DNA of 64,000 bases from Catellatospora sp. KI3 (lineage in GTDB: Bacteria; Actinomycetota; Actinomycetes; Mycobacteriales; Micromonosporaceae). The notes under the pieces are model-generated. The model searched no databases and was not told the origin of the DNA. It saw only the letters and a program-made list of their open reading frames with translations. The position numbers and the translations under genes were made by a program. The stretch lies in contig NZ_JASAMB010000015.1 in assembly GCF_029948125.1 (NCBI RefSeq), positions 62,001 to 126,000 on the forward strand. The letters are read 5' to 3'. Below are positions 1-64,000 of this stretch, in pieces; position 1 is the first letter of the stretch; the number at the start of each line of letters is the position of its first letter.

Positions 1-2
1 GC

Positions 3-818
3 GCCTACGCCCGGGGCCTGGGCGCCCGGCTCTACCGCTGGCACATGAGCGACCCGGAGGAGCTGGTGCGGCTGCTGCGCTCGGCCGACCCGGACCGCCC
101 CCGCGTGGTCTGCCTCGACGGGGTGAACAGCATGACCGGCAACGTGCCGGACCTGCCCGCCCTGGCCGCGATCTGCCGCGAGCACGACGCCCTGATGTAC
201 GTCGACGACGCCCACGGCTTCGGCGTCATCGGCGAGCTCGACGGCGCGCCGACCACCCCGTACGGCTCGCGCGGCAACGCGGTGGTGCGCCACTGCGGCG
301 AGAGCTACGACAACCTGGTGCTGGTGGGCGGGTTCTCCAAGGCCTACTCGGCGCTGCTGGCGTTCGTCGCCGCGCCGACGCAGGTCAAGGAGCACCTGAA
401 ACTCGCGGCGCCGCCGTACCTCTACTCTGGGCCGTCGCCGACCGCGTCGCTGGCGGGGGTGCTGGCCGGGTTCGACGTCAACGCCGAGCGCGGCGACGCG
501 CTGCGCGCCCACCTGTACCAGCTGACCAAACGGGTGCTGGACCACCTGCGCGGGCTCGGCGTGCACACGCCCAACCGGCACGGCACACCCGTGCTGGAGC
601 TGCCGCTGGCCGCCGGGCGGGACCTGGCCGAGGTCGCCGACCTGCTGTGGCGGCGCGGGATCTACGTCACGCTCGCCGCATACCCCCTGGTCCCGCGCGG
701 CCAGGTCGGCTTCCGCCTGCAGCTCACCGCCGCCCACACCCACACCCAGGTCGACCACCTCAACGCCGCCCTCACCGAACTGGCCGCCGCCGGCGCCCTC
801 CGCCCCACCACCCCGTGA
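3..818 (+). CDS. alpha-oxoamine synthase / class II-type aminotransferase (3' part)
   Basis: The reading frame is open from the left edge, so this is the C-terminal 271 residues of a longer protein. A methionine at 45 is internal. The sequence fits fold-type I PLP enzymes of the alpha-oxoamine synthase group (8-amino-7-oxononanoate synthase, glycine C-acetyltransferase), which condense an amino acid with an acyl-CoA. Visible hallmarks are VDDAHGFG (the PLP-binding Asp and stacking His region) and GGFSKAYSA, whose lysine should carry the PLP Schiff base. A small C-terminal domain ends in a typical helix. Which acyl-CoA and amino acid it uses cannot be told from this part. No biotin genes are in view. 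The next gene starts about 100 bp downstream on the same strand. Confidence 0.85.
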   Translation, partial: AYARGLGARLYRWHMSDPEELVRLLRSADPDRPRVVCLDGVNSMTGNVPDLPALAAICREHDALMYVDDAHGFGVIGELDGAPTTPYGSRGNAVVRHCGESYDNLVLVGGFSKAYSALLAFVAAPTQVKEHLKLAAPPYLYSGPSPTASLAGVLAGFDVNAERGDALRAHLYQLTKRVLDHLRGLGVHTPNRHGTPVLELPLAAGRDLAEVADLLWRRGIYVTLAAYPLVPRGQVGFRLQLTAAHTHTQVDHLNAALTELAAAGALRPTTP

Positions 819-920
819 ACCCCTGGCCAAGTTGCCGGGCAATCGGGGAAAGAGAGGTCAAGATACGCCCGCCTGCCGGGCGACTCGCGCGATCTCGGGC
901 ACGGGCACCAAGATGGGGGA

Positions 921-1397
921 ATGGGAGAACGACGCGACCGGGACGGGGCCGGTCGCCCACGCAACGCCCGCCCCCGCGACGAGCTGGGCCGACCGCTGCC
1001 GCACGGGGCGGCGGGCATCGCCACCACCCCCGACGACCTGCACCTGTCCCCCGCCGAGTCACTGGCCGAAGCACAGCGCCTGCTCGACGCGGGGCGCCCG
1101 TTCCACGCCCACGAGGTGCTGGAGGCGGCCTGGAAGGACGCGCCGGAGCCGGAACGGGAGCTGTGGCGCGGGCTGGCGCAGCTGGCGGTCGGGCTGACCC
1201 ACGTCCGGCGCGGCAACGCCACGGGCGCGGCCCGGCTGCTGAACCGGGCCGCCGACCGCATCGCCGCGTACGGCGCCGAGCCCCCGCACGGCATCGCCGC
1301 CGACGAACTGGCCACCTGGTCCCGCACCCTGGCGACCCGGATCACCCGCGCGGACGCAGCCGCCCCCGACCTGGCCCCCCGCCTGATGAACACCTGA
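921..1397 (+). CDS. DUF309 domain protein
   Basis: A 158-residue protein with a conserved actinobacterial N-terminus (NARPRDELGRPLPHG) and a DUF309 core at about residues 45-110, including LLDAGRPFHAHEVLEAAW and a following helix LWRGLAQLAVGLTHVRRGN. DUF309 proteins are small all-helical proteins of unknown function. The conserved FHAHEVLE...W pattern is the family signature. The ATG at 921 follows a G-rich stretch; an alternative start further in would lose the conserved N-terminus. It lies between the oxoamine synthase gene and a convergent DUF1851 gene; no operon partner is evident. Confidence 0.8.
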   Translation: MGERRDRDGAGRPRNARPRDELGRPLPHGAAGIATTPDDLHLSPAESLAEAQRLLDAGRPFHAHEVLEAAWKDAPEPERELWRGLAQLAVGLTHVRRGNATGAARLLNRAADRIAAYGAEPPHGIAADELATWSRTLATRITRADAAAPDLAPRLMNT

Positions 1398-1451
1398 CCC
1401 CGCCCCGCCCGCCCCGCCGCGCGCCCCGCCCCGCCGCGCCGCGGGGGCGCT

Positions 1452-1913
1452 TCAGGCGATCTTGATGCTGCCGATGGGGGTGCCGGGTGGGAGGGCGCGG
1501 ATCTGGTCGTGGATCTGGCCCGCGATGTCCACCGCGACGACGAAGTCGGCCACCTCGACGGTCTCCAGGCCGACCTTGCCGCCCAGCACCGGCGGCGGCA
1601 TGAACGTGAAGACCTGGTCGGGGCCGAGGGTCAGCCCCTTGGCCTGCGCACCCAGCGCCAGGCCGCCGAGCAGGTAGCGGTCCTCCCCCGCCTCGGTGTT
1701 CAGCATCGCCTCGAGGGCGGCGCCGTCCGGCCAGATGCCGGCCAGCAGCTTGCCCTCGATCACGTCGAGGTAGCTGACGCCGTCGGTGCCGACGAGGAAG
1801 ACGTCGCCGAACAGCGAGGTGAAGACCGGCTTGCGCCCGGCCAGATCGAGCCACGCCCACGACTCCAGCGCGCGGGCGAACTGCTCTTCGGTGAACGTCT
1901 TCGTGAGCTGCAT
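1452..1913 (-). CDS. DUF1851 (Tdi1 immunity-like) protein
   Basis: A 153-residue protein containing the pattern LFGDVFLVGTDGVSYLDV at about residues 34-51 and a C-terminal half typical of DUF1851, the domain also known from type VI secretion immunity proteins of the Tdi1 group. Members are intracellular, without signal peptide or membrane segment, as here. Many actinobacterial copies have no neighbouring toxin, and no toxin candidate is adjacent in this window, so an immunity role is only a family-based guess. It is transcribed in the same direction as the acyltransferase gene upstream, but a repeat/terminator element at 1951-2003 separates them. Confidence 0.7.
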   Translation of the reverse strand: MQLTKTFTEEQFARALESWAWLDLAGRKPVFTSLFGDVFLVGTDGVSYLDVIEGKLLAGIWPDGAALEAMLNTEAGEDRYLLGGLALGAQAKGLTLGPDQVFTFMPPPVLGGKVGLETVEVADFVVAVDIAGQIHDQIRALPPGTPIGSIKIA

Positions 1914-1950
1914 CCAGGCATTATGCCCCGCCCCCGCCCCGGACCGCGCG

Positions 1951-2003
1951 GTTAAGAAGGGCCCCTTCCACTACGGAAAGCGATAAGAAGGGACCCTTCC
2001 TTA
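1951..2003. repeat. dispersed hairpin element A, copy 1 (likely terminator)
   Basis: Two GAAGGG..CCCTTC hairpins (AAGAAGGGCCCCTTC and AAGAAGGGACCCTTCCTT) flank a spacer containing GGAAAGCG. The element sits directly downstream of the minus-strand acyltransferase stop. An almost identical element in the opposite orientation is at 16835-16886. I recall the same type of element downstream of many genes in Micromonosporaceae. A bidirectional terminator or mobile palindromic element is the likely role. Confidence 0.75.
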
Positions 2004-2005
2004 CC

Positions 2006-4120
2006 TCAGGGCTGGGGGAGGTGGGGGGCGAGGACGGGGGTGAGCAGGCGGGCGTAGGTGGCGGTGAGGTGGCTGTTGTCCTTGTAGACGAGGGTGTTGC
2101 CGACGATGACGGGGCAGCGGGCCTGGGTGCACAGCCACGGCAGCGGGTCGATCACGGTGACGCCGTCGAGGCGGGCGGCCTCGGCGACCATGGCCCGGCG
2201 GCGGCCGTCGCCGATCGCGGCCTGGGTCGGGCGGTGGCAGACGTCGACGCTGCTCAGGTGGGCCGAGACGCACTCGGGGGCGTCGCCCGCGGGCCAGGCG
2301 GTGTCGCTGATCAGCACCTGCCGCGTGCCGGGCTGGGCGAGCCGGGAGAAGGTCTTGCGCCACGCGCCCGCCCAGCCGACGGCCTGGTCGGCGCCGACGT
2401 CGACCGCGTCGCCGTTGCCGTTGGACGACATCACGACCAGGGCGGGGCGCAGCGAGCGGATGTAGTCGACGGCCGCGTCGCGCCACTGCACGCACTCGGT
2501 GTAGTTCCGCTTCAGGTTCGGCATGTAGATGAGGGTGGTCGCGGCGGAGCAGGCCGACTTGGTGACCACCGCCAGCCGCCAGCCGCGGTCCTTGGCGATC
2601 TGCTCCAGCGGCGGGAACCAGTGCCCGGCGTGCGAGTCGCCGAACAGCACCATGGTCACGGCCGAGCCGGTGTCGCCGTACAGGCAGGGTTTGCGCACCT
2701 CGGACTCCGTGAACGCGGGGTCGCAGCCGTCGCGGTAGAGCTGCGGCACGTCGACCTCGGCGTGCTCCGCGGTCGGGGTCAGGTTGGCGGGCACGTTGCG
2801 CGACTCGGCGCCCGCCGCGACCGCGTTGATCAGTTCGCGCTCGGCGCCGGTGGCGTCGCGCAGCGCCGCGGACATGTCCAGGGCCTGGCCGACACCGGTG
2901 CTGCGCGGCGGCACCAGCACCGGTGCCGCCACCGCGGCCGCGGCCAGCAGCGACGACAGCCCGACGCCCAGGGCGATGCCGTGCCAGGGGCGGCGGCGCA
3001 GGCGCGGGGCGGAGCGCATCGGGTCCTCGACCCGGCGCAGGGTCGCGGCGGCCAGCAGGTACGACAGCCCGGCCAGCACGACCAGCTTCGCGGTGGGCAG
3101 CTCGCCGAAGACGTACGGCGCGACGATCAGCACCGGCCAGTGCCACAGGTACCAGCCGTACGACAGCCGTCCGGTGACCTGCACCGGAGCCAGGCTCAGC
3201 ACGGTCGACCACGGGTGCGCGCAGCCCGCGCCGAGCACCAGCGCGGTCGCCAGCACCGGCAGCGCCGCCGCGTACCCGGGGAAGGCGGTGGCCTCGGTGA
3301 ACGTCAGCGCCGAGTAGACGATGGCGGCCAGGCCCAGCCAGCGCAGCCCGATGGCGAGGCGGACGGGCAGCCGCTCCCAGTGGTGCACCGTCGCGGCGAC
3401 CAGGCCGCCCGCGGCCAGTTCCCAGGCCCGCGTCTGCATGCCGAAGTACGCCCAGGGTGCCGACACGCTCGTCTGCCACACCGACAGCCCGAACGACACC
3501 CCGAAGATGAGCGCGAAGACGGTGAGCACGACGCGGTGGCGCAGGTGCGGGCGGCGGCGGGTGAGCAGCACCGCGGCGATGAGCAGCAGCGGCCATACGA
3601 CGTAGAACTGCTCCTCGACGGCGAGGCTCCAGAAGTGCTGCAGCGGCGACGGGGTCTGCGCCGCACCCAGGTAGTCGGTGCCCTGCAGCGCGAGCCGGTA
3701 GTTCATGCCGTAGAAGGTGGTGGCCAGCGCGTCGCCCGCGATCTGGGCGAAGCGCACCGGCGGCAGCCACAGCCAGGACACGAGCACGGTGACCGCCGTG
3801 ACGAAGGTGGCGGCGGGCAGCAGGCGCAGCGCCCGGCGGGCGTAGAAGCCGCCGATGGAGATGGTGCCGGTCCTGCGTACCTCCTTGAGCAGGTGCCCGG
3901 TGATGAGGAAGCCGGAGATCACGAAGAACACGTCGACGCCGACGTAGCCGCCGGACAGCACGCCGACCCCGGCGTGGAACAGCACCACCACGGTCACGGC
4001 CAGCGCCCGCAGCCCCTCGACGTCGGGCCGGAACGAGGGCTGCCTGTCGGTCCGGTCACGGCGGGTCGGCGCGGGTGCGGGGTCGGCGGCGGGCGGGGCT
4101 TCGTACACGGTGGCGGTCAT
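2006..4120 (-). CDS. membrane acyltransferase with SGNH domain (OafA/YrhL type)
   Basis: A 704-residue protein. Residues about 30-370 form an acyltransferase-3 domain of about ten membrane segments, with the opening motif RPDVEGLRALAVTVVVLFHA and the YVGVDVFFVISGFLI stretch. A C-terminal extracytoplasmic SGNH-like domain follows (about 450-700), with FGDSHAGHW carrying the nucleophile serine and DNSHLT the Asp/His pair. This architecture O-acetylates extracellular polysaccharide, peptidoglycan or antibiotics. The ATG at 4120 was chosen over one at 4165 because AGGA lies seven bases upstream of it. It is divergent from a fused glycosyltransferase-acyltransferase gene, suggesting joint work on one surface polymer. 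Confidence 0.9.
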   Translation of the reverse strand: MTATVYEAPPAADPAPAPTRRDRTDRQPSFRPDVEGLRALAVTVVVLFHAGVGVLSGGYVGVDVFFVISGFLITGHLLKEVRRTGTISIGGFYARRALRLLPAATFVTAVTVLVSWLWLPPVRFAQIAGDALATTFYGMNYRLALQGTDYLGAAQTPSPLQHFWSLAVEEQFYVVWPLLLIAAVLLTRRRPHLRHRVVLTVFALIFGVSFGLSVWQTSVSAPWAYFGMQTRAWELAAGGLVAATVHHWERLPVRLAIGLRWLGLAAIVYSALTFTEATAFPGYAAALPVLATALVLGAGCAHPWSTVLSLAPVQVTGRLSYGWYLWHWPVLIVAPYVFGELPTAKLVVLAGLSYLLAAATLRRVEDPMRSAPRLRRRPWHGIALGVGLSSLLAAAAVAAPVLVPPRSTGVGQALDMSAALRDATGAERELINAVAAGAESRNVPANLTPTAEHAEVDVPQLYRDGCDPAFTESEVRKPCLYGDTGSAVTMVLFGDSHAGHWFPPLEQIAKDRGWRLAVVTKSACSAATTLIYMPNLKRNYTECVQWRDAAVDYIRSLRPALVVMSSNGNGDAVDVGADQAVGWAGAWRKTFSRLAQPGTRQVLISDTAWPAGDAPECVSAHLSSVDVCHRPTQAAIGDGRRRAMVAEAARLDGVTVIDPLPWLCTQARCPVIVGNTLVYKDNSHLTATYARLLTPVLAPHLPQP

Positions 4121-4433
4121 CGTGTTCCTGTCGGTGCGCGATGGCGGAGTCGTCACGAGTGCCATCTGCCGACCGCCCCGGCAGGAAGCGGCGGAAGCCG
4201 CCCGAAATCGCGTACGGCGAAGATCCGCCCGATGGGGTTAGTCCAGTCGGACAACCGATTCCGGCCATGCCGCGACGACCTGCAATGGGCGGCCTAATCC
4301 CGACGCATGGATCACGTCGCCGACCTCTGCCGCGAACCCGTTCGCGTCGTTGCTGTGGACAGGTAGCGGGTCCACTCCGGACCTACATCGACGCGCCGCT
4401 TCCCCCGGCGCGTCCACACAGGGGAGCCTCTCG
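4121..4433. promoter_or_regulatory. divergent intergenic region
   Basis: About 310 bp between the divergent acyltransferase and the small membrane protein. It must hold both promoters. An imperfect operator-like inverted repeat, GTGGAC at 4355-4360 and GTCCAC at 4370-4375, lies about 60 bp before the plus-strand start. I see no convincing consensus promoter and no gene. Confidence 0.4.
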
Positions 4434-4676
4434 ATGGCGTTCGGCTCGAGCCAACACATCCTGCCGGTGACGGGCGTGAGCATGCTGCTCGCACCCGGTG
4501 TCGTACTCAAGGTCATCTCGGCCGCGCTGAGCGCGGTGCTGGTCGGCGTGGTGCTGCTGCGGATGTACAGCCAGCGCGAACGGGCCGTCATCGCGGCCCG
4601 GCCGCGGGCGCGGCACCGGGCCGTCGGCCGCGCCGCGGTCCGCACCGACGGGCGGGGCGCCGGTGCGCGCCGGTAG
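4434..4676 (+). CDS. small single-span membrane protein
   Basis: An 80-residue protein starting at an ATG ten bases after GGGGAG. It has one or two hydrophobic stretches (about residues 10-45, ending VLVGVVLLRMY) and a very basic Arg/Ala-rich tail, so it should be a membrane protein with a cytoplasmic C-terminus. Its 3' end overlaps the GTG start of the glycosyltransferase fusion by 14 bases, implying translational coupling. I recognise no family. A helper or stability role for the membrane glycosyltransferase is an inference from coupling only. Confidence 0.6.
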   Translation: MAFGSSQHILPVTGVSMLLAPGVVLKVISAALSAVLVGVVLLRMYSQRERAVIAARPRARHRAVGRAAVRTDGRGAGARR

Positions 4677-7095
4677 CCAGTGGGCGCGGTTCGCGGCGGC
4701 GGCCGTCTGCGCCGCCGTGACCGTCGCCTACGTGAAACTGGTCGGCGTCGACTCCGCCGAGCGCATCCTGTCCCTGGTCGTGCTGCTGTACTCGCTCGGC
4801 ATCCTGGTCGCGGGCCTGCTGCGGCGCCACCGGAACCTGCCGCTGCCGCAGGGGCGCATCATCGCGGTGGTGCCGGCGTACAACGAGGACCCGGAGATGC
4901 TGCACGACACGGTCCGCAGCCTCCTCAACGGGACCGTGGTGCCCGACGTCATCCACGTCGTCGACGACGGGTCGGCCGCGGAGCTGCCGCCGTTCCAGCA
5001 CGCGCGCGTCATCTGGCACAAGCGCGAGAACGGCGGCAAGCACCACGCGCAGGCCACCGCGCTGGTGGCCGAGCTGGAGAACTTCGACTTCGTCGTCACC
5101 GTCGACAGCGACTCCGTGGTGGACCGGCACGCCGTCGAGCGCTGCCTGCGCCGCTTCGCCGACCCGAAGATCCAGGGCGTCACCGGCGTCGTGTACGCGA
5201 TGAACCGGGCCGAGAACCTGATCACGAAGGTCACCGACCTGCACTACCTGCACAGCTGCCTGGTCATCCGGGACGGGCTGTCGGCCACCGGCGACATCTT
5301 CACCGCCTCCGGCGCGCTCGCGGTCTGGCGGGCCGAGGTCGTCATGGACAACCTCACCGAGTACCTGCGCCGCGGCGTCGCCGACGACCGGCACCTGACC
5401 CACTTCGCGCAGCGGCGCGGCACCACCGCCGCCGTCGCCGACGCGATCGTGCACACCGCCGTGCCCGACAACGCCCCCGACCTGTTCCGGCAGCGCATCC
5501 GCTGGGCGCGGGACTACTACCGGGTCACCGCGCTGGACATCCGCTACCTCAACGGCTGGTCGTTCTGGCTGCGTACCTTCGACTTCGCGCTGATGTGCCT
5601 GGCACCGATCTTCATCCTCGGCGCGCTGATGGTGTTCCCGTTCGCGCAGTGGCGCGTCCCGTGGGTCGGCGTCGGCCTGTGGGTGGCGTTCCTCTACGCG
5701 CAGACCACCATCTACCTGTTCGACCGCAAGGGCGTACCGCTGGCCGAACGCTTCACCACCTGGCTGTTCCTCACCCCCGCCCTGTACGTGTTCCAGCTGG
5801 TCGTGGTCGGTCCGGCCGTGCTGGCCGGGCTGATGAACCTGCGCCACAAGTCCTGGCAGACCCGCAACGAGGCCAAGGAGGGCGCCGCCCCCCGGACGCT
5901 GGAGCCGGCGGCCGTCGTCACCACCGGACGGCAGTTCTACCTCGACCTGCTGCGGGCGCTGGCCATGGTCCGCGTCGTCGCCTTCCACGCCACCGGATTC
6001 GCCTGGCTCGGGTTCGCGCTGCCCTCCATGGGCGTCATGTTCGCGCTGGCCGGATCCCTGATGGCCCGATCGATGATCAAGGCGAAGGACCGGCCCGAGA
6101 TCGCGATCTGGAGCCGGTGGCGGCGGGTCATGCCCGCGGTGTGGGCGGCGGGGCTCGTACTCGTACCCCTCATGTGGGTCATGGGGTGGGGCGACCGCGA
6201 CGCGCGCCCCTTCAACGAGACCGCCGTGCTCGCGTGGGTCTTCCCGCTGTCCGACCCGCCCGGCAACGACTGGGCGGTACCCATCACCGGCGTGCTCTGG
6301 TACATCCGCACCTACCTGTGGCTCACCCTGCTCGCCCCGCTCCTCTGGTACTGCTACCGCCGCCGCCCCCTGCTCACCGCGCTCGCCCCCGCCAGCCTGC
6401 TGCTCGTGTCCCCGCACATCGGCTTCAGCTCCTGGCTGGCCGACGTCACCCAGACGCTGGGCATCTACGCACCCTGCTGGGTCCTCGGCTACTGGCACGC
6501 CACCGGACGGCTGCAGCGGATCAACCGCCGCCTCGTGTTCGCCCTCGCCGGACTGCTCGTCGGCGCCGCCCTCGCCTGGCTGCAGGCCTTCCCGCCCGAG
6601 CGCGGACTGCTCCAGGCCAGCCCGGTCGCCCAACTGCTCTGGTGTACGGCGTTCATCGTGCCGATGCTGCACTGGGACCCGAAACTGGCCTGGCTGTCGG
6701 CCCGCACCCGGTTCCGGCGGCTGATCGAGTGGATCAGCGGACGGTCGCTGACCATGTTCCTGTGGCACCAGCTCGCCGTCATGACCGCGATCCTGCTGCT
6801 GGAGAAGTCGCGGGTATGGAGCCTGAACAACGAGCCGCTGGCGATCGTGCTGAAGCTGGCCCTGTCGTGCCTGCTCATCGGGGGCGTCTGCTGGCTGATC
6901 GGGTGGGTCGAGGACGTGCCCCGGCGGCGGCTGAAGGAGCGGGCGAGGGTGGGGCGGCACCACCGGGAGGTGGTCGCGGTCATCGCACCCGCACCTGAGC
7001 CGGACCAGACCATGGTCCTGTCCATCCTCGGCGCCCCCACGGTACGCGGCCGCGCCCCCGTCCCCGCCACCCCGGCCTCCCCCACCCACACCTGA
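4663..7095 (+). CDS. GT2 glycosyltransferase fused to acyltransferase-3 domain
   Basis: An 810-residue membrane protein with two enzyme modules. Residues about 65-400 are a processive GT2 domain like hyaluronan or chitin synthases: VVPAYNEDPE, the metal-binding TVDSDSVV, the acceptor region GDIFTASGAL and the QRIRW product-binding motif, followed by membrane helices. From about residue 425 (QFYLDLLRALAMVRVVAFHA) to 760 it is an acyltransferase-3 integral membrane domain. It probably polymerises a sugar at the inner membrane face and acylates the product. Translation starts at a GTG inside the preceding small gene. The polymer cannot be named. The fusion is unusual compared with stand-alone synthases. 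The C-terminal tail is basic and probably cytoplasmic. Confidence 0.85.
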   Translation: MRAGSQWARFAAAAVCAAVTVAYVKLVGVDSAERILSLVVLLYSLGILVAGLLRRHRNLPLPQGRIIAVVPAYNEDPEMLHDTVRSLLNGTVVPDVIHVVDDGSAAELPPFQHARVIWHKRENGGKHHAQATALVAELENFDFVVTVDSDSVVDRHAVERCLRRFADPKIQGVTGVVYAMNRAENLITKVTDLHYLHSCLVIRDGLSATGDIFTASGALAVWRAEVVMDNLTEYLRRGVADDRHLTHFAQRRGTTAAVADAIVHTAVPDNAPDLFRQRIRWARDYYRVTALDIRYLNGWSFWLRTFDFALMCLAPIFILGALMVFPFAQWRVPWVGVGLWVAFLYAQTTIYLFDRKGVPLAERFTTWLFLTPALYVFQLVVVGPAVLAGLMNLRHKSWQTRNEAKEGAAPRTLEPAAVVTTGRQFYLDLLRALAMVRVVAFHATGFAWLGFALPSMGVMFALAGSLMARSMIKAKDRPEIAIWSRWRRVMPAVWAAGLVLVPLMWVMGWGDRDARPFNETAVLAWVFPLSDPPGNDWAVPITGVLWYIRTYLWLTLLAPLLWYCYRRRPLLTALAPASLLLVSPHIGFSSWLADVTQTLGIYAPCWVLGYWHATGRLQRINRRLVFALAGLLVGAALAWLQAFPPERGLLQASPVAQLLWCTAFIVPMLHWDPKLAWLSARTRFRRLIEWISGRSLTMFLWHQLAVMTAILLLEKSRVWSLNNEPLAIVLKLALSCLLIGGVCWLIGWVEDVPRRRLKERARVGRHHREVVAVIAPAPEPDQTMVLSILGAPTVRGRAPVPATPASPTHT

Positions 7096-7117
7096 CGGCC
7101 GCACCCACAACCTCAGT

Positions 7118-7260
7118 GATCGCCACCTACGGTCACCCATCCGCACCCACAACCTGGGTGATCGCCGCCTGCGGTCACCACCCGGGCCCACAACCTCAGT
7201 GATCGCCGCCTGCGGTCACCACCCGGGCCCACCCCTCGGTGATCGCTGTCTGCGGTCGGA
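7118..7260. repeat. imperfect tandem repeat, 40-42 bp units
   Basis: Four unit starts at 7118, 7160, 7201 and 7241, each opening with GATCGCCnCCTGCGGTC and followed by a similar CACCCGGGCCCACAACCT segment. The repeats begin just after the glycosyltransferase stop. Unit spacing is near-constant but spacers are repeats too, so this is not a CRISPR array. The core is shared with scattered copies to 7580 and with the repeat near 56.0 kb. Confidence 0.7.
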
Positions 7261-7632
7261 ACCTCGCCCACAGAGCCGGGTTCGGACATCAGACGGCGAT
7301 CACCGGATAGGACAGCTCGAAGATCACGGCCTCCGGACACAACGCAGGGGCTGGGGCAGCTCGAGCCGGAGCGGGTAGCTCGTATTCCGACCGCAGCCAG
7401 CGATCAACAACGCCTGCTGGGCCGATGATCGCCATCTGCGGTCGGAGGCTTGGCCAGAAGGCGACGTGCTGACCGCAGACGGTGATCACGGCGCGAAGCA
7501 GGCCCAAGATCGCAGCCTCCGGTCGCGCCGCTGCACAGGCCACCGGCCCAACGTTGACTTCCGACCTCAATCGCCGATCACTTGCACCCGCCGATCCTCC
7601 CCGCAGCCTTTTGCCCAGCCCTTCACCCAGCC
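7261..7632. repeat. scattered copies of the GATCGCC..TGCGGTC element
   Basis: Single copies of the same core occur in both orientations, for example around 7281-7300 (inverted), 7385-7405 (inverted), 7424-7444 (direct), 7470-7490 (inverted) and 7550-7580 (inverted, degenerate). The best copies pair GATCGCCATCTGCGGTCGGA with its reverse complement. I see no gene here that looks more real than the repeats. Confidence 0.55.
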
Positions 7633-7886
7633 TTTCGCCGCAGACCTTCGCCGCAGGCCCTCGCCGCAGGCCCTCGCCGCAGGCCCTCGCCGCAGGCCCT
7701 CGCCGCAGGCCCTCGCCGCAGGTCTTCGCCGCAGGTCTTCGGCGCAGGCAGTCGCCGCGCCCTTCGTCGTAGGTCTTCGGCGCAGGCAGTCGCCGCGGCC
7801 TTCGTCGTAGGTCTTCGGCGCAGGCAGTCGCCGCGGCCTTCGTCGTAGGTCTTCGGCGCAGGCACTCGCTGCGGGCCCTCGTCGCG
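7633..7886. repeat. GC-rich tandem repeat, 13-bp then 38-bp units
   Basis: A run of 13-bp units (CCCTCGCCGCAGG and variants) is followed by a higher-order 38-bp unit that starts at 7735, 7773, 7811 and 7849 (GTCTTCGGCGCAG, GCAGTCGCCGCGG, CCTTCGTCGTAG). Because 13 is not a multiple of three, all frames stay open as low-complexity Arg/Pro/Ala peptides, which explains the spurious reading frames there. It ends about 75 bp before the hydrolase start. Confidence 0.85.
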
Positions 7887-7960
7887 GGGCGGGGATGGGG
7901 AGTTGTGCTGGGGGTGAAATGGGCGGCAGGGTGCGGCGGGGCAGGCGTAAGCTCGCGCGC

Positions 7961-8713
7961 ATGCTTCTTGCTCATGATCTTGAGGGACCGGCCGACGCCG
8001 AGACGGTGGTGCTGCTGCACTCCTCGGTGTGCGATCGCCGGATGTGGGAGCCCCAGCGTGATCCGCTGCTGGCTGCCGGGTACCGGGTGCTGCGCGCCGA
8101 CTTCCGCGGGTTCGGCGACACGCCGTACCCGGCGGGGCCGTACAACAATGCCGAGGATGTGCTCGCGCTGCTGGACTCGTACGGCATAGGGCAGTTCGCC
8201 CTGGTCGGGGCGTCCTATGGCGGCCGGGTGTCGCAGGAGATCGCGGCCCGGTGGCCGCACCGCGTCACCGCACTGGCCCTGGTGTGCGCCGCCCGGCGCG
8301 ACCAGGCCCCCACCGAGGCCATCGCCGCCTTCGCCGAGCAGGAGGAGAAGCTGGTCGAGGCCGGTGACCTGGCCGGTGCGGCGGCGCTGAACGTGGCGAC
8401 CTTCCTCGGCCCGCGCGCCGACGCGGCCACCCGCGAGCGCGTCGCCGCGATGCAGTTGCACAACTTCGAGGTGCAGGTCGGCGGCGCGGATGTCGGCCGG
8501 TCCGACACCGACCACGACCTCGGCGCGGTCACGGCCCGTACGCTGGTCGTCTCCGGCGCCCATGACCTGGACTTCTTCCTCCAGACCGCGGAGTACCTGG
8601 CCGCGCACACCCCGGGGGCGCGGCACACCGGCCTCGACTGGGCGGGCCACCTGCCGAACCTGGAGGACCCGGCGGCGCTGAACCCGCTGCTGCTGGAGTT
8701 CCTGCGCGGCTAG
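7961..8713 (+). CDS. alpha/beta hydrolase
   Basis: A 250-residue single-domain alpha/beta hydrolase. The oxyanion region is LLHSSVCDRRMW (about residues 20-30), the nucleophile elbow GASYGG (about 88-93), the acid residue in SGAHDLDF near 205, and the catalytic His in DWAGHLPNLED near 232. The set matches small-molecule esterases, lactonases and haloperoxidase-like hydrolases; the substrate is unknown. The ATG at 7961 matches the family N-terminus; the reading frame stays open upstream only because of the tandem repeat. The next gene, the orotate phosphoribosyltransferase homologue, follows 77 bp later on the same strand. Confidence 0.85.
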   Translation: MLLAHDLEGPADAETVVLLHSSVCDRRMWEPQRDPLLAAGYRVLRADFRGFGDTPYPAGPYNNAEDVLALLDSYGIGQFALVGASYGGRVSQEIAARWPHRVTALALVCAARRDQAPTEAIAAFAEQEEKLVEAGDLAGAAALNVATFLGPRADAATRERVAAMQLHNFEVQVGGADVGRSDTDHDLGAVTARTLVVSGAHDLDFFLQTAEYLAAHTPGARHTGLDWAGHLPNLEDPAALNPLLLEFLRG

Positions 8714-8790
8714 AGCCGCCACCGCCCTGGTGCGACTGACCGGTCGCAGGGACCCGTACCGCGTCGGAGGGCCGCGGCGGCGCCGCTGGC

Positions 8791-9330
8791 ATGATGATCA
8801 CCGTGAATCGTGACGAGTTGGCTGCCGCCGTCGATCAGCGCTGCCGCCTGCGGGGCGAGTTCCTGCTCCGGTCGGGGCGCACCGCCACCGAGTACTTCGA
8901 CAAGTATCGCTTCGAGGCCGACCCGGTGCTGCTGGACGCGCTCGCCGAGCAGCTGGCCGCCCTGGTTCCGGCCGACACCGAGGTCCTGGCCGGGCTGGAG
9001 ATGGGCGGTATCGCCGTGGTCACCGCACTGGGGCGGCACACCGGCCTGCCGTGCGCCTTCGTCCGCAAGGCCGCCAAGGCGTACGGCACCGCGCGGCTGG
9101 CCGAAGGCGCCGACGTCGCGGGGCGCCGGGTGACCGTCGTCGAGGACGTGGTCACCTCGGGCGGGCAGATCGTCATCTCCACGGCTCAGCTGCGGGAACT
9201 CGGCGCCGTGGCCGAGCACGCGGTGTGCGTCATCGACCGCGAGGAGGGCGGCGCGGCGGCCCTGGCCGAGCACGCGATCACCCTGCACGCCCTGCTCACC
9301 CGCACCGACCTGGACGCGGTCCGGGCCTGA
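8791..9330 (+). CDS. pyrE: orotate phosphoribosyltransferase
   Basis: A 179-residue type I phosphoribosyltransferase. In de novo pyrimidine synthesis this enzyme joins orotate to PRPP to give OMP. The sequence shows SGRTATEYFDKYRFEADP near the N-terminus (orotate-binding region), VRKAAKAYGT (catalytic loop lysines) and the PRPP-binding signature VTVVEDVVTSGGQ at about residues 113-125. Length is normal for bacterial PyrE. No other pyrimidine gene is adjacent. Starts at ATG 8791 or 8794 are possible; a CATGAT -10-like hexamer would instead make GTG 8803 a leaderless start. A strong hairpin follows the gene. The pyrE symbol is given on family resemblance. Confidence 0.88.
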   Translation: MMITVNRDELAAAVDQRCRLRGEFLLRSGRTATEYFDKYRFEADPVLLDALAEQLAALVPADTEVLAGLEMGGIAVVTALGRHTGLPCAFVRKAAKAYGTARLAEGADVAGRRVTVVEDVVTSGGQIVISTAQLRELGAVAEHAVCVIDREEGGAAALAEHAITLHALLTRTDLDAVRA

Positions 9331-9346
9331 TCACGGGTACAGAAAA

Positions 9347-9395
9347 GGTGGCCCGGTGGCGGCGCTCACCCCCGTTAGCGCCGCCACCGGCCACC
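9347..9395 (+). terminator. strong hairpin terminator after pyrE
   Basis: A 19-20 bp stem with one bulged C (left arm 9347-9366, right arm 9377-9395, arms GGTGGC..GGCGCT and AGCGCC..GCCACC) and a loop of about 10 bases. There is no long U tract, as is usual in high-GC actinomycetes. Confidence 0.8.
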
Positions 9396-9899
9396 ATCTG
9401 TTCGGGTGGTGCCGTCCCCCAACGGCAGGCCACCCATCCCCCGGGCACTCCACTCGGCGCCACCAGCCGAAAGAGCTTTCGGCCGGGCCTCGCCCTTCGG
9501 GACCCCCGAAACGTGGTTTCGAGCTCCGGGCTTTCCTCGAGCTTCGTGCCTGCCGATCACGCTACGTCGCCGACCACGGCATCGTCCAGGGCAAACCCAA
9601 GATTTTTTTACTTTCCGTGTGTATGGCGAACACGGAGCGTATACCTACCCGCCGCCGGTTCCGCCTCCTCCGCACCCTCCCGTCACCCCCGTCCGCTTCC
9701 ATCCGCCCGATATATCCCCCAGCTACCCACCCGTCCCGTCGCCCAGATCACCCTCCGCTACGCGCGGGGCTGCAGTTTCGGGGAAACTGCGCGAAAGCGG
9801 CCCAAGATTCCAGCACTCTCCCCGAAACTGCTCCCGTCCAGCGGGCGGAACGCACCCAGCGCGGCGCGCGAGGGTTGGGCGGCGGGTACGGTGCCCGGT
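9396..9899. other. non-coding gap before the kinase gene
   Basis: About 500 bp with no credible gene. It contains a short AT-rich patch with seven Ts at 9603-9609, a small inverted repeat CCGTGT/ACACGG (9615-9620, 9630-9635), repeat element B copy 1 at 9772-9831, and a likely -10 hexamer TACGGT at 9887-9892 for the next gene. Confidence 0.5.
9772..9831. repeat. dispersed palindromic element B, copy 1
   Basis: The left end is a perfect small hairpin GCAGTTTC-GGG-GAAACTGC (9772-9790). The right end CCCCGAAACTGC closes a larger imperfect stem. Related copies are at 32264-32327 and 48228-48287. All sit in intergenic space close to gene ends. Confidence 0.8.
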
Positions 9900-10667
9900 G
9901 TGGAGGGGCAGGAGCGGTTCGCCGGGGGCGTCAACGAGGTGGAGCGGGTCGGACGGTTCGTGCACCGGCCCGTCGGTCCGTGGACCCCGGCCGTGCATGC
10001 GCTGCTGCGGCACCTGCGCGCGGCCGGGTTCACCCAGGCCCCGGCGGTGCACGGGCACGACGGCGCCGGCCGGGAGGTGCTCGACTTCATCGCGGGCGAG
10101 GTCCCCGACTACCCGCTGCCGGAGTACGTCCGCACCGACGCCGCCCTGGTCGCGGTCGGCACCCTGCTGCGCCGCCTGCACGACGCGACCGCCGGGTTCA
10201 CCCCGCCGCCGGACGCGGTGTGGCAGCTGCCGCCGCGCAAGCCGGCCGAGGTGGTGTGCCACGGCGACCTGGCGCCGTACAACTGCGTGTTCCGGGGCGG
10301 GGAGCTGGTGGCGGCGATCGACTTCGACACCGCCCATCCGGGGCCGCGCCTGTGGGACGTGGCGTACACGGCGTACCGGTTCGTGCCGCTGAGCGGGCCG
10401 GGCAACCCCGACTTCACCGCACCGCTACCCGAGCAGCTGCGCCGCCTGCGGCTGCTGTCCGACGCGTACGGCCTCGACGCGGCCGACCGGCGGCGCCTGC
10501 CCGGGACGGCCGTACGCCGGGTGCGGGCGCTGGCCGGGCACATCCGCGACCAGGCCGCCCTCGGCCACCCCGCGTTCACCCGGCACCTGGCCGAGGGCCA
10601 CGCCGACCTGTACGACGCCGACGCGGCCCACCTCGACCGTCACCGCGACGCGCTGTCCGCCGCCTGA
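9900..10667 (+). CDS. APH-family small-molecule phosphotransferase
   Basis: A 255-residue protein kinase-like phosphotransferase of the aminoglycoside phosphotransferase/choline kinase superfamily. The catalytic loop is VVCHGDLAPYNCVF (about residues 117-130) and the metal-binding segment AAIDFDTAHPGPRLWDVAY follows about 16 residues later. The N-lobe opens with RVGRFVHRPVGPW, a pattern common in actinobacterial proteins annotated as aminoglycoside phosphotransferases. The true substrate is unknown; resistance is not implied. GTG 9900 was chosen because TACGGT ends eight bases upstream, giving a plausible leaderless transcript; GTG 9891 is an alternative. Its 3' end overlaps the convergent gene by 28 bp. 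Confidence 0.8.
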   Translation: MEGQERFAGGVNEVERVGRFVHRPVGPWTPAVHALLRHLRAAGFTQAPAVHGHDGAGREVLDFIAGEVPDYPLPEYVRTDAALVAVGTLLRRLHDATAGFTPPPDAVWQLPPRKPAEVVCHGDLAPYNCVFRGGELVAAIDFDTAHPGPRLWDVAYTAYRFVPLSGPGNPDFTAPLPEQLRRLRLLSDAYGLDAADRRRLPGTAVRRVRALAGHIRDQAALGHPAFTRHLAEGHADLYDADAAHLDRHRDALSAA

Positions 10668-11509
10668 ATCACCGGCAGCACCATGGTCTGGTCCGGGGTG
10701 GCCGCGACGGCCCCCGGCACGGTGCGGCGCTGCGCCCAGCGGGCCCGGGTGCCCGCCGCGTCGGCCGCCCTGCGCAGGCTCGCCGCCGCGGCGGCCGCGG
10801 CCTCGCTGGCCAGCCACGCGGTCTTCTCCCGGGCGGCGGCGCGGCCGTACTCCTCGCGCAGGGTCTCGCGGGCCGCCCGGCTCAGTACGGTTTCCTGCTC
10901 GATCGGGTGGCGGCGCGGGTCCCAGCCGCCCCGGTGCGCCAGCGCGTCGCTCAGCTCCAGCGCCGACAGGCGGTTGTGCGAGCACGCCGACATGGCGCCG
11001 CGGTGCAGGAAGCGCTCGCGGAAGGCGTACTCGGCGGGGGTCTGGGGGGTGCGGGGCAGCGGGATGGCGTTGGCGGCCAGCACCCGGCGCGCGTCAGTGT
11101 CGGCGGCGTCGAACTCCTGCCAGGCGCGGTCGGCGGCGTCCTGGGCGGTCAGCCACTCCTCGCGGCGGCGGCGGGCCAGCGAGGCGGCCCGCTCGGCCGC
11201 CTGCGCCGCCTCCTTGGCGCGCTGCTGCAGCGTACGGGTGTGCGCGGCGAGCAGCTGTCCGGTCGACGGGCCGGCGACGGCCGGCTGGAGCTGCTCGGCG
11301 GCCGGGCCGGTGACGGCCTCGCGCAGCAGCTCGCCGATGCGGCGCAGCGGGACGGCGAGGGTGGGGGCGCCGGTGCGCTCACCGTCGGCGTCGGTGCGGT
11401 GGTAGGCGATCAGCGCGACCGTGGCGACCGCGGCGGCGGCGGCCAGGCCGAGCCAGATCAGCGCGGCGTGGGACAGGTCGAGCAGCAGGTTGGCGAAGAC
11501 GACGTCCAT
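10640..11509 (-). CDS. membrane-anchored coiled-coil protein of unknown function
   Basis: A 289-residue protein with one N-terminal membrane span (about residues 10-35, ALIWLGLAAAAAVATVALIAY), then a mostly helical Ala/Glu/Arg-rich cytoplasmic part with likely coiled coil (about 90-150, AAERAASLARRRREEWL). A middle segment, FRERFLHRGAMSACSHNRLSALELSDALAHRGGWDP, looks conserved-domain-like but I cannot name it. ATG 11509 was chosen because GAGGTG precedes it; the longer open frame has a poor N-terminus. The C-terminus ends in TPDQTMVLP, oddly similar to the EPDQTMVLS near the end of the glycosyltransferase fusion. Function unknown. Confidence 0.7.
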   Translation of the reverse strand: MDVVFANLLLDLSHAALIWLGLAAAAAVATVALIAYHRTDADGERTGAPTLAVPLRRIGELLREAVTGPAAEQLQPAVAGPSTGQLLAAHTRTLQQRAKEAAQAAERAASLARRRREEWLTAQDAADRAWQEFDAADTDARRVLAANAIPLPRTPQTPAEYAFRERFLHRGAMSACSHNRLSALELSDALAHRGGWDPRRHPIEQETVLSRAARETLREEYGRAAAREKTAWLASEAAAAAAASLRRAADAAGTRARWAQRRTVPGAVAATPDQTMVLPVIQAADSASR

Positions 11510-11646
11510 GGTTCGACACCTCGGGGTGAGCGGTGTGGTGGTGGGGTACGCGCGCCCGGCCGCGACGCGGCGGCGTCCGGCGGTGGGCAGCACGGTGCAG
11601 GGGATGCGCGGGAGCGCGGTGAGGGGGTGCGGCGTGCGCCGCCGGC

Positions 11647-12036
11647 TCAGTGCGCGGCGGGCGGGGCGCGGGAGGTCAGCCCGTCGGCGAAGGGGTCGCC
11701 GAGCGGCTGCGGGCACGTCTGCGGCCCGGACGTGAAGGTGACCGGCTCGCCGGCGCCGATGCGCAGCTGGACGACCGGGGCGGCGTCGCAGGCGGCGGGG
11801 GCGTCGGCGGTGGCCGCCGGACCGGTCGGGGCGAGTTCGACGACGGTGGCCGTGCCGCTTCTCGGGGTGTCCTCAGTGGACACCACCGGGCAGGCGCCGG
11901 CCGGGCTGGACAGCAGCGACATCAGCACCAGCGCCGCGAGCAGGCGCAGCGACAGGCGCGCAACCCACCGAAGTGGACCGGCGAGCGCGCTGAATGTCAC
12001 GAAAAGAAAACTACCCCGCACCGCCCGCTGTCGCAT
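11647..12036 (-). CDS. small putative secreted protein
   Basis: A 129-residue protein with a long hydrophobic N-terminal segment (about residues 12-45, LSLRLLAALVLMSLLSSPAGAC) that could be a signal peptide or membrane anchor, followed by a short Pro/Thr/Ala-rich domain with several cysteines. No family recognised. The ATG at 12036 keeps the signal in a sensible place; the frame is open further upstream. The Shine-Dalgarno is weak. It is upstream of, and co-directional with, the coiled-coil membrane gene, 137 bp away, and divergent from the next secreted protein. Confidence 0.5.
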   Translation of the reverse strand: MRQRAVRGSFLFVTFSALAGPLRWVARLSLRLLAALVLMSLLSSPAGACPVVSTEDTPRSGTATVVELAPTGPAATADAPAACDAAPVVQLRIGAGEPVTFTSGPQTCPQPLGDPFADGLTSRAPPAAH

Positions 12037-12160
12037 CCCGAGTGAGCGACACCACAATGCGGGCCACCGCAGACCCTTCACACAGCCTCCCCGGGCGCCC
12101 CCGCAAGGCGAGTGCAGCTCACCTACACTGCGCGGGAAGTCGTCTGGAGGAGGGTCAAGC

Positions 12161-13330
12161 ATGGCGCACGGGGGTCGTCGCAGCAGGTGGGGCCGGGTCG
12201 CACTGGCCGCGCTGCTGCTGCTGGGCGGGGTGGTCGCGGGCGCGGCCGGGCGGGCCGAACCGGCGCGGGCCGGGGTGTACGTCTCGCCGTTCTGGCTCGT
12301 CTACTGCTCGGGCTGCGAGGCGGTCGTGCCGCGCGACGGCGCGCAGGTCAAGGTGCCGTTCGGGCTGCGGTCGACCGGCCGGGCCACCAACGCGAAGGTC
12401 ACCCTCGACACGTCGGGCCTGAACACCGCCAAGGTGACCGTCGTCGGCGCCCAGGGTCCGTGCACCCGCTCCGGCGCGGTCTACACCTGCGACTTCGGCA
12501 CGATCAACGGCGACGCGAAGGCGTACCTGCTGCTGCGGGCCAAGTCCGGGGCGACCACCGGGTCGGGCGGCTCGGTGAAACTGAAGTCGAGTGTGCCGTC
12601 GTCGGACATGACCGAGACCGGCCGCGTGGTCATCTCCGCCGACCCGACCGCGACCGACATCTCGGTGCGCACGACGGCCACCTCCGGCAGCGTCGGCGGC
12701 ACCGCGACGGTGAAGTACATCCTGCACAACAACGGCCCGAGCACCGAGCCGTGGGTGTCGGTCGGCGTACGGCCGCAGGCCGGCACGGTGCCGCAGAGCG
12801 TGAGCTCGGGCTGCACGGTGTCCGGTGGGACGGTCGACTGCCGGGCCGACGGGGTCGCGGTGGGCGCCACCGTCACGTTCACCCTGGTCTACAAGATCAA
12901 CGGCTGCGACAAGCCGAAGCCCGGCGACGGTCCGGGCGGCGGCCTCACCGGCATGACCTGGGGCGTCCAGGAGACGTTCCCCTACAACGAGAACGGCGAC
13001 TTCCGGATCAAGGTGGCGGGCTGCTCGGGCGGGTCGTCCGGCGGCTCCTCGGGCGGCTCGTCCGGTGGCGGCAAGCCGAAGCCGACCGCCTCGGCGTCAC
13101 CGTCGGCCCTGCCGTCCCCATCGCCGTCGGCATCGGCCGAGCCGTCGACCGGTCCGGTGCCGACCGACAGCCCGGCGGCGCCGGTCGTGGCCGAGCCCGC
13201 CGCGCAGACCGGCGACAGCGGTAGCACCTGGATCGCCATCGCGGTCGTCGTCGCCGCGCTGCTGGCGCTCGGCCTGGCCGGGCTGCTGTTCACCCGCCGC
13301 CGCGCCGCCCTCACGACGCCACAGGACTAG
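12161..13330 (+). CDS. secreted, probably cell-wall-anchored repeat-domain protein
   Basis: A 389-residue exported protein: signal peptide (about 1-37, ending ARAG), two beta-rich domains that resemble DUF11-like or CARDB-like repeats (about 45-140 and 160-250, the second with KYILHNNGPS), four conserved cysteines, then a Gly/Ser and Pro/Ser-rich linker (about 285-340). The C-terminus has EPAAQTGDSGS, a membrane span and an RRR tail, which looks like a class E sortase (LAxTG-type) sorting signal with A in place of L. GGAGGAGG precedes ATG 12161 and TACACT at 12124-12129 is a candidate -10. A surface adhesin or structural role is inferred. Confidence 0.75.
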   Translation: MAHGGRRSRWGRVALAALLLLGGVVAGAAGRAEPARAGVYVSPFWLVYCSGCEAVVPRDGAQVKVPFGLRSTGRATNAKVTLDTSGLNTAKVTVVGAQGPCTRSGAVYTCDFGTINGDAKAYLLLRAKSGATTGSGGSVKLKSSVPSSDMTETGRVVISADPTATDISVRTTATSGSVGGTATVKYILHNNGPSTEPWVSVGVRPQAGTVPQSVSSGCTVSGGTVDCRADGVAVGATVTFTLVYKINGCDKPKPGDGPGGGLTGMTWGVQETFPYNENGDFRIKVAGCSGGSSGGSSGGSSGGGKPKPTASASPSALPSPSPSASAEPSTGPVPTDSPAAPVVAEPAAQTGDSGSTWIAIAVVVAALLALGLAGLLFTRRRAALTTPQD

Positions 13331-13335
13331 ATCGC

Positions 13336-13385
13336 GAATCGTGGACGCTGGGTGTCGCTCTGGCAGCACCCGGCGTCCACGATTC
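13336..13385. terminator. bidirectional terminator hairpin
   Basis: A perfect 13-bp inverted repeat GAATCGTGGACGC (13336-13348) and its complement (13373-13385), extended by GGGTG/CACCC on the loop side. It sits between convergent genes whose stops are at 13330 and 13389. Confidence 0.85.
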
Positions 13386-13388
13386 GGA

Positions 13389-14300
13389 TCACTCGTCGAG
13401 CCAGTCCGGCAGCGGTTCGCGGGCGGCGAGCCAGTCGGCGGGGATGCCGCCCAGGCCGGTGTACGACGCCACGATGCCGCCCGCGATCGCGGCCGTCGTG
13501 TCGATGTCGCCGCCCGCGCTCACGCAGGCCCGGATCGCGGCCGGGTAGTCGTCGAGCCACCGCGCCGCCGTCCACAGCGTGAACGGCACCGTGTCCTGCG
13601 CGGTGACCCCGGACCCGTTGCCCAGCACGTACGCGGCCTCGGCGACAGGGACGTGCAGCATGCGCCGCGCGGCCGCCGTGTACTTGCGGACCGTGCCGGG
13701 CGGCAGGTGCGCCAGGACGGCGTCGAGGAACGGACCGGGCTTCGGGCGTACCCCCGAGAGGCGGCCCGCGACCGCGAGGCTGGCCGCGACCGCGACCCCG
13801 ACGGCGCCCGCCACCCCCTCCGGATGGGCGTGGGTGACCCGGGCCGACAGCTCGGCCTGCGCGGCGGCCCGCGCCGGGTCGCCCGCGAAGTACGCCCCCA
13901 GCGGCGCCACCCGCATCGCGGCCCCGTTGCCGCAGGAGCCCTGGCCGTCGAAGAGTTCGGCCGCGGCCTGCTGCCACGGCACGCCCTGGCGGACGTTGTG
14001 CAGCAGCACGAACGCGCCGACGCCGTAGCCGCGGTTCGGTTCGCACCGCTGGGCGAACGACCCGACCAGCTCGTCGGGGTCGATCCGGCCGGCCCGGCGC
14101 AGCATCCACAGCACCGAGCAGGCCATCTCGCTGTCGTCGGTCCATTCCCAGACCGGCGGCGGGACCGTGCCCGCCATCAGCTCGTCGACCTTGGGGCCGA
14201 CCGTGAAGTACTGCGCTCCCAGCGCGTCGCCGACGGTCAGACCCGCCAGGCTGTCCGCGGCGTAACCCAGCCGCGTGCTCTCGTGAAGGATGAAGGACAT
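13389..14300 (-). CDS. ADP-ribosylglycohydrolase family protein
   Basis: A 303-residue all-helical ADP-ribosylglycohydrolase (DraG/ARH-like). These enzymes use two metal ions to remove ADP-ribose from proteins or small molecules. Both metal-binding signatures are present: WTDDSEMA at about residues 52-59 and GGDIDTTAAI near 264-273. The N-terminus DSLAGLTVGDALGAQ is also typical. It appears intact. No cognate ADP-ribosyltransferase is in the window, so the substrate is unknown; family members also regulate nitrogenase or process ADP-ribosylated metabolites. The gene is monocistronic or loosely coupled to the upstream WYL regulator (53 bp apart, same strand). Confidence 0.88.
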   Translation of the reverse strand: MSFILHESTRLGYAADSLAGLTVGDALGAQYFTVGPKVDELMAGTVPPPVWEWTDDSEMACSVLWMLRRAGRIDPDELVGSFAQRCEPNRGYGVGAFVLLHNVRQGVPWQQAAAELFDGQGSCGNGAAMRVAPLGAYFAGDPARAAAQAELSARVTHAHPEGVAGAVGVAVAASLAVAGRLSGVRPKPGPFLDAVLAHLPPGTVRKYTAAARRMLHVPVAEAAYVLGNGSGVTAQDTVPFTLWTAARWLDDYPAAIRACVSAGGDIDTTAAIAGGIVASYTGLGGIPADWLAAREPLPDWLDE

Positions 14301-14352
14301 CTTGCCCCGATCCTCGCGGCTGGACGGGCCGGTGGCAACGGCAATCCGGCGG

Positions 14353-15312
14353 CTATCCGGCGGCGCGGTGCAGGCGCTCGGCCAGTGCCCGCAGCGCCGT
14401 TGCCAGCTCCGGCGCGTCGACCACGGTGAAGTCGGCGTCTAGCAGGCCCAGCCACAGCGCCATGGTCTCGGGGTTGTCGGCGCCGATGGTCACGGCGCAG
14501 CTGTGCTCGTCGGCGACCTCGACCGACCCGGCCGAGGCGGGCAGCCGCTGCGCGATCACGTCGGCGGGCGCGCGCACGATGAGCCGCGCCCTATAGTGCC
14601 AGGCGGCGGTGGAGACGCCCCGGGAGACGTACGCGGCGAGGTCGTCGGCGGGCAGCGGGCGCGGGGCGAAGCGCGGCCCGCCGGGCGTGCGCGGCTCGAT
14701 CCGGTCCACCCGGAACGTGCGCCAGTCGCCGCGAGCGGTGTCGTAGCCGACGAGGTACCACTTGCGACCCCAGTTGACCAGGCGGTAGGGCTCGACGTCG
14801 CGGCGGGTGGCGGTGCCGTCGTGGGCCCGGTAGTCGAACCGCACCCGCTCGGCGTCGCGGCAGGCGGCGGCCAGCGTCGTGAGCACGGAGGCGTCCACCT
14901 GCGGGCCGCGCCGGGCCGAGGGCACCGCCACCGTGTACGACTGCAGCGCGTTCACCCGCCGCCGCAGCCGTACCGGCAGCACCTGCTCCACCTTGGCCAG
15001 CGCCCGCAGGGACGTCTCCTCGATCCCCGCGATCGACCCGCTCGCCGCGGTACGCAGCCCCACCGCGACCGCGACCGCCTCCTCGTCGTCGAGCAGCAGC
15101 GGCGGCAGGTTCGCCCCGGCGCCGAGCCGGTAGCCGCCGATCGCGCCCCGGGTGGCGTGCACGGGGTAGCCGAGGCTGCGCAGCCGCTCCACGTCGTTGC
15201 GAATGGTGCGGGTGCTGACGTCGAGGCGGTCGGCCAGTTCCGGGCCGCTCCACTCGCGCGGGGTCTGCAGCAGCGACAGCAGTCGCAGCAGGCGGGCTGA
15301 GGTCTCCAACAT
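14353..15312 (-). CDS. WYL-domain transcriptional regulator (DeoR/YafY type)
   Basis: A 319-residue regulator: N-terminal winged helix (about residues 6-60, SGPELADRLDVSTRTIRNDVERL), middle WYL domain (about 130-215, with REGDWRTFRVDRI-like segment around GDWRTFRVDRI), and a C-terminal WCX-like region. WYL proteins sense ligands or nucleotides and act as repressors or activators. ATG 15312 has AGGA at good spacing; ATG 15321 is an alternative. It is divergent from the DHA2 transporter gene across a 43-bp inverted repeat that overlaps its own 5' end, so it probably controls both itself and the exporter. Confidence 0.88.
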   Translation of the reverse strand: MLETSARLLRLLSLLQTPREWSGPELADRLDVSTRTIRNDVERLRSLGYPVHATRGAIGGYRLGAGANLPPLLLDDEEAVAVAVGLRTAASGSIAGIEETSLRALAKVEQVLPVRLRRRVNALQSYTVAVPSARRGPQVDASVLTTLAAACRDAERVRFDYRAHDGTATRRDVEPYRLVNWGRKWYLVGYDTARGDWRTFRVDRIEPRTPGGPRFAPRPLPADDLAAYVSRGVSTAAWHYRARLIVRAPADVIAQRLPASAGSVEVADEHSCAVTIGADNPETMALWLGLLDADFTVVDAPELATALRALAERLHRAAG

Positions 15313-15322
15313 GTTTCTCATC

Positions 15323-15365
15323 CTGCCAGGGCATTAGGAACGAACCTTTCCTGATGCCCTGGCAG
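15323..15365. promoter_or_regulatory. putative operator of the WYL regulator
   Basis: An 18-bp inverted repeat with one mismatch: CTGCCAGGGCATTAGGAA (15323-15340) and TTCCTGATGCCCTGGCAG (15348-15365), with a 7-bp spacer. It fills the gap between the divergent regulator and transporter starts, eleven bases from each, so a bound protein would block both promoters or starts. Confidence 0.75.
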
Positions 15366-15375
15366 GGTTCTGGTC

Positions 15376-16830
15376 ATGACGAACATCAGCAACGGTCGGC
15401 GCTGGCTCGGCCTGCTCGCGATCCTGGCCGCCACCCTCATGAACCTGCTCGACGCGACCGTCGTGAACGTCGCCGCCCCCTCGATCCTGGCCGACCTGCA
15501 CGGCGACTACGCCGACCTGCAGTGGATCGCCGCCGGATACACCCTGGCGCTGGCCGTCGGCCTGCTCGTCGGCGGACGCCTCGGCGACATGTTCGGACGG
15601 CGGCGGATGCTGCTGCTCGGCGTGGTCGGCTTCGTCGCCGCGTCGCTGCTGTGCGCGGCGGCCTGGTCGCCCGGCGCGCTGATCGCCGCCCGGGTGGTGC
15701 AGGGCCTGTTCGGGGCGGTGATGATCCCGCAGGGCTTCGGCCTGATCCGCGACCTGTTCGGCCCCGCCGACCTCGGCAAGGCGTTCGGCGCGTTCGGACC
15801 CGCGATCGGCCTGTCCACCATCCTCGGCCCCATCGTCGCCGGAGCCCTGGTCGACGCCGACGTCTTCGGCACCGGCTGGCGCATGGTGTTCGGCATAAAC
15901 CTGCCCCTGGGCGCGTTCGCGCTGCTGGCCGGCCTGCGTACGCTGCCCGCCGGCCGGGCCGCGCTGGCGGTGCGGCGACTCGACCTCACCGGCGCGCTGC
16001 TGGCCGGGGCGGGCATGTTCCTTCTGGTCTACCCGCTGATGCAGGGCCGCGAAGCGGGCTGGCCCGCCTGGACCTGGGCGATGCTGGCCGCCTCCGCCGC
16101 CGTCCTCGGCCTGTTCACCGCCCACCAGCTGCGCCGCAAGGCGTCCGGCGGCACGCCGCTGGTCGAGCTGAGCGTGTTCGCCAAACGCTCCTACACCTCC
16201 GGCGCGCTGTTCGTCCTCGTCTTCTTCGGCGCCATCGTCGGCTTCTCCCTCTCCGTCGGCCTGTTCCTCCAGCTCGGCCAGGGCCGCAGCCCGATCGGCG
16301 CGAGCGTGGCCATGTCCGCCTGGGCGATCGGCGCGTTCCTCGGCTCGGGCTTCAGCGCCGGGGCGATGGCGAGGCTGGGCCGCCGCATCCTGCACCTCGG
16401 CCTGGCCGTGATGGCCGTCGGCCTGGTCCTGCTGTACGCCGCCCTCTCCAGCCGGGGCATGGGCGTCGGCGGCTGGAGCCTGAGCGTGCCGCTGCTGGTG
16501 TACGGCGCGGGCATGGGCATGATCTTCGTGCCGCTGTTCGACGTCATCATGGGCGAGATCGCCGACCACGAGGTCGGCTCGGCCGCGGGCATCCTCGAGT
16601 CCATCCAGCAGCTCGGCTCGTCGCTGGGCGTGGCCGCCCTCGGCACGGTGTTCTTCACGACGGTCGGCGCGTCGGCGGCGTTCCTGCCCGCGGTCCAGCA
16701 CGTCACGCTGATCGCGCTCGCGCTGACGGTGGCCGCCTTCGGGCTGGCGTTCGCGCTGCCGCGGCGGGCCCGCCAGGCGCCGGCCACGGCGCCCGCCCCC
16801 GCCCCGCTCGCCGAGCCCGCTCTCGCCTAG
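15376..16830 (+). CDS. DHA2-family MFS drug/metabolite exporter
   Basis: A 484-residue transporter with about 14 membrane spans, typical of the DHA2 (EmrB/QacA) proton antiporters. Visible motifs: MNLLDATVVNVAAPSI in span 1 (motif D1), GRLGDMFGRRRMLLLG in loop 2-3 (motif A), and the GPAIGLSTILGPIVAG motif C of antiporters in span 5. It probably exports a drug-like compound. Control by the divergent WYL regulator is likely from the shared operator. The C-terminus is Ala/Pro-rich. Repeat element A copy 2 follows immediately and probably terminates it. Confidence 0.9.
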   Translation: MTNISNGRRWLGLLAILAATLMNLLDATVVNVAAPSILADLHGDYADLQWIAAGYTLALAVGLLVGGRLGDMFGRRRMLLLGVVGFVAASLLCAAAWSPGALIAARVVQGLFGAVMIPQGFGLIRDLFGPADLGKAFGAFGPAIGLSTILGPIVAGALVDADVFGTGWRMVFGINLPLGAFALLAGLRTLPAGRAALAVRRLDLTGALLAGAGMFLLVYPLMQGREAGWPAWTWAMLAASAAVLGLFTAHQLRRKASGGTPLVELSVFAKRSYTSGALFVLVFFGAIVGFSLSVGLFLQLGQGRSPIGASVAMSAWAIGAFLGSGFSAGAMARLGRRILHLGLAVMAVGLVLLYAALSSRGMGVGGWSLSVPLLVYGAGMGMIFVPLFDVIMGEIADHEVGSAAGILESIQQLGSSLGVAALGTVFFTTVGASAAFLPAVQHVTLIALALTVAAFGLAFALPRRARQAPATAPAPAPLAEPALA

Positions 16831-16834
16831 AGGA

Positions 16835-16886
16835 AAGGAAGGGACCCTTCTTATCGCTTTCCATAGCAGAAGGGCCCCTTCTTAAC
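16835..16886. repeat. dispersed hairpin element A, copy 2 (likely terminator)
   Basis: Reverse-oriented near-copy of the element at 1951-2003. AAGGAAGGGACCCTTCTTA and AGAAGGGCCCCTTCTTAAC hairpins flank CGCTTTCC. It starts five bases after the exporter stop, supporting a transcription-terminating role. Confidence 0.75.
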
Positions 16887-17019
16887 GCGGACCCGGGCGC
16901 GCTGCCCGGGTCCGCTCAGGCGGGCGCGGCGGGCAGGCGGCGCGCCGTCATCCGGTGGATCTGTCGGACCGTCGGACTAGCGTCGGGGCGTCCACCATGG
17001 AGCGATGAGGGCGGAAGCG

Positions 17020-17340
17020 ATGTACCGACAGGGAGACGTGCTGGTCCAGCCGATAGCGCGGGAGGCGCTGCCGGTCGGGCTGGTCGACGCGCCGCGCGAC
17101 CGCAGCAACCGGATGGTGCTGGCGTACGGCGAGGCCACCGGTCACGCGCACGTGCTCACCGGCGAGCGGGTGAGCCTGCTCTGCCCGCCCGACGATCCGG
17201 CCAGCCTCTACGTGATCGTCGAGGGCTACGGCCGCCTCGGCCACGAGGAGCACGGCGCGATCGCGCTGCCGGTCGGCATCTACAAGGTGATCCGCCAGCG
17301 GGAGTACTTCCCCGGCGCGATCCGCCCGGTCGCGGACTGA
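17020..17340 (+). CDS. conserved small protein (YRQGDVL family), unknown function
   Basis: A 106-residue protein beginning MYRQGDVLVQPI, with a central GEATGHAHVLTGERV and a C-terminal LPVGIYKVIRQREYFP. The pattern suggests a compact all-beta domain with conserved histidines (GHAHVL) that could bind a metal; this is an inference. I recall this family only as hypothetical proteins, often beside DUF6745 genes, as here. ATG 17020 follows GGGCGGA; ATG 17005 is an in-frame alternative. A TAGCGT -10 box at 16978-16983 could start the transcript. The stop is 11 bp before the DUF6745 gene, so they are an operon. Confidence 0.75.
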   Translation: MYRQGDVLVQPIAREALPVGLVDAPRDRSNRMVLAYGEATGHAHVLTGERVSLLCPPDDPASLYVIVEGYGRLGHEEHGAIALPVGIYKVIRQREYFPGAIRPVAD

Positions 17341-17351
17341 GAGGCGAGCCG

Positions 17352-18473
17352 ATGCTGTTGCAGGACATGGACCTGGCCCGGCGCGCCGAGGCCTGGCTCG
17401 GCTCGGGACTGTGCACCGAGCCCGCCGAGCGGGCCGCCGCCGAGGCGGGGGTGCGCGCGGCGTACGCCGCCGCCGGGCTGGCCGCCCCGGAGCGCATCGT
17501 GTGGCTGGGTTCGCCGGAGGCCGGGGCGATCGCGGTCGCCCTGCTGGCCACGCAGGCGGGCGGGACCCTGCCGGCAGCCGCCGACCTGGTGCGTCAGCGG
17601 CTGCTGAAGCAGGGCTGCGCCCCGGACGCGCAGCGGCTCGGCAAGTCGGTGCGGCCGCAGGTGCGCACGGCGCCGTGGGCCCGTGCCCGCGCCGCGCTGA
17701 GCACCCGGCTGGGCGGGGTCGGCTTCGCCCGACACTGGGCGGCCAGCGCCCGGCGGCCTTGGCAGCAGCTCAACGAGCAGCTGGTCACCCCGCTGCGGAC
17801 CCGGCTCGACGCCCAGTTCGCCGCCGACGACGGCGAGCTGGGGCAGGCGGCGCGGGCGGCGCTGCTCGACGTGGTGCACGGCCAGCACGACGCGGCCTGG
17901 CTGCCCGCGTTCACCGACGCGACCATCGACGGGGAGCTGGGCGGGCTGGCGGCGGTCGCCGCGAGCGCGGGCTGGTGGTGGGCGTTCGAGCACGTCGCGA
18001 TCCTGACCGAGCGGCCGACCGCGCTGCACCGGGACAATCTGGGCCGCCTGCACCACGGCTCCGGCCCGGCGCTGTCCTACCCGGACGGCTTCTCGCTGTA
18101 CGCGTGGCGCGGCATGCCGATCCCGCCGGACGTCGCGGCGGAGCTGCCCCGGCTCACCGTGGCGCGCATCCGGGCCGAGGAGAACGCCGAGGTCCGGCGC
18201 GTGATGCTGGAGTTCTTCGGATTCGACCGCTACCTGCGCGAGTCGAAGGCCCGGCAGCTGCACCAGGACGAGACGGGCATCCTGTGGCGGGTGGAGCTGC
18301 CCGGCGACGAGCCGCTGGTCATGGTCGAGGTGATCAACTCGACGGCCGAGCCGGACGGCAGCTTCCGGACGTACTTCCTGCGCGTGCCGCCGACCATCCG
18401 CACCGCCCGGGCCGGAGTGGCGTGGACGTTCGGGGTCACCGAGGAGGAGTACCAGCCGCTGGTGCAGACATAA
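17352..18473 (+). CDS. DUF6745 protein
   Basis: A 373-residue cytoplasmic protein. The central part contains WWWAFEHVAILTERPTAL and HHGSGPALSYPDGFSLYAWRG, then a segment on inequality-like PDVAAELPRLTVARIRAEENAEVRRVMLEFFG and a C-terminal domain (IINSTAEPDGSFRTYFLRVPP-like). These are features of DUF6745, a family of unknown function often encoded beside leucine-rich repeat proteins. No catalytic motif can be assigned. It is co-transcribed with the small YRQGDVL protein. Its last 38 bp overlap, convergently, the 3' end of the STM4011-like gene, so the two neighbouring systems are physically interlocked. Confidence 0.75.
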   Translation: MLLQDMDLARRAEAWLGSGLCTEPAERAAAEAGVRAAYAAAGLAAPERIVWLGSPEAGAIAVALLATQAGGTLPAAADLVRQRLLKQGCAPDAQRLGKSVRPQVRTAPWARARAALSTRLGGVGFARHWAASARRPWQQLNEQLVTPLRTRLDAQFAADDGELGQAARAALLDVVHGQHDAAWLPAFTDATIDGELGGLAAVAASAGWWWAFEHVAILTERPTALHRDNLGRLHHGSGPALSYPDGFSLYAWRGMPIPPDVAAELPRLTVARIRAEENAEVRRVMLEFFGFDRYLRESKARQLHQDETGILWRVELPGDEPLVMVEVINSTAEPDGSFRTYFLRVPPTIRTARAGVAWTFGVTEEEYQPLVQT

Positions 18474-19347
18474 CCGCGGCCGGGGCGCCCCAGGTCGGAC
18501 CGGGTGCCGCGGGTACGCGTTCGAGCACCCCGCCCGCGAACACCTGGTACAGGTCGAGGCGTTTGAGGTGCACGTAGCCGATGTGGCAGTCGCACTCGGC
18601 CTTCGTGCACCCGCGCGGGCGCAGCGCGGCGCGGTACGAGCCGTCGTACAGGTTGCCCAGCGGTTCGGGCAGGAAGTGGCAGCGGCGCACGGTGCCGTCG
18701 CCGAGCACGGACAGCGCCGTCTCGCCCGCGCGGCACTCGTGCCCGAGCGACGCGTGCGGGCGCACGCTGTACCCGAACAGCGGGTCGAGCCCGGTCCACG
18801 AAGCCTCCTCGGCGGCGTCGTAGCGCAGCCCCTCGGCGGCGTTGACCCACAGGTACGTCGACTCCGGCAGCAGTGCCCGCACCGCGCGCGCCTCGGTCAG
18901 GTGCTCGGGCAGCCCCACCATGCCGACCGAGTGCCGGATCCCGTGCCCGGCCAGCCACGACACCTTGCCCAGGAACCGCTCCCGCGCCACCTGCCCCGGG
19001 TGGTACGTGGCCCACAGCGCCACCCGCGCCGGGTCCGCGTCGAGCAGCCAGTCCAGCCGACCGGACAGGTTGGTCTGGATCGCGACCCGGTCCACGTGCG
19101 GCAGGTGCGACAGCTCGACCAGCGCGCGGCGGTACCAGGACCGCACCAGCCCCTCGCCCCACGGCGTGAACAGCACCGAGATCCGGTCGCCGGCCGGGTT
19201 CGCCCGCGCCCACTCGACGAACCGGGCCAGCGCGGCCCGGTCGGCACGCAGCTGCTCGCGGCTGTCGCGCCGCTTCGCGAACGGGCAGTACGGGCAGTCG
19301 TAGTCGCAGGAGGCCAGCGGGCCGCGGTACAGGATGGACAGGTTCAT
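18436..19347 (-). CDS. STM4011-family radical SAM protein
   Basis: A 303-residue radical SAM protein. The cluster-binding motif CDYDCPYC (CxxxCxxC) is at about residues 14-21, directly after the start. Two further cysteine groups near the C-terminus (RCHFLPEP and CTKAECDCHIGY) are SPASM-like and may hold an auxiliary Fe-S cluster. It is the last gene of a five-gene operon matching the STM4011-STM4015 set first named from Salmonella, whose biochemical role I do not know. ATG 19347 overlaps the stop of the STM4012-like gene (ATGA). The 3' end overlaps the convergent DUF6745 gene. Confidence 0.85.
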   Translation of the reverse strand: MNLSILYRGPLASCDYDCPYCPFAKRRDSREQLRADRAALARFVEWARANPAGDRISVLFTPWGEGLVRSWYRRALVELSHLPHVDRVAIQTNLSGRLDWLLDADPARVALWATYHPGQVARERFLGKVSWLAGHGIRHSVGMVGLPEHLTEARAVRALLPESTYLWVNAAEGLRYDAAEEASWTGLDPLFGYSVRPHASLGHECRAGETALSVLGDGTVRRCHFLPEPLGNLYDGSYRAALRPRGCTKAECDCHIGYVHLKRLDLYQVFAGGVLERVPAAPGPTWGAPAAVMSAPAAGTPPR

Positions 19348-20675
19348 CGCGGCGCGTGCCCGGCCATCAGCTCGCGCACCGGCCCGGAGACCAGCCACGG
19401 CCCGATCGCGTCGGAGTGGGCCAGCCCGTCGTCGGTCAGCCGCAGCACGCCCGCGTCGGCGTCCAGCCAGCCGCGCGCCGCCAGCTCGGGCAGCGCCGGG
19501 AAGTCGCGGTCCGCGTCGGTGCCGAAGCGTTTCGTGTACGCGGCGAGGTCGAGCCCGTCCACCCGCAGCAGCGACTTCAGCAGCCAGCGCCGGCGCTGCT
19601 CGACCGCGTCCAGCCGGAACCCGTGCTCGGCGTACGCGAAGTCCCCGGGCGGGCGCCGCAGGTAGTCGTCGATGATCGCGCGCACCCCGCCGACCCCGAC
19701 CGCGTAGTCGAACGAGTAGTGCAGCTCCCGGGTGTACGACCGGGAGCCGCAGCCCAGCCCGACCATGCCGTCGTCCTGGCAGCAGTAGTCCGGCCCGTCC
19801 GGGTCGGGCACGTCGGACCGGCGGAACTGCCGCATCGACAGCTGACGGTACCCGGCGGCACGCAGCGCGTCGCGGCCCTGGCGGTACAGATCGAGCCGCT
19901 GCCCGTCCCAGGCCGGGTCGGGGGCGGTGTCGTGGCGGCGGGCCAGGCCGGTCAGCGGGCGCACGTACAGCGGGTAGAGGTAGACCTCCTCGGGGCGACG
20001 GCGCAGCGTCTCGTCCAGGGAGAACTGCCAGGTGGCGGCGGTCTGCCCGGGGATGCCGTAGATCAGGTCGAGGTTGCGTACCGGGAGGGGCGCGGCGAAC
20101 AGCACGTCGAGGGCCGCCTCGACCTCGGCGCGGCGCTGCGGGCGCCCGGCGGCGTGCGCCTCGGCGTCGAGGAAGCTCTGCACGCCCATGCTGACCCGGT
20201 GCACCCCGTGCCCGGCCAGCACCGCGATCCGGTCGGCGGTCGCGGTGGCGGGCGAGGTCTCCACCGACAGCGCGGCCCGGGGCAGGTCCACGCCCAGCCC
20301 CGCCGGGATCGCCAGCAGCTCGGCCAGCTCGTCGGCGGTCAGGTAGGTCGGGGTGCCGCCGCCGATCGCGGCGCGGGCGAACCCGGCCCCACCGAGGGAG
20401 TCAGCGGTGGCCGCCGCCTGGTGCCGCAGCTGGCGCAGGTACGCCCCGACCTGCTCAGCGGGCGGGTTGGCCCGGGTGAACAGGTTGCAGAACCCGCACC
20501 GCATCTCGCAGAACGGCACGTGCAGGTAGAGGAAGAGGGCCTCGCGCGGTTCACCGGCCCACACCTCGCGCAGCGCCGGGCGCGGCCGCAGCGGCCGGTA
20601 CGCGGTCTTGTGCGGGTACGCGTACAGGTAGCCCTGGTACGGCGAGCCGTCGAGCATGGTCGCCACCGGGGTCAC
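19344..20675 (-). CDS. STM4012-family radical SAM protein (HemN-like)
   Basis: A 443-residue radical SAM protein with CEMRCGFC (CxxxCxxC) at about residues 57-64 and HemN/coproporphyrinogen-dehydrogenase-like features: GGGTPTYL after the cluster motif, HRVSMGVQSF, and DLIYGIPGQT. Family members related to HemN act in haem synthesis, methylation or haem handling, but STM4012 proteins form their own group without a known reaction. The GTG at 20675 is chosen because GTGA overlaps the stop of the STM4013-like gene; ATG 20657 is an alternative. Function is inferred only through the operon. Confidence 0.85.
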   Translation of the reverse strand: MTPVATMLDGSPYQGYLYAYPHKTAYRPLRPRPALREVWAGEPREALFLYLHVPFCEMRCGFCNLFTRANPPAEQVGAYLRQLRHQAAATADSLGGAGFARAAIGGGTPTYLTADELAELLAIPAGLGVDLPRAALSVETSPATATADRIAVLAGHGVHRVSMGVQSFLDAEAHAAGRPQRRAEVEAALDVLFAAPLPVRNLDLIYGIPGQTAATWQFSLDETLRRRPEEVYLYPLYVRPLTGLARRHDTAPDPAWDGQRLDLYRQGRDALRAAGYRQLSMRQFRRSDVPDPDGPDYCCQDDGMVGLGCGSRSYTRELHYSFDYAVGVGGVRAIIDDYLRRPPGDFAYAEHGFRLDAVEQRRRWLLKSLLRVDGLDLAAYTKRFGTDADRDFPALPELAARGWLDADAGVLRLTDDGLAHSDAIGPWLVSGPVRELMAGHAPR

Positions 20676-21637
20676 CACTCCCCCGGTCGCAGCGTGAAGT
20701 GCGCGTACGGCACCGTCCACACGACTTCGTGCCCGAGCCGGTGCCCGGTGTGCCCGTCCTCCCCGTAGGCGGTGCCGTGGTCGGCGCAGACGATCGCGAA
20801 GCAGGGCCGCCCCCGGCCGGTGAGCAGCGCGAACAGCTCCGGCAGGCGGGTGTCCACGTAGGCCAGGGCGGCGGCGTGGCTCGCCCGGCCGTCCTCGGCC
20901 AGGCCCGGCAGGTAGTGCCGGTTGGGCTGGTGCAGCGCGGCCACGTTGAGGAAGGTGAACAGGGGCCGGTCGGCGGGCAGCGCCGCGATGCTGTCGCGCA
21001 GCTGGTTCAGCTGGGCGCGCAGCGGATCCGGGTGGGTCACCCCGAACTCGGGCCGCCAGTGGTGCTCGGCGAACAGGTCCGGCAGCACGCGGCCCAGCGC
21101 CGAGGCGCGGTTGAAGAAGCCCACCCCGCCCAGGCAGAGCGTGTGGTATCCGGCCCGGTCCAGCGCCGTCACCACGTCGGCCTCCTCGAACACCCAGGTC
21201 CGGCCGGTCGACGTCTCGCTGCCGGGGAACGCCGCCGCGAACAGCCGCTCGTGCCGTCCCGGCGTGGTCGGCGTCGGCAGGAAGCCCGCGAAGAACGCCT
21301 GGTGCGCCGCGTACGTGAACGACGCCGGGGTGTGCCGCCGCTCCCACCGCCCGCCCGGCAGCACCCGGGCCAGGTGCGGCGTGCGCCCCTGCGCGGCCAG
21401 CTCGGCCGCCACGTCGTAGCGCAGCGTGTCCAGCGTGACGAACAGGATGTCGTGCCCGCCCAGCAACGCGTTCATGTCCACCGCCGGACTGTCCGCCGCC
21501 GGACTGTCAGCCGCTGCCAGACCGCCCACCGGCGCCAGACTGCCGGCCGCCGCGTGACCGGCCGCAGGCGCGCGACCGGCCGCAGGCGCATGACCGGCCG
21601 CCGTGGCGACGCCGCCGTCGAGACCGGTGTCGGTCAT
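20672..21637 (-). CDS. STM4013/SEN3800-family sulfatase-like hydrolase
   Basis: A 321-residue protein with an alkaline-phosphatase/sulfatase-type fold. It shows LFVTLDTLRYD (first metal-binding Asp, with Thr where sulfatases have Cys), LNVAALHQPNRHY, and ADHGTAYGEDGHTGHRLGHE for the second metal site. The nucleophile would be the Thr in TLDTLRYD or an equivalent, so it may be a phosphodiesterase or phosphatase rather than a sulfatase. Residues 1-54 are an unusual low-complexity Ala/Gly/Pro extension with repeats (PAAGHA, SPAADSPA); an ATG at 21475 (MNALLGGHD) would give the usual family start. No signal peptide, so it acts in the cytoplasm. Confidence 0.8.
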   Translation of the reverse strand: MTDTGLDGGVATAAGHAPAAGRAPAAGHAAAGSLAPVGGLAAADSPAADSPAVDMNALLGGHDILFVTLDTLRYDVAAELAAQGRTPHLARVLPGGRWERRHTPASFTYAAHQAFFAGFLPTPTTPGRHERLFAAAFPGSETSTGRTWVFEEADVVTALDRAGYHTLCLGGVGFFNRASALGRVLPDLFAEHHWRPEFGVTHPDPLRAQLNQLRDSIAALPADRPLFTFLNVAALHQPNRHYLPGLAEDGRASHAAALAYVDTRLPELFALLTGRGRPCFAIVCADHGTAYGEDGHTGHRLGHEVVWTVPYAHFTLRPGEW

Positions 21638-21697
21638 GGCCCCGTCCCTCCCCGGCGTGATCGCCGACCGGTTCGCGAGAGTCTTTCTCTGCCGCCG

Positions 21698-23041
21698 TCA
21701 CACCACCTGTGATGTGGCCACACCATATGCGGTGTGGACCGCGGGCGATGATGGTGTCCCGGCGGCCAGGGCGGCGAGCTGCGCCGCGTAGGTGTCGCGG
21801 CCGTCGTGCAGCAGGTTCGGCAGCAGGTCGCCGAAGGCGTTGACCTCGGCGATCGCGTGGCGGCGCCAGCCGGGGCCGAACATCAGGTCGACACCGACGT
21901 GCGGGCTGCCGGGGAAGCAGGCGGCCGCGCGGGCGCAGCTGTCCATGGCCGCTTCCCAGTGCGGGCCGGCGGCGGTGCGAACGGCGTCCAGGTCGCCCCT
22001 GACGCCGCCGAGGTGCAGATTCGTCATGGGATGGCGGCTGGCCCGGACCACGGTGTGCGCGGGGCGCCCGCCGATCACCAGCACCCGCAGATCGATGGTG
22101 CGCCCCGCGAAGCCGATCTTCGGAAACCACCGCTCCACGTGCAGCCCCTCGGGCGCGAGCCGCTCCACGATCGCCGCCACGTCCCGCTCGTCGGTATAGG
22201 TCCGCACCCGCAGCGAGTTGAACAGCCCGTCGGCGGCCAGCTCCACCGAGGTGACCGCCTGGCAGCGCGCGCCCGCGACCTGCAGCGCGAGCACCCCGGA
22301 CGACGACGACCCGTGCCGCGTCTTCACGAACACCCGGTGCCACCCCGCGTCCCGCATCGCTCCGCGCAGCCCGTCCCACGCCCCGACCACCCGCGGCCCG
22401 CGCTCGCCGACGGCGACCGCCGCACCCGGCCCGGCCTCGGCCCCATCCGGCGCGAAGGCGGCAACCGGTGCGCGCACCGGCAGGGCGGGCGCCGCGGCGG
22501 GGGTCAACGCCGGGACGGGCAGGGCGGGCGCGACGGCGGCGGTCAGCGCCGGGACGGGCAGGGCGGGCGCGGCGGCGGTCAGCGCCGGGACGGGCAGGGC
22601 GGGCGGGACGGCGACCCCGGCGGCCGAGAGCAGGGCGTGGCAGCGGGACTTGTCGAACAGGACGGCGATCTCGGCGGGGTCGTGCAGCAGCGCGGCGCCG
22701 TCGCGGGCGGCGACGTCGGCGACGCGGGCCAGGGCCCGGTTGAAGCCGTGGTACCAGGTGCGCAGGCCGATGATCTCGCCGTGGCGGGCGGGCCGGGGCG
22801 CGCCGCGCAGCAGCCGGTCGACCTCGGCGTCCTCGCCCGGCGAGTCGATCCGCACCAGCGCTCCGGCGGGGAAGCCGAAGGGTGCCCCGGCGGCTACGGC
22901 CTGCCAGGGCACCACGTGCGGGGCGGGCAGCCCGGCGGCGCGTACCGCGTCGAGGAACAGGCGGACCCGGCGGTTGCCGGGGTTGCCGACCACCGCCAGG
23001 CGCAGCTCACTCCGATACGGAGATGAAGCGGTCGTCGTCAT
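21698..23041 (-). CDS. STM4014-family ATP-grasp protein
   Basis: A 447-residue protein with an ATP-grasp fold: N-terminal Rossmann-like part (ELRLAVVGNPGNRRVRLF), ATP-binding loop VFVKTRHGSSSSGVLAL near residue 240, and the metal-binding C-terminal segment HVGVDLMFG ... AIAEVNAFGDLLPN near 380-410. ATP-grasp enzymes ligate a carboxylate to an amine or thiol through an acyl phosphate. Between the N-domain and the ATP-grasp core, at about residues 146-195, there are roughly four copies of APALPVPALTA, a repeat insertion I would not expect in the family. The start overlaps the end of the STM4015-like gene by 35 bp. Confidence 0.82.
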   Translation of the reverse strand: MTTTASSPYRSELRLAVVGNPGNRRVRLFLDAVRAAGLPAPHVVPWQAVAAGAPFGFPAGALVRIDSPGEDAEVDRLLRGAPRPARHGEIIGLRTWYHGFNRALARVADVAARDGAALLHDPAEIAVLFDKSRCHALLSAAGVAVPPALPVPALTAAAPALPVPALTAAVAPALPVPALTPAAAPALPVRAPVAAFAPDGAEAGPGAAVAVGERGPRVVGAWDGLRGAMRDAGWHRVFVKTRHGSSSSGVLALQVAGARCQAVTSVELAADGLFNSLRVRTYTDERDVAAIVERLAPEGLHVERWFPKIGFAGRTIDLRVLVIGGRPAHTVVRASRHPMTNLHLGGVRGDLDAVRTAAGPHWEAAMDSCARAAACFPGSPHVGVDLMFGPGWRRHAIAEVNAFGDLLPNLLHDGRDTYAAQLAALAAGTPSSPAVHTAYGVATSQVV

Positions 23042-23933
23042 CAGGGTCGCCGGCGTCGCTGAGGTCCAGCTCGACGCCGACGGCCTCCAGCTCGGCCGAC
23101 AGCCGGTCCATCATGGGCTCGCTGAGGAAGTGGTGGTGCAGGTCGAGCCGCTTGAGGTGGGTCAGCGGCTGGCCCGCGAGCAGCGCGGCGCCACCGGCGT
23201 CGGTGAGCACGCCCAGGGACAGGTCCAGCCGCTCCAGCCGCGCCACCACCGGCGCGCCGGCCAGTGCCACCGCGACCTGGTCAATGATCTCGCAGTCGCG
23301 TACGCCCAGGGAGGTCAGCGCGGGCAGCCGGGTGCCGGACAGGATCGGGGCCAGGTCCTCGGCGGTGGCGTCGCCCCCGTAGTTGGCGGTGCCCAGCCAC
23401 AGCTCCAGGTGCTGCAGCGCGGGCAGCTCGCTCTCGCCGACGGCGCGCACGACGTGCGCGGGCAGGCCGCCGGACTCGATGGTCAGCTCGCGCAGCCGGT
23501 CGTGCCGCACCGGCGACAGGGCCAGGCCGGTCGCACCCCGCACGGTCAGCACCTCCAGCCGCGGGTACGCCGCCAGCAGCGGCGTGATGTCACCCTGCGT
23601 GATCCAGGAGATCTCCTGCTCGTCGAAGGTCATCTCGCCGAGGAACAGGGCGCGCAGCGCGGGCAGCCGGTCGGCCGCGGCGACCAGCGCCTCGATCGGC
23701 GCGGGCGAGTCGTAGGCCTCGCCCCACTCGCCGATGACCAGCGCGGTGACCAGGTGCGCCCAGTCGGCGTTCAGCAACCCGTCCAGGCGCACCTGGAACA
23801 GCTCCGCCCCGCCGTCGTAGTCGGTGTCGACGCGCCAGGCGCAGCCCGCCGGGTCGGCCGGGACCTCGCCGTGCGGATCGAACGCCGCCACGGGCAGCCC
23901 GGCGAAGCGGCTGATGTGCTCGTTGATGGTCAT
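23007..23933 (-). CDS. STM4015-family leucine-rich repeat protein
   Basis: A 308-residue cytoplasmic protein with leucine-rich repeats from about residue 115 (LRALFLGEMTF, LEVLTVRGA, LRELTIESGG, LQHLELWLGT, LTSLGVRDCE, LERLDLSLG, LKRLDLHHHFLS). The N-terminal MTINEHISRFAGLPV and the acidic DAGDPDDDDRF tail are typical of STM4015 proteins. It is the first gene of the operon; a TAAGGT -10 candidate lies on the minus strand at 23976-23971. LRR proteins usually bind a partner, so it may hold the substrate or assemble the modifying enzymes encoded downstream. That role is an inference. Confidence 0.85.
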   Translation of the reverse strand: MTINEHISRFAGLPVAAFDPHGEVPADPAGCAWRVDTDYDGGAELFQVRLDGLLNADWAHLVTALVIGEWGEAYDSPAPIEALVAAADRLPALRALFLGEMTFDEQEISWITQGDITPLLAAYPRLEVLTVRGATGLALSPVRHDRLRELTIESGGLPAHVVRAVGESELPALQHLELWLGTANYGGDATAEDLAPILSGTRLPALTSLGVRDCEIIDQVAVALAGAPVVARLERLDLSLGVLTDAGGAALLAGQPLTHLKRLDLHHHFLSEPMMDRLSAELEAVGVELDLSDAGDPDDDDRFISVSE

Positions 23934-24053
23934 CCGGCCTCTTCTGGGCGAGGGGTCCGCTGTCGCGCTGACCTTAGCAACCCTGGCTGTTCGCCCGCCG
24001 AGGTCGGTGGTGTCGGCTTAGGTTGGAGGGACAGTCGGCGGCGGAGGTCCACG

Positions 24054-25664
24054 ATGGCGGATACCGGGACGGCGGGGGCGGCCAGAACCCCCGGCACCTC
24101 GCCCGCGAACCCGGGGCGGGTGCTGACCGCGCTGATCCTGGTCGCCGGGGTGGCCAACCTGAACCTGTCGGTGGCCAACGTGGCGCTGCCGGAGATCGGG
24201 CGCGACTTCGACTCCTCGCAGACCATGCTGAACCTGGTCGCGGTCGGCTACTCGCTGGGCCTGGCCGCCTCCGTGCTCTACCTGGGCGCGATCGGCGACA
24301 CCCACGGCCGCAAGAAGATGCTGATCGCGGGCATGTGCCTGTCCGCACCCGCGTGCCTGCTGGCCGCGTACGCGCCGAGCGACACGGTGCTGTTCGGGGC
24401 GCGGGTGCTGGGCGGCCTGTCGGCGGGCATGGCGTACCCGACGACGCTGTCGCTGGTCGCCGCGCTGTGGACCGGTCCGCCCCGGACGAAGGCGATCGCG
24501 CTGTGGTCGAGCATCGGCGGGGCGATCTCGGCGATGGGCCCGCTCGCGGCGGGCGCCGCGCTGCAGTACTTCTGGTGGGGCTCGGTCTTCCTGCTCACGC
24601 TGCCGCTGCTGGTCGTCGCCCTGCTCATGGCGGTGCGCAACGTGCCGGCGAACGTCCACGAGAGCAGCGAGCCCGTCGACAACCTCGGCGGCGTGCTGTC
24701 GGTGCTGATGGTCGCGGGGCTGGTGCTGGCAGTGAACTTCGCGCCCATGCCGAACGCGGGCGCTGCGGTGCTGGGCCTGGCGGCGGTCGCGGTGGCGGCC
24801 GGGGTCGCGTTCGTGCTGCGCCAGCGCCGCGCCCGGTTCCCGCTCTACGACCTGTCCGTGGCGTCGCGGCGTACGTTCTGGGTCGCCGCGCTCGCCGGGA
24901 TGATCGTGTTCGGCTCGCTGATGGGCGCGCTCTTCATCGGCCAGCAGTTCATGCAGAACGTGCTCGGCTACACCTCACTGCAGTCCGGTGCCGCGATCCT
25001 GCCCTCGCCGGTGCTGATGGCGCTGTGCGCCCCCCGCTCGGCCAAGCTCGTCGAGCGGTACGGCGCCCGGTTCACCCTGCTCGTCGGGTACGCCTTCTGC
25101 TTCCTCGGCTTCGCCGTGATGCTGCTGCTGTGGCGGGAGGGCGTCGACTACTGGCGGGTGGGGCTGGCGTACGCGCTGCTCGGCTCCGGGGTCGGCTTCG
25201 CCGGCACGCCCGCCTCCCGCTCGCTGACCAACTCGGTCCCGGTCACCCGCGCCGGTATGGCCTCCGGCACCGCCGACCTGCAGCGCGACCTCGGCGGCGC
25301 GATCATGCAGTCGCTGCTGGGCGCCCTGCTCACCGCGGGCTACGCCAAGTCCTTCGCGCAGCAGGTGTCCGCCTCGCCCGAGTCCGCCTCGATCAGCCAG
25401 GCCACCGAGGCCGAGCTGCAGAAGTCGTTCGGCAGCGCCGCGGACACCGCCGCCCGCTACCCGGCCTACTCCGAGCAGATCATCGCGGCCGCCCAGCAGG
25501 CGTTCCTGAGCGGCGACCAGTGGGCCTACTCGGCCGCCATGCTCGCCATCGCGGTGGGCATCGTGCTGGTCGCCACCCTGTTCCCCCGCCACGACGCCGA
25601 ACTCGCCCTCCTGGCCGCCTACGCCCGCGCCGACCGCCCCGCCCGCGCCGCCACCCCAGGTTAA
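24054..25664 (+). CDS. MFS transporter (14-span DHA2-like)
   Basis: A 536-residue transporter. Motif-type features: ANLNLSVANVALPEI in span 1, GAIGDTHGRKKMLIAG in loop 2-3 (motif A), and FAGTPASRSLTNSVPVTRAG followed by a long hydrophilic loop of about 60 residues (SASPESAS ... PAYSEQ) between the last two spans, as in many actinobacterial DHA2 proteins. It likely exports hydrophobic compounds. CGGAGG precedes ATG 24054 and a TAGGTT -10 candidate is at 24019-24024. It is divergent from the STM4015-like gene, sharing about 120 bp. No regulator is adjacent. Confidence 0.88.
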   Translation: MADTGTAGAARTPGTSPANPGRVLTALILVAGVANLNLSVANVALPEIGRDFDSSQTMLNLVAVGYSLGLAASVLYLGAIGDTHGRKKMLIAGMCLSAPACLLAAYAPSDTVLFGARVLGGLSAGMAYPTTLSLVAALWTGPPRTKAIALWSSIGGAISAMGPLAAGAALQYFWWGSVFLLTLPLLVVALLMAVRNVPANVHESSEPVDNLGGVLSVLMVAGLVLAVNFAPMPNAGAAVLGLAAVAVAAGVAFVLRQRRARFPLYDLSVASRRTFWVAALAGMIVFGSLMGALFIGQQFMQNVLGYTSLQSGAAILPSPVLMALCAPRSAKLVERYGARFTLLVGYAFCFLGFAVMLLLWREGVDYWRVGLAYALLGSGVGFAGTPASRSLTNSVPVTRAGMASGTADLQRDLGGAIMQSLLGALLTAGYAKSFAQQVSASPESASISQATEAELQKSFGSAADTAARYPAYSEQIIAAAQQAFLSGDQWAYSAAMLAIAVGIVLVATLFPRHDAELALLAAYARADRPARAATPG

Positions 25665-25811
25665 TCATGAACTTATGGCCGTGCTCGGCGGTGTGTCATG
25701 CCCCTGGCACCGTGATCACTGGCCCGCCCGCTCACCCTGCACCGCACCGGGGCGTTGTGCGGACCGGAAACAGCGTGGCCGAATGCGGTCCTGCGCGGAT
25801 AGCTTCAGCGG

Positions 25812-26993
25812 GTGCCACGAACCGTCACCTTGATCTTGATCGACGACCGCGGCGTTCCCTACGGAGCGACGCCGCCGTTCGAAGTCTCACTCCCGTACTG
25901 GCAGGAGAGCGCGGATGTGTTGGCCGCCGCCGGGGAGCGGTTCGGCTTCGACGGGCACGTCCTCCGCTTGCTGAGCAGCAGCCAGCCCGCCCCGCACGGC
26001 GGTGCGGTCACCTACCTCGCGCAGGGGCGCTGCCCATCGACGGCGCTCCTGGAGAAGCCTCGGCCAGACCTGTCCCCGCATCCCCTGCGCGCCCCGTACG
26101 CCGAGCCCGGCGGTCCGGCCGAGACGCTGCGCTGGGCGGCGGCCGCGCTGGCCGGGGCGGGGCGTCCGGCGTTCACGGCGGCGCACCAGCAGCGCACCTG
26201 GAACCTGTCCGCGATCTGGCGGCTGGACACCCCGGCGGGACCGCTCTGGCTGAAGCAGGTCCCCGCGTTCTTCGCGCACGAGGCGGCCGTGCTGCGGCAC
26301 CTGGGCGCGGGGCCGCACGCTCACCTCGTACCCCCGCTGATCGCCGGGGACCACGGCCGGATGCTGCTCGACCACCTGCCCGGCGACGACCTCTACGGCG
26401 CGGGCCCGGAGGTGCGCGACGCGATCGCCGCCGACCTGCACGCCATCCAGCTCACCGCCGCGACCGGACTGGACGCGCTGCGCGCCCTCGGCGTGCCCGA
26501 CCGGCGCGGGCCCGCGCTGGCCCGCCTCTGCGCCGACGTCGTGGCCGCCCACCCGGAGCACGCCGCCGACGGGGTCCGCGCGCTGGTCGAGGGCCTGGAC
26601 GCGCGTCTGGCCGAGGTGGCCGCGTGCGGGCTGCCGGACACGCTGGTCCACGGCGACCTGCACCCGGGCAACGCGCGCGGCGACGCTTCGCGCCGGGTGA
26701 TCCTCGACTGGGGCGACTGCGTGCTGGGCCACCCGGCCTTCGACATCCTGCGGCTGACCGAGACGCTCCCGGCCGCCGAGGCGCGGCCGCTGGTCGACGC
26801 GTGGGTGCGGCGCTGGCGCGCGGCGGTGCCGGGCAGCGACCCGGCGCGGGCGGTGGAGCTGCTGCGGCCGGTCGTGGCGCTGCGCAACGCCGCCGTGTAC
26901 GCCGGATTCCTGGCCGCGATCGAGCCGGCCGAGCACCCGTACCACGCCGACGACGTGCCGTTCTGGCTCGCGCGCGCCGCCGAACCGGGCTGA
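25812..26993 (+). CDS. two-domain APH-family phosphotransferase
   Basis: A 393-residue protein. Residues about 1-90 form a small domain (TLILIDDRGVPYGATPPFEV, GHVLRLL, GGAVTYLAQ) resembling part of a NUDIX-like beta fold, but without a visible NUDIX box. From about 110 on it is a phosphotransferase of the aminoglycoside/choline kinase superfamily: WLKQVPAFFAHEAAVLRHL (ATP lysine region), DTLVHGDLHPGNARG (catalytic loop) and VILDWGDCVLGHPAFDI (metal-binding Asp). Substrate unknown. The GTG at 25812 lies eight bases after TAGCTT, suggesting a leaderless mRNA. Its stop is two bases from the convergent DUF3626 gene end. Confidence 0.78.
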   Translation: MPRTVTLILIDDRGVPYGATPPFEVSLPYWQESADVLAAAGERFGFDGHVLRLLSSSQPAPHGGAVTYLAQGRCPSTALLEKPRPDLSPHPLRAPYAEPGGPAETLRWAAAALAGAGRPAFTAAHQQRTWNLSAIWRLDTPAGPLWLKQVPAFFAHEAAVLRHLGAGPHAHLVPPLIAGDHGRMLLDHLPGDDLYGAGPEVRDAIAADLHAIQLTAATGLDALRALGVPDRRGPALARLCADVVAAHPEHAADGVRALVEGLDARLAEVAACGLPDTLVHGDLHPGNARGDASRRVILDWGDCVLGHPAFDILRLTETLPAAEARPLVDAWVRRWRAAVPGSDPARAVELLRPVVALRNAAVYAGFLAAIEPAEHPYHADDVPFWLARAAEPG

Positions 26994-26995
26994 GC

Positions 26996-28084
26996 TCAGG
27001 CGGCCGCCGGGGCGCCGAAGCGGACCAGGACGTGCCACAGCTGCTTGAGGTGCTGCAGCGTCTCGTCGTGGGTGCCGTGGTCGGCCCAGCGGTCCGGTTC
27101 GGTCGCCAGCGACGCGGCGGCGAGCCCGACCAGAGCGGCGTCCACCGGCGCGCCCGGCCGCGCGAACTCGCGGTGCACCCGGCGGGCCAGCACCGGGATC
27201 GCCGGACCCCGGAACTCGGCGTCGACCCCGTCGGCGGGCAGCTCGAACCCGGCGTGCCAGTGCAGCGCGAACCCGTGCCGGTCGGCGGCGTCGGCCAGGT
27301 GCTTGCCGCTGGGCGTGTCCCGGAAGGACGGGTCGGCCGTGACCGCCTCGACGTCGCGGGCCAGCAGCACCGGCCCGTGCACCTGCACCTCCAGGTAGTC
27401 GTCCAGCGACCGCACCGCGGGTCCGACCGGGATGTCCGGGCGTGGGCTGCGCAGCCGCGTCACCAGTTCGGGCACGGTCAGCCCGGGGACACCGAGCACG
27501 ACCCCGGTCTCGGCCGCCCCGGCCAGCAGCGCGGCGAGCACGGTCTCGGCGGCGTCGGCGGTGCCCAGGTGCTCCGGGCCGAGATGGCTGTCGCCGAGGC
27601 AGAAGGTGGACCGGGCCAGCACGTGCGGGCGCAGCCGCAGGTGGCACGAGCCGAAGCGGGGGCAGGCGCCCTCGGGATGGGCCAGCAGGTCCAGGCCGCC
27701 GTAGCGGGGCCGGTCGGCGGCGGTGACCTCGGGGCGCTGGTACGCCCCGCCGAACATCGCCTGCTCCCACAGGTCGCGGGGGCCGCCCGGGTACGCGGTG
27801 CGGGCGCCGTTGGAGATGCCGGTCTCGAACTGGCTGCGGTAGACGCCGTCCTCGGCCAGCGCGCGGGCGACGCTGCGGCCGTCGGCGACGAGGCGGTCGG
27901 GGTGGAAGTTGAGGGTGATCCGGCCCCGGTCGAGCGCGGCGGCCGCGACGGCGGCCGGTTCGTGCCCGGTGCCCGCCAGCAGCGACCGCAGGGCCGCCAG
28001 CGCGTTCTCCCGCCCCGCCCGGGCCCGGCCGCGTACGTGGTCCAGGGCGCGTGCCTGCGCCGGAGTCAGGGCGGCTTCGTCCAT
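26996..28084 (-). CDS. DUF3626 domain protein
   Basis: A 362-residue cytoplasmic protein of the DUF3626 family. Characteristic segments are RITLNFHPDRLVADGRSVARAL, GVYRSQFETGISNGARTAYPGG, and YGGLDLLAHPEGACPRFGSCHLRLRP, with conserved His, Asp and Cys. Family function is unknown; the arrangement of NFHPDR and the FGSCHLRL segment hints at a nucleotide-related hydrolase or ADP-ribosyltransferase-like fold, which I cannot confirm. ATG 28084 is chosen since the domain begins soon after (LTPAQARALDHV); the longer frame to 28189 adds a basic, non-conserved leader. Confidence 0.75.
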   Translation of the reverse strand: MDEAALTPAQARALDHVRGRARAGRENALAALRSLLAGTGHEPAAVAAAALDRGRITLNFHPDRLVADGRSVARALAEDGVYRSQFETGISNGARTAYPGGPRDLWEQAMFGGAYQRPEVTAADRPRYGGLDLLAHPEGACPRFGSCHLRLRPHVLARSTFCLGDSHLGPEHLGTADAAETVLAALLAGAAETGVVLGVPGLTVPELVTRLRSPRPDIPVGPAVRSLDDYLEVQVHGPVLLARDVEAVTADPSFRDTPSGKHLADAADRHGFALHWHAGFELPADGVDAEFRGPAIPVLARRVHREFARPGAPVDAALVGLAAASLATEPDRWADHGTHDETLQHLKQLWHVLVRFGAPAAA

Positions 28085-28475
28085 CGCGATGCGACCTTTC
28101 CGACGGGTCCTGCGGACACGGTGAGGATAGGCGCGCCGCCCCCTCAAGGTCATCTGAGTTACCCGGGTATGCCAATTCTGTGTCGGCACAATGACGCAGA
28201 GTGTCGACCTGGCGCGACGGATACCTGACTGCGCAGGTCGCGGCGGTCCGGACGGCCCGACCGGCCCGGCCCGGAGACCGGCGCCGATGCCTCGATGCCT
28301 TGGCGCGCCGCAGCCCCAGGAAGTACCTTGTCAGAGGGCTCTTCCTGGACGCGGAGCCGACCCGTCGCCGGGAGTGCGGGCGTGCCGGGAACGCCTGCGG
28401 CCGAGGCGTTCACCCACCCGTTCGAGAAGTCGCACCAGGCCGTCGGTGTCGCAGCGCTGAGGGAGAATCCCGGCC
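28085..28475. other. divergent intergenic region
   Basis: About 390 bp between divergent genes. It contains an imperfect inverted repeat TGCC..GGCA around 28169-28186 and a relatively AT-rich patch at 28150-28200 that may hold promoters for both sides. AGGGAG lies before the 28476 start. No gene seen. Confidence 0.4.
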
Positions 28476-29777
28476 ATGCCCAACCTTGAGGACGTCCACG
28501 CGGCCCGCCGCGCGGAACTGCTCGCACCGGTGGCCCGGCTGTGCGCCGAAGCGGGTGTCGCCGTGTCGGTCGGCGAGTTCACCGGCCAGCGCGGCGCGAC
28601 GGTGCGCGCGCTGCTGGCGGCCGCCGACGAGGGCTGCTGGTCGGCGGTGGTCACCGTCGTGCGCGCCCACCGCATCCCGGCCGAGCACCAGTGGGGCGGG
28701 CACAGCTGGACCCGCAGCCCCGAGTCCGGATACGACCTGGACTCGGCCGGCGAGCTGGTCTACGAGGTGCAGGTGCACGAGGACGACGACGGCTCCGGCG
28801 GCCACGGCACCCGCCCCCTGGTGCTGTACCGCCTGCACGGCACCGCGCAGGCCGCCGCCGACGAGCTGATCCTGTGGGCGCGCCGCACCGGCCTGTTCAC
28901 CACCCGCACGCCGGTGCCGGACGCCGTCCGCGAGCTGCGGCGGCAGCGGCGCTGCTTCGAGCACCGCGAGGCGGCCGCCGGCGCGCCCCGGGTCACCGTG
29001 GACGGCACCCTGCCCGCGCAGGCGGCCACCGACGTGGCGGCGCTGGACCCGGCGGCGCTGTGCTGGCACTTCCCGCGTGAGCAGTCGGGCCGGTTCCAGC
29101 GCAACGCGGTCGTCGCCCTGGCGTCGTACGGCAACGCCCGCCCGCATCTGCGCGGCAGCTGGCTGACCGTGCGCACCGCCGACGACTGCCTGATCGTGGC
29201 CATGGCCGACCTGATCGGCGCCAACCAGCGCCACCGCTGGGACGCGACGCCGTGGCTGTGGCACGGCCGCCACGCGGCCACCCCGGCCGCCGACCGCTGG
29301 CAGGTCCGCGCCGCGGACCTGGCCCAGCCCGCGTTCGAGGCGCTGCGCCGGGGCGAGGTGCCGCAGGCGCTGGCCATGTCGGGGGTACGGGTCGACGACC
29401 AGCTGCGCAGCCTGCTCGCGGGCCGGCCCAGCCGCGCCTTCCGGGCCGAGCTGACCGACACCTGGGTGCACGGGCTCTACCAGGGCCTGGGCGACTCGGC
29501 GCCGTGGCGGCTCGGCCACGCCTACCGGGTGTGGCGCGCCGGCCGCGCCGCCCTGGGCCTGCCGGTGCGCGAGCCGGTGGTCCTGTTCGGACTGGGCGGC
29601 CTGGGCCAGCAGCGCAAGCCGAAGGTGGCCTTGGACCTGGCCGGGGACGAGCCGCGACTGCGCCTGGTCTTCTCCGGCAGCAACGCGGTCCTGCCGCGTT
29701 CGCTGTGGACGGTGCCGGCGGACCTCACCGCCCGGCTGCACGGCTGGACACCGACGATACCTGCCGCAAAAGGCTGA
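28476..29777 (+). CDS. hypothetical protein, unrecognised
   Basis: A 433-residue soluble protein with strong actinobacterial codon use and AGGGAG seven bases ahead of ATG 28476. I do not recognise a family. The N-terminal third contains VTVVRAHRIPAEHQWGGHSWTRSPESGYDLD and an acidic VHEDDDGSGGHG loop; the middle has FPREQSGRFQRNAVVALASYGNARPHLRGSW and LIVAMADLIGANQRHRWDATPW; the C-terminal part has ELTDTWVHGLYQGLGDSAPWRLGHAYRVWRAGRAALGLP. Many conserved-looking Trp, His and Arg suggest a nucleic-acid- or ligand-binding fold, but no catalytic motif is visible. Neighbours give no clue. The real-gene call rests on codon use, start signal and the long single frame. Confidence 0.65.
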   Translation: MPNLEDVHAARRAELLAPVARLCAEAGVAVSVGEFTGQRGATVRALLAAADEGCWSAVVTVVRAHRIPAEHQWGGHSWTRSPESGYDLDSAGELVYEVQVHEDDDGSGGHGTRPLVLYRLHGTAQAAADELILWARRTGLFTTRTPVPDAVRELRRQRRCFEHREAAAGAPRVTVDGTLPAQAATDVAALDPAALCWHFPREQSGRFQRNAVVALASYGNARPHLRGSWLTVRTADDCLIVAMADLIGANQRHRWDATPWLWHGRHAATPAADRWQVRAADLAQPAFEALRRGEVPQALAMSGVRVDDQLRSLLAGRPSRAFRAELTDTWVHGLYQGLGDSAPWRLGHAYRVWRAGRAALGLPVREPVVLFGLGGLGQQRKPKVALDLAGDEPRLRLVFSGSNAVLPRSLWTVPADLTARLHGWTPTIPAAKG

Positions 29778-29932
29778 TTTGATCCGCGTGAGCACGCTCT
29801 CACCAGCGGAGTCACTCAGTCTTCCACACACGGATCTCAATATGTAAGTCTTTTCTTGACTCAGACTTTCGTGTATCCAGAGAGAACTTGTGGCTACCGC
29901 CGCATGACCCTTTGGAGAGTCGGGGAGGACTC

Positions 29933-32161
29933 GTGAGGAAATTCCTCGCCGTTACGAGCGTGGCCGTCACCGCGGCCGCGTTCGTGGCAGTGGCAGCGTC
30001 AAGTGGCGCTGCCGCACCTAGTGGAGCTGCCGGCAAAGCCAGCTCCGTCGGTGCGACCGCGGTCGCGATCAGCGCGTCGGCGGCTGACGGCTACACCGTC
30101 AACCGCGTCATCAAGGACCCGAACGGCGCCACGCACACCCGCTACGACCGCACGTACAACGGCCTGCGGGTCTACGGTGGCGACTTCGTCGTCCACTCGA
30201 ACCCCGGCGGCACCTTCGCCAGCGCCTCCAACGGCCTGGCCGCACCGCTCACGCTGAGCACCACCCCGAAGATCAGCGCGGGTTCCGCCCTGGCCACCGC
30301 GAAGACCCACTTCGCCGGCACCATCACCTCGACCGGCTCCTCCGAGCTGTTCGTCGACGCCTCCACCGGCACCGGCCGCCTGGCCTGGGAGAGCGTCGTC
30401 AACGGCTGGGCCGCCGACGGCCAGACCCCGTCGAAGCTGCACGTCGTCACCGACGCCGTCAGCGGCGCGTACATCGGCCAGTTCGACGAGATCGAGACGG
30501 TCGCGGGCACCGGCACCGGCATCTACACCGGCGCGGTCAGCATCGACACCACGCTGTCCGGCTCGACCTACCAGATGATCGACCCGGTGCGCGGCAACGG
30601 CCGCACCTGCGACATGAACAACGGCACCTCGACCTGCACCACGTTCACCGACGCCGACAACGCGTGGGGCACCGGTGCGAACTCGAACCGCCAGTCGGCC
30701 GGTGTGGACGCCCACTTCGGCGCCGCCAAGACGTTCGACTACTTCAAGAACATCCACGGCCGCAACGGCATCTTCGGCAACGGCACGGGCGTGCCCAGCC
30801 GCGTCCACTACGGCAACGCGTACGTGAACGCGTTCTGGGACGGCGCGCAGATGACCTACGGCGACGGCTCGGGCAACTCGCGCCCGCTGGTGTCGCTGGA
30901 CGTGGCCGGCCACGAGATGAGCCACGGCGTCACCGAGGCCCTGGCGGGCCTGGTGTACTCGGGTGAGTCCGGCGGTCTGAACGAGGCCACCTCGGACATC
31001 TTCGGCAACATGGTCGAGTTCTACGCGGCCGCGCCGTCCGACCCGGGCGACTACCAGGTCGGCGAGAAGATCAACATTAACGGCAACAACACGCCGCTGC
31101 GCTACATGTACAACCCGACCCTGGACGGCTCGTCGCACGGCTGCTGGTCGACCAGCACCAAGAACATCGACGTGCACTACAGCTCGGGTGTGGCCAACCA
31201 CTTCTTCTTCAACCTGGCCGTCGGCACCGGCGCCACGTCCTACGGCACCAGCCCGGTCTGCGGCTCGGCCCCGGCCGTGGTCGGCATCGGCAACGCCAAG
31301 GCTGAGAAGATCTGGTACCGCGCGCTGGACGTGAACTTCACCTCCAGCACCGCGTACGTCAACACCAGCACCCCGGCCAACAACGCCCGCCTGCACACCC
31401 TGGCGGCCGCCACCTTCCTCTACGGCACCTGCTCGGCCGAGTACAAGGCCGTCCAGGCGGCGTGGACCGCGGTGAACGTGGCCAGCACCGACGCGGCCTG
31501 CCCGGCCGGCAACGACTTCTCGCTCGCCGCCGCCCCGGCGTCGGGCTCGGTCAACCCGGGCAGCTCGGTCAGCAGCACCATCACCGCCACGCTGACCAAC
31601 GGCTCGGCCCAGACCGTGACGCTGTCCGCGTCCGGCCTGCCCAGCGGCGCCACCGCGGCCTTCAGCCCGGCGTCGATCACCTCGGCCGGCGGCACCTCCA
31701 CGCTGACCATCGCCACCACCGCCTCGACCCCGGCGGGCACCTACGCGGTCACCGTCACGGGCACGGGCGCCAGCTCGACCCGGACCACCACGTACTCGCT
31801 CACCGTGAACGGGGCGCCGGGCTGCAGCGGCACCAACGGCAACGACGTGGCCATCCCGGACAACACCACGGTGACCAGCACCATCGTCATCTCCGGCTGT
31901 GCCCGCAACGCGTCGGCCACCAGCACGGTCCCGGTGACGATCTACCACACGTACAAGGGTGACCTGGTCGTCTCCCTGGTCGCGCCGGACGGCTCGGTCT
32001 ACACCCTGAGCAACCGGGCCGGCGGCAGCGCCGACAACATCATCCAGACGTTCACCGTGAACCTGTCCACGGAGGCCGCCAACGGCACTTGGACCCTGCG
32101 CGTGCAGGACGCGGCGTCGGCTGACACCGGCCGGATCGACACCTGGTCGCTGAACCTGTAA
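29933..32161 (+). CDS. secreted M4 (thermolysin-type) metalloprotease with P-domain
   Basis: A 742-residue exported protease. Layout: signal peptide (about 1-28), propeptide with FTP/PepSY-like segment (about 50-200, TYNGLRVYGGDFVVHSN), M4 catalytic domain (about 225-500) with the zinc motif HEMSH at 327-331 and the third ligand in GGLNEATSD (Glu 351), then an Ig-like region (about 525-630) and a C-terminal proprotein-convertase P-domain (about 640-742, YHTYKGDLVVSLVAPDG). It digests extracellular protein. GTG 29933 follows GGGGAGGA with good spacing; the upstream in-frame ATG has no such signal. AT-rich DNA before it (29840-29880) is the likely promoter. A strong terminator follows. Confidence 0.92.
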   Translation: MRKFLAVTSVAVTAAAFVAVAASSGAAAPSGAAGKASSVGATAVAISASAADGYTVNRVIKDPNGATHTRYDRTYNGLRVYGGDFVVHSNPGGTFASASNGLAAPLTLSTTPKISAGSALATAKTHFAGTITSTGSSELFVDASTGTGRLAWESVVNGWAADGQTPSKLHVVTDAVSGAYIGQFDEIETVAGTGTGIYTGAVSIDTTLSGSTYQMIDPVRGNGRTCDMNNGTSTCTTFTDADNAWGTGANSNRQSAGVDAHFGAAKTFDYFKNIHGRNGIFGNGTGVPSRVHYGNAYVNAFWDGAQMTYGDGSGNSRPLVSLDVAGHEMSHGVTEALAGLVYSGESGGLNEATSDIFGNMVEFYAAAPSDPGDYQVGEKININGNNTPLRYMYNPTLDGSSHGCWSTSTKNIDVHYSSGVANHFFFNLAVGTGATSYGTSPVCGSAPAVVGIGNAKAEKIWYRALDVNFTSSTAYVNTSTPANNARLHTLAAATFLYGTCSAEYKAVQAAWTAVNVASTDAACPAGNDFSLAAAPASGSVNPGSSVSSTITATLTNGSAQTVTLSASGLPSGATAAFSPASITSAGGTSTLTIATTASTPAGTYAVTVTGTGASSTRTTTYSLTVNGAPGCSGTNGNDVAIPDNTTVTSTIVISGCARNASATSTVPVTIYHTYKGDLVVSLVAPDGSVYTLSNRAGGSADNIIQTFTVNLSTEAANGTWTLRVQDAASADTGRIDTWSLNL

Positions 32162-32184
32162 CACCCCCGCACCACCCCTGAAAC

Positions 32185-32220
32185 CGAAGGCGCCGTCCCC
32201 GGCTGGGGGCGGCGCCTTCG
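32185..32220 (+). terminator. terminator after M4 protease gene
   Basis: Inverted repeat CGAAGGCGCCG (32185-32195) with CGGCGCCTTCG (32210-32220), extended inside by CCCC/GGGG around a short loop. It is 24 bases after the stop. Confidence 0.85.
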
Positions 32221-32263
32221 CCATGCGGGCCACTGCCACCGCGAGGCCGCGGCCACCGCGAGG

Positions 32264-32327
32264 CTGCAATTTCGGGGAAAGTGCCGGAATCTTGGCGGTG
32301 ATTCGCGCAGTTTCCCCGAAACTGCAG
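32264..32327. repeat. dispersed palindromic element B, copy 2
   Basis: CTGCAATTTCGGGGAAA at the left and TTTCCCCGAAACTGCAG at the right form an imperfect long stem. The inner part shares CCGGAATCTTGG with copy 1 in inverted orientation. It lies between the protease terminator and the 3' end of the convergent acetyltransferase gene. Confidence 0.8.
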
Positions 32328-32384
32328 CCGACGCGGGCGTCGCGCGGGCGTCGGGCGGGCGTCGGGCGGAGGTGGGTGGCGCGC

Positions 32385-33575
32385 TCAGAAGTAGTCGTGG
32401 AGGGTGGGGACGGGGCCCGCGGTGGCGGTCTGGAGGAAGGTGTCGGTGTCGGGGGTGCCGCCGGAGAGGTGGCCGCTGCGGCGGAGCTGGTCGGGGGTCG
32501 CGGCGCCGGCGTACCAGGCGGCCATGCCGCGCGGGGTGAGCCGGACCGTGCCCGCGCCGCCGGGCTCCAGGCGGGCCTCGCCCTTGTCCACCACCAGCCG
32601 GTGCGCGCCCGCGTGCCACGGGCACTCGGCGTCGACGAGTTCGAGGTCGACCTCACCGCTGACGAAGCGGGACCAGCCCCGGGCCGCGACCGCACCGGGC
32701 GCGTCGACGACGCGCAGCATCCAGGGCTGCGACGACTCCACCTTGCTGTCGACCTTGGCAAGCAGGGCGCGGGCCGGGTCGGCGACGGCGAGCCGGTAGA
32801 CCGTGACCGGTGCGACGCTGGCCCAGCCGCCGAACATGGCCAGCAGGGTGGCGGTCGCGCCGGGGGTCAGTCCGATCAGGTCGTCGACGGTGAGCTTGCC
32901 GCCGGAGTCGTACCCGGGGCCGCGGTCCCAGCTGGCGTACCCCTCGACGGCGCCGGAGGCGCCCACCGCCACCGTGATGCCGTGGTAGTCGGCGAGGACC
33001 TCGGCCGGGGTCGCCCTGAACAGCGGGCCGGACCGCTCCATCATGCCGGTGCCGGTACGGGCGGTCCGCCGGTAGACGTCCTGGATCGCGGGCAGGTCGG
33101 CCTCGACCGCCGGGCGCAGGGTCACGGCCGGGTCGGGGCGGACCGAGGCCAGCACCCGGGTCGGGAACCGGTGGTAGTCCAGTGAGCCGACCTCCTCCCA
33201 GCCCAGCGCCCGGTACGGCAGGGGCGTGGTGTCGAACAGGGTGCTGATCACGGCGCCGCGCTCGCGGGCGTACGCCAGCAGCCCGGTCAGCACCAGCCGC
33301 CCGAGCCCGCGTCCGCGCAGCTCCGGCGCGGTGGCCACCCCGGCGACGCCGCTGGTCGGCACGGCCCGGCCGCCGAACCACTGCTCCTGGGTACGGTCGA
33401 CGGCCTTGGCGACCAGCCGCCCGGACCCGTCGAACGCGCCGAGCGTGTACCGCCCGGGACTGTCGGAGACCCAGCCTTCGGGCATGGGCTGATCGTGGTA
33501 GCCGAAGGCGAGACTGCCCAGGTCCCACGCCTGCTTCTGATCCTGGGCGGTAAGCGCCCGTACGTCGAACGTCAC
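32385..33575 (-). CDS. Eis-family GNAT N-acetyltransferase
   Basis: A 396-residue protein with the three-part Eis layout: N-terminal GNAT domain (about 1-150) with the acetyl-CoA loop LRGRGLGRLVLTGLL, a second GNAT-like domain (about 150-285), and a C-terminal SCP2-like domain (about 290-396). It ends in HDYF, matching the Eis family where the C-terminal carboxylate joins the active site. Eis enzymes acetylate amines including aminoglycosides and protein lysines. The physiological substrate here is unknown. The start is a GTG at 33575 with AGGA upstream. It is co-directional with the ATPase gene upstream, 49 bp away. Confidence 0.88.
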   Translation of the reverse strand: MTFDVRALTAQDQKQAWDLGSLAFGYHDQPMPEGWVSDSPGRYTLGAFDGSGRLVAKAVDRTQEQWFGGRAVPTSGVAGVATAPELRGRGLGRLVLTGLLAYARERGAVISTLFDTTPLPYRALGWEEVGSLDYHRFPTRVLASVRPDPAVTLRPAVEADLPAIQDVYRRTARTGTGMMERSGPLFRATPAEVLADYHGITVAVGASGAVEGYASWDRGPGYDSGGKLTVDDLIGLTPGATATLLAMFGGWASVAPVTVYRLAVADPARALLAKVDSKVESSQPWMLRVVDAPGAVAARGWSRFVSGEVDLELVDAECPWHAGAHRLVVDKGEARLEPGGAGTVRLTPRGMAAWYAGAATPDQLRRSGHLSGGTPDTDTFLQTATAGPVPTLHDYF

Positions 33576-33624
33576 CCGGCCATCCTGCCAGCCGCCCCCG
33601 CCCCGGTCGCGCGATTTTGCCGCC

Positions 33625-35073
33625 TCACTGCCACGCGGACAGCACCTGCTGCGGCCCCCAGACCAGCGTCAACTGCCCGGTATCGGCGTTCGGGGCGACG
33701 CCCGACAGCGACACGGCGGCCAGCCCGGTCGTCCCCGGCTCGTACCCCGGCACCGCGGCCGCGCCCCGTGCCAGCTTGCTCAGATCGTGGTTGTCGAAGG
33801 GGGTGCCCAGCCATTTGACCGAGCCCGCGAAGTCGATCCGCTGCGCGATCGGTCCCCGGTCGGCGCCGACCAGATCGACCTCGGGATCGAACTGCCGGTT
33901 CCACCAGCCCCCCACCGCCTCCACGCTGGGCCACGGCAGTTCACCGCCGAGCGCGGCGAGTTCGAGCGCCTCGCGGACCAGCGGTTCGACCGCCCGGCCG
34001 CGCCAGGACGCCCAGCGCCGCTTGACCACCGCGTACGCGGCCTGCGGCCGGCCCCGCCGCGCCTGCTCCTGCGCGGACCGCAGCGCGGCCAGGTAGAGCC
34101 GCAGGTTGCTGTCGGCGATCCGGTACAGGTTCGGCTTGCCCGGATGCGTCGACAGCGGTTCGTCGATCGCCAGGACCCGCTTCTCCTCCGCGAGCTTGCG
34201 CAGCAGCGGGGACACCACACCCGACGGCAGCGGACCCTGCCTGCCTCCCGCCGTCGCCGCGATGTTGGCCTGGGTGCGGTCGCCGCCGCCGACCGCCTCC
34301 AGCACCCGCTTGGCCTGGTCGGGTGCCGGGAACTCGGCCATCAGGGCCGACTCCGGGATGCTGAACAGCGGCGAGGCCGGGTCCTCGCACTCCGCCTCGA
34401 GGAACGCCGCCGCCGGGGTGCCGTGCGGCCAGGCCCGGACGATGCCGGGCAGGCCGCCGCAGACCAGGTGCGCGTCGATGGCGTCGGCGCCGGTCAGGCC
34501 GAGCGCGCCCGCGACGTCGCCCGGGTTCAGCGGCCCGAGCACCATGTTGTCGGCCCGGCCGAAGAACGGCCGGTCGTACGCGGTGAGCCGCTCCATCATG
34601 TGCAGGTCGCTGCCTAGCAGCAGGAGCAGTACGGGCCGGTCGCGCAGCAGGCGGTCCCAGGCCGCCTGCAGCGCGCCGTCGAACTGCTCGTCCTGCTCCG
34701 CCAGCCACGGCACCTCGTCGAGGACGACCGCGGACGGGCTGGCGGGCAGCGCCGAGGCGAGCAGGCGGAACGCGTCGGGCCAGTTGGCGGGGGCGGCGGC
34801 CGGGATGAGTTCCCGATCGCGCGGCAGCATCGACTCCCGCAGTTCCGCGCTGAACGCGGTGAGCGCCTCCACCTGCGAGGACCCCTTGACCGCGGTATGG
34901 AACAGGTAGGGCACCCCGGCCCGGTCGCAGAACTCCTGCACCAGCCGGGACTTGCCCACCTGCCGCCGTCCGCGCAGCGCCACCGCCACCCCGGCACCCG
35001 AGGACGTCACCCGGTCCAGCCGTTTACGCAGGTAGCCCAGCTCTGCCGTACGCCCGACGAACGCCTCTGCCAT
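33625..35073 (-). CDS. AAA ATPase with DUF234-type C-terminal domain
   Basis: A 482-residue cytoplasmic ATPase of the archaeal-ATPase (AAA_14/ATPase_2) type. Walker A is GRRQVGKSRLVQEF near residues 35-48, Walker B VVLDEVPWLAEQ near 115-126. A helical lid and winged helix follow (PLLRKLAEEKRVLAIDEPL), then a C-terminal DUF234/PD-(D/E)xK-like domain with FDPEVDLVGAD, where the Asp resembles the nuclease-like core. Function in such proteins is unclear; DNA-linked or toxin-like roles have been suggested. Ten bases upstream is a 38-bp perfect palindrome, so its expression is probably under tight control. It sits between the Eis-like gene and the polyketide cluster. Confidence 0.82.
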   Translation of the reverse strand: MAEAFVGRTAELGYLRKRLDRVTSSGAGVAVALRGRRQVGKSRLVQEFCDRAGVPYLFHTAVKGSSQVEALTAFSAELRESMLPRDRELIPAAAPANWPDAFRLLASALPASPSAVVLDEVPWLAEQDEQFDGALQAAWDRLLRDRPVLLLLLGSDLHMMERLTAYDRPFFGRADNMVLGPLNPGDVAGALGLTGADAIDAHLVCGGLPGIVRAWPHGTPAAAFLEAECEDPASPLFSIPESALMAEFPAPDQAKRVLEAVGGGDRTQANIAATAGGRQGPLPSGVVSPLLRKLAEEKRVLAIDEPLSTHPGKPNLYRIADSNLRLYLAALRSAQEQARRGRPQAAYAVVKRRWASWRGRAVEPLVREALELAALGGELPWPSVEAVGGWWNRQFDPEVDLVGADRGPIAQRIDFAGSVKWLGTPFDNHDLSKLARGAAAVPGYEPGTTGLAAVSLSGVAPNADTGQLTLVWGPQQVLSAWQ

Positions 35074-35082
35074 CCCGCCACC

Positions 35083-35120
35083 TTAGGTAGATTGAATCTA
35101 CGTAGATTCAATCTACCTAA
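35083..35120. promoter_or_regulatory. 38-bp perfect palindrome, two abutting operators
   Basis: Perfectly palindromic over 38 bp and AT-rich in a GC-rich setting. It is built of two adjoining 15-mers, GTAGATTGAATCTAC and GTAGATTCAATCTAC, each itself a palindrome around one base, plus TTAG/CTAA flanks. It ends ten bases before the ATPase start and lies 25 bp past the 3' end of the polyketide operon. It may be an operator for the ATPase or a termination structure for neither; see findings. Confidence 0.7.
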
Positions 35121-35144
35121 CTCCCGCCGGTCCCGCCGACCCGT

Positions 35145-35603
35145 TCAGGCGGCGGGGAGGGGGTCGAGGGTGACCTGGCGGGAGCGGACGAGCCAGCCGT
35201 CGGGGCTGTCCACCGACGGGACGAGGTTGTCCTGGCAGACGCAGTGCCGGTGCAGGCGCGGAGTGCCGTCGGCGGCGACCTGGATCACGATGGCGTAGCA
35301 GCGTACGTCGAGGGAGCCGTCGGCGGCGGGCGCCACCTTGACCATGCCGTGCCAGTGCCGCCGCAGCTCACCCTGCTCGGCGAGCTTGGCCCGGGTGTCG
35401 CGGACGGCCTGGGCCAGCACCGCCCGCCCGCGTACGGGCTGGGGCAGGCCGGGGGCGTGGAAGCTGCCGTCCTCGGTGAACGTGGCGGCCCACTGGTCCG
35501 GGTCGCCCTCGTCGAGCAGCTGCATGTGGCGGGCGTAGAACTGCTGGACGGCGAGGTACAGCGGGGCGGTGTCGAGGGTCTGGTTGAACGCGGTCAGTGC
35601 CAT
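35145..35603 (-). CDS. SnoaL-like / NTF2-fold polyketide-modifying protein
   Basis: A 152-residue protein with an NTF2-like alpha+beta barrel pattern of the SnoaL-like group: AVQQFYARHMQLLDEGDPDQWAATFTEDGSFH (helix and first strand, residues about 18-49) then a C-terminal sheet with RHWHGMVKV and RCYAIVIQV. In aromatic polyketide clusters such proteins act as ring cyclases, isomerases or hydroxylation partners. It is the last gene of the ten-gene polyketide operon, 32 bp after the cyclase gene. The reaction cannot be predicted. Confidence 0.8.
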   Translation of the reverse strand: MALTAFNQTLDTAPLYLAVQQFYARHMQLLDEGDPDQWAATFTEDGSFHAPGLPQPVRGRAVLAQAVRDTRAKLAEQGELRRHWHGMVKVAPAADGSLDVRCYAIVIQVAADGTPRLHRHCVCQDNLVPSVDSPDGWLVRSRQVTLDPLPAA

Positions 35604-35635
35604 TTCGGGTACACCTTTCAGGGCGGGACGGGAGG

Positions 35636-36403
35636 TCAGAGCAGGGCGACGGCGCGGGTCCAGCCGGCCCCGGCGCCTTTGATCTTGATCGGGAAGCAGG
35701 AGACGGTGAAGCCGTACGGCTGGGGCAGCGCGTCGAGGTTGGACAGCCGCTCGATCTGGCAGAACTCGCGCTCGCGGCCGGTGAAGTGGGCCGGCCACAG
35801 CACGCCCCGGTCGCCGGTCTCCTTGAACTTGGCCAGCATCTTGCCGAACGGTGCGTCCAGGCTGAACGCGTCCGTGCCGATCACCCGGATGCCCAGGTCG
35901 AGCAGGAAGTGGGTGGCCGAGGCGTCCAGGCCCTTGAAGTCGGTGAAGTAGCGCTGGGTGCCGGCCCAGGCCGAGGCGCCGGTGTGCAGCAGCACGATGT
36001 CCAGCGGGTTCGGGCGGTAGCCGATGCGGGCGAACTCCTTGTCCAGGAACTCGGCGTCGACGGTGTCGCCCTCGGCGCCGGTCAGGTCCAGCCGTACCCC
36101 CGGGCGGTGGAACCACTCCAGCGGCATCTCGTCGATGTGGCGCGGCACGCCGTAGGTCGCCGTGCTGCCGTAGTGCGACGGCGCGTCGATGTGGGTGCCG
36201 GTGTGCGTGGTGAGCTTGAGCGTGTCGATGGACAGCAGCTCGCCGTCGGGCAGCACGGCCGGGTCGAAGTCGACGCCGAAGTGCAGCTTCATCTCCTCGG
36301 CCATGTGGACCGCGCCCTCGGCCGGGGTGACGATCTCGTGGAGCACCGGCTCGGGCTCCCAGGCGGCCGCGTCCACCGGGGTGGACAGGTCGATCATGCG
36401 CAT
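35636..36403 (-). CDS. PF04199-type polyketide cyclase
   Basis: A 255-residue metal-dependent cyclase of the putative-cyclase/kynurenine formamidase fold. The metal-binding signature HTGTHIDAPSH at residues 67-77 (His 67, His 71, Asp 73, His 77) is intact, and a further VLLHTGAS lies near 140. Proteins of this type occur in type II polyketide clusters as later-ring cyclases (I recall the OxyN and MtmX group). It would act after the didomain aromatase/cyclase on a later ring closure. It lies ten bp behind the FAD monooxygenase stop, so the operon is tight. Confidence 0.82.
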   Translation of the reverse strand: MRMIDLSTPVDAAAWEPEPVLHEIVTPAEGAVHMAEEMKLHFGVDFDPAVLPDGELLSIDTLKLTTHTGTHIDAPSHYGSTATYGVPRHIDEMPLEWFHRPGVRLDLTGAEGDTVDAEFLDKEFARIGYRPNPLDIVLLHTGASAWAGTQRYFTDFKGLDASATHFLLDLGIRVIGTDAFSLDAPFGKMLAKFKETGDRGVLWPAHFTGREREFCQIERLSNLDALPQPYGFTVSCFPIKIKGAGAGWTRAVALL

Positions 36404-36413
36404 GTGCGCCTCC

Positions 36414-37652
36414 TCAGGTTGCGTCGGTGAACAGGTCGGTGCGTACCTGGGCGCGCGGGTTGCCGTAGCAGAGCAGGCGCGTCAGGCGGTGGCGCAGCGG
36501 TGTGCGCCCGATCAGTGCGGTGGCGGTGCGCCGGGCGGCGTCGGCCAGCGGCCGCCCGCTGCCCAGCGCGGTGCGCGCGTGGGACTGCTGGAACCGGATG
36601 ACCCGGTGCGCGTCCTCGGCGCGCGGCTCGGTGAAGGGCCGCAGCGCCTCGGCGCGGACCACGTCGGTGCCCGGCTCGCGCAGCTGCTCGACCAGGACCG
36701 GGTGGGCCAGCACCGCGTCCTGCAGCGCCAGGTTGATGCCCTGGGCGCCGAGCGGGCCGTGGGTGTGCGCGGCGTCGCCGAGCAGCAGCAGGCCGTCGCG
36801 CGACCAGCGCCGCGCGGTGCCGGTGAAGACGTCGAGCAGGCTCAGGTCGGCCAGGCTCTTCAGATGGGTACGGACCCCGTCGGCGTACTCCGGCGCCGCC
36901 CGGCACAGCTCGTCCCGGAACGCCCCGAACGGCCGCTCGGCGAACTCGGGGTAGCCGCCGTGCCGCAGCGCCCACCCCAGCTGCACCGTGTCGGGGCTGA
37001 CGCCGTAGCTGACCAGCATCCGCCCGCCCCCGCCGCGTACGGTCAGCGCCGTCGGGGCGCCGCCCGGCGCGGGCAGCCGGAACCACAGCAGGTCGTAGTC
37101 GGCCGCCTCGCGGCGGTCGTAGCGGATGCCCGCGAGCTGCCGGGTCTTGGAGTAGCGCCCGTCGGCCCCGATCACGCACCGGGAGTTGACCGTGACCGGT
37201 CCGCCGAGTCCGGTGAACACCGCCCCGCGTACCCCCTGCGGGGTGCGCAGCAGGTCGGTGACCCGGTGGCCCTCCAGGTACCGGAACAGCGGCTGCCGGC
37301 GGCAGGCGGCCAGCAGCTCCCGCAGCACGACCGGCTGCGGGACGGCCAGCAGCCGGCCGTACGGGCCCGGCAGCGTCCGGTAGTCGACCACCAGCAGCGG
37401 TCGGCCGTGGCTGTGCAGCTGCAGCCGCTCGTGCTCGTGGCTGCCCCGGGCACGGGCCGGTTCCAGCACGCCGAGCTGGTCGAGCACCGCCTGCCCGCCC
37501 GGTTGCAGCAGCTCGCCCCGGAACGAGCGGTCGAACGAGGTCGACTTCTCGACCAGGACCGTGTCCACGCCGGAGCGGGCGAGCAGCAGCGCCATGGCCA
37601 GCCCGGCCGGACCGGCCCCGACCACGCAGACGTCGGTCGACAGGGTCGCCAT
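36414..37652 (-). CDS. FAD-dependent aromatic monooxygenase
   Basis: A 412-residue single-component flavin monooxygenase (PF01494 class). It has the N-terminal GAGPAGLAMALLLARSG nucleotide-binding motif (about residues 12-28), VIGADGRYSKTR (the DG motif, about 162) and LLGDAAHTHGPLGAQGINL (the GD motif, about 290-310). Such enzymes hydroxylate aromatic polyketides or perform epoxidation or Baeyer-Villiger chemistry. It lacks the C-terminal thioredoxin-like domain found in some tailoring hydroxylases. GAGAGGAGG precedes ATG 37652. It is gene 8 of the polyketide operon. Confidence 0.88.
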   Translation of the reverse strand: MATLSTDVCVVGAGPAGLAMALLLARSGVDTVLVEKSTSFDRSFRGELLQPGGQAVLDQLGVLEPARARGSHEHERLQLHSHGRPLLVVDYRTLPGPYGRLLAVPQPVVLRELLAACRRQPLFRYLEGHRVTDLLRTPQGVRGAVFTGLGGPVTVNSRCVIGADGRYSKTRQLAGIRYDRREAADYDLLWFRLPAPGGAPTALTVRGGGGRMLVSYGVSPDTVQLGWALRHGGYPEFAERPFGAFRDELCRAAPEYADGVRTHLKSLADLSLLDVFTGTARRWSRDGLLLLGDAAHTHGPLGAQGINLALQDAVLAHPVLVEQLREPGTDVVRAEALRPFTEPRAEDAHRVIRFQQSHARTALGSGRPLADAARRTATALIGRTPLRHRLTRLLCYGNPRAQVRTDLFTDAT

Positions 37653-37684
37653 GGCGCCGCCTCCTCTCCTGGAACTCGGCTGGA

Positions 37685-39046
37685 TCAGGCCGGTACGGGC
37701 TCGGCGGTGAGCTCGCCGACCAGCGACGTGTCGTGCGTGCCCGCGATGAACCGCGGATGGTCCAGCACGGACAGCAGGAAGTCGCGGTTGGTGGCCAGCC
37801 CCGGCCCCTCGGCGTGGAACTCGGTCAGGGCGCGGCGCATCCGGGCCAGGGCCTGCGCCCGGTCGGGTGCCCAGACGCACAGCTTGGCCAGCAGCGGGTC
37901 GTAGGCGGGCGAGACCCTGCCCCCGGCGTACGCGTCGGTGTCGACCCGCACGAACGGCCCGCCCGGCAGCCGCAGCTGCTCGATCCGCCCCGGCGAGGGC
38001 ACGAAGCCCCGGTCCGGGTCCTCGGCGTTGATCCGGCACTCGATCGCGGCCCCGTGCGGGACCAGCGTCTCCTGGCTGAGTTCCAGCCGCTCCCCCGCCG
38101 CGACCAGCAGCTGCTGGCGGACGATGTCCACGCCGTGGGTGAGCTCGGTGACCGGGTGCTCGACCTGGATCCGGCAGTTGATCTCCATGAAGTGGTAGCC
38201 GCCGTCGGGGTCGACCAGGAACTCGAACGTGCCCGCCCCGACGTAGCCCGCGGCCAGCGCGCCCCGCAGGGCGGCCTCGCCCATGGCCCGGGTCGTCTCC
38301 TCCGGCAGCAGCGGCGCCGGGGTCTCCTCGATGATCTTCTGGCGGCGCCGCTGCGCCGAGCAGTCCCGCTGCCCCAGGTGGACGGCGCCGCCGTACTGGT
38401 CGCAGAGCACCTGCACCTCGATGTGCCGGGCCGAGGGCAGGAACCGCTCCAGGTAGAGCCGGTCGTCGCCGAACAGGCTCTGCGCGGTGCTGCGGGCCTC
38501 GCGCAGCTGCGGGATGAACTGGTCGGGATCGGTGATGGCGACCATGCCCCGGCCGCCGCCCCCGGCGACGGCCTTGACCATCACCGGGTACCCGATCTCG
38601 GCGGCGAGCCGGGCCGCCCCGTCCGGGCAGGTCACCGGGCCGGTGCTGCCGGGCAGCACGGGCAGCCCCGCGGCGGCCATCGTGGCGCGGGCGACGGCCT
38701 TGTCGCCCAGCCGGTCGATGACGGGTGCGGGCGGGCCCACGAACGTGATGCCGTACGCCTCGCACGCCTCGGCGAAGTCGCCGACCTCCGACAGGAACCC
38801 GTAGCCCGGGTGGACCGCGTCGGCGCCGGTGCGCCGGGCCGCCTCCAGGATCGCGGCGATGTCGAGGTAGCTGCTGCGGGCCGGGCCCGGTCCGATGCAG
38901 ACCGCGTCGTCTGCCATCCGCACCACGGCCGAGTCACGGTCCTCGGTGGAGTACACGGCCACTACCCGCAGCCCCAGCTCCCGGCAGGTGCGGGCGATGC
39001 GCAGCGCGATCTCGCCCCGGTTGGCGATGAGCACGGTGGTGAACAC
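37685..39046 (-). CDS. accC: acetyl-CoA carboxylase, biotin carboxylase subunit
   Basis: A 453-residue biotin carboxylase with the N-terminal VLIANRGEIALRI, the glycine-rich ATP lid KAVAGGGGRGM (about residues 157-167), and EINCRIQVEHPVTE carrying the metal and catalytic glutamates (about 285-298). It carboxylates the biotin on AccB. The pathway is malonyl-CoA supply. The gene lies between AccB and the monooxygenase in the polyketide operon (spaces 13 and 32 bp), so it is a cluster-dedicated paralogue, not necessarily the housekeeping enzyme. Length is normal for stand-alone AccC. Confidence 0.93.
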   Translation of the reverse strand: MFTTVLIANRGEIALRIARTCRELGLRVVAVYSTEDRDSAVVRMADDAVCIGPGPARSSYLDIAAILEAARRTGADAVHPGYGFLSEVGDFAEACEAYGITFVGPPAPVIDRLGDKAVARATMAAAGLPVLPGSTGPVTCPDGAARLAAEIGYPVMVKAVAGGGGRGMVAITDPDQFIPQLREARSTAQSLFGDDRLYLERFLPSARHIEVQVLCDQYGGAVHLGQRDCSAQRRRQKIIEETPAPLLPEETTRAMGEAALRGALAAGYVGAGTFEFLVDPDGGYHFMEINCRIQVEHPVTELTHGVDIVRQQLLVAAGERLELSQETLVPHGAAIECRINAEDPDRGFVPSPGRIEQLRLPGGPFVRVDTDAYAGGRVSPAYDPLLAKLCVWAPDRAQALARMRRALTEFHAEGPGLATNRDFLLSVLDHPRFIAGTHDTSLVGELTAEPVPA

Positions 39047-39059
39047 GTCGCGCCCCCGC

Positions 39060-39638
39060 TTACCGGTCGTGCCCGGCGGCGAGGCTGAACAGGCGGTCGC
39101 CGTACTCGACGGAGGTGCCGTCGGCGGCGTGGATGGCCACGATCCGGCCGTCGGCCTCCGCCTCGACCGGGATCATCAGCTTCATCACCTCGATGATCGC
39201 GACCTGCTGGCCGCGCCGGACCACGTCGCCCTCCACCACGAACGGCGCCGTACCGGGCTCCGCTGCCCGGTAGAACGTGCCGACCGTGGTGGCGCACAGG
39301 TCGCGCAGGTCCGTGGCGACCGGCGGCGCTGCCGGTGCCTCGACCGTCACCGTGACGGCGGCCTGCGCCGGAGCGGCCACCGGTGCGGGTGCCGGGACGA
39401 GCACCGACGCCGGTGGCGGCGCGGGTGCGGCGGTGGCCCACTCCAGCTCCACCAGCACCTCCCCGGCCCGGATGCGCAGCGCGCTGGGCGGGGTGCCCAC
39501 CTCGGCCAGCAGCCGCTGGGCGCTGCGGCGTACGTCGTCGAGGTCGTCGGCGATCGTGCGGCCGACCTCGGGCAGGCCGGCGAGCTCGCCGCCGGCGCAG
39601 GTCATCGCGGGCATGGACGGATCGAGAAGACCGGTCAC
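39060..39638 (-). CDS. accB: acetyl-CoA carboxylase biotin carboxyl carrier protein
   Basis: A 192-residue AccB. N-terminal region, then an Ala/Pro/Val-rich flexible linker (about 70-105, [16 protein letters not shown]), then the biotinyl domain (about 110-190). The biotin lysine is in EVMKLM (Lys 153), matching the usual E(A/V)MKM motif with Leu for one Met position. It shuttles carboxyl groups between AccC and the carboxyltransferase. The start is GTG 39638, overlapping the carboxyltransferase stop as GTGA, which ensures coupled translation in the polyketide operon. Confidence 0.92.
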
Positions 39639-41344
39639 CGTACCCCTCCTTCGGTGCTGACCAGCAGCTCTTCGGCTTGCTGGTGCCGTCGGCCGAACCG
39701 GCGGAACCGGGCGCGGCGCGCGGCGACCAGTGCGGTCCCGTGGCGGTCGGCCAGTTCGGTCAGCTCGGCATGGACCGCGTCGCGCAGCAGCAGGGCGGCG
39801 GCGGCATGGTCGGCCTCGGCGCCGCCGGGCGGCTCCGGGATGACGCCCTCGACGATCCCGAGCTCCAGCAGCGACCGCGCGTCGATGCGCAGCGCCTGGG
39901 CGGCCGTGGGCGCGGCGGCCGGGTCGCGCCACAGGATCGCGGCACACCCCTCGGGACTGATCACGGTGTATACGGCGTGTTCGAGCATGAGCACCCGGTC
40001 GGCCACGGCGATGCCGAGCGCGCCGCCGCTGCAGCCCTCGCCGGTGATCACGGTGACCACCGGGACGGGCAGCGAACCCATCAGGCGCAGGTTCTCCGCG
40101 ATCGCGGTGGCCTGGCCGCGCTGCTCGGCGTCCACCCCCGGGTACGCCCCGGGCGTGTCGACCAGCGTCACCACCGGCAGCCCCCACTTGGCGGCCAGCC
40201 GCAGCAGCCGGGCCGCCTTGCGGTAGCCCGCCGGATGCGCCATGCCGTAGTTGCGGGCGGCCAGCTCGCGGGTGGTGTGCCCCTTCTCGTGCCCGAGCAC
40301 CAGGACCGGGCTGCCGTTGAGCCGCCCGACGCCGCCGATGATCGCCGGGCAGTCCCCGCCGACGCGGTCGCCGTGCAGTTCCTCGAAGTCGTCGAGCATC
40401 AGCGACAGGTAGTCCGAGGTGGTGGGCCGCCGGATGTCGCGGGCCCGGCGCACCGCCTCCCAGGCGCTGCGTTCGGGCAGCCGCTCCGGCTCCCGGACGA
40501 CCACCGGCGCCACCGGATCCGGTGGGGTGTCGGCGGGCCGCCGGGTGGCGATGGACAGCAGCCGCCCCACCCGGTGCCGCAGCGCCGAGCGCGGGCAGAT
40601 CAGATCCAGGAAGCCGTGTTCGAGCAGCTTCTCGGCGGTCTGGAAACCGGGCGGCAGCTGCTCGCCGATGGTCTGCGCGATGACCCGCGGGCCGGCGAAG
40701 CCGAGCCGGGCGCCGGGCTCGGCGACCAGGACGTCGCCGAGCATCGCGTACGACGCCGCGACGCCCCCGTAGGTCGGGTCGGTGACCAGGCACATCGTCG
40801 GCAGCCCCGCCTCGTCGAGCTGGTGCAGCGCCTGGGCGGTCTTGGCCATCTGCATCAGCCCGATGACGCCCTCCTGCATGCGTACCCCGCCCGAGGCGGT
40901 GACCAGCAGCAGCGGGAGCCGCTCGGCGAGTGCCGTCTCGGCGGCCAGGGTGATGTGCTCGCCGACCCCGGCGGACAGGCTGCCGCCCAGGAACCGGAAG
41001 TCCATCACCGCGGCCACCACCGGCACCCCGGTGATCCGCAGCCGGGCGCAGACCACCGCCTCGGGCAGCCCGGTGGCGTGCCGGGCGTCGGCGACGCGCT
41101 GCGGGTACGGCTTGTGGTCGACGAAGCGCAGCGGGTCCTCGGCGACGTCGACGAGGTCCAGCGGCTCGATCGAGCCCGGGTCGGCCAGCAGGTCCAGCCG
41201 GTCCGGTGCGCTCAGCGGCTGGCAGTGCCCGCACCGGGGGCACACGCCGTGCCCCCGGGCCAGCCGTTTGGCGTAGCTGACGCCCTGGCACCGGCCGCAC
41301 GACACCCACCGCGCCGTGGGGTCGTCGACCTGTGCCGCGTTCAC
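39635..41344 (-). CDS. fused AccD-AccA carboxyltransferase
   Basis: A 569-residue acetyl-CoA carboxylase carboxyltransferase with beta (AccD) and alpha (AccA) halves fused. A zinc ribbon opens the protein (Cys 16, 19, 35, 38). The beta half has [12 protein letters not shown] and [11 protein letters not shown]. The alpha half starts about residue 300 and has [30 protein letters not shown], and [16 protein letters not shown], the oxyanion-forming Gly motifs. It transfers CO2 from biotin to acetyl-CoA to give malonyl-CoA. In Escherichia coli the halves are separate. The GTG start overlaps the ACP stop. Fused forms are known in several type II polyketide clusters. Confidence 0.9.
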
Positions 41345-41598
41345 GACGCGATCCGGGCCGTGCTGACCAGATCGATCAGCTGCGCCGGGGTCCGGACCGC
41401 CAGCACCGCGTCGTCGGGCAGCTTGATGCTCAGCTCACGCTGCAGGCGGGCGGTGGTCTCCAGCAGGGCCAGGGAGTCGTAGCCCAGGTCGGCGAAGCTG
41501 GTCTGGCTGATGTCGCCGTCGAGGGCGCTCGAGGCACCGGCGACGTCGGAGAGCACCCGGCGTACGTCGTCGATGGTGAAGTCGGAAACGGTGGACAT
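41341..41598 (-). CDS. type II polyketide acyl carrier protein
   Basis: An 85-residue acyl carrier protein. The phosphopantetheine serine is Ser 42 in [12 protein letters not shown], followed by the LxxLVS helix. It carries the growing poly-beta-ketone chain for KS-alpha/KS-beta. No phosphopantetheinyl transferase gene is in the window, so one elsewhere must activate it. GAGGAGG lies before the ATG at 41598, implying strong translation. It sits in the minus-strand operon, separated from the KS genes by the divergent promoter, whereas many clusters place ACP next to KS-beta. Confidence 0.93.
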
Positions 41599-41625
41599 GG
41601 TGGAGCCTCCTCGGTCACGACGGGA

Positions 41626-41919
41626 TCAGGCGGCGACGGGTTCGACGACCGCGTCGTAGAGGTCGTGCTCGGGCACGGCCACGGCGGCCAGCTCCCGCAC
41701 GTGCACCCGGAACCCGTCGGTGGCCACGGCGTTGGCGTGGTCGGCCGGGTCGGCCCACTGCACGGTCTCGACGAACACGTTGGGCTCGCGCCGGGAGCGG
41801 TAGCACTGCCGGCCCAGGAAGCCCGGCTGTGCCGCCATGTAGTTGTTGAGGTTGCGCATGACCTGCTCGAACTGGGCGACGTCGCCGCGGACGGTGAGCC
41901 GGTTGATGAAGGTGACCAT
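41626..41919 (-). CDS. ABM-family monooxygenase
   Basis: A 97-residue antibiotic biosynthesis monooxygenase (ABM) domain protein with a dimeric alpha+beta barrel pattern: VTFINRLTVRGDVAQFEQVMRNLNNYMAAQPGFLG and FVETVQWADPADHANAVA. Cofactor-free ABM oxygenases oxidise anthrones to anthraquinones in actinorhodin and tetracenomycin pathways. Cyclase relatives (TcmI-like) share the fold, so an oxygenase or cyclase role are both possible. It lies 15 bp downstream of the ligase gene, with AGGAGA before the ATG. Confidence 0.82.
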   Translation of the reverse strand: MVTFINRLTVRGDVAQFEQVMRNLNNYMAAQPGFLGRQCYRSRREPNVFVETVQWADPADHANAVATDGFRVHVRELAAVAVPEHDLYDAVVEPVAA

Positions 41920-41933
41920 GGTGTTTCTCCTGT

Positions 41934-43625
41934 TCAGACGGTCTTGGAGTGGGCGGCGGAGAGCCGCCCGTGCAGCTGGGTGCGGATGTCGCGGCGGCGC
42001 ACCTTGCCGGTCGCCGAGCGCGGGATCTCGCGGACCAGCTCGATGCCGTGCAGGTGCTGGTAGTCGGGCAGCTGCCCGTTGACGAAGGCGATGACGTCGT
42101 CGCCGGTGACGTCCTCGTCGTCGGTGACGACCAGGGCGTACGCGACCGCGCCGCGCTCGGGGTGGGGCAGGTCGACGACCATGCAGTCCACGACGGCCGG
42201 GTGCCGGGCCACGGTGCGCTCGACCTCCACCGGCGACACCAGCCAGTTGTCGCACTTGAAGACGTCCTTGAGCCGGTCGACCAGGAACAGCGCCCCGTCG
42301 GTGTCGAGGTAGCCCACGTCGCCGGTGTCGAACCACCCGTCGGCGTCGACGGGCCGCTGCACCGAGCCGTCGGCGGCCAGGTAGCCGGCCATCACCTGCG
42401 GCCCGGACACCTGCACCTCGCCGGGCTGGCCCGGTGGCAGCGGCTGCCTGGTGTCGAGGTCGACCACCCGGCAGCCGGTGCCGGGGACCGGCCGGCCGAC
42501 CGAGCCCGGCCGCGGCGCGTCGATGCGGTCGCAGTGGGTCAGCGGCGAGGTCTCGGCCAGGCCGTACCCCTGGATGACCGGCACCCCGAGCGCGGCCGAC
42601 AGCCGGGCCGCGGCCGACGGCGACAGTGCCGAGCCGCCCGACAGCACGGCCCGCGCGGTCGGCAGCTGCCAGCCCGGCAGGCGCGGGTCCCCGGCCATCC
42701 GGGCCAGCCGCACCGGCAGGCTGTAGAAGTGGGTGGCCCCGGTGGTGCGGGCCAGTGACACCGCCTCGGCCGGATCCCCGGCCGGGACCAGCACCTGGGT
42801 CGACCCGGCGCACACGGCCGAGTTCAGGTGCATCGGGTGGTACGTGGGCAGGTGGTTCAGGCCGACCGTGGTCGCCCCCAGCCCGTGCGCCAGCGCCACC
42901 TGCGCCGCGTTGTAGACCACGTTGCGGTGCGTGAGCAGCACCGCCTTGGGCCGCCCGGTGGTGCCGCTGGTGAACTGCGCGACCGCCACGGCGTCGGGAT
43001 CGGCGCGGTGCTCGGGCGCCGGCGTGCCCCGGTGCCGCCGGGACATCCCGGCCAGGGTGAACAGGCCGCCCTCGCCGGGCCGGTCCAGGTACACCACGTG
43101 GCGCAGGTTGGGCAGGTCGAGCCGGATGGCGCGCAGCCGGTCGGCCATGTCGGCGACCGCGACGAGCACCCGTACGTCGGCCGACTCCAGCACCCAGTGC
43201 AGTTCGTCGGCGCCCTGCAGCGGGTTGACCACCGCGCAGACGTGTCCGGCCCGGACGGTGCCGTAGTAGGCCACCGCGAACGCCGGGTCCAGCGCGGCGG
43301 CCACCCCGACCATGGACGCCCCGCCGAGCGCGGCGGCGCCGTGCCCGGTCGGCAGCAGCTCCAGCAGGGCCGCGGCGAAGTTGTCGGCGGCCGCGTCGAG
43401 CGCGGCGAACGACACCGTACGCTGGCCCGACTTGATCGCCGCCCGCCCCGGCGCGGTGCGGGCGGCGTGGCGCAGCAGCCCGTCCGCGGTCCCGCCGCTG
43501 CGGTCGAGCACCGCCGCGAGCCGCCGCGCCGGATCGTCGTCCGGGTCGGTCAGCACCGCCTCGGGCAGGACCCCGCGCAGCAGGGCCGGGTCGGGCGGTG
43601 CGCCCGCCACCGTCGCCTCACGCAT
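41934..43625 (-). CDS. acyl-CoA ligase / AMP-dependent synthetase
   Basis: A 563-residue ANL-superfamily enzyme. Adenylation motifs: TSGTTGRPKAVLLTHRN (about 223-239), GYGLAETSPLTH (about 360), GWFDTGDVGYLD (about 450), and the C-terminal lysine in SATGKVRRRDI. It would activate a carboxylic acid with ATP and pass it to CoA or an ACP. In the cluster it could load a non-acetate starter unit or act on a released acid product. Its start overlaps the aromatase/cyclase stop by eight bases, so it is coupled with the cyclase. Substrate cannot be deduced from the sequence by eye. Confidence 0.88.
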   Translation of the reverse strand: MREATVAGAPPDPALLRGVLPEAVLTDPDDDPARRLAAVLDRSGGTADGLLRHAARTAPGRAAIKSGQRTVSFAALDAAADNFAAALLELLPTGHGAAALGGASMVGVAAALDPAFAVAYYGTVRAGHVCAVVNPLQGADELHWVLESADVRVLVAVADMADRLRAIRLDLPNLRHVVYLDRPGEGGLFTLAGMSRRHRGTPAPEHRADPDAVAVAQFTSGTTGRPKAVLLTHRNVVYNAAQVALAHGLGATTVGLNHLPTYHPMHLNSAVCAGSTQVLVPAGDPAEAVSLARTTGATHFYSLPVRLARMAGDPRLPGWQLPTARAVLSGGSALSPSAAARLSAALGVPVIQGYGLAETSPLTHCDRIDAPRPGSVGRPVPGTGCRVVDLDTRQPLPPGQPGEVQVSGPQVMAGYLAADGSVQRPVDADGWFDTGDVGYLDTDGALFLVDRLKDVFKCDNWLVSPVEVERTVARHPAVVDCMVVDLPHPERGAVAYALVVTDDEDVTGDDVIAFVNGQLPDYQHLHGIELVREIPRSATGKVRRRDIRTQLHGRLSAAHSKTV

Positions 43626-44541
43626 GCGCCGGCTCCTCGGCGAACGCCTGCGCGTGGCGCAGCGTCTGCAGCGAGTTGGTGCTGAGCACGCGGCGCAGGT
43701 AGCGGCGCGCGTCGGCGACCGTGGTGTTCTCGCCGAGCAGGTTCAGCGCGTCCGGCCGGATGGTGGCGGTGTGCCGGGCGGTGACCGTGACGCCCTCGGG
43801 CGTGGTCTGGAAGTGCCAGTGCCCGGTGTGCGCGTCGAGCAGCTTCGGCAGCCCGATCTGCTTGTAGATGATCTTGTGGGGCAGGCAGATCCGCACCGAG
43901 CGGGTGGTGTGCGCGCGGCCCTCCGGGGTGACCGTGTCCATGTCGAAGAACTGCACCCCGGGCTGGTCCTCGGTCATCGACAGCGCGGTGACGTGCGGGA
44001 CCCGCTCGGGCCACTTGTCGGCGTCGTAGAGGAAGCCGTACACGGCCTCGGTGTTGCCCGCGATGAACAGCGGGTCCTCGAAGTGGACCACCAGCTCCTT
44101 GAGCTGGTCCCAGTTCTCGGCGATGGCGGCGACCCGGGCGATCTGCTCGTCGGCGCCCTTGAGGTGCGCGGCGACGGCGTCGCGGCCGCTGTTGCTGTTC
44201 TGGCCGTCGGCGCGCAGCGTCAGCTCGGCCTCGCAGGTGCCGTCTGCGGCGGGGCGGAACCGCCACTGGACGCCGGCCGAGGTCAGCGGGGCCTGGCAGT
44301 CGACCTGGTCGTAGGTGACGGTCAGCCCGCTGCGGTCCAGGGTGCGGCGGCTGGCCCAGTGGCGTACGCCGTCGCCTTCCAGCGCCCACCAGCGCACCAC
44401 GTCGCCGTCCTCCTCGGCGTACACGCCGTCGGGGAAGAACTGGGGCCAGTGCCGCAGGTCGGTCACGATCTCGAAGGCGACCGACGCGGGTGCCTTGATG
44501 ACCGCGGTGCGGGTCTCGGTGCGGTTGGTGCTCTTGGACAT
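43618..44541 (-). CDS. didomain aromatase/cyclase (SRPBCC)
   Basis: A 307-residue protein with two START/SRPBCC (polyketide cyclase) domains: one at about 10-140 (AFEIVTDLRHWPQFFPD, with RRWWALEGDGVRHW-like strand) and one at about 155-300 (GNTEAVYGFLYDADKWPERVPHVTAL). Didomain proteins close and aromatise the first ring of type II polyketides. The family member that handles C9-reduced chains is usually didomain, yet no ketoreductase is visible nearby. ATG 44541 follows GAAGGAG. It is the first gene of the minus-strand operon, directly behind the divergent control region. Confidence 0.9.
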   Translation of the reverse strand: MSKSTNRTETRTAVIKAPASVAFEIVTDLRHWPQFFPDGVYAEEDGDVVRWWALEGDGVRHWASRRTLDRSGLTVTYDQVDCQAPLTSAGVQWRFRPAADGTCEAELTLRADGQNSNSGRDAVAAHLKGADEQIARVAAIAENWDQLKELVVHFEDPLFIAGNTEAVYGFLYDADKWPERVPHVTALSMTEDQPGVQFFDMDTVTPEGRAHTTRSVRICLPHKIIYKQIGLPKLLDAHTGHWHFQTTPEGVTVTARHTATIRPDALNLLGENTTVADARRYLRRVLSTNSLQTLRHAQAFAEEPAHA

Positions 44542-44792
44542 GGGTGCTCCTTCGCATCTGGACGGGCCGCACGGTGTCGCGGCCGGACCGGTCTGTGAGA
44601 AACCGTCGCAGTCCGTCACTTGAGCCCGGGTCGAGTCCGACTTGAATGCCCAGGTCAGGCACTTGCGGTCGCAAAAAATACCCAACCGGCCAATTGTGTG
44701 GAAATCGCACTTCGGGCCCACGAAGCGCCAATAGTGGGAGAGGTGGTCTTCAACCGCGCCTACCGGCCGGATCCCGCACTTGGGGGTAGCAC
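44542..44792. promoter_or_regulatory. divergent promoter with SARP-like direct repeats
   Basis: Contains the repeats CACTTGA (44617-44623), GACTTGA (44639-44645) and CACTTGC (44660-44666), spaced by 22 and 21 bp (two helical turns), and another CACTTGG at 44777-44783 just before the SARP start. SARP proteins bind heptamer direct repeats with 11- or 22-bp periodicity. An AT-rich patch at 44670-44710 (AAAAAATACC, CAATTGTG) is a plausible promoter core. Confidence 0.55.
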
Positions 44793-45638
44793 ATGCTGTT
44801 TCGGGTACTCGGACCGCTGACCGTAGGGTCGCCGTTCGCCGCCGGAGAACGACTGACCGCGCCGAAACCGCGCAAGGCGCTGGCGCTGCTGCTGATGCAC
44901 GCCGACCGGGTCGTGCCCACCGACCTGCTCTTCACCGAGCTGTGGGACGACGAGCCGCCCGCCAGCGCGCAGACCACGCTGCAGACCTACATCCTGCAGA
45001 TCCGGCGGATGCTGGCCCGCACATTCGCGCTGGACCCGGCCGCCGTGGCCCGGGACCTGCTGGTCACCGCCTCCGACGGCTACCGGATGCAGGTGCGCGA
45101 CCGGCCCGGCGCCGGCGGCGACGAGCTGGACCTGCACTGCTACGAGCGGCTGGCGGCGCAGGGGCGGCACGCCGCCGACTGCGGCGACCACGGCCGGGCC
45201 GCCCGCCTGCTCGGCCAGGCGCTCGACGTGTGGCGGGGGGCGGCACTGGTCGACGTACGCGTCGGCGCGGTGCTGCGGGTGGAGACCCGGCGGCTGGAGG
45301 AGGACCGGCTGGCCACCTGGAAGCAGCGCATCGACGCCGACCTGGCCCTGGACCGCCACCACGAGATCCTGGGCGAGCTCAGCAGCCTGGCCGCCCGGCA
45401 TCCGCTGCACGAGGACCTGCAGGCCCAGTACATGATCGCGCTGTACCGGGCCGGGCGGCGCACCGACGCCCTGCAGGCGTTCCAGCAGCTGCGCGGCGTA
45501 CTGCTGGACGACCTCGGGCTCGAGCCGTCCCGCCGCATGCAGCACATCCAGCGCGCCATCCTCAGCGCCGACCCGGCCCTGGACGCCTCGGCGCCGTACG
45601 CCGAAGCCGGGGTCCTGGCCGGCGCGGGCGCGCGCTGA
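44793..45638 (+). CDS. SARP-family pathway-specific activator
   Basis: A 281-residue Streptomyces antibiotic regulatory protein: an OmpR-type winged helix (about 1-95, [41 protein letters not shown]) followed by a bacterial transcriptional activator (BTAD) TPR-like domain (about 105-260, [30 protein letters not shown]). SARPs switch on aromatic polyketide clusters by binding direct repeats near -35. It lies first in the plus-strand unit with KS-alpha and KS-beta, so it probably autoregulates through the divergent repeats. GGGGG is seven bases before the ATG. Confidence 0.9.
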
Positions 45639-45684
45639 CGCACCTCATGACGCTCGACCACAACCGACCCACGGGGAGGCCCGC

Positions 45685-46950
45685 ATGCAACGACGAGTCG
45701 TGATCACCGGGATGGGCGTGATAGCCCCCGGCGGCATCGGCACCAAGGCGTTCTGGGAGCTGCTGACCAGCGGCCGGACCGCCACCCGCACCATCTCCTT
45801 CTTCGACCCGTCGCCGTTCCGCTCGCAGGTGGCGGCCGAGTGCGACTTCGACCCGGCCGCGCACGGCCTGACCGCCGCGCAGATCCTGCGGATGGACCGC
45901 GCGGCCCAGTTCGCCGTGGTCGCCGCGGCCGAGGCGGTCGCCGACGCCGGGATCGAACCGGCCGAACTCGACCCGACCCGGCTGGGCACCGTGGTGGGCA
46001 GCGCCGTCGGCGCCACCACCAGCCTGGAGCGCGAGTACGTCATCGCCTCCGACCGGGGCCGGAACTGGCTGGTCGACAACACGGACACCTCGCCCCACCT
46101 GTACGACTACTACGTCCCCGGCTCGTTCGCCGCCGAGGTGGCCTGGTCGGTCGGGGCCGAGGGCCCGGCCGCGGTGGTCTCCACCGGCTGCACCTCCGGC
46201 CTGGACGCGGTCGCGCACGCGGTCGAGCTGATCCGCGAGGGCAGCGCCGACCTGGTCGTCGGCGGCGCCACCGACGCGCCCATCTCGCCCATCACCGTGG
46301 CCTGCTTCGACGCGATCAAGGCGACCACGCCGCGCAACGACGACCCGGCACACGCCTCGCGCCCGTTCGACAACAGCCGCAACGGGTTCGTCCTCGGCGA
46401 GGGCGCGGCCATGTTCGTGCTCGAGGAGTACGAGCACGCCCGCCGCCGCGGCGCCGAGATCTACGCCGAGATCGTCGGCTTCGCCTCGCGCTGCAACGCC
46501 TTCCACATGACCGGCCTGCGCCCCGACGGCCGCGAGATGGCCGAGGCCATCACGCACGCCCTCGGCCTGGCCAGGCTCGACCCGACGCGGATCGGGTACG
46601 TCAACGCGCACGGCTCGGGCACCAAGCAGAACGACCGGCACGAGACCGCCGCCGTCAAGCTGGCGCTGCGCGACCACGCGTACGCGACACCCATGAGCTC
46701 GATCAAGTCGATGGTCGGCCACTCGCTCGGCGCGATCGGCGCCATCGAGGTCGCCGCCTGCGCCCTGGCCATCGCCGAGAACGTCGTCCCGCCCACCGCC
46801 AACCTGCACGAACCCGACCCCGAATGCGACCTGGACTACGTACCCAACGAGGCACGCGACCGGCACCTGGACGCGGTGCTGTCGGTCGGCAGCGGCTTCG
46901 GCGGCTTCCAGAGCGCGATGGTCCTGGCCCGCCCGGAGGCGACCCGATGA
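45685..46950 (+). CDS. type II PKS ketosynthase alpha (KS-alpha)
   Basis: A 421-residue ketosynthase that elongates malonyl-ACP units. All residues of an active KS are in register with the well-studied actinorhodin enzyme: Cys 169 ([10 protein letters not shown]), His 309 (NAHGSGTK), Lys 341 and His 346 (GHSLGAIG). It forms a heterodimer with the KS-beta partner encoded directly downstream with an ATGA overlap. GGGGAGG precedes the start. The sequence is a standard KS-alpha of the aromatic polyketide type. Confidence 0.96.
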
Positions 46951-48200
46951 GCACCCAGACCGCCGCCCGCCCGCGGCACCGCGAGCCCGGCCAGGCCCGC
47001 GCCGTCGTCACCGGCATCGGTGTGCTGGCGCCGACCGGCCTGAACACCCACGACTTCTGGCAGGCGGCCCTGGCCGGACGCAGCGGCATCGGCCGGATCG
47101 AACGCTTCGACCCCGGCCAGTACGCCGCGCGGCTGGCCGGCGAGATCCGCGACTTCGACCCGGCCGCGCACCTGCCCGAGCGGCTGCTGCCGCAGACCGA
47201 CCACGTCACCCGGCTGTCGCTGGTCGCCGCCGAGCAGGCCCTCGCGGACGCGGGCGTCGACCCGGCCGCGCTGCCCGAGTACGGCATGAGCGTGGTCACC
47301 GCCAGCTCCGCCGGGGGCTTCGCCTTCGGCCAGAACGAGCTGGAGAAGCTGTGGGCCAAGGGCAGCGACCACGTCTCGGCGTACCAGTCGTTCGCCTGGT
47401 TCTACGCCGTCAACACCGGGCAGATCTCCATCCGGCACGGCATGCGCGGCCCCAGCGGGGTGCTGGTCACCGACTCGGCGGGCGGGCTCGACGCGGTCGG
47501 GCAGGCCCGGCGCAACCTGCGCGGCGGCACCGCGCTCGCGGTCACGGGCGGCGTCGACGGCTCGCTGTGCCCGTGGGGCTGGATCGGCCAGCTCGCCGAG
47601 GGCGGCATGAGCCGCCGCGACGACCCGGCGCGGGCGTACCTGCCGTTCGACCGCGACGCGGACGGCTGGGTGCCCGGCGAGGGCGGCGCGATCCTCATCG
47701 TCGAGGACGCCGCGGCCGCGGCCGCGCGGGGCGCCGGCCGGGTCTACGGCGAGATCAGCGGGTACGCCGCCACGTTCGACCCGCCCCCGGGCAGCGGCCG
47801 CCCGGCCGGGCTGCTGCGCGCGATCCGGCTGGCGCTGGCCGACGCGGGCCGGGACGCGTCCGAGGTGGACGTGGTCTTCGCCGACGCGGCCGGGGTGCCG
47901 GCCCTGGACCGGGCCGAGGCGCGCACGCTGGCGCAGGTGTTCGGCCCGCACGCGGTCCCGGTGACCGCGCCGAAGGCGGCGACCGGGCGGCTGGCCGCGG
48001 GCGCGGGGAGCCTGGACATCGCCGCCGCGCTGCTCAGCCTGCGCGACGGCGTCATCCCGCCGACGCCCAACGTCACCTCGCCCGCGTACCCGGACCTCGA
48101 CCTGGTCGTCGGCGTCCCGCGCGAGACCGACCCGCGCACCGCCCTGGTCCTGGCCCGCGGCACCCACGGCTTCAACGCCGCCGTCGTCCTCACCCGCTGA
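46947..48200 (+). CDS. type II PKS chain-length factor (KS-beta)
   Basis: A 417-residue ketosynthase-like partner without an active-site cysteine. The segment that normally reads (E/D)QAGG with Gln in place of Cys reads [16 protein letters not shown], putting Ser 177 at that position. Other regions ([27 protein letters not shown]-type sites replaced by [12 protein letters not shown]) match chain-length factors. KS-beta lines the tunnel with KS-alpha and helps set chain length and decarboxylative priming; the Gln is linked to the latter. ATG 46947 overlaps the KS-alpha stop. The predicted chain length cannot be given by eye. Confidence 0.93.
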
Positions 48201-48227
48201 CCCGCCGACCCCCTCAGCGGTCAGGCA

Positions 48228-48287
48228 GCACTTTCGGGGAAAGTGCGCGAATGGAACGCCTCATTCGTGCGCTTTCCCCGAAACTGC
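48228..48287. repeat. dispersed palindromic element B, copy 3
   Basis: The left hairpin GCACTTTC-GGG-GAAAGTGC (48228-48246) is perfect. GCGCGAATGG and CATTCGTGCGC continue the stem to the right end CCCCGAAACTGC. It is 27 bases behind the KS-beta stop and may act as a terminator for that operon. Confidence 0.8.
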
Positions 48288-48465
48288 ATCCTCGGCCCGG
48301 GTGCTCGGCGCAGCGCGGCGGCGGGTTGTGCGGGGGGTGACGGTGTGGCTGTTTGTGCTGGTCAAGCGGGGCCGATAGGGTGACCGCGGTTCCGGGCAAT
48401 TACGACATTTGGTCGAAACCTGACGCCCGGACCTCCAGGCACCCGGCCGAACAGGGGAACGATCG

Positions 48466-50394
48466 ATGTATCGACGGCAACTGCTGAGCGCCGCAACTCT
48501 CGGGACGGCGGCGCTGCTGCTGCCGGGCCGCACCGCGTGGGCCGCCGCGCGGGTCCGCCTCAGCCCCACGAAGATCGCCAAGTACAAGGTGCGGCTGCCG
48601 ATCCCGGCGGCCATGCCCGCGGTCAGCCGCAAGGGCGACACCGACGTGTACCGGATCGCGGTGCGCCAGCTGCGCCGCCAGGTGCTGCCGCCGGGCCTGC
48701 CCAAGACCACCCTCTGGGGGTACGGCGCCGTCGGCCACCCCGCCTCGTTCGGCTACCCGGCCTGCACCATCGAGGCGACCGTCGCCCGCCCGGTACAGGT
48801 CACCTGGGCCAACGAGCTGTACGACAAGGACGGCCACTTCCGCCCGCACCTGTTCGCGGTCGACCCGACGCTGCACTGGGCGAACCCGCCCGGCGGCAAG
48901 GACGGCCGGGACATGGACGGCGAGTTCACCAAGACGCCGGGGGCGTACCAGGGGCCGGTGCCGCTGGTCACGCACGTGCACGGGGCGCACACCGGCGACG
49001 AGTCGGACGGCCACCCGATGGCGTGGACCCTGCCCGCCGCGAACAACCTGCCTAAGGGCTACGCGGTCGGCGGCACCAACCACGACCTGTACCGCGACCG
49101 GGCCGAGGACGACGGGGCGACCTGGCAGGCGGGGACGACGGTCTGCCGGTACCCGAACGACCAGGCACCGGGCACGCTGTGGTACCACGACCACACGCTC
49201 GGCATGACCCGCCTCAACGTGTACGCCGGACCGGTCGGCTTCTACCTGCTGCGCGGCGGCGACACCGACCTGCCCGCGGGCGTGCTGCCCGGCCCCGCGC
49301 CGCAGCCGGGCGACACGGAGGGCACCCGCCACTACGAGCTGCCGCTGGTCGTCCAGGACCGCTCCTTCCACACCGACGGCTCGCTGTACTACCCGGGCAG
49401 CCGGGCGGAGTTCTTCGACCACTTCGCCGGGCCGTACGTGCCCGACAGCGACATCGCGCCGATGTGGAACCCGGGGTTCGCCGGTGACACGATGGTGGTC
49501 AACGGAGCGACCTGGCCCCGGACCCCGGTCGAGCCCCGGCGCTACCGGCTGCGGCTGCTCAACGCCTGCAACTCCCGTACCCTCATCCTGAAGATCGCCT
49601 CCTCCGCGACCGCCGCCCGGCCCGCGGCGGCCGCGGTGCCGTTCTGGCAGATCGGCGCCGACGGCGGCTACCTGGCCAAGCCGGTACAGCTGGACCAGCT
49701 GCTGCTGGCCAGCGGCGAGCGCGCCGACGTGATCGTCGACTTCACGGGTGCCAAGCCCGGCACCCAGCTGTTCCTGATCAACGAGGGCCCGGACGGGCCG
49801 TTCGCGGGCGGCCAGGTCGGCGGGGCGTTCCAGGCGGCCGACCCGGCCGGCACCGGCCAGGTGCTGCGCTTCGACGTGCAGCCGCTGCGCGGCAAGGACA
49901 CCACGGTCCCCGCCGACCAGCTGACGCTGCCCAAGACCGCGGCCTCCCCGGCCGCGACGGTCACCCGCCGGGTGATGCTGGACGAGCTGGACTCGGCGGT
50001 GCTGACCGGGGTCGGCGGCCGGGTCGCGATGCTGGGCACGGTCAGCACCGACCGCAAGCAGAAGCTGCTGCACTGGCACGACGACGCCACCGAGACGCCG
50101 ACCGCCGGGGACACCGAGACCTGGGAGATCCTCAACTTCACCGACCACGCCCACCCGGTGCACCTGCACCAGGTGCAGTTCGAGGTGCTGAGCCGCAACG
50201 TCTTCCTGCAGCCGACCCGCCCCGCCGACCCCGGCGAGACCGGCCGCAAGGACACCGTGATCACCTACCCGGGCGAGGTCACCCGCATCAAGGCCACCTT
50301 CGACCTGCCCGGCCAGTACGTGTGGCACTGCCACATCCTGGAGCACGAGGACAACGAGATGATGCGCCCGCTGACCGTCGCGCCGCGCCACTGA
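48466..50394 (+). CDS. Tat-exported multicopper oxidase
   Basis: A 642-residue multicopper oxidase with an N-terminal twin-arginine-type signal (YRRQLLSAATLG, cleavage after about 27). All four copper motifs are present: THVHGAHTG (about 168), WYHDHTLG (about 238), HPVHLHQVQF (about 563) and WHCHILEHEDNEMM (about 620), giving the T1 Cys-His pair and the trinuclear centre. The T1 axial residue would be the Met in EHEDNEMM. It oxidises phenols, metals or bilirubin-like compounds outside the cell. It resembles the CotA/bilirubin oxidase type. It follows the polyketide genes after a 265-bp gap, so coupling to the cluster is possible but unproven. Confidence 0.92.
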   Translation: MYRRQLLSAATLGTAALLLPGRTAWAAARVRLSPTKIAKYKVRLPIPAAMPAVSRKGDTDVYRIAVRQLRRQVLPPGLPKTTLWGYGAVGHPASFGYPACTIEATVARPVQVTWANELYDKDGHFRPHLFAVDPTLHWANPPGGKDGRDMDGEFTKTPGAYQGPVPLVTHVHGAHTGDESDGHPMAWTLPAANNLPKGYAVGGTNHDLYRDRAEDDGATWQAGTTVCRYPNDQAPGTLWYHDHTLGMTRLNVYAGPVGFYLLRGGDTDLPAGVLPGPAPQPGDTEGTRHYELPLVVQDRSFHTDGSLYYPGSRAEFFDHFAGPYVPDSDIAPMWNPGFAGDTMVVNGATWPRTPVEPRRYRLRLLNACNSRTLILKIASSATAARPAAAAVPFWQIGADGGYLAKPVQLDQLLLASGERADVIVDFTGAKPGTQLFLINEGPDGPFAGGQVGGAFQAADPAGTGQVLRFDVQPLRGKDTTVPADQLTLPKTAASPAATVTRRVMLDELDSAVLTGVGGRVAMLGTVSTDRKQKLLHWHDDATETPTAGDTETWEILNFTDHAHPVHLHQVQFEVLSRNVFLQPTRPADPGETGRKDTVITYPGEVTRIKATFDLPGQYVWHCHILEHEDNEMMRPLTVAPRH

Positions 50395-50409
50395 TCAGGC
50401 CCCGGGACG

Positions 50410-50447
50410 GGCCACCCCGCGGTCGGGAGGATGACCGCGGGGTGGCC
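50410..50447. terminator. bidirectional terminator
   Basis: A perfect 15-bp inverted repeat GGCCACCCCGCGGTC (50410-50424) with its complement (50433-50447) and an 8-base loop between the convergent multicopper oxidase and roadblock genes. Confidence 0.85.
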
Positions 50448-50458
50448 GGGCTCCGGCC

Positions 50459-50830
50459 TCACATCTGCAGGTCGGTTTCGATGGTCTTGAGCTTGTGCCG
50501 GGCCATGGCCAGGTTGGCCCGGGTCCGGCTCAGCACCATGTACAGGAACAGCCCCTGGGTGTTGCGGCTGGTCAGCGGTCGGATGACGTGATACTGGCCG
50601 CCCAGGGTGATCAGGATGTCCTCGATCGAGTCCTTGAGCTTCAGCATCTCCAGCGTGCGCAGCTTCGCCCGGACCACGTCGGTGTTGCCCGCCGCCGCGA
50701 TGGTCAGGTCGAACTCCTTCGAGCTGCCGAGCGTGCCCAGCGCCATACCGCTGGTGTAGTCGACGAGCGCGACGCCGATCGCGCCCTCGATCTGCATCGC
50801 CTCCTGCAGCGAACTCTCCATGTCGGCCAT
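50459..50830 (-). CDS. roadblock/LC7 domain protein D
   Basis: A 123-residue roadblock/LC7-fold protein. The pattern EGAIGVALVDYTSGMALGTLGS (first strands) and EDILITLGGQYHVIRPLTS (second) is typical. Roadblock proteins are scaffolds or GTPase-activating partners for small GTPases such as MglA and the Streptomyces conservon CvnD. It is the last gene of a four-gene minus-strand operon, 51 bp after protein C. It resembles protein A (52416-52793) more than protein C: both have a short ILIT/IVIT-GN-type second strand. Confidence 0.82.
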   Translation of the reverse strand: MADMESSLQEAMQIEGAIGVALVDYTSGMALGTLGSSKEFDLTIAAAGNTDVVRAKLRTLEMLKLKDSIEDILITLGGQYHVIRPLTSRNTQGLFLYMVLSRTRANLAMARHKLKTIETDLQM

Positions 50831-50881
50831 CGGTTCCTCGTTTCTCCTCTTGCCCTGCGATGAGGGGTGATCTGCGGTGCG

Positions 50882-51388
50882 CTAAGCGGGGTGGTAGACG
50901 GCGCCCATCAACTGACCGATGCGGGCGGCCACCGGCCGGGCCTCGTGGTGCAGCCGGGCGACGTTCAGATCGGGTCCGGCCACGACGGTCAGCAGCGCCG
51001 TCTGTCCCGCCGCGAAGGTGGCGACGTACCCGTTGGTGGCGGCGGTGACCGTCTCGCGGAAGTCGCCGCTGCGCAGCGCCGCCACGATCTGCTGGCCCAG
51101 GCCGAGCTGGGCGGCCGACATCGCCGCGAACACCTCCGGCTCGATGCCCGGGGTGTCCTCGGCGATGAGCATGCCGTCGACGCTGGCCACCAGCACGCCG
51201 GTGACGTACGGGACGCGCAGGCGCAGCTCGCGCAGCTCCGCCTGCAGCGGGATCTGGGTCTCGGTGTCCACGACGACACCTCTCTTCCGGGTCTGGGGGA
51301 TGTCCTGGGGGATGTCCTGGGCGGCATGGCGGGGCTCGTGGCTGGGCTCCTGCTCGCGGCGCAGCAGGTCCAGCAGCGCTCGGATCAC
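50882..51388 (-). CDS. roadblock/LC7 domain protein C
   Basis: A 168-residue roadblock/LC7 protein. The domain lies at about residues 45-160 (VPYVTGVLVASVDGMLIAEDTPGIEPEVFAAMSAAQLGLGQQ, GYVATFAAGQTALLTVVAGPDLN). The GTG at 51388 forms a GTGA overlap with the stop of protein B, so translation is coupled; the first about 40 residues then include a short DIPQDIPQ duplication. A second GTG at 51271 with GAGAGG ahead of it would give a 129-residue protein lacking that leader. Closest in character to CvnB-type proteins. Its partner GTPase is not in the window. Confidence 0.8.
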   Translation of the reverse strand: MIRALLDLLRREQEPSHEPRHAAQDIPQDIPQTRKRGVVVDTETQIPLQAELRELRLRVPYVTGVLVASVDGMLIAEDTPGIEPEVFAAMSAAQLGLGQQIVAALRSGDFRETVTAATNGYVATFAAGQTALLTVVAGPDLNVARLHHEARPVAARIGQLMGAVYHPA

Positions 51389-52416
51389 AGCGCCTCCAGG
51401 CCCGCGATCAGGCGCGTCAGGATCAGATCGGACGGACGGCCGTCGCCGCGCGGCCGGTCCTCGGCCTCGTCGAAGTCGCCGAAGGCACCGGGCTCGCGGG
51501 CCGGCCGGCGCGGCAGCGGCACCAGCGGGGCCGAGCCGCGCGGCTCGGGCCTGCGCTCGGCGCGGCGCGGGGGCTCCGGTTCGCGGGTACGCTCCGGCGA
51601 AATACGCGGCAGCGGCGGCACCGGTTCGGGGCGGGCGGCCTCGCGGGCCCGTACCGTGGCGACGGAACCGGCCGCGACCGACCCGCCGGGGCGGCCCGGC
51701 TCGACCAGCCCGACCCGCGCCATCCGGCGCACCTCGAGCATCACCGTGAACGTGTCGCGCCCGAGCAGCCGGGCCAGGTCGATCGGGCTGCGGCGCCGGT
51801 CGGCGCCCGCGACGACCTCCCACTGCAGCGCGGTCAGCGCCACGGCCTGGGTGGACAGCCGCCGCCGCGGCAGCACCGCCGCGGTGTCGATGGCCGCGTC
51901 GGGCCACGCGTCGGCGAGCAGCCGCTTGCGCCGGTCCACCTCCTGGCAGACCAGGCGCAGGTCCAGGGTGCGCAGGTGGCCGAAGGGGTGCCGGGCGCCG
52001 GGTTCGAACTGGGCGCTGGCGACGAGGTCGAACAGGAAGAAGGCCGCGTCGTACAGGGCGATGACGCTGAGCGCCTCCACCTCGGCCTGGCTGACCAGCC
52101 CGGTCGCGACCAGCTCGGCACCGACGCGGTGCTGCGCCCGGCCCGCCCCGACCGCGGCCCGCCACGCCTCGGCGGGCAGCCGCCCGGAGCCGGTGAGCAG
52201 CCGCTCCATCCCGGCCGCGACCGAGCACTCGGCGTAGGCGATCTTGCCGTCGACGACGTACACCGCGCCGCCGGGGGCGTCGAGGATGCGCATCACGCCG
52301 CTGACCCCGGCCGCGCACCACGGCTCCAGCGCCTCCCGCACCGGGTACGGCCGGACCGTGCGCGACACCGTCGGCGCCCGGCCGGCCTCGGTCCCGGCGG
52401 TGACCTCGGTCGGCAT
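51385..52416 (-). CDS. DUF4388-like two-domain regulator
   Basis: A 343-residue protein. Residues about 20-150 resemble DUF4388/PATAN-like domains (RILDAPGGAVYVVDGKIAYAECS, GAELVATGLVSQAEVEALSV, AAFFLFDLVASAQFEPG). At about 190-245 is a winged-helix segment LTALQWEVVAGADRRRSPIDLARLLGRDTFTVMLEVRRM. The C-terminal third is Pro/Arg-rich and probably disordered. DUF4388 proteins work in bacterial GTPase and motility/polarity circuits. The ATG overlaps the stop of roadblock A (ATGA), and its own stop overlaps the start of C. It may connect the roadblock signalling with DNA binding, which is an inference. Confidence 0.75.
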   Translation of the reverse strand: MPTEVTAGTEAGRAPTVSRTVRPYPVREALEPWCAAGVSGVMRILDAPGGAVYVVDGKIAYAECSVAAGMERLLTGSGRLPAEAWRAAVGAGRAQHRVGAELVATGLVSQAEVEALSVIALYDAAFFLFDLVASAQFEPGARHPFGHLRTLDLRLVCQEVDRRKRLLADAWPDAAIDTAAVLPRRRLSTQAVALTALQWEVVAGADRRRSPIDLARLLGRDTFTVMLEVRRMARVGLVEPGRPGGSVAAGSVATVRAREAARPEPVPPLPRISPERTREPEPPRRAERRPEPRGSAPLVPLPRRPAREPGAFGDFDEAEDRPRGDGRPSDLILTRLIAGLEAL

Positions 52417-52793
52417 CAGTTCAGCGAGAACTGGGCGGCGATCGCGCTGAGGCGCCGCTGCGTCACGGCCAGGTTCCCGACCTGCCGGTCGAGCCACACG
52501 TAGAGCACCATCCGCGCCGCGACCTCGGTGCTGATCAGGTGCAGCAGGTGGTAGCCGTTGCCCGCGGTGATGACGATGTCCTCGACGTGGGCGGGCTGGC
52601 CCACGGTGGCGAAGGCCGCCGTCTGCATCGTCGCGTGGATCATGTCGGCGGCGCCCGCGTCGTAGGCGTCGCGGTCGCCGTGGCCGCGCCCGGCCGTGCC
52701 GATGGTCGAGCCGCTGGGGTAGTCGATGAGACTGGCTCCCAGGACGCCGTTCAGCGTCATCATCTGATGAAGACAGTTCTCTATGTCGAGCAC
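52416..52793 (-). CDS. roadblock/LC7 domain protein A
   Basis: A 125-residue roadblock/LC7 protein starting at a GTG with GGGGAG five bases upstream (VLDIENCLHQMMTLNGVLGASLIDYPSGSTIG). A longer ATG frame to 52847 would add an improbable leader. The central insertion GRGHGDRDAYDAGAADM lengthens a loop. Probably first gene of the operon, since the next upstream gene (GH87) ends more than 200 bp away behind a terminator. It likely forms a homo- or heterodimer with proteins C or D. Confidence 0.82.
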   Translation of the reverse strand: MLDIENCLHQMMTLNGVLGASLIDYPSGSTIGTAGRGHGDRDAYDAGAADMIHATMQTAAFATVGQPAHVEDIVITAGNGYHLLHLISTEVAARMVLYVWLDRQVGNLAVTQRRLSAIAAQFSLN

Positions 52794-52966
52794 AGCCGCT
52801 CCCCTGCCGCTCTCATGCCGCCCCCAGACCCCGCCCCGCGCCGACACCGTCAGGAGGGGAGTGTCGGCCGCGCCCGTCCGACCGACGCCGACCGCGGCAG
52901 GTTATGCGGCGCGCACGTACGGCGATCGCACACCTTGTCCGTCGGGCGGTCACGGCTAGGACACGG

Positions 52967-53001
52967 CGAGGGGCGCGGCCCCCGTGCGACCGCGCCCCTC
53001 G
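52967..53001 (-). terminator. terminator after GH87 gene
   Basis: A 12-bp inverted repeat CGAGGGGCGCGG (52967-52978) with CCGCGCCCCTCG (52990-53001), just past the stop of the minus-strand glycosidase gene. Confidence 0.8.
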
Positions 53002-53015
53002 TCTGCTTCGTACGG

Positions 53016-55457
53016 CTAGCGCGCGTACACCTCGAACTCCGAGATCTGCGCGGCCGGCCAGCCGTTGTTGCTGGTGAAGGTGAGGGTCAGCCGCCGCGCC
53101 GCGGTGGCCGGGAAGGCGATCTCCACGATGTTGCCGGTCTCCGGCGCGAACAGGTACTCCACCGGCCCGACCAGCTGCGCCCCGTCCGCGTCGACCGCGA
53201 TCGTCTGCCAGCGGCCGCCCCAGTTCGCGGGCAGCTTCAGCACGATCCGGCGGACCGACACCTCGTGGCCCAGGTCGACGGTGACCGTCTGCGGGAAGCT
53301 GCCGTTCAGGCTCTCGAAGTACGAGCCCTGGTCGCCGTCGGCGAGCCGGTCCGGCCCGCACCACCAGCACGCCTGCGAGCTGGCCGTGATGGTGCGGCCC
53401 AGGGCCAGGTTGCCGTCCGGGTCGAACCCGATGCCGCTCAGCCCCACCACGTACGGCCCGGCGGGCGAGGTGCTGTGGATCGTCACCGGGCCGGCGTAGT
53501 TGCCCGAGGCCTGCGGCGCGAACCGGATCCGCAGCGTGCAGGCGGCGCCGACGGCGATGGTGGTGCAGCCCTGCGCCACGGTGTAGCCGTTCGGGACGAA
53601 GACCGCCTCGACGGTGATCGGCTTCGGACCGGGGTTGGTGATCGCGATCGGCAGCTCGGCCTCGGTCCGTACCGGCTGGAAGCCGAAGTCGACGCCCTTG
53701 GCCTGCGCGATCTCCAGCTGCCCCGCCGGGGCGAAGCCGCAGCTGGTGCCCGACCAGCCGAGGTTGCCCGCGCCCCGGGTCAGGGCGAAGCCGCTGGCGC
53801 AGTCGTACACCCCCGCGCCGCCCAGCCCGGCCGCCACGACGTGCGCGAACACGGCCGCGCCCGGCGCCTGCAACTGCACCGCGGTGGTGCCCGCCCCGGC
53901 GATCGCGACCCGGTCCACCGACACATTGGTGATCGACTTACCGAAGAACTGGATCCCCGCGTACGAACTGTCCAGCAGGGTCAGGTCGCGCACCTCCACC
54001 GCACCGTCCATCGGGGCGTCGGCGGCGTAGAACCACAGCGCGCCGATCTCGGTCGGCTCGTTGGGCACCAGGTTCCCGGTACGCACCAGCAGGTTGCCCG
54101 AGATCCTGGTGGTGCCCGCCAGCGGCACCGCGCCGAACCGGTTGCCGACGTGCACGCCGCCGCCCTGGGTCACGGTGTCGGCCGCGATGTTGTCGGCCAC
54201 GGTGTTGTCGCGCCCGCCGTAGACGGCGAAGCCGTTGGCCAGCAGCGGCACCGACACCGTGTTGCGCCGGAACGTGTTGTGGTGGTCGGCGTTGACGTCG
54301 GACCACATCGCCAGGCCGTCGTCACCGGTGTTGCGCACGAACAGCTGCTGGACCACGGTGTCGCTGACGCCGTTGTGCAGGTTGAGGCCGTCGGCCCACA
54401 CGTTCTTGATCCGGCCGCCGGTGATGGTCAGGCCCTCGGACGGCCCGTCGAACCACATGCCGACCTTGGTGTGCTCGATCCACAGGTTGTCCACGGTGGA
54501 GTGGCTGAGCGAGCCGCCCAGGCCGCTGTCGCTGGTCGAGTCGTCGCGGACGACGGTCTCGCCGAAGATCGCGAAGTCGGCCAGGTGCACGTCGGTGCTC
54601 GGGTTCGGCGCGCCGTTGCCGAACACGCCGACCCCGGCGCCGCGCAGCACGGTGTGCCACGGCCCCGCCCCGCGCACCGTCACCCGGTCCACGACCAGGT
54701 GCCGCGTCACCGTGTACGTACCCGCCGGCAGCCACAGCCCGCGCTGCTGCTCCTTCGCCGCGTCGATCGCAGCCTGCAGCGCCTGGCCGGAGTCGGCCGC
54801 GCCGGACGGATCGGCGCCGAAGTCCAGCGCGTTCAGGAACCCGGCCGGAGCGGCCGGGGCGGGCGCGACGACCTCGAAGTCGGCCAGGTCCACCACGGCG
54901 GCGGCCTCGGCGCGCAGCCGCACCCTGGTCCCGGCGGGCAGCGTACGCCCGAACCGGGTGCGCGCGTCGTCGAAGTAGTGGTGCTGCCCGCGGTCCGCCG
55001 GGTTGTTGGTGTACGGGTAGTTGCCGTACACGTGCGCGTACTTCGAGGTCAGCGGCAGCGTGCCGAGCGGGGCGCCGTTTGCGGTGACGGTCAGCGCGGT
55101 GCTGGTGCCGTCGGCGACCGAGTAGCGCACGTCTACCGCGTCTGCGGGCCTGGCCAGGGTGAACTCCACCCACTCGGCCGCGTCGAGGCGGACCGCGCGG
55201 CGGCCCGACGCCTCGGCGGCCAGGTGGGTGAACGCCCGGTCGGCGGCGAGGACGGTGCCGCTGGTGCGGGCGTGCTCGGCCTCGTACTCGGTGAACGGGA
55301 CGGGGGCGCCGGGGCCGCCGGGCAGCGCGGGCAGCGGCAGCGCGGTGCCCGGCAGGGACGGCACGGTGGGGATCGCGGGCGCCGCGGCGGCGGGCACCGC
55401 GGCGAGCATGCCGGTGGCGGCGGCCGTCGCCACCACCATGGCGGTACGGAGCAGCAT
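53016..55457 (-). CDS. secreted GH87-type alpha-1,3-glucanase (mycodextranase)
   Basis: An 813-residue secreted enzyme: signal peptide (about 1-25), N-terminal CBM6/CBM35-like domain (about 55-200, EYEAEHARTSG, TLTARPADAV-like), right-handed beta-helix catalytic domain (about 205-600), an Ig-like domain (about 600-680) and a C-terminal F5/8-type discoidin domain (about 690-813). The helix carries WADGLNLHNGV and RNTGDDGLAMW, the motif set I associate with the three catalytic aspartates of GH87 alpha-1,3-glucanases, here about residues 356, 379 and 380. The enzyme would degrade fungal cell-wall or bacterial alpha-1,3-glucan. ATG 55457 is chosen since GAAGGAG precedes it; 55472 is an alternative. 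Confidence 0.82.
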   Translation of the reverse strand: MLLRTAMVVATAAATGMLAAVPAAAAPAIPTVPSLPGTALPLPALPGGPGAPVPFTEYEAEHARTSGTVLAADRAFTHLAAEASGRRAVRLDAAEWVEFTLARPADAVDVRYSVADGTSTALTVTANGAPLGTLPLTSKYAHVYGNYPYTNNPADRGQHHYFDDARTRFGRTLPAGTRVRLRAEAAAVVDLADFEVVAPAPAAPAGFLNALDFGADPSGAADSGQALQAAIDAAKEQQRGLWLPAGTYTVTRHLVVDRVTVRGAGPWHTVLRGAGVGVFGNGAPNPSTDVHLADFAIFGETVVRDDSTSDSGLGGSLSHSTVDNLWIEHTKVGMWFDGPSEGLTITGGRIKNVWADGLNLHNGVSDTVVQQLFVRNTGDDGLAMWSDVNADHHNTFRRNTVSVPLLANGFAVYGGRDNTVADNIAADTVTQGGGVHVGNRFGAVPLAGTTRISGNLLVRTGNLVPNEPTEIGALWFYAADAPMDGAVEVRDLTLLDSSYAGIQFFGKSITNVSVDRVAIAGAGTTAVQLQAPGAAVFAHVVAAGLGGAGVYDCASGFALTRGAGNLGWSGTSCGFAPAGQLEIAQAKGVDFGFQPVRTEAELPIAITNPGPKPITVEAVFVPNGYTVAQGCTTIAVGAACTLRIRFAPQASGNYAGPVTIHSTSPAGPYVVGLSGIGFDPDGNLALGRTITASSQACWWCGPDRLADGDQGSYFESLNGSFPQTVTVDLGHEVSVRRIVLKLPANWGGRWQTIAVDADGAQLVGPVEYLFAPETGNIVEIAFPATAARRLTLTFTSNNGWPAAQISEFEVYAR

Positions 55458-56004
55458 GGATGGCTCCTTCATTCACAAGGACGGGGTGGACGCGGTCGGA
55501 CGGGGCTCGCGCGCGTCGCCGCCGGATCCGCGCTCAGCAGCGTAGGCACCACCCTCGGAAATAGTCCAGAGCACAGCGCAACATCCCGACAAAGCCATGG
55601 CATCAATTTGCACTGTCGTGCTTGCCCTCACTGGGTTGAAGTCGCTGGCCAAAGCCTCTTTACTGGCTCGCGCAGCTCGATTACGGGTTGAGCGTCGACT
55701 TCCCCAAGCCCAACAAACAACCGTTCGGGCCAGTTTCAGGCGACAGAGATTACGCAAATATCTGGCCGCCAAATGCAACATCACGCAAGCGGCAACCGGA
55801 GACGTTTCACCGAAGACGTCTCAACGCTGGAGACGTTTCAGCGCTGGACACGTTCGGTGGCGTGACCCGCTTCTGCGGCGCGCCAGTTCGGGCAGCGCGC
55901 CCGACCCATAAGCACCGGAAAGGGCGATCTTGAGGTAGCTGGCTGACCGTGATCGTCAGTCGAGGTCAGAAGAGCCCGCCGACGCCTAGATTCCGACCGC
56001 AAAC
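55458..56004. promoter_or_regulatory. AT-richer upstream region of the GH87 gene
   Basis: About 550 bp without a convincing gene; several short open frames occur on both strands. Base composition at 55560-55900 is clearly less GC-rich than its surroundings. GAGACGTTTCA appears twice (55799-55809 and 55830-55840), with the inverted repeat ACGTCTC/GAGACGT (55816-55822 and 55830-55836) and the palindrome AGACGTCT (55814-55821) between them. This may be an operator or a remnant of transferred DNA. Confidence 0.45.
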
Positions 56005-56150
56005 GGCGATCATCGAGGGTCATGCGCGCAAGACGGCGATCAACGCGGGGACGTGCGCTGACATGGCGATCAGCGCGGGGGCGCGTGCGCGGAGACGGTG
56101 GTCAGCGCGGGGGTAGGTGCGCGGAGACGGTGATCAGCGGGGAGGTACGC
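56005..56150. repeat. imperfect tandem repeat, 30-32 bp units
   Basis: Unit starts at 56005, 56035, 56065, 56097 and 56129, each opening GGCGATCA or GGTGATCA and followed by GCGCGGGG and a GTGCGCGGAGAC-type segment. The inverted stretch TCCGACCGCAAACGGCGATC at 55991-56010 is the same core as the elements at 7.1-7.6 kb. It ends about 17 bp before the GH3 start. Confidence 0.7.
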
Positions 56151-56166
56151 CGGTAACGTGGGCGGG

Positions 56167-57378
56167 GTGACCGGAGGGCGCATCACCCGTCGCACGCTGC
56201 TGACCGCGGCCGGGGCCGGCGCGGTCGTCGCGGGTCTGGGCGGCTGCGCCGCCGACGGCTCCCACACGGCCGCGACTCCCGCCCCCACCGGCGCCCCGCC
56301 GAGCACCGCGACGCCGGGCACGCCGACCGGCGTGACCCCGTCGCCGTCCGACGAGGCGGTGCTGCGCAAGAAGATCGCGCGGATGCTGATCGCCGGATTC
56401 CGTGGCGCGACGGCCGGACCCGATGACTGGATCATGCGTGCCGTCACCGAGCAGGGCCTCGGCGGCGTCATCCTGTTCGACCGCGACCAGCTCACCGGCG
56501 GCAGCCGCAACATCGACTCCCCGCCGCAGGTGACCGCTCTGATCAGCAGCCTGCGCGCGGCCGCGCCGCACCTGATCGTCTCCATCGACCAGGAGGGCGG
56601 CAAGATCGCGCGGTTGAAGCCCGCCAACGGCTTCCCCGCGACCGCGTCCCAGGCGGCGATCGGTGCCCGCAACTCGCCGAAGGTCACCCGGCAGTGGGCG
56701 GAGGGCATGGCGAGGACGCTGGTCGACATCGGGGTGGACTACAACTTCACGCCGGTCGTCGACCTCGCGGTCAACCCCGACAACCCCGCCATCGCACAGC
56801 TCGACCGCGCCTTCTCGGCCGACCCCGCCGTGGTCGCGGCCAATGCCGAGATCGCGATCGCGGCGTACCGCGCCGCCAAGGTGCGTACCTCGGTCAAGCA
56901 TTTCCCGGGGCTGGGCAGCGCCAGTGGCAACACCGACTTCGAGTCCGTCGACGTGACCGACACCTGGACGCCGACCGAGCTGGAGCCGTACCAAAAGCTG
57001 ATCAAGGATCGCGCGCTGGACACGGTGATGGTGACCCACTTCCACAACCGCAAGCTGGACCCGCGGCTGCCGATGTCGCTGTCGCACGCCGTCGTCACCG
57101 GCCTGCTGCGCGAGCAGCTGGGCTGGGACGGGCTCGTGGTCAGCGACGACATGCAGGCCACCGCCATCACCGACGCGTACGGCCGCGACGAGGCCGTCGC
57201 CCTCGCCCTGGCCGCCGGAGTGGACCAGCTCGTCTTCGGCAACCAGGCCGTCTACGACCCCGACATCGTCGAGGGCGTGGTCGGCACCGTGCTCGGCCTG
57301 GTCCGCGCCGGCAAGGTCACCGAGGCGCAGCTCGACCGCTCGGTCGCCCGCATCGACGCCCTCTGGCCACCCACCTGA
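56167..57378 (+). CDS. GH3 beta-N-acetylhexosaminidase-like lipoprotein
   Basis: A 403-residue GH3 enzyme with a twin-arginine-type N-terminus (RITRRTLL) and a lipobox GLGGC, so a surface lipoprotein is likely, followed by a Thr/Pro-rich linker (about 30-60). The TIM-barrel (about 65-400) includes FDRDQLTGG, SIDQEGGKIARLK and the nucleophile region VVSDDMQAT near 325. It would release N-acetylhexosamine in cell-wall recycling, as in NagZ/LpqI. The NagZ loop KHFPGHGDTxxDSH reads KHFPGLGSASGNTDF, so the catalytic His is absent. GTG 56167 follows TAACGT (56153-56158) at leaderless spacing; GTG 56158 is an alternative. A repeat array is just upstream. Confidence 0.85.
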   Translation: MTGGRITRRTLLTAAGAGAVVAGLGGCAADGSHTAATPAPTGAPPSTATPGTPTGVTPSPSDEAVLRKKIARMLIAGFRGATAGPDDWIMRAVTEQGLGGVILFDRDQLTGGSRNIDSPPQVTALISSLRAAAPHLIVSIDQEGGKIARLKPANGFPATASQAAIGARNSPKVTRQWAEGMARTLVDIGVDYNFTPVVDLAVNPDNPAIAQLDRAFSADPAVVAANAEIAIAAYRAAKVRTSVKHFPGLGSASGNTDFESVDVTDTWTPTELEPYQKLIKDRALDTVMVTHFHNRKLDPRLPMSLSHAVVTGLLREQLGWDGLVVSDDMQATAITDAYGRDEAVALALAAGVDQLVFGNQAVYDPDIVEGVVGTVLGLVRAGKVTEAQLDRSVARIDALWPPT

Positions 57379-57528
57379 CGGACCGCGCTGCGCCGGTGCT
57401 CGGCGGCTGCGGTCAGGAGGGCGGGCTGGCGCGAGGATCATGACGGCGTACCGCGATCATGCAGGAGGGTTGCGGCCGGCGGAAACTCGGTTGTCGGGGG
57501 GTCCGGAGGGTCGTTAGCGTCCGCCGCG

Positions 57529-58395
57529 ATGCACGAGAACGAGATCGTCGCCGACGCCGACCAGGTGCGCCGCCTGGTCGAGAACCAGTTTCCCCAGTGG
57601 GCCGGGCTGCCGGTGGTCGCCCAGCCGATCGGCGGCACCGACCACGCCCTGTTCCGGATCGGCTCCGACCTGGTCGCGCGGATGCCCCGCATCGACTGGG
57701 CGACCGACCAGGCCGACAGCGACAGCCGCTGGCTGCCCGTGCTGGCGCCGCACCTGCCGCTGCCGCTCGGGGTGGGCGAGCCGGGCGAGGGCTTCCCGTA
57801 CCGGTGGTCGGTGGTGCCGTGGCTGCCCGGCGACAACCCCGCCGACGGGAACTTCGATGCCGACGCGGCAGCGCTCGACCTGGCGGAGTTCGTCCTGGCC
57901 ATGGGTCGCGTGGACACCACCGGCGGACCGGTGAAGACCGGTCAGGCGCGCGGCACCGCGCTGGCGGGGCGCGACGAGCTGACCCGCCGGGCCATCGCCG
58001 AGCTGGGCGACCGGGTGGACGCCCCCGCGGTGACCCGGTCCTGGGAGCAGTCGCTGGAGGCCGACGCCTGGACCGACCCGCCGGTATGGCTGCACGGCGA
58101 CCTCCAGGCCGGCAACCTGCTCGTACACCAGCGCCGCCTCTCCGCCGTCATCGACTTCGGCGGCCTGGGGCTGGGCGACCCGGCGGTGGAGCTGATGCCC
58201 GCGTGGAGCATGTTCGCCGGGACCTCACGGCGGCTGTTGCGCGAGGCGCTGGGCTGCGACGACGCGATGTGGCTGCGCGGCCGGGGCTGGGCCCTGTCCA
58301 CGGCCCTGGTCGGGCTGCCGTACTACTGGGACACGTTCCCGGCCATGATCATCGAGGGCAGGCGGAAGGTCGCCGCCGTACTGGCCGACAGCTGA
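57529..58395 (+). CDS. APH-family phosphotransferase
   Basis: A 288-residue phosphotransferase with IGGTDHALFRIGSDLVARMPR (N-lobe), WLHGDLQAGNLLVHQRR (catalytic loop, about residues 186-202) and SAVIDFGGLGLGDPAVEL (metal site, about 204-221). In this group members phosphorylate aminoglycosides, but many actinobacterial ones act on unknown metabolites. It is one of three APH-type kinases here, on different genomic spots and not close paralogues by eye. The ATG at 57529 is eight bases after TAGCGT, again a leaderless pattern. A terminator hairpin overlaps the stop. Confidence 0.8.
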   Translation: MHENEIVADADQVRRLVENQFPQWAGLPVVAQPIGGTDHALFRIGSDLVARMPRIDWATDQADSDSRWLPVLAPHLPLPLGVGEPGEGFPYRWSVVPWLPGDNPADGNFDADAAALDLAEFVLAMGRVDTTGGPVKTGQARGTALAGRDELTRRAIAELGDRVDAPAVTRSWEQSLEADAWTDPPVWLHGDLQAGNLLVHQRRLSAVIDFGGLGLGDPAVELMPAWSMFAGTSRRLLREALGCDDAMWLRGRGWALSTALVGLPYYWDTFPAMIIEGRRKVAAVLADS

Positions 58396-58429
58396 ACGGG
58401 CGCGGCAGCGGCGGCTCCCGCGCCCGTTC
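58394..58429. terminator. bidirectional terminator
   Basis: Inverted repeat GAACGGGCGCGG (58394-58405) with CCGCGCCCGTTC (58418-58429), 12 bp each, between the convergent phosphotransferase and DUF899 genes. It starts within the phosphotransferase stop codon. Confidence 0.8.
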
Positions 58430-58435
58430 GGCCGG

Positions 58436-59065
58436 TCAGCCGTACGTCGGGTGCTGGGGCCAGCCGTCCGGGGAGTCCTCCCAGTCCTGCTGGCGGCCGT
58501 ACGGCATCAGGTCGAGGATGCTGTTGGCGAACACCAGGCGGTCCACGCCCCGCGCGGTGGTGCTGTAGGTGCGGTAGACCCGGTCGCCGTCGCGCAGGAA
58601 CACGCTGAGCATGAACCCCCGGCCCGCCCCGCAGTCGTCGGTGAACGAGGTGCCGTGCGACGACACGAACGGCAGCGTCCACCCCATCTTCGCCTTGTAC
58701 GCCTCGATCTGGGCCAGGGGCATGTTCGACACGGTCACCCAGGTGACGCCGGCGTCGTTGAGCCCCGCCAGCGCCGTCGCCGGCACGTTGTTCGTGAAGC
58801 CGGTGCAGCCGGGGCAGTAGTGGTCCGGGCCGTTGTCCATGAACTGGTAGACCGCGAGCTGGGTGCGGCCCTCGAACAGTTCGAGCAGGGTCTTCGGGCC
58901 GTCGGGCGTGTCGAACACGTACTCGGTGCTGAACTGGACCATGGGCAGGCGACGGCGGCGCGCCGCGATCGCGTCCAGGGCCCGGGTTGCTTCCTTCTCG
59001 GCTTTGAGCAGCTCATCGCGCGCCTGCTGCCAGTCCTGCGCCGATACGACCGGTGGTTTCTGCAT
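58436..59065 (-). CDS. DUF899 thioredoxin-like protein
   Basis: A 209-residue thioredoxin-fold protein of the DUF899 family. It begins with DWQQARDELLKAEKEATRALDAIAARRRRLP (about 10-40), then YVFDTPDGPKTLLELFEGRTQLAVYQFM, and has CPGCTGFTNN near residue 85 in place of a redox CxxC-like active site, plus the FVSSHGTSFTDDCGAG segment. DUF899 members are cytoplasmic and are described as thioredoxin-like proteins of unknown role. ATG 59065 is chosen because the family starts close to VSAQDWQQAR; a longer start at 59095 is possible. It is convergent with the phosphotransferase gene and divergent from the oxygenase gene. Confidence 0.82.
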   Translation of the reverse strand: MQKPPVVSAQDWQQARDELLKAEKEATRALDAIAARRRRLPMVQFSTEYVFDTPDGPKTLLELFEGRTQLAVYQFMDNGPDHYCPGCTGFTNNVPATALAGLNDAGVTWVTVSNMPLAQIEAYKAKMGWTLPFVSSHGTSFTDDCGAGRGFMLSVFLRDGDRVYRTYSTTARGVDRLVFANSILDLMPYGRQQDWEDSPDGWPQHPTYG

Positions 59066-59206
59066 ACCCCCGATTGTCGCTCCGGCCACCGACAAAACGG
59101 CCTGCCGATCACTAATCGTGTCGACCGGGGCTGGTCATCCCAAACGGGTCACCGCGTCGCGCGGAAACCGGTCGCCGTACACGGCGGCCAGGCCTACCGT
59201 ATGGCC

Positions 59207-59932
59207 ATGTGGAGCATCGAACAGCTTCGACACTTCGCGCGTGACGGGTACGTCGTCGTGCCGGGCGTGGTCCCGCCCGACGTGGTCGCGGCGGCGAACG
59301 CGCGCATCGACGGGCTGCTCGCCGAGCGGCCGCCGACGCCCGGACACACCGGACACCACTTCTACTTCGAGCCGCTGGCCGCCGAGCCCGCGCTCGCCGC
59401 GCTGCTCCTCGGCACCCGGGCCTTCTCGCTGGCCGCGGGCACGACCGCGCCCCGCCCGCTGCGGACGCCGGACCAGGTCCAGGTGGCGCTGACCTTCCCG
59501 CCGTTCGACCACCGTCCCGGCCGGGGGCACATCGACGGCGTCCCACCCGGCCCCGACGGCAGACCGGGCACGTTCACGCTGCTGGCCGGGTTCGTGCTGT
59601 CCGACCAGACCGCCGACGACATGGGCAACCTGTGGGTATGGCCCGGCACCCACCGCCAGATCGCGGCCCACTTCGCCGCGCACGGTCCGGACTCCCTGGT
59701 GGCCGCCGGCGGCTACCCGCCCGCCGACCACAGCCGCCCGGTGCAGGTCCACGCGGCCCCGGGCGACCTGGTGCTCGCGTCGTACCTGCTCTCGCACAAC
59801 ATCGGCGGCAACACCTCGCCCGTGCTGCGGCGGACCGCGTACTTCCGGCTCATGACGGACGTCCACGAGTCGACCTGGCGCGACTGCGTCCGCGACGAGC
59901 TGTACGAGTTCCGCCCCGCCTGCGCCGACTGA
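59207..59932 (+). CDS. phytanoyl-CoA dioxygenase (PhyH)-like oxygenase
   Basis: A 241-residue Fe(II)/2-oxoglutarate-dependent oxygenase. The iron triad is visible: His and Asp in RGHIDGVPPG near residue 107-109 and His in YLLSHNIGGNTSP near 197, with the 2-oxoglutarate Arg in VLRRTAYFRLM. The N-terminus LRHFARDGYVVVPGVV is standard for PhyH proteins. They hydroxylate small molecules. The substrate is unknown. ATG 59207 lies seven bases after TACCGT (59195-59200), a leaderless pattern; ATG 59201 is in frame. A terminator immediately follows. Confidence 0.85.
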   Translation: MWSIEQLRHFARDGYVVVPGVVPPDVVAAANARIDGLLAERPPTPGHTGHHFYFEPLAAEPALAALLLGTRAFSLAAGTTAPRPLRTPDQVQVALTFPPFDHRPGRGHIDGVPPGPDGRPGTFTLLAGFVLSDQTADDMGNLWVWPGTHRQIAAHFAAHGPDSLVAAGGYPPADHSRPVQVHAAPGDLVLASYLLSHNIGGNTSPVLRRTAYFRLMTDVHESTWRDCVRDELYEFRPACAD

Positions 59933-59965
59933 GCGCGCCGCCCGGCGGGTCACCGGGCGGCGCGC
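59933..59965. terminator. bidirectional terminator
   Basis: Inverted repeat GCGCGCCGCCCGG (59933-59945) with CCGGGCGGCGCGC (59953-59965), right behind the oxygenase stop and eight bases before the convergent large gene's stop. Confidence 0.8.
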
Positions 59966-59973
59966 GCAGCAGG

Positions 59974-62900
59974 TCAGCCCGTGACGGTGACGTCCGCAGC
60001 GGCGGTCACGCCGTTGACGGTCACCGACAGCGCGGCCGTGCCCGGACGCAGCGCGGTCAGCTCGCCGGTGGCCGGATCGAACGAGGCGACGTCCCACGGC
60101 CGCGCGAGCAGCCGCGGGCCGATGTGCAGACCGGGCCCGCCCGACCAGCGCAGCGACACCGGGTACGCCACCGGCACGGCCCGGCCGCCCGGCTGGGTGA
60201 GCGTGGCCGCCACCTCGGCCGTGGCGCCCCGGGCCAGCGAGGTCGGCGCGGTGATCGCCAGCGCGTCGACATGCGGATTGACCTGCACCGACAGCTGCTG
60301 ACCGGTGACACCCCACAGCGACCAGCCGGTGAAACCGCCGTCGTCGGCTGCGGTGGACGGGTTCTTGCCGGAGTTGCCGTTGACGAAGTACGGCACCCCG
60401 TCGACCCGCGACGCGTGGAACGTGCCGACGTGCGCCCCGATGAACGCCGCGCCCTTGCCGGACTCCGCCCGGAACCCGGCCAGCCACCGTTGCAGCAGCT
60501 CCGCCTCCTTGCGGTCGTTGAGCTGGCTGGCCAGGGCGGGGGTCGGGTCGCGCGGCGGCACGTGCTGCACCACCACGACGGAGTCGACCGCCGGATCGGC
60601 GGCGGCCGAGTCCAGCGCGGACTTCAGCATCCCGTACTGGTCGAACCCGGCGCCCCGGATCGTCAGCGGCGAGGTGTCGAGCGTGACGAAGCGCGTTCCC
60701 CGGTGGTCGAACACCCGCCGGGTCGCGCCGAACACCGCCTGGAAGTTCGCGATGGGGCCGCCCATGATCTCGTGGTTGCCCGGCACGTAGTAGTACGGCA
60801 CGGAGTCGCCGATCTCCTCGTCCAGCACCTGCTTGGCGAAGGCGATGTCGGCGGCGGACGCCTCGTCCACGAAGTCGCCGTCGATGATGAGGAGGTCCGG
60901 GCGGGCCGCCCTGATCTCGCGCAGCGTGCGCCGGGCGTTGGCGACGATGTCGCTGTCCGGCGCGCGGGCCACGAACTGCGAGTCGGACATGACGGCGAAG
61001 CGCCAGTCGGCGGCGGCCACCGCGCCGTACCCGGCGATCACCGGGTCCTGCACCCGCGGCTCGGGCGGGGCGACCACCGACGGCGGCACCTTCGCGACCA
61101 GGTCGTCGACGATCACCTCCCCGGTGTACTGGGCCGCCGCCTTGGTCTCCACCACGTAGAAGCGCCGCAGCCGCAGCGGGTACGCGATCCCGGCCGGGAC
61201 CGGCATCTCCACGTACCGCCAGCCGGTCCAGGTGACGAAGTCGCCGCGCAGCACCTTGGCCTGGCCGAGCCCGTCGTAGAACTCCAGCGCGGGCCACTCC
61301 CCCTTGCCGCCGCCGTGGATCCACATGCCGAACGCCTGCGGCTGCCCGTCGACCGTGAACTGCGCCGGCGGGTTGGCGTACGCGGCGCGGGTGGCCGTGG
61401 ACTGGGTGAAGTCGTAGCTCAGCTTCAGGCCCGTCCCGGTGCGGCCGGGCACCGCCGACAGCGAGCCCGACGCGCGGGCCTGGCTGAACGTCCACTGCGC
61501 GGCGTCGTCGAACGAGGCGACCGGCACGTCGGTGAGCCCGACGGTGACCGCCACGGTGGTGCGGTGCCCGGAGACGGTCGCCGTGATGAGCCCGGCACCG
61601 GTCGCCACCTGCGGTGACACCGTGAACGTGCCGGACGGCCCCGGTGCGACGGCGAACAGCGAGCGGTCGTAGTCGAGCTTGACGTCGGCGGGCTCGATCG
61701 GGGCGGTGAAGCCCTGCCGGTCGGCGCCGACGATGCCGAACCCGCCGGTCGTGGCGGTGCCGGACAGGCCGAGGCGGGCCACCGTCGGGGTGACCCGGTC
61801 CAGCGGCTGCAGCACGGTCACCTCGGTCGCGCCGACGGCGGCGCCGCGCCGGGCGGTGACCCGGGCGGTGCCCGGGAACAGCGCGTGGAACACGCCGTCG
61901 GCGCCGGGCCAGCCGACCAGCGGGCGGTCCGACAGCCACAGCGGTGCGCCCGGAGCGGGGCCGTAGGTCTCGTCGTACCCGTGCGCGGTCAGTCTCCGGG
62001 TCAGACCCGGGAACACCCGGTCCGGGCGGGCCAGCGTGACCTGGTCGGCGCCGGGTGCGGCAGCCGGGTCGGCGTCCGGGGCCACCCAGTAGCCGCGCAG
62101 CGTGCCGGAGCCCTTCGGCGCGTACAGCGCCAGGCCGTTGGCGACCGCCCGCTCCGCTCCGTCGGACGGGCTGTTCTCCAGGGTGAGCCCCTCCTCGCCC
62201 GGTCGGCGGGCCAGCAGCGTCGAGGAGCCGCCGCCGTCGATGTTCAGCGCCGTGTACGCCCCGGCGTCGGCGACCATCCGCGCCCACTGCGTCAGCCCGA
62301 CCCCGGCACTGTTGACCTGCTTGCCGTCCACGGTGAGCAGGAACATCCGGGTGCCCGCCCGGTCGAACCCGATCGCGGTACGGGCCGCCGCCGCGTTGTC
62401 GTCGAACGTCTGCGGCACCCCGTCCTTGACCAGCAGGAAGTTGCCGCCGACGGCCGCGTGCAGCGGCCCGCCGTCGGAGCTGCGCGGCCGGTACGACACC
62501 GTGACCCGGTCGCCCACGGCGAGCTGCCGCAGCGCGGCCGCCCCGCCCTCGCGGCCGAGCAGCACCGTGCTGCCCTGCGGCAGGGTCCCGGTGCCGGCGC
62601 TCGGCGAGACCGCGCTGACCACCCCGTCGGTGAGCAGCACCTCGGCCACGTCGGTCGCGCCGTCCACGGCCCGCTGGCGCGGGTACGCCCCCCAGCGGGC
62701 GGTGAACAGGCCCACCCCGCCGGGGGCGACCCGGTTGTTGAGCTGGGTCAGCGGCACCGAGCCGCCCGGCCACCCGGCCGAGCCCTCGAAGTACACCTGG
62801 AGCAGGCGCCCGAGGCCCTCGGCGCTGAACCCGACGGCGTTGTGCCAGCCCTCGGTCGGCGACTGCACCAGGGTGCCGCTCTCGACGCCGACGCCCAGCG

Positions 62901-63273
62901 CCGCACCCGAGTTGTTGATGTCGAAGAAGTCACCGTTGACCGCGGCGACGGGCCGGGTGCCGTGCGAGGTCGCGGCGGCGGCCATGGCGCGGACCGTGTC
63001 GTCGGCGGCGACCGTACCGGGGCTCAGGTAGTCGACGGTGGCGCCTTTGCCGAGGTCGACGCTGAGCGTGTCGGTGCGCAGCCAGGCGGTGCCGTCCACG
63101 GTGTCGGTCGAGGTCAGCGTGATGCCGGGGGCGACCGGCCGGGTGCGCTGTGCCGTCTGCAGCGCGGGCGGCGGATCGGCCGCGGCCGCCGGGGCCGTCA
63201 GCGGCACCAGGGTGGCGGCGGCCAGCGCGCCGACCAGCGCGACGCGCGGCAGGAGTCGAGGGGCGTGAGACAT
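59974..63273 (-). CDS. large secreted phosphodiester glycosidase / metallophosphoesterase
   Basis: A 1099-residue exported protein. After a signal peptide (about 1-32) comes a phosphodiester glycosidase (NAGPA, uncovering-enzyme-like) domain at about 50-400, with VNGDFFDIN and NIDGGGSSTLL. A beta-rich region follows (about 400-620), then a carbohydrate-binding-like domain (FGMWIHGGGKGEWPALEF, about 640-740), a calcineurin-type phosphoesterase (about 760-990; MSDSQFV, DGDFVDE, PGNHEIMG, QHVPP, GAHVGTFH), and a C-terminal Ig-like domain. NAGPA domains cleave a phosphodiester-linked sugar. The two modules could act on the same cell-envelope phosphoglycan. The phosphoesterase first motif has Gln in place of the usual His. 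Confidence 0.85.
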   Translation of the reverse strand: MSHAPRLLPRVALVGALAAATLVPLTAPAAAADPPPALQTAQRTRPVAPGITLTSTDTVDGTAWLRTDTLSVDLGKGATVDYLSPGTVAADDTVRAMAAAATSHGTRPVAAVNGDFFDINNSGAALGVGVESGTLVQSPTEGWHNAVGFSAEGLGRLLQVYFEGSAGWPGGSVPLTQLNNRVAPGGVGLFTARWGAYPRQRAVDGATDVAEVLLTDGVVSAVSPSAGTGTLPQGSTVLLGREGGAAALRQLAVGDRVTVSYRPRSSDGGPLHAAVGGNFLLVKDGVPQTFDDNAAAARTAIGFDRAGTRMFLLTVDGKQVNSAGVGLTQWARMVADAGAYTALNIDGGGSSTLLARRPGEEGLTLENSPSDGAERAVANGLALYAPKGSGTLRGYWVAPDADPAAAPGADQVTLARPDRVFPGLTRRLTAHGYDETYGPAPGAPLWLSDRPLVGWPGADGVFHALFPGTARVTARRGAAVGATEVTVLQPLDRVTPTVARLGLSGTATTGGFGIVGADRQGFTAPIEPADVKLDYDRSLFAVAPGPSGTFTVSPQVATGAGLITATVSGHRTTVAVTVGLTDVPVASFDDAAQWTFSQARASGSLSAVPGRTGTGLKLSYDFTQSTATRAAYANPPAQFTVDGQPQAFGMWIHGGGKGEWPALEFYDGLGQAKVLRGDFVTWTGWRYVEMPVPAGIAYPLRLRRFYVVETKAAAQYTGEVIVDDLVAKVPPSVVAPPEPRVQDPVIAGYGAVAAADWRFAVMSDSQFVARAPDSDIVANARRTLREIRAARPDLLIIDGDFVDEASAADIAFAKQVLDEEIGDSVPYYYVPGNHEIMGGPIANFQAVFGATRRVFDHRGTRFVTLDTSPLTIRGAGFDQYGMLKSALDSAAADPAVDSVVVVQHVPPRDPTPALASQLNDRKEAELLQRWLAGFRAESGKGAAFIGAHVGTFHASRVDGVPYFVNGNSGKNPSTAADDGGFTGWSLWGVTGQQLSVQVNPHVDALAITAPTSLARGATAEVAATLTQPGGRAVPVAYPVSLRWSGGPGLHIGPRLLARPWDVASFDPATGELTALRPGTAALSVTVNGVTAAADVTVTG

Positions 63274-63350
63274 AGAAGGCAGTACACCCGCCTTCGGCGA
63301 ACATTTTCAAGACCTTCAGCGTGTATGAAGGGAATCTTCTTGGTGACCCC

Positions 63351-63800
63351 TCAGCGGCGGATCAGGTGCCCGTTGATCGCGACCACGTCGGCGGCGAACT
63401 GCGGCAGCTCCACCACCTGCACCCCCGCCGCCGTCAGCAGCTCCACGCCCTCGCAGTCGGCCAGCAGCAGCGGCTCGCGCAGCGCGAAGTAGACGCGCGG
63501 GATGCCCGCGCGCAGGATCAGCCGCGTACACGGCAACGGACGCGACGCCCGCACCGAGCACGGCTCCAGCGTGGAGTAGATCGCCGCGTCGGTCAGATCC
63601 ACCCCGGCCAGCTTGGCCAGGGCCGACTCCTCGGCGTGGACGCTCGGGTCGGTCTCGCGGGAGTAGCCGTACGCCAACTGACGGCCATGGGCGTCGACGA
63701 CCACGGCACCGACGTTGAACGCGTCCGGGACCGAGGGGCAGCGCCGCGACCACTCGACCGCATGCCGCATGTGGGCCAGGTCCAGCTCCGTCCCGATCAT
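63351..63800 (-). CDS. cytidine/deoxycytidylate-type deaminase
   Basis: A 149-residue zinc deaminase. The active site reads HAEESALAK (zinc His and catalytic Glu) at about residues 55-63 and EPCSVRASRPLPC near 79-91, with the usual PCxx(x)C spacing widened to eight residues between the cysteines, resembling RibD/dCMP-type and related deaminases. The N-terminus MRHAVEWSRRCPSVPDAFNVGAVVVD is typical of the RibD N-terminal domain, but the reductase half is absent. Its start overlaps the stop of the truncated upstream gene (ATGA), so they form an operon. Substrate unknown. Confidence 0.82.
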   Translation of the reverse strand: MIGTELDLAHMRHAVEWSRRCPSVPDAFNVGAVVVDAHGRQLAYGYSRETDPSVHAEESALAKLAGVDLTDAAIYSTLEPCSVRASRPLPCTRLILRAGIPRVYFALREPLLLADCEGVELLTAAGVQVVELPQFAADVVAINGHLIRR

Positions 63801-64000
63801 GCCTGCGCTTCGTCCGTGCGCAGGGCGCCGTCCGGGCCGACTTCATACCCGGCGGCCGCGCCGTCCGCCCGCGGGGCAGCGTCGGTCAGCAGATAGCGGA
63901 GGTACGCGCAGTCGCCGTGGCGACCCGCCTCGGCCAGCCGCATACGGCGGCCCGGCCCGAACGGGAAGGACGCGTCGCCGACGAAGCGCGGCGCCCTGCT
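63797..64000 (-). CDS. C-terminal end of a gene cut by the window edge
   Basis: The last 67 codons of a gene whose start lies beyond 64000. The translation ends ...FPFGPGRRMRLAEAGRHGDCAYLRYLLTDAAPRADG..., with a stop overlapping the deaminase ATG. I do not recognise the family from this part. The tight coupling suggests it shares a pathway with the deaminase. Confidence 0.6.
   Translation of the reverse strand, partial: SRAPRFVGDASFPFGPGRRMRLAEAGRHGDCAYLRYLLTDAAPRADGAAAGYEVGPDGALRTDEAQA

Follow-up and report, generated by a model that had tools for sequence, protein, structure and literature searches.

A conserved type II polyketide cluster of Catellatospora with a StfQ-clade didomain aromatase and no ketoreductase gene

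The window is a 64-kb stretch of DNA from the draft genome of Catellatospora sp. KI3 (96 contigs). Gene calls and Pfam searches recovered, at positions 35145-48200, every gene that a sequence-only reading had named there, and confirmed a compact type II polyketide synthase (PKS) cluster. That reading had closed the cluster at 48200, but the conserved unit runs further to the right, up to a multicopper oxidase gene ending at 50394. The 14 genes of this unit keep identical order and orientation in all 11 Catellatospora genomes, thus their grouping is not due to chance. The flanking genes, AAA and GNAT genes on the left and a 123-aa gene at 50459 on the right, were found in just two of the ten other genomes. 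No clearly truncated frame was seen among the 14 genes in these ten relatives, and Pfam revealed no short-chain reductase, sugar, glycosyltransferase or methyltransferase gene in the conserved set. The position of the SnoaL_4 gene is unchanged in all 11 genomes, and in eight of them the ABM mono-oxygenase and the acyl-CoA ligase form a single open frame. The PF04199 cyclase is 84-98% identical to its counterparts in the ten other Catellatospora, and 63-69% in eight of nine other regions with StfQ-side aromatases (L180-L188). For the SARP gene the start at 44793 was preferred to the automatic one at 44895, since the DNA-binding domain already begins upstream of the latter.

Table 1. Genes and signals of the conserved unit, in window positions.
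Feature	Position	Strand	Basis and remarks
SnoaL_4-domain protein, 152 aa	35145..35603	-	Pfam SnoaL_4, 74.5 bits; MtmX/StfX-like by size and company
PF04199 cyclase, 255 aa	35636..36403	-	Pfam, 107.1 bits; MtmY/StfY/OxyN-type
FAD mono-oxygenase, 412 aa	36414..37652	-	FAD_binding_3, 158 bits; PDB comparison; synteny; MtmOI-like by size and position
Biotin carboxylase AccC	37685..39046	-	Three Pfam domains
Biotin carboxyl carrier protein (BCCP)	39060..39638	-	Pfam; EVMKLM motif
Fused AccD-AccA carboxyltransferase, 569 aa	39635..41344	-	Pfam
Acyl carrier protein (ACP)	41341..41598	-	Pfam; GYDSL motif
ABM mono-oxygenase, 97 aa	41626..41919	-	Pfam, 41.6 bits; MtmOIII-like by size and position
Acyl-CoA ligase, 563 aa	41934..43625	-	Pfam, 248.4 bits; proposed MtmL/SsfL2-like role
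Didomain aromatase/cyclase, 307 aa	43618..44541	-	Two Polyketide_cyc stretches; StfQ/MtmQ clade
Candidate SARP site, three tandem heptamers, 11-bp period	44620..44648	+	Divergent promoter region
SARP regulator, 281 aa	44793..45638	+	BTAD, 137.5 bits
KS-alpha	45685..46950	+	TGCTSG; active-site Cys present
KS-beta / chain length factor	46947..48200	+	Usual Gln replaced by Ser at residue 177
Hairpin, 23-bp stem, possible transcription terminator	48232..48283	+	Coordinates from fold of 48215-48300
Multicopper oxidase, 642 aa	48466..50394	+	Twin-arginine signal; copper-ligand motifs; CotA-like

The candidate SARP site consists of the heptamers TTGAGCC, TCGAGTC and TTGAATG, and its score was equalled in 10 of 2000 single-base shuffles. 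The outer two heptamers are conserved in all 11 genomes and the middle one is variable. The SARP regulator would control both divergent units. The hairpin after KS-beta gave a folding energy of -54.1 kcal/mol for an 86-nt stretch (z -8.55); by eye, long stems of different sequence stand at the same position in eight of the ten relatives.

In KS-beta, two pocket positions that we take to be related to chain length, T and F in act, are occupied by G and L. The two residues are almost constant among the best 80 of 526 confirmed relatives and therefore do not separate C18, C20 and C24 chains. A quick tree of KS-beta put the Catellatospora rows in a clade of their own; the nearest outside row came from a ketoreductase-bearing locus (L023), and the other StfQ-side clusters were not the nearest. 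As proof of chain length this tree was uninformative. On the match to known pathways together with the two pocket residues, a decaketide would be the most likely chain. The usual KS-beta Gln is missing in 13 of the same best 80 relatives and kept in six other Catellatospora, and an alternative starter unit was for this reason set aside.

The aromatase matched StfQ of steffimycin biosynthesis (PDB 4xrt) with 283 bits and BexL with 158 bits, at 48% and 33% identity respectively. The StfQ alignment spans residues 10-305 of 307 and, with the two Polyketide_cyc stretches in one chain, points to two helix-grip domains. A tree was built of 106 didomain aromatases, taken from tblastn matches with E<=1e-25 that covered 230 or more query residues, identical cores being dropped; aromatase matches without a locus and one fragment (L153, G437) were left out, and as each row is an aromatase, one locus can supply two (L056). 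The window protein fell into a 20-row StfQ-side clade, opposite 86 BexL-side rows, with support of 100/100 from a bootstrap that was incompletely settled (correlation 0.966) and for a set pre-marked by similarity ahead of tree building. The same clade holds the Micromonospora halophytica protein (L072/L180), 75% identical to StfQ. BexL-type reducing aromatases appear to share fold family and length with the window protein, but lie on the opposite side of the tree. The spore-pigment system whiE also differs, having a monodomain TcmN/WhiE-type C9-C14 aromatase. Within the StfQ side, a residue of the N-terminal domain that is Trp in StfQ and in the M. halophytica protein is Arg in 18 of the 20 rows, the window protein included, hence the mechanism may differ from that of StfQ. 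As a class marker this Trp was rejected, since only two of the 20 rows carry it. The non-reducing class is characterised by a conserved Arg in the C-terminal domain and an N-terminal pocket that is inactive, with Trp in StfQ. The first Arg of the C-terminal motif TTRSVR is found in all 20 StfQ-side rows and in 11 of the 86 others.

According to PMC12664062, StfQ and MtmQ constitute an aromatase class described as "no KR, didomain, C7-C12". Together with PMC5321127 and PMC7247220 this literature gives the two as non-reducing didomain C7-C12 enzymes, and for StfQ as non-reducing PMC12664062, PMC5321127 and PMC11476836 are in accord. One paper conflicts with this and gives a nonreduced substrate for BexL and a partially reduced one for StfQ (PMC8488855). 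By phylogeny the window aromatase belongs to the non-reducing StfQ/MtmQ clade, in which MtmQ is included through StfQ and the published grouping, the sequence comparison itself being with StfQ; its activity would be that of the class. Since this class is non-reducing, the absence of a ketoreductase is expected. The premise of the sequence-only reading, under which C9-reduced chains are the normal substrate of didomain aromatases, was thus incomplete, as it left out StfQ and MtmQ; its alternative, an aromatase handling an unreduced chain, gains support from the tree. The paradox of a didomain aromatase without ketoreductase has an answer that was already known, and the cluster no longer looks like an exception to the rules for aromatases.

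Searches for a ketoreductase agreed with this placement. As first read, there is none nearby: the 64-kb window holds no match to Pfam KR (PF08659). Of 47 such matches in the genome only one, C7:36536-36997, lies on the window's contig, where the window occupies C7:62001-126000. An act-type KR alignment search found no act-type ketoreductase in the genome; the best short-chain reductase (SDR) scored 147 bits, compared with 428-469 bits, and in one case 308, for ketoreductases outside the query alignment. The Kutzneria (504 bits) and Kitasatospora (487 bits) enzymes scored as rows of that alignment. In five named Catellatospora and M. halophytica the best SDR reached 151-158 bits, and no act-type ketoreductase was found in the M. 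halophytica genome. Only one of the 11 Catellatospora genomes (G535) has an act-type ketoreductase, located beside a second, BexL-side aromatase of its own.

Across the loci, whose lengths range from about 3 to about 21 kb, an act-type ketoreductase was scored as a tblastn match above 250 bits in searches with two ketoreductase queries. It was present in 77 of 85 BexL-side locus rows vs 0 of 18 StfQ-side rows, all 18 of the latter being additionally checked across 20-kb regions. Of the eight BexL-side rows without one, seven served as control, and in each of their genomes an act-type ketoreductase was found elsewhere: in G563, G557 and G445 at a distance of about 12-13 kb from the aromatase, in G031 at about 41 kb, in G190 next to a different aromatase, and in G602 and G603 on contigs not placed with respect to the aromatase. 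For the eighth row (L133), no act-type ketoreductase was found among the 150 candidates scored in G360. The search covered 150 candidates each, of more, in G007, G587, G483, G360, G190, G031 and G603, and 150 of 158 in G531. This sample suggests a genomic rule, namely that StfQ-side aromatases come without an act-type ketoreductase in the 20-kb region and BexL-side ones usually with a locus ketoreductase.

The M. halophytica cluster L180 shares the PF04199 cyclase, SnoaL-like, ABM and SARP genes with the window cluster; an SDR is present in L180 and absent from the latter. The functional set is also that of the early mithramycin pathway (MtmP/K/S, Q, Y, X, L, OI, OIII), a likeness drawn by family, size and order from the description in PMC7247220. 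By the gene order given there, the ABM-ligase-aromatase run resembles mtmOIII-L-Q, and the FAD-oxygenase-PF04199 pair mtmOI-Y. The window cluster has a single FAD oxygenase of 412 aa, whereas mithramycin also has MtmOII (531 aa). Its 14 proteins include no SDR/KR family comparable to MtmTI/TII and none of the deoxysugar, glycosyltransferase or methyltransferase functions of aureolic acids, and its additions are the carboxylase and laccase genes. The methyltransferase and 7-ketoreductase for the anthracycline core (PMC11101304) are likewise not among the 14.

We consider it highly probable that the cluster encodes the whole of a type II PKS pathway, of the early steffimycin/mithramycin type and lacking a short-chain reductase of its own. 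AccC, BCCP and AccDA would supply malonyl-CoA, from which KS-alpha, KS-beta and ACP would assemble a long poly-beta-ketone chain, in all likelihood a decaketide. The didomain aromatase is predicted to close and aromatise the first ring at C7-C12 on the unreduced chain, so that the oxygen otherwise lost through C9 ketoreductase action is retained, and the PF04199 cyclase would form the second and third rings. The acyl-CoA ligase would then activate the carboxylate and, with the SnoaL-like protein, close ring four in the manner of MtmL/MtmX; the ABM and FAD oxygenases may oxidise the tetracycle, and the laccase-type oxidase, judging from its signal and position, would act last and extracellularly. 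According to PMC7247220, MtmPKS with Q and Y gives 2-hydroxy-nogalonic acid, on which MtmL and MtmX act next; mtmQY with a foreign minimal PKS gave 2-hydroxy products (PMC11101304). By analogy the product is likely to be a decaketide tetracycle, unreduced and of the 2-hydroxy-nogalonic-acid or premithramycinone-precursor type, later oxidised, which is consistent with the fused-ring phenol or quinone proposed before. Among the papers listed, titles and opening lines of abstracts gave no reported product of this cluster and no type II product of Catellatospora. The cluster could show the outcome of MtmL/MtmX-type ring closure without a later reductase.

A chain reduced at C9 in trans, by an unlinked SDR or FabG of primary metabolism, would return the aromatase to a reduced substrate. 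At E<=1e-25 the genome gives 24 SDR matches, it also gives the 47 PF08659 matches, and the case of G031 tells that ketoreductases can be distant. The best score in the genome, however, is far below those of ketoreductases outside the query alignment, no act-type enzyme was found in ten of the 11 cluster-bearing genomes (with 150 of 158 candidates scored in G531), and the aromatase lies on the StfQ side; we regard reduction in trans as very unlikely. An orphan C9 ketoreductase encoded away from the cluster, as had been suggested, was rejected, since neither Pfam KR nor the act-type alignment gave one in the genome. Alternatively an ordinary reducing aromatase of the BexL/ActVII type could have lost its ketoreductase gene in a decaying cluster. 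The missing ketoreductase and the KS-beta Gln position, which varies in the genus between Ser, His and Gln, would fit such decay, but the intact gene order, the untruncated frames, the retained active-site motifs and the placement of the aromatase make it extremely improbable.

It is more difficult to decide whether the multicopper oxidase belongs to the non-reducing pathway. Its PDB match is CotA-like (244 bits over residues 38-641; best 9bd5, spore coat protein A), and it carries the motifs HVHG, HDH, HPVHLH and HCHILEHEDNEM, which we take to be the complete copper-ligand set of a laccase-type enzyme; HTVHLH occurs in eight of ten relatives. The motif HCHxxxHxxxxM is shared with the CotA laccase (PDB 1gsk), from which the window oxidase differs by its twin-arginine signal and the PKS cluster alongside. 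The gene could be an unrelated neighbour, with the pathway stopping at the two oxygenases of 35145-48200. The terminator-like strong hairpin between KS-beta and the laccase gene points in this direction, as do paralogues of 57-59% identity elsewhere in eight of the 11 genomes and the result that the regions L180-L188 on the StfQ side gave no homologue at E<=1e-6. Yet it adjoins KS-beta on the same strand in all 11 genomes, while the window's next outward gene was not found in eight of the ten others. We hold an unrelated laccase to be a real possibility, somewhat short of an even chance.

If the laccase is dedicated to the cluster, the product might be a genus-wide pigment, in which a wholly unreduced decaketide tetracycle, formed with no short-chain reductase, is exported and oxidatively coupled extracellularly by the Tat-exported CotA-like enzyme. 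We put this forward tentatively, as a rather unlikely proposal; if true, it would be the counterpart, built by a bacterial type II PKS, of the PKS-laccase pigments of fungi. The listed papers on laccases with type II PKS were, by titles and opening lines of abstracts, mainly fungal or on laccase enzymes. The cluster could also show whether the final step to a bacterial type II polyketide is taken by a laccase. In three relatives the laccase match crosses one stop, and the frames still comprise 653-692 codons.

Gene calling and Pfam searches placed 14 genes in two divergent units at the cluster, and no Pfam ketoreductase (KR) domain was found in the 64-kb window. This confirmed the sequence-only reading of a type II polyketide cluster that carries a didomain aromatase but no KR. 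AccD and AccA are fused in one gene, and overlaps of 4–8 bases join four adjacent pairs (aromatase/ligase, ACP/AccDA, AccDA/BCCP and KS-alpha/KS-beta).

Features of the cluster in window coordinates
Feature	Position	Strand	Basis or remark
Minus-strand unit		-	gene calls, Pfam; transcription order aromatase, ligase, ABM, ACP, AccD-AccA, BCCP, AccC, FAD oxygenase, PF04199 cyclase, SnoaL_4
Didomain aromatase	44541-43618	-	first gene of minus unit
SnoaL_4 protein	ends 35145	-	last gene of minus unit
SARP	44793-45638	+	first gene of plus unit
KS-alpha	between SARP and KS-beta	+	gene calls, Pfam
KS-beta	46947-48200	+	gene calls, Pfam
Multicopper oxidase	48466-50394	+	after KS-beta
Three heptamers, 11-bp period	44620-44648		candidate SARP site; scored against a consensus
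Very strong hairpin	48232-48283		between KS-beta and multicopper oxidase; folding, -54 kcal/mol, z -8.55

Two explanations had been offered for the missing reductase: that it is encoded elsewhere in the genome, or that the aromatase handles an unreduced chain. When the whole genome was searched with an alignment of act-type (C9) KRs none was detected; the best short-chain dehydrogenase/reductase (SDR) reached 147 bits, against 428–469 bits, and 308 in one case, for KRs outside the query alignment. The Kutzneria and Kitasatospora KRs scored 504 and 487 bits, both being members of that alignment. These scores speak against a reductase elsewhere. The five named Catellatospora and M. halophytica likewise gave best SDR scores of only 151–158 bits, and among five further Catellatospora genomes an act-type KR was present only in G535, where it adjoins that genome's own second aromatase (L206), which falls on the BexL side, BexL being a reducing-type didomain aromatase. 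In the genomes G483 and G437 the KR also lies beside a second aromatase.

The aromatase itself favours the second explanation. Its best solved relative is the steffimycin aromatase StfQ (283 bits, versus 158 bits for BexL), and a tree of 106 didomain aromatases separated 20 rows with StfQ from 86 with BexL at a support of 100/100, in a bootstrap that was not fully settled. On the StfQ side are the window, the 10 other Catellatospora, StfQ and eight others, including the M. halophytica aromatase (75% to StfQ). The 20 rows had been marked by similarity before the tree was built, which then placed all of them beyond one branch; the KR label of the loci (tblastn >250 bits) was independent of this. 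An act-type KR was found in the locus of 77 of 85 BexL-side rows but of 0/18 on the StfQ side, the latter also over the 20-kb regions. Of the 18 genomes from which these StfQ-side rows come, 16 showed no act-type KR; in G535 and G483 it adjoins a different aromatase. Eight BexL-side rows had no KR in the locus. Seven of their genomes were searched and all contained an act-type KR: three have it approx. 12–13 kb from the aromatase and one approx. 41 kb away, one has it next to a different aromatase, and in two its place relative to the aromatase is not fixed. In the eighth (L133/L204 in G360) the aromatase is near a contig end, and no act-type KR was found with 150 of 167 candidates scored. The three at 12–13 kb (L199, L200 and L202, in G563, G557 and G445) lie beyond the 20-kb stretch, which is a caution against declaring clusters reductase-free from a short window. 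As judged from sequence, the missing KR is accounted for by a known aromatase class.

The premise that didomain aromatases need a C9-reduced chain agrees with Table 1 of PKMiner, where 28 of them are tied to reduced chains alongside 25 C9 ketoreductases (PMC3462128), but does not hold for the published non-reducing StfQ (PMC5321127, PMC11476836). The working domain is reported to be the C-terminal one in StfQ and the N-terminal one in BexL (PMC5321127), and a 2025 review has a 'No KR is present' category of didomain C7-C12 aromatases to which StfQ and MtmQ belong (PMC12664062). The substrates of StfQ and BexL are given reversed in PMC8488855, which we take as a slip, yet it counts against the StfQ-class reading.

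Judged by family, size and gene neighbours, the mithramycin proteins MtmP/K/S, Q, Y, X and L all have counterparts in the window. Its ABM-ligase-aromatase block corresponds to mtmOIII-L-Q and its FAD-oxygenase-PF04199 pair to mtmOI-Y, in the gene order of PMC7247220. The 14 genes include neither an MtmOII-sized oxygenase nor any reductase, sugar or methyl-transfer gene. In the reported reconstitution MtmPKS, MtmQ and MtmY gave 2-hydroxy-nogalonic acid, and closure of ring four was proposed for MtmL with MtmX (PMC7247220); mtmQY replacing KR and aromatase led to 2-hydroxylated anthracyclinones (PMC11101304). By analogy we infer that the product would be a free, unreduced tetracyclic polyphenol or quinone, with a chain length likewise drawn from the match to this pathway. 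In the KS-beta pocket G and L replace the T and F of act, which we take to favour only a chain longer than octaketide. Among the papers listed in literature searches, by title and abstract beginning, none dealt with this cluster; this does not show that the cluster has gone unstudied.

In a quick KS-beta tree the Catellatospora rows formed a clade of their own. The nearest outside row by path was L023, a KR-bearing locus, and the KS-beta phylogeny proposed earlier thus gave no support for kinship with other StfQ-side clusters. Residue 177, usually Gln, is Ser in the KS-beta of the window and in those of two close relatives; two others have His and six keep Gln, and the other motifs are kept. 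Among the best 80 of 526 relatives this position was Q in 67, H in 6, E in 4 and G in 3. The five named Catellatospora were the top KS-beta matches in these 80 (KS-beta 74–77%, KS-alpha 90%).

Across 11 Catellatospora genomes, the window's included, order and orientation of all 14 genes were identical in the 10 relatives (20-kb regions), whose open frames showed no clear truncation; the multicopper oxidase match crosses one stop in three genomes, yet the frames there have 653–692 codons. ABM and acyl-CoA ligase form one continuous open frame of approx. 640 codons in eight genomes (L191–L198), whereas the window and two relatives have them as two genes. Since the queried flanking genes (AAA and GNAT to the left, a 123-aa gene to the right) were present in only two of the 10 relatives (L189, L190), SnoaL_4 and the multicopper oxidase were taken as the cluster ends.

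This laccase-type oxidase is CotA-like (244 bits to 1gsk) and adjoins KS-beta in all 11 genomes, and its copper-ligand histidines and twin-arginine stretch are kept in the 10 relatives. A role in the pathway is only hypothesized, because paralogues at 57–59% occur elsewhere in eight of the 11 genomes, a search of the StfQ-side regions L180–L188 gave no homologue, and the hairpin before the gene suggests a transcript of its own. In eight of the 10 relatives the same gap holds long stems of different sequence (by eye, without shuffle control), as if swapped for different palindromic elements. SARP sites are described as heptameric direct repeats, classically 11 bp apart (PMC10972967). Of 2000 single-base shuffles, 10 reached the score of the candidate heptamers; all 11 genomes preserve the outer two heptamers, and the middle one varies.

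To the right of the oxidase, gene calling placed four small genes (50459-52793). The two that were scanned (50459-50830 and 51385-52416) had no Pfam match, and the former was present in only two of the 10 relatives. A run of genes at 17352-23933, which may be a peptide or tailoring locus, encodes a DUF6745 protein, a HemN-like radical-SAM protein and a sulfatase-like protein, together with another radical-SAM match that is weak and falls under the Pfam cut-off; two further proteins match no family or match one only below threshold.
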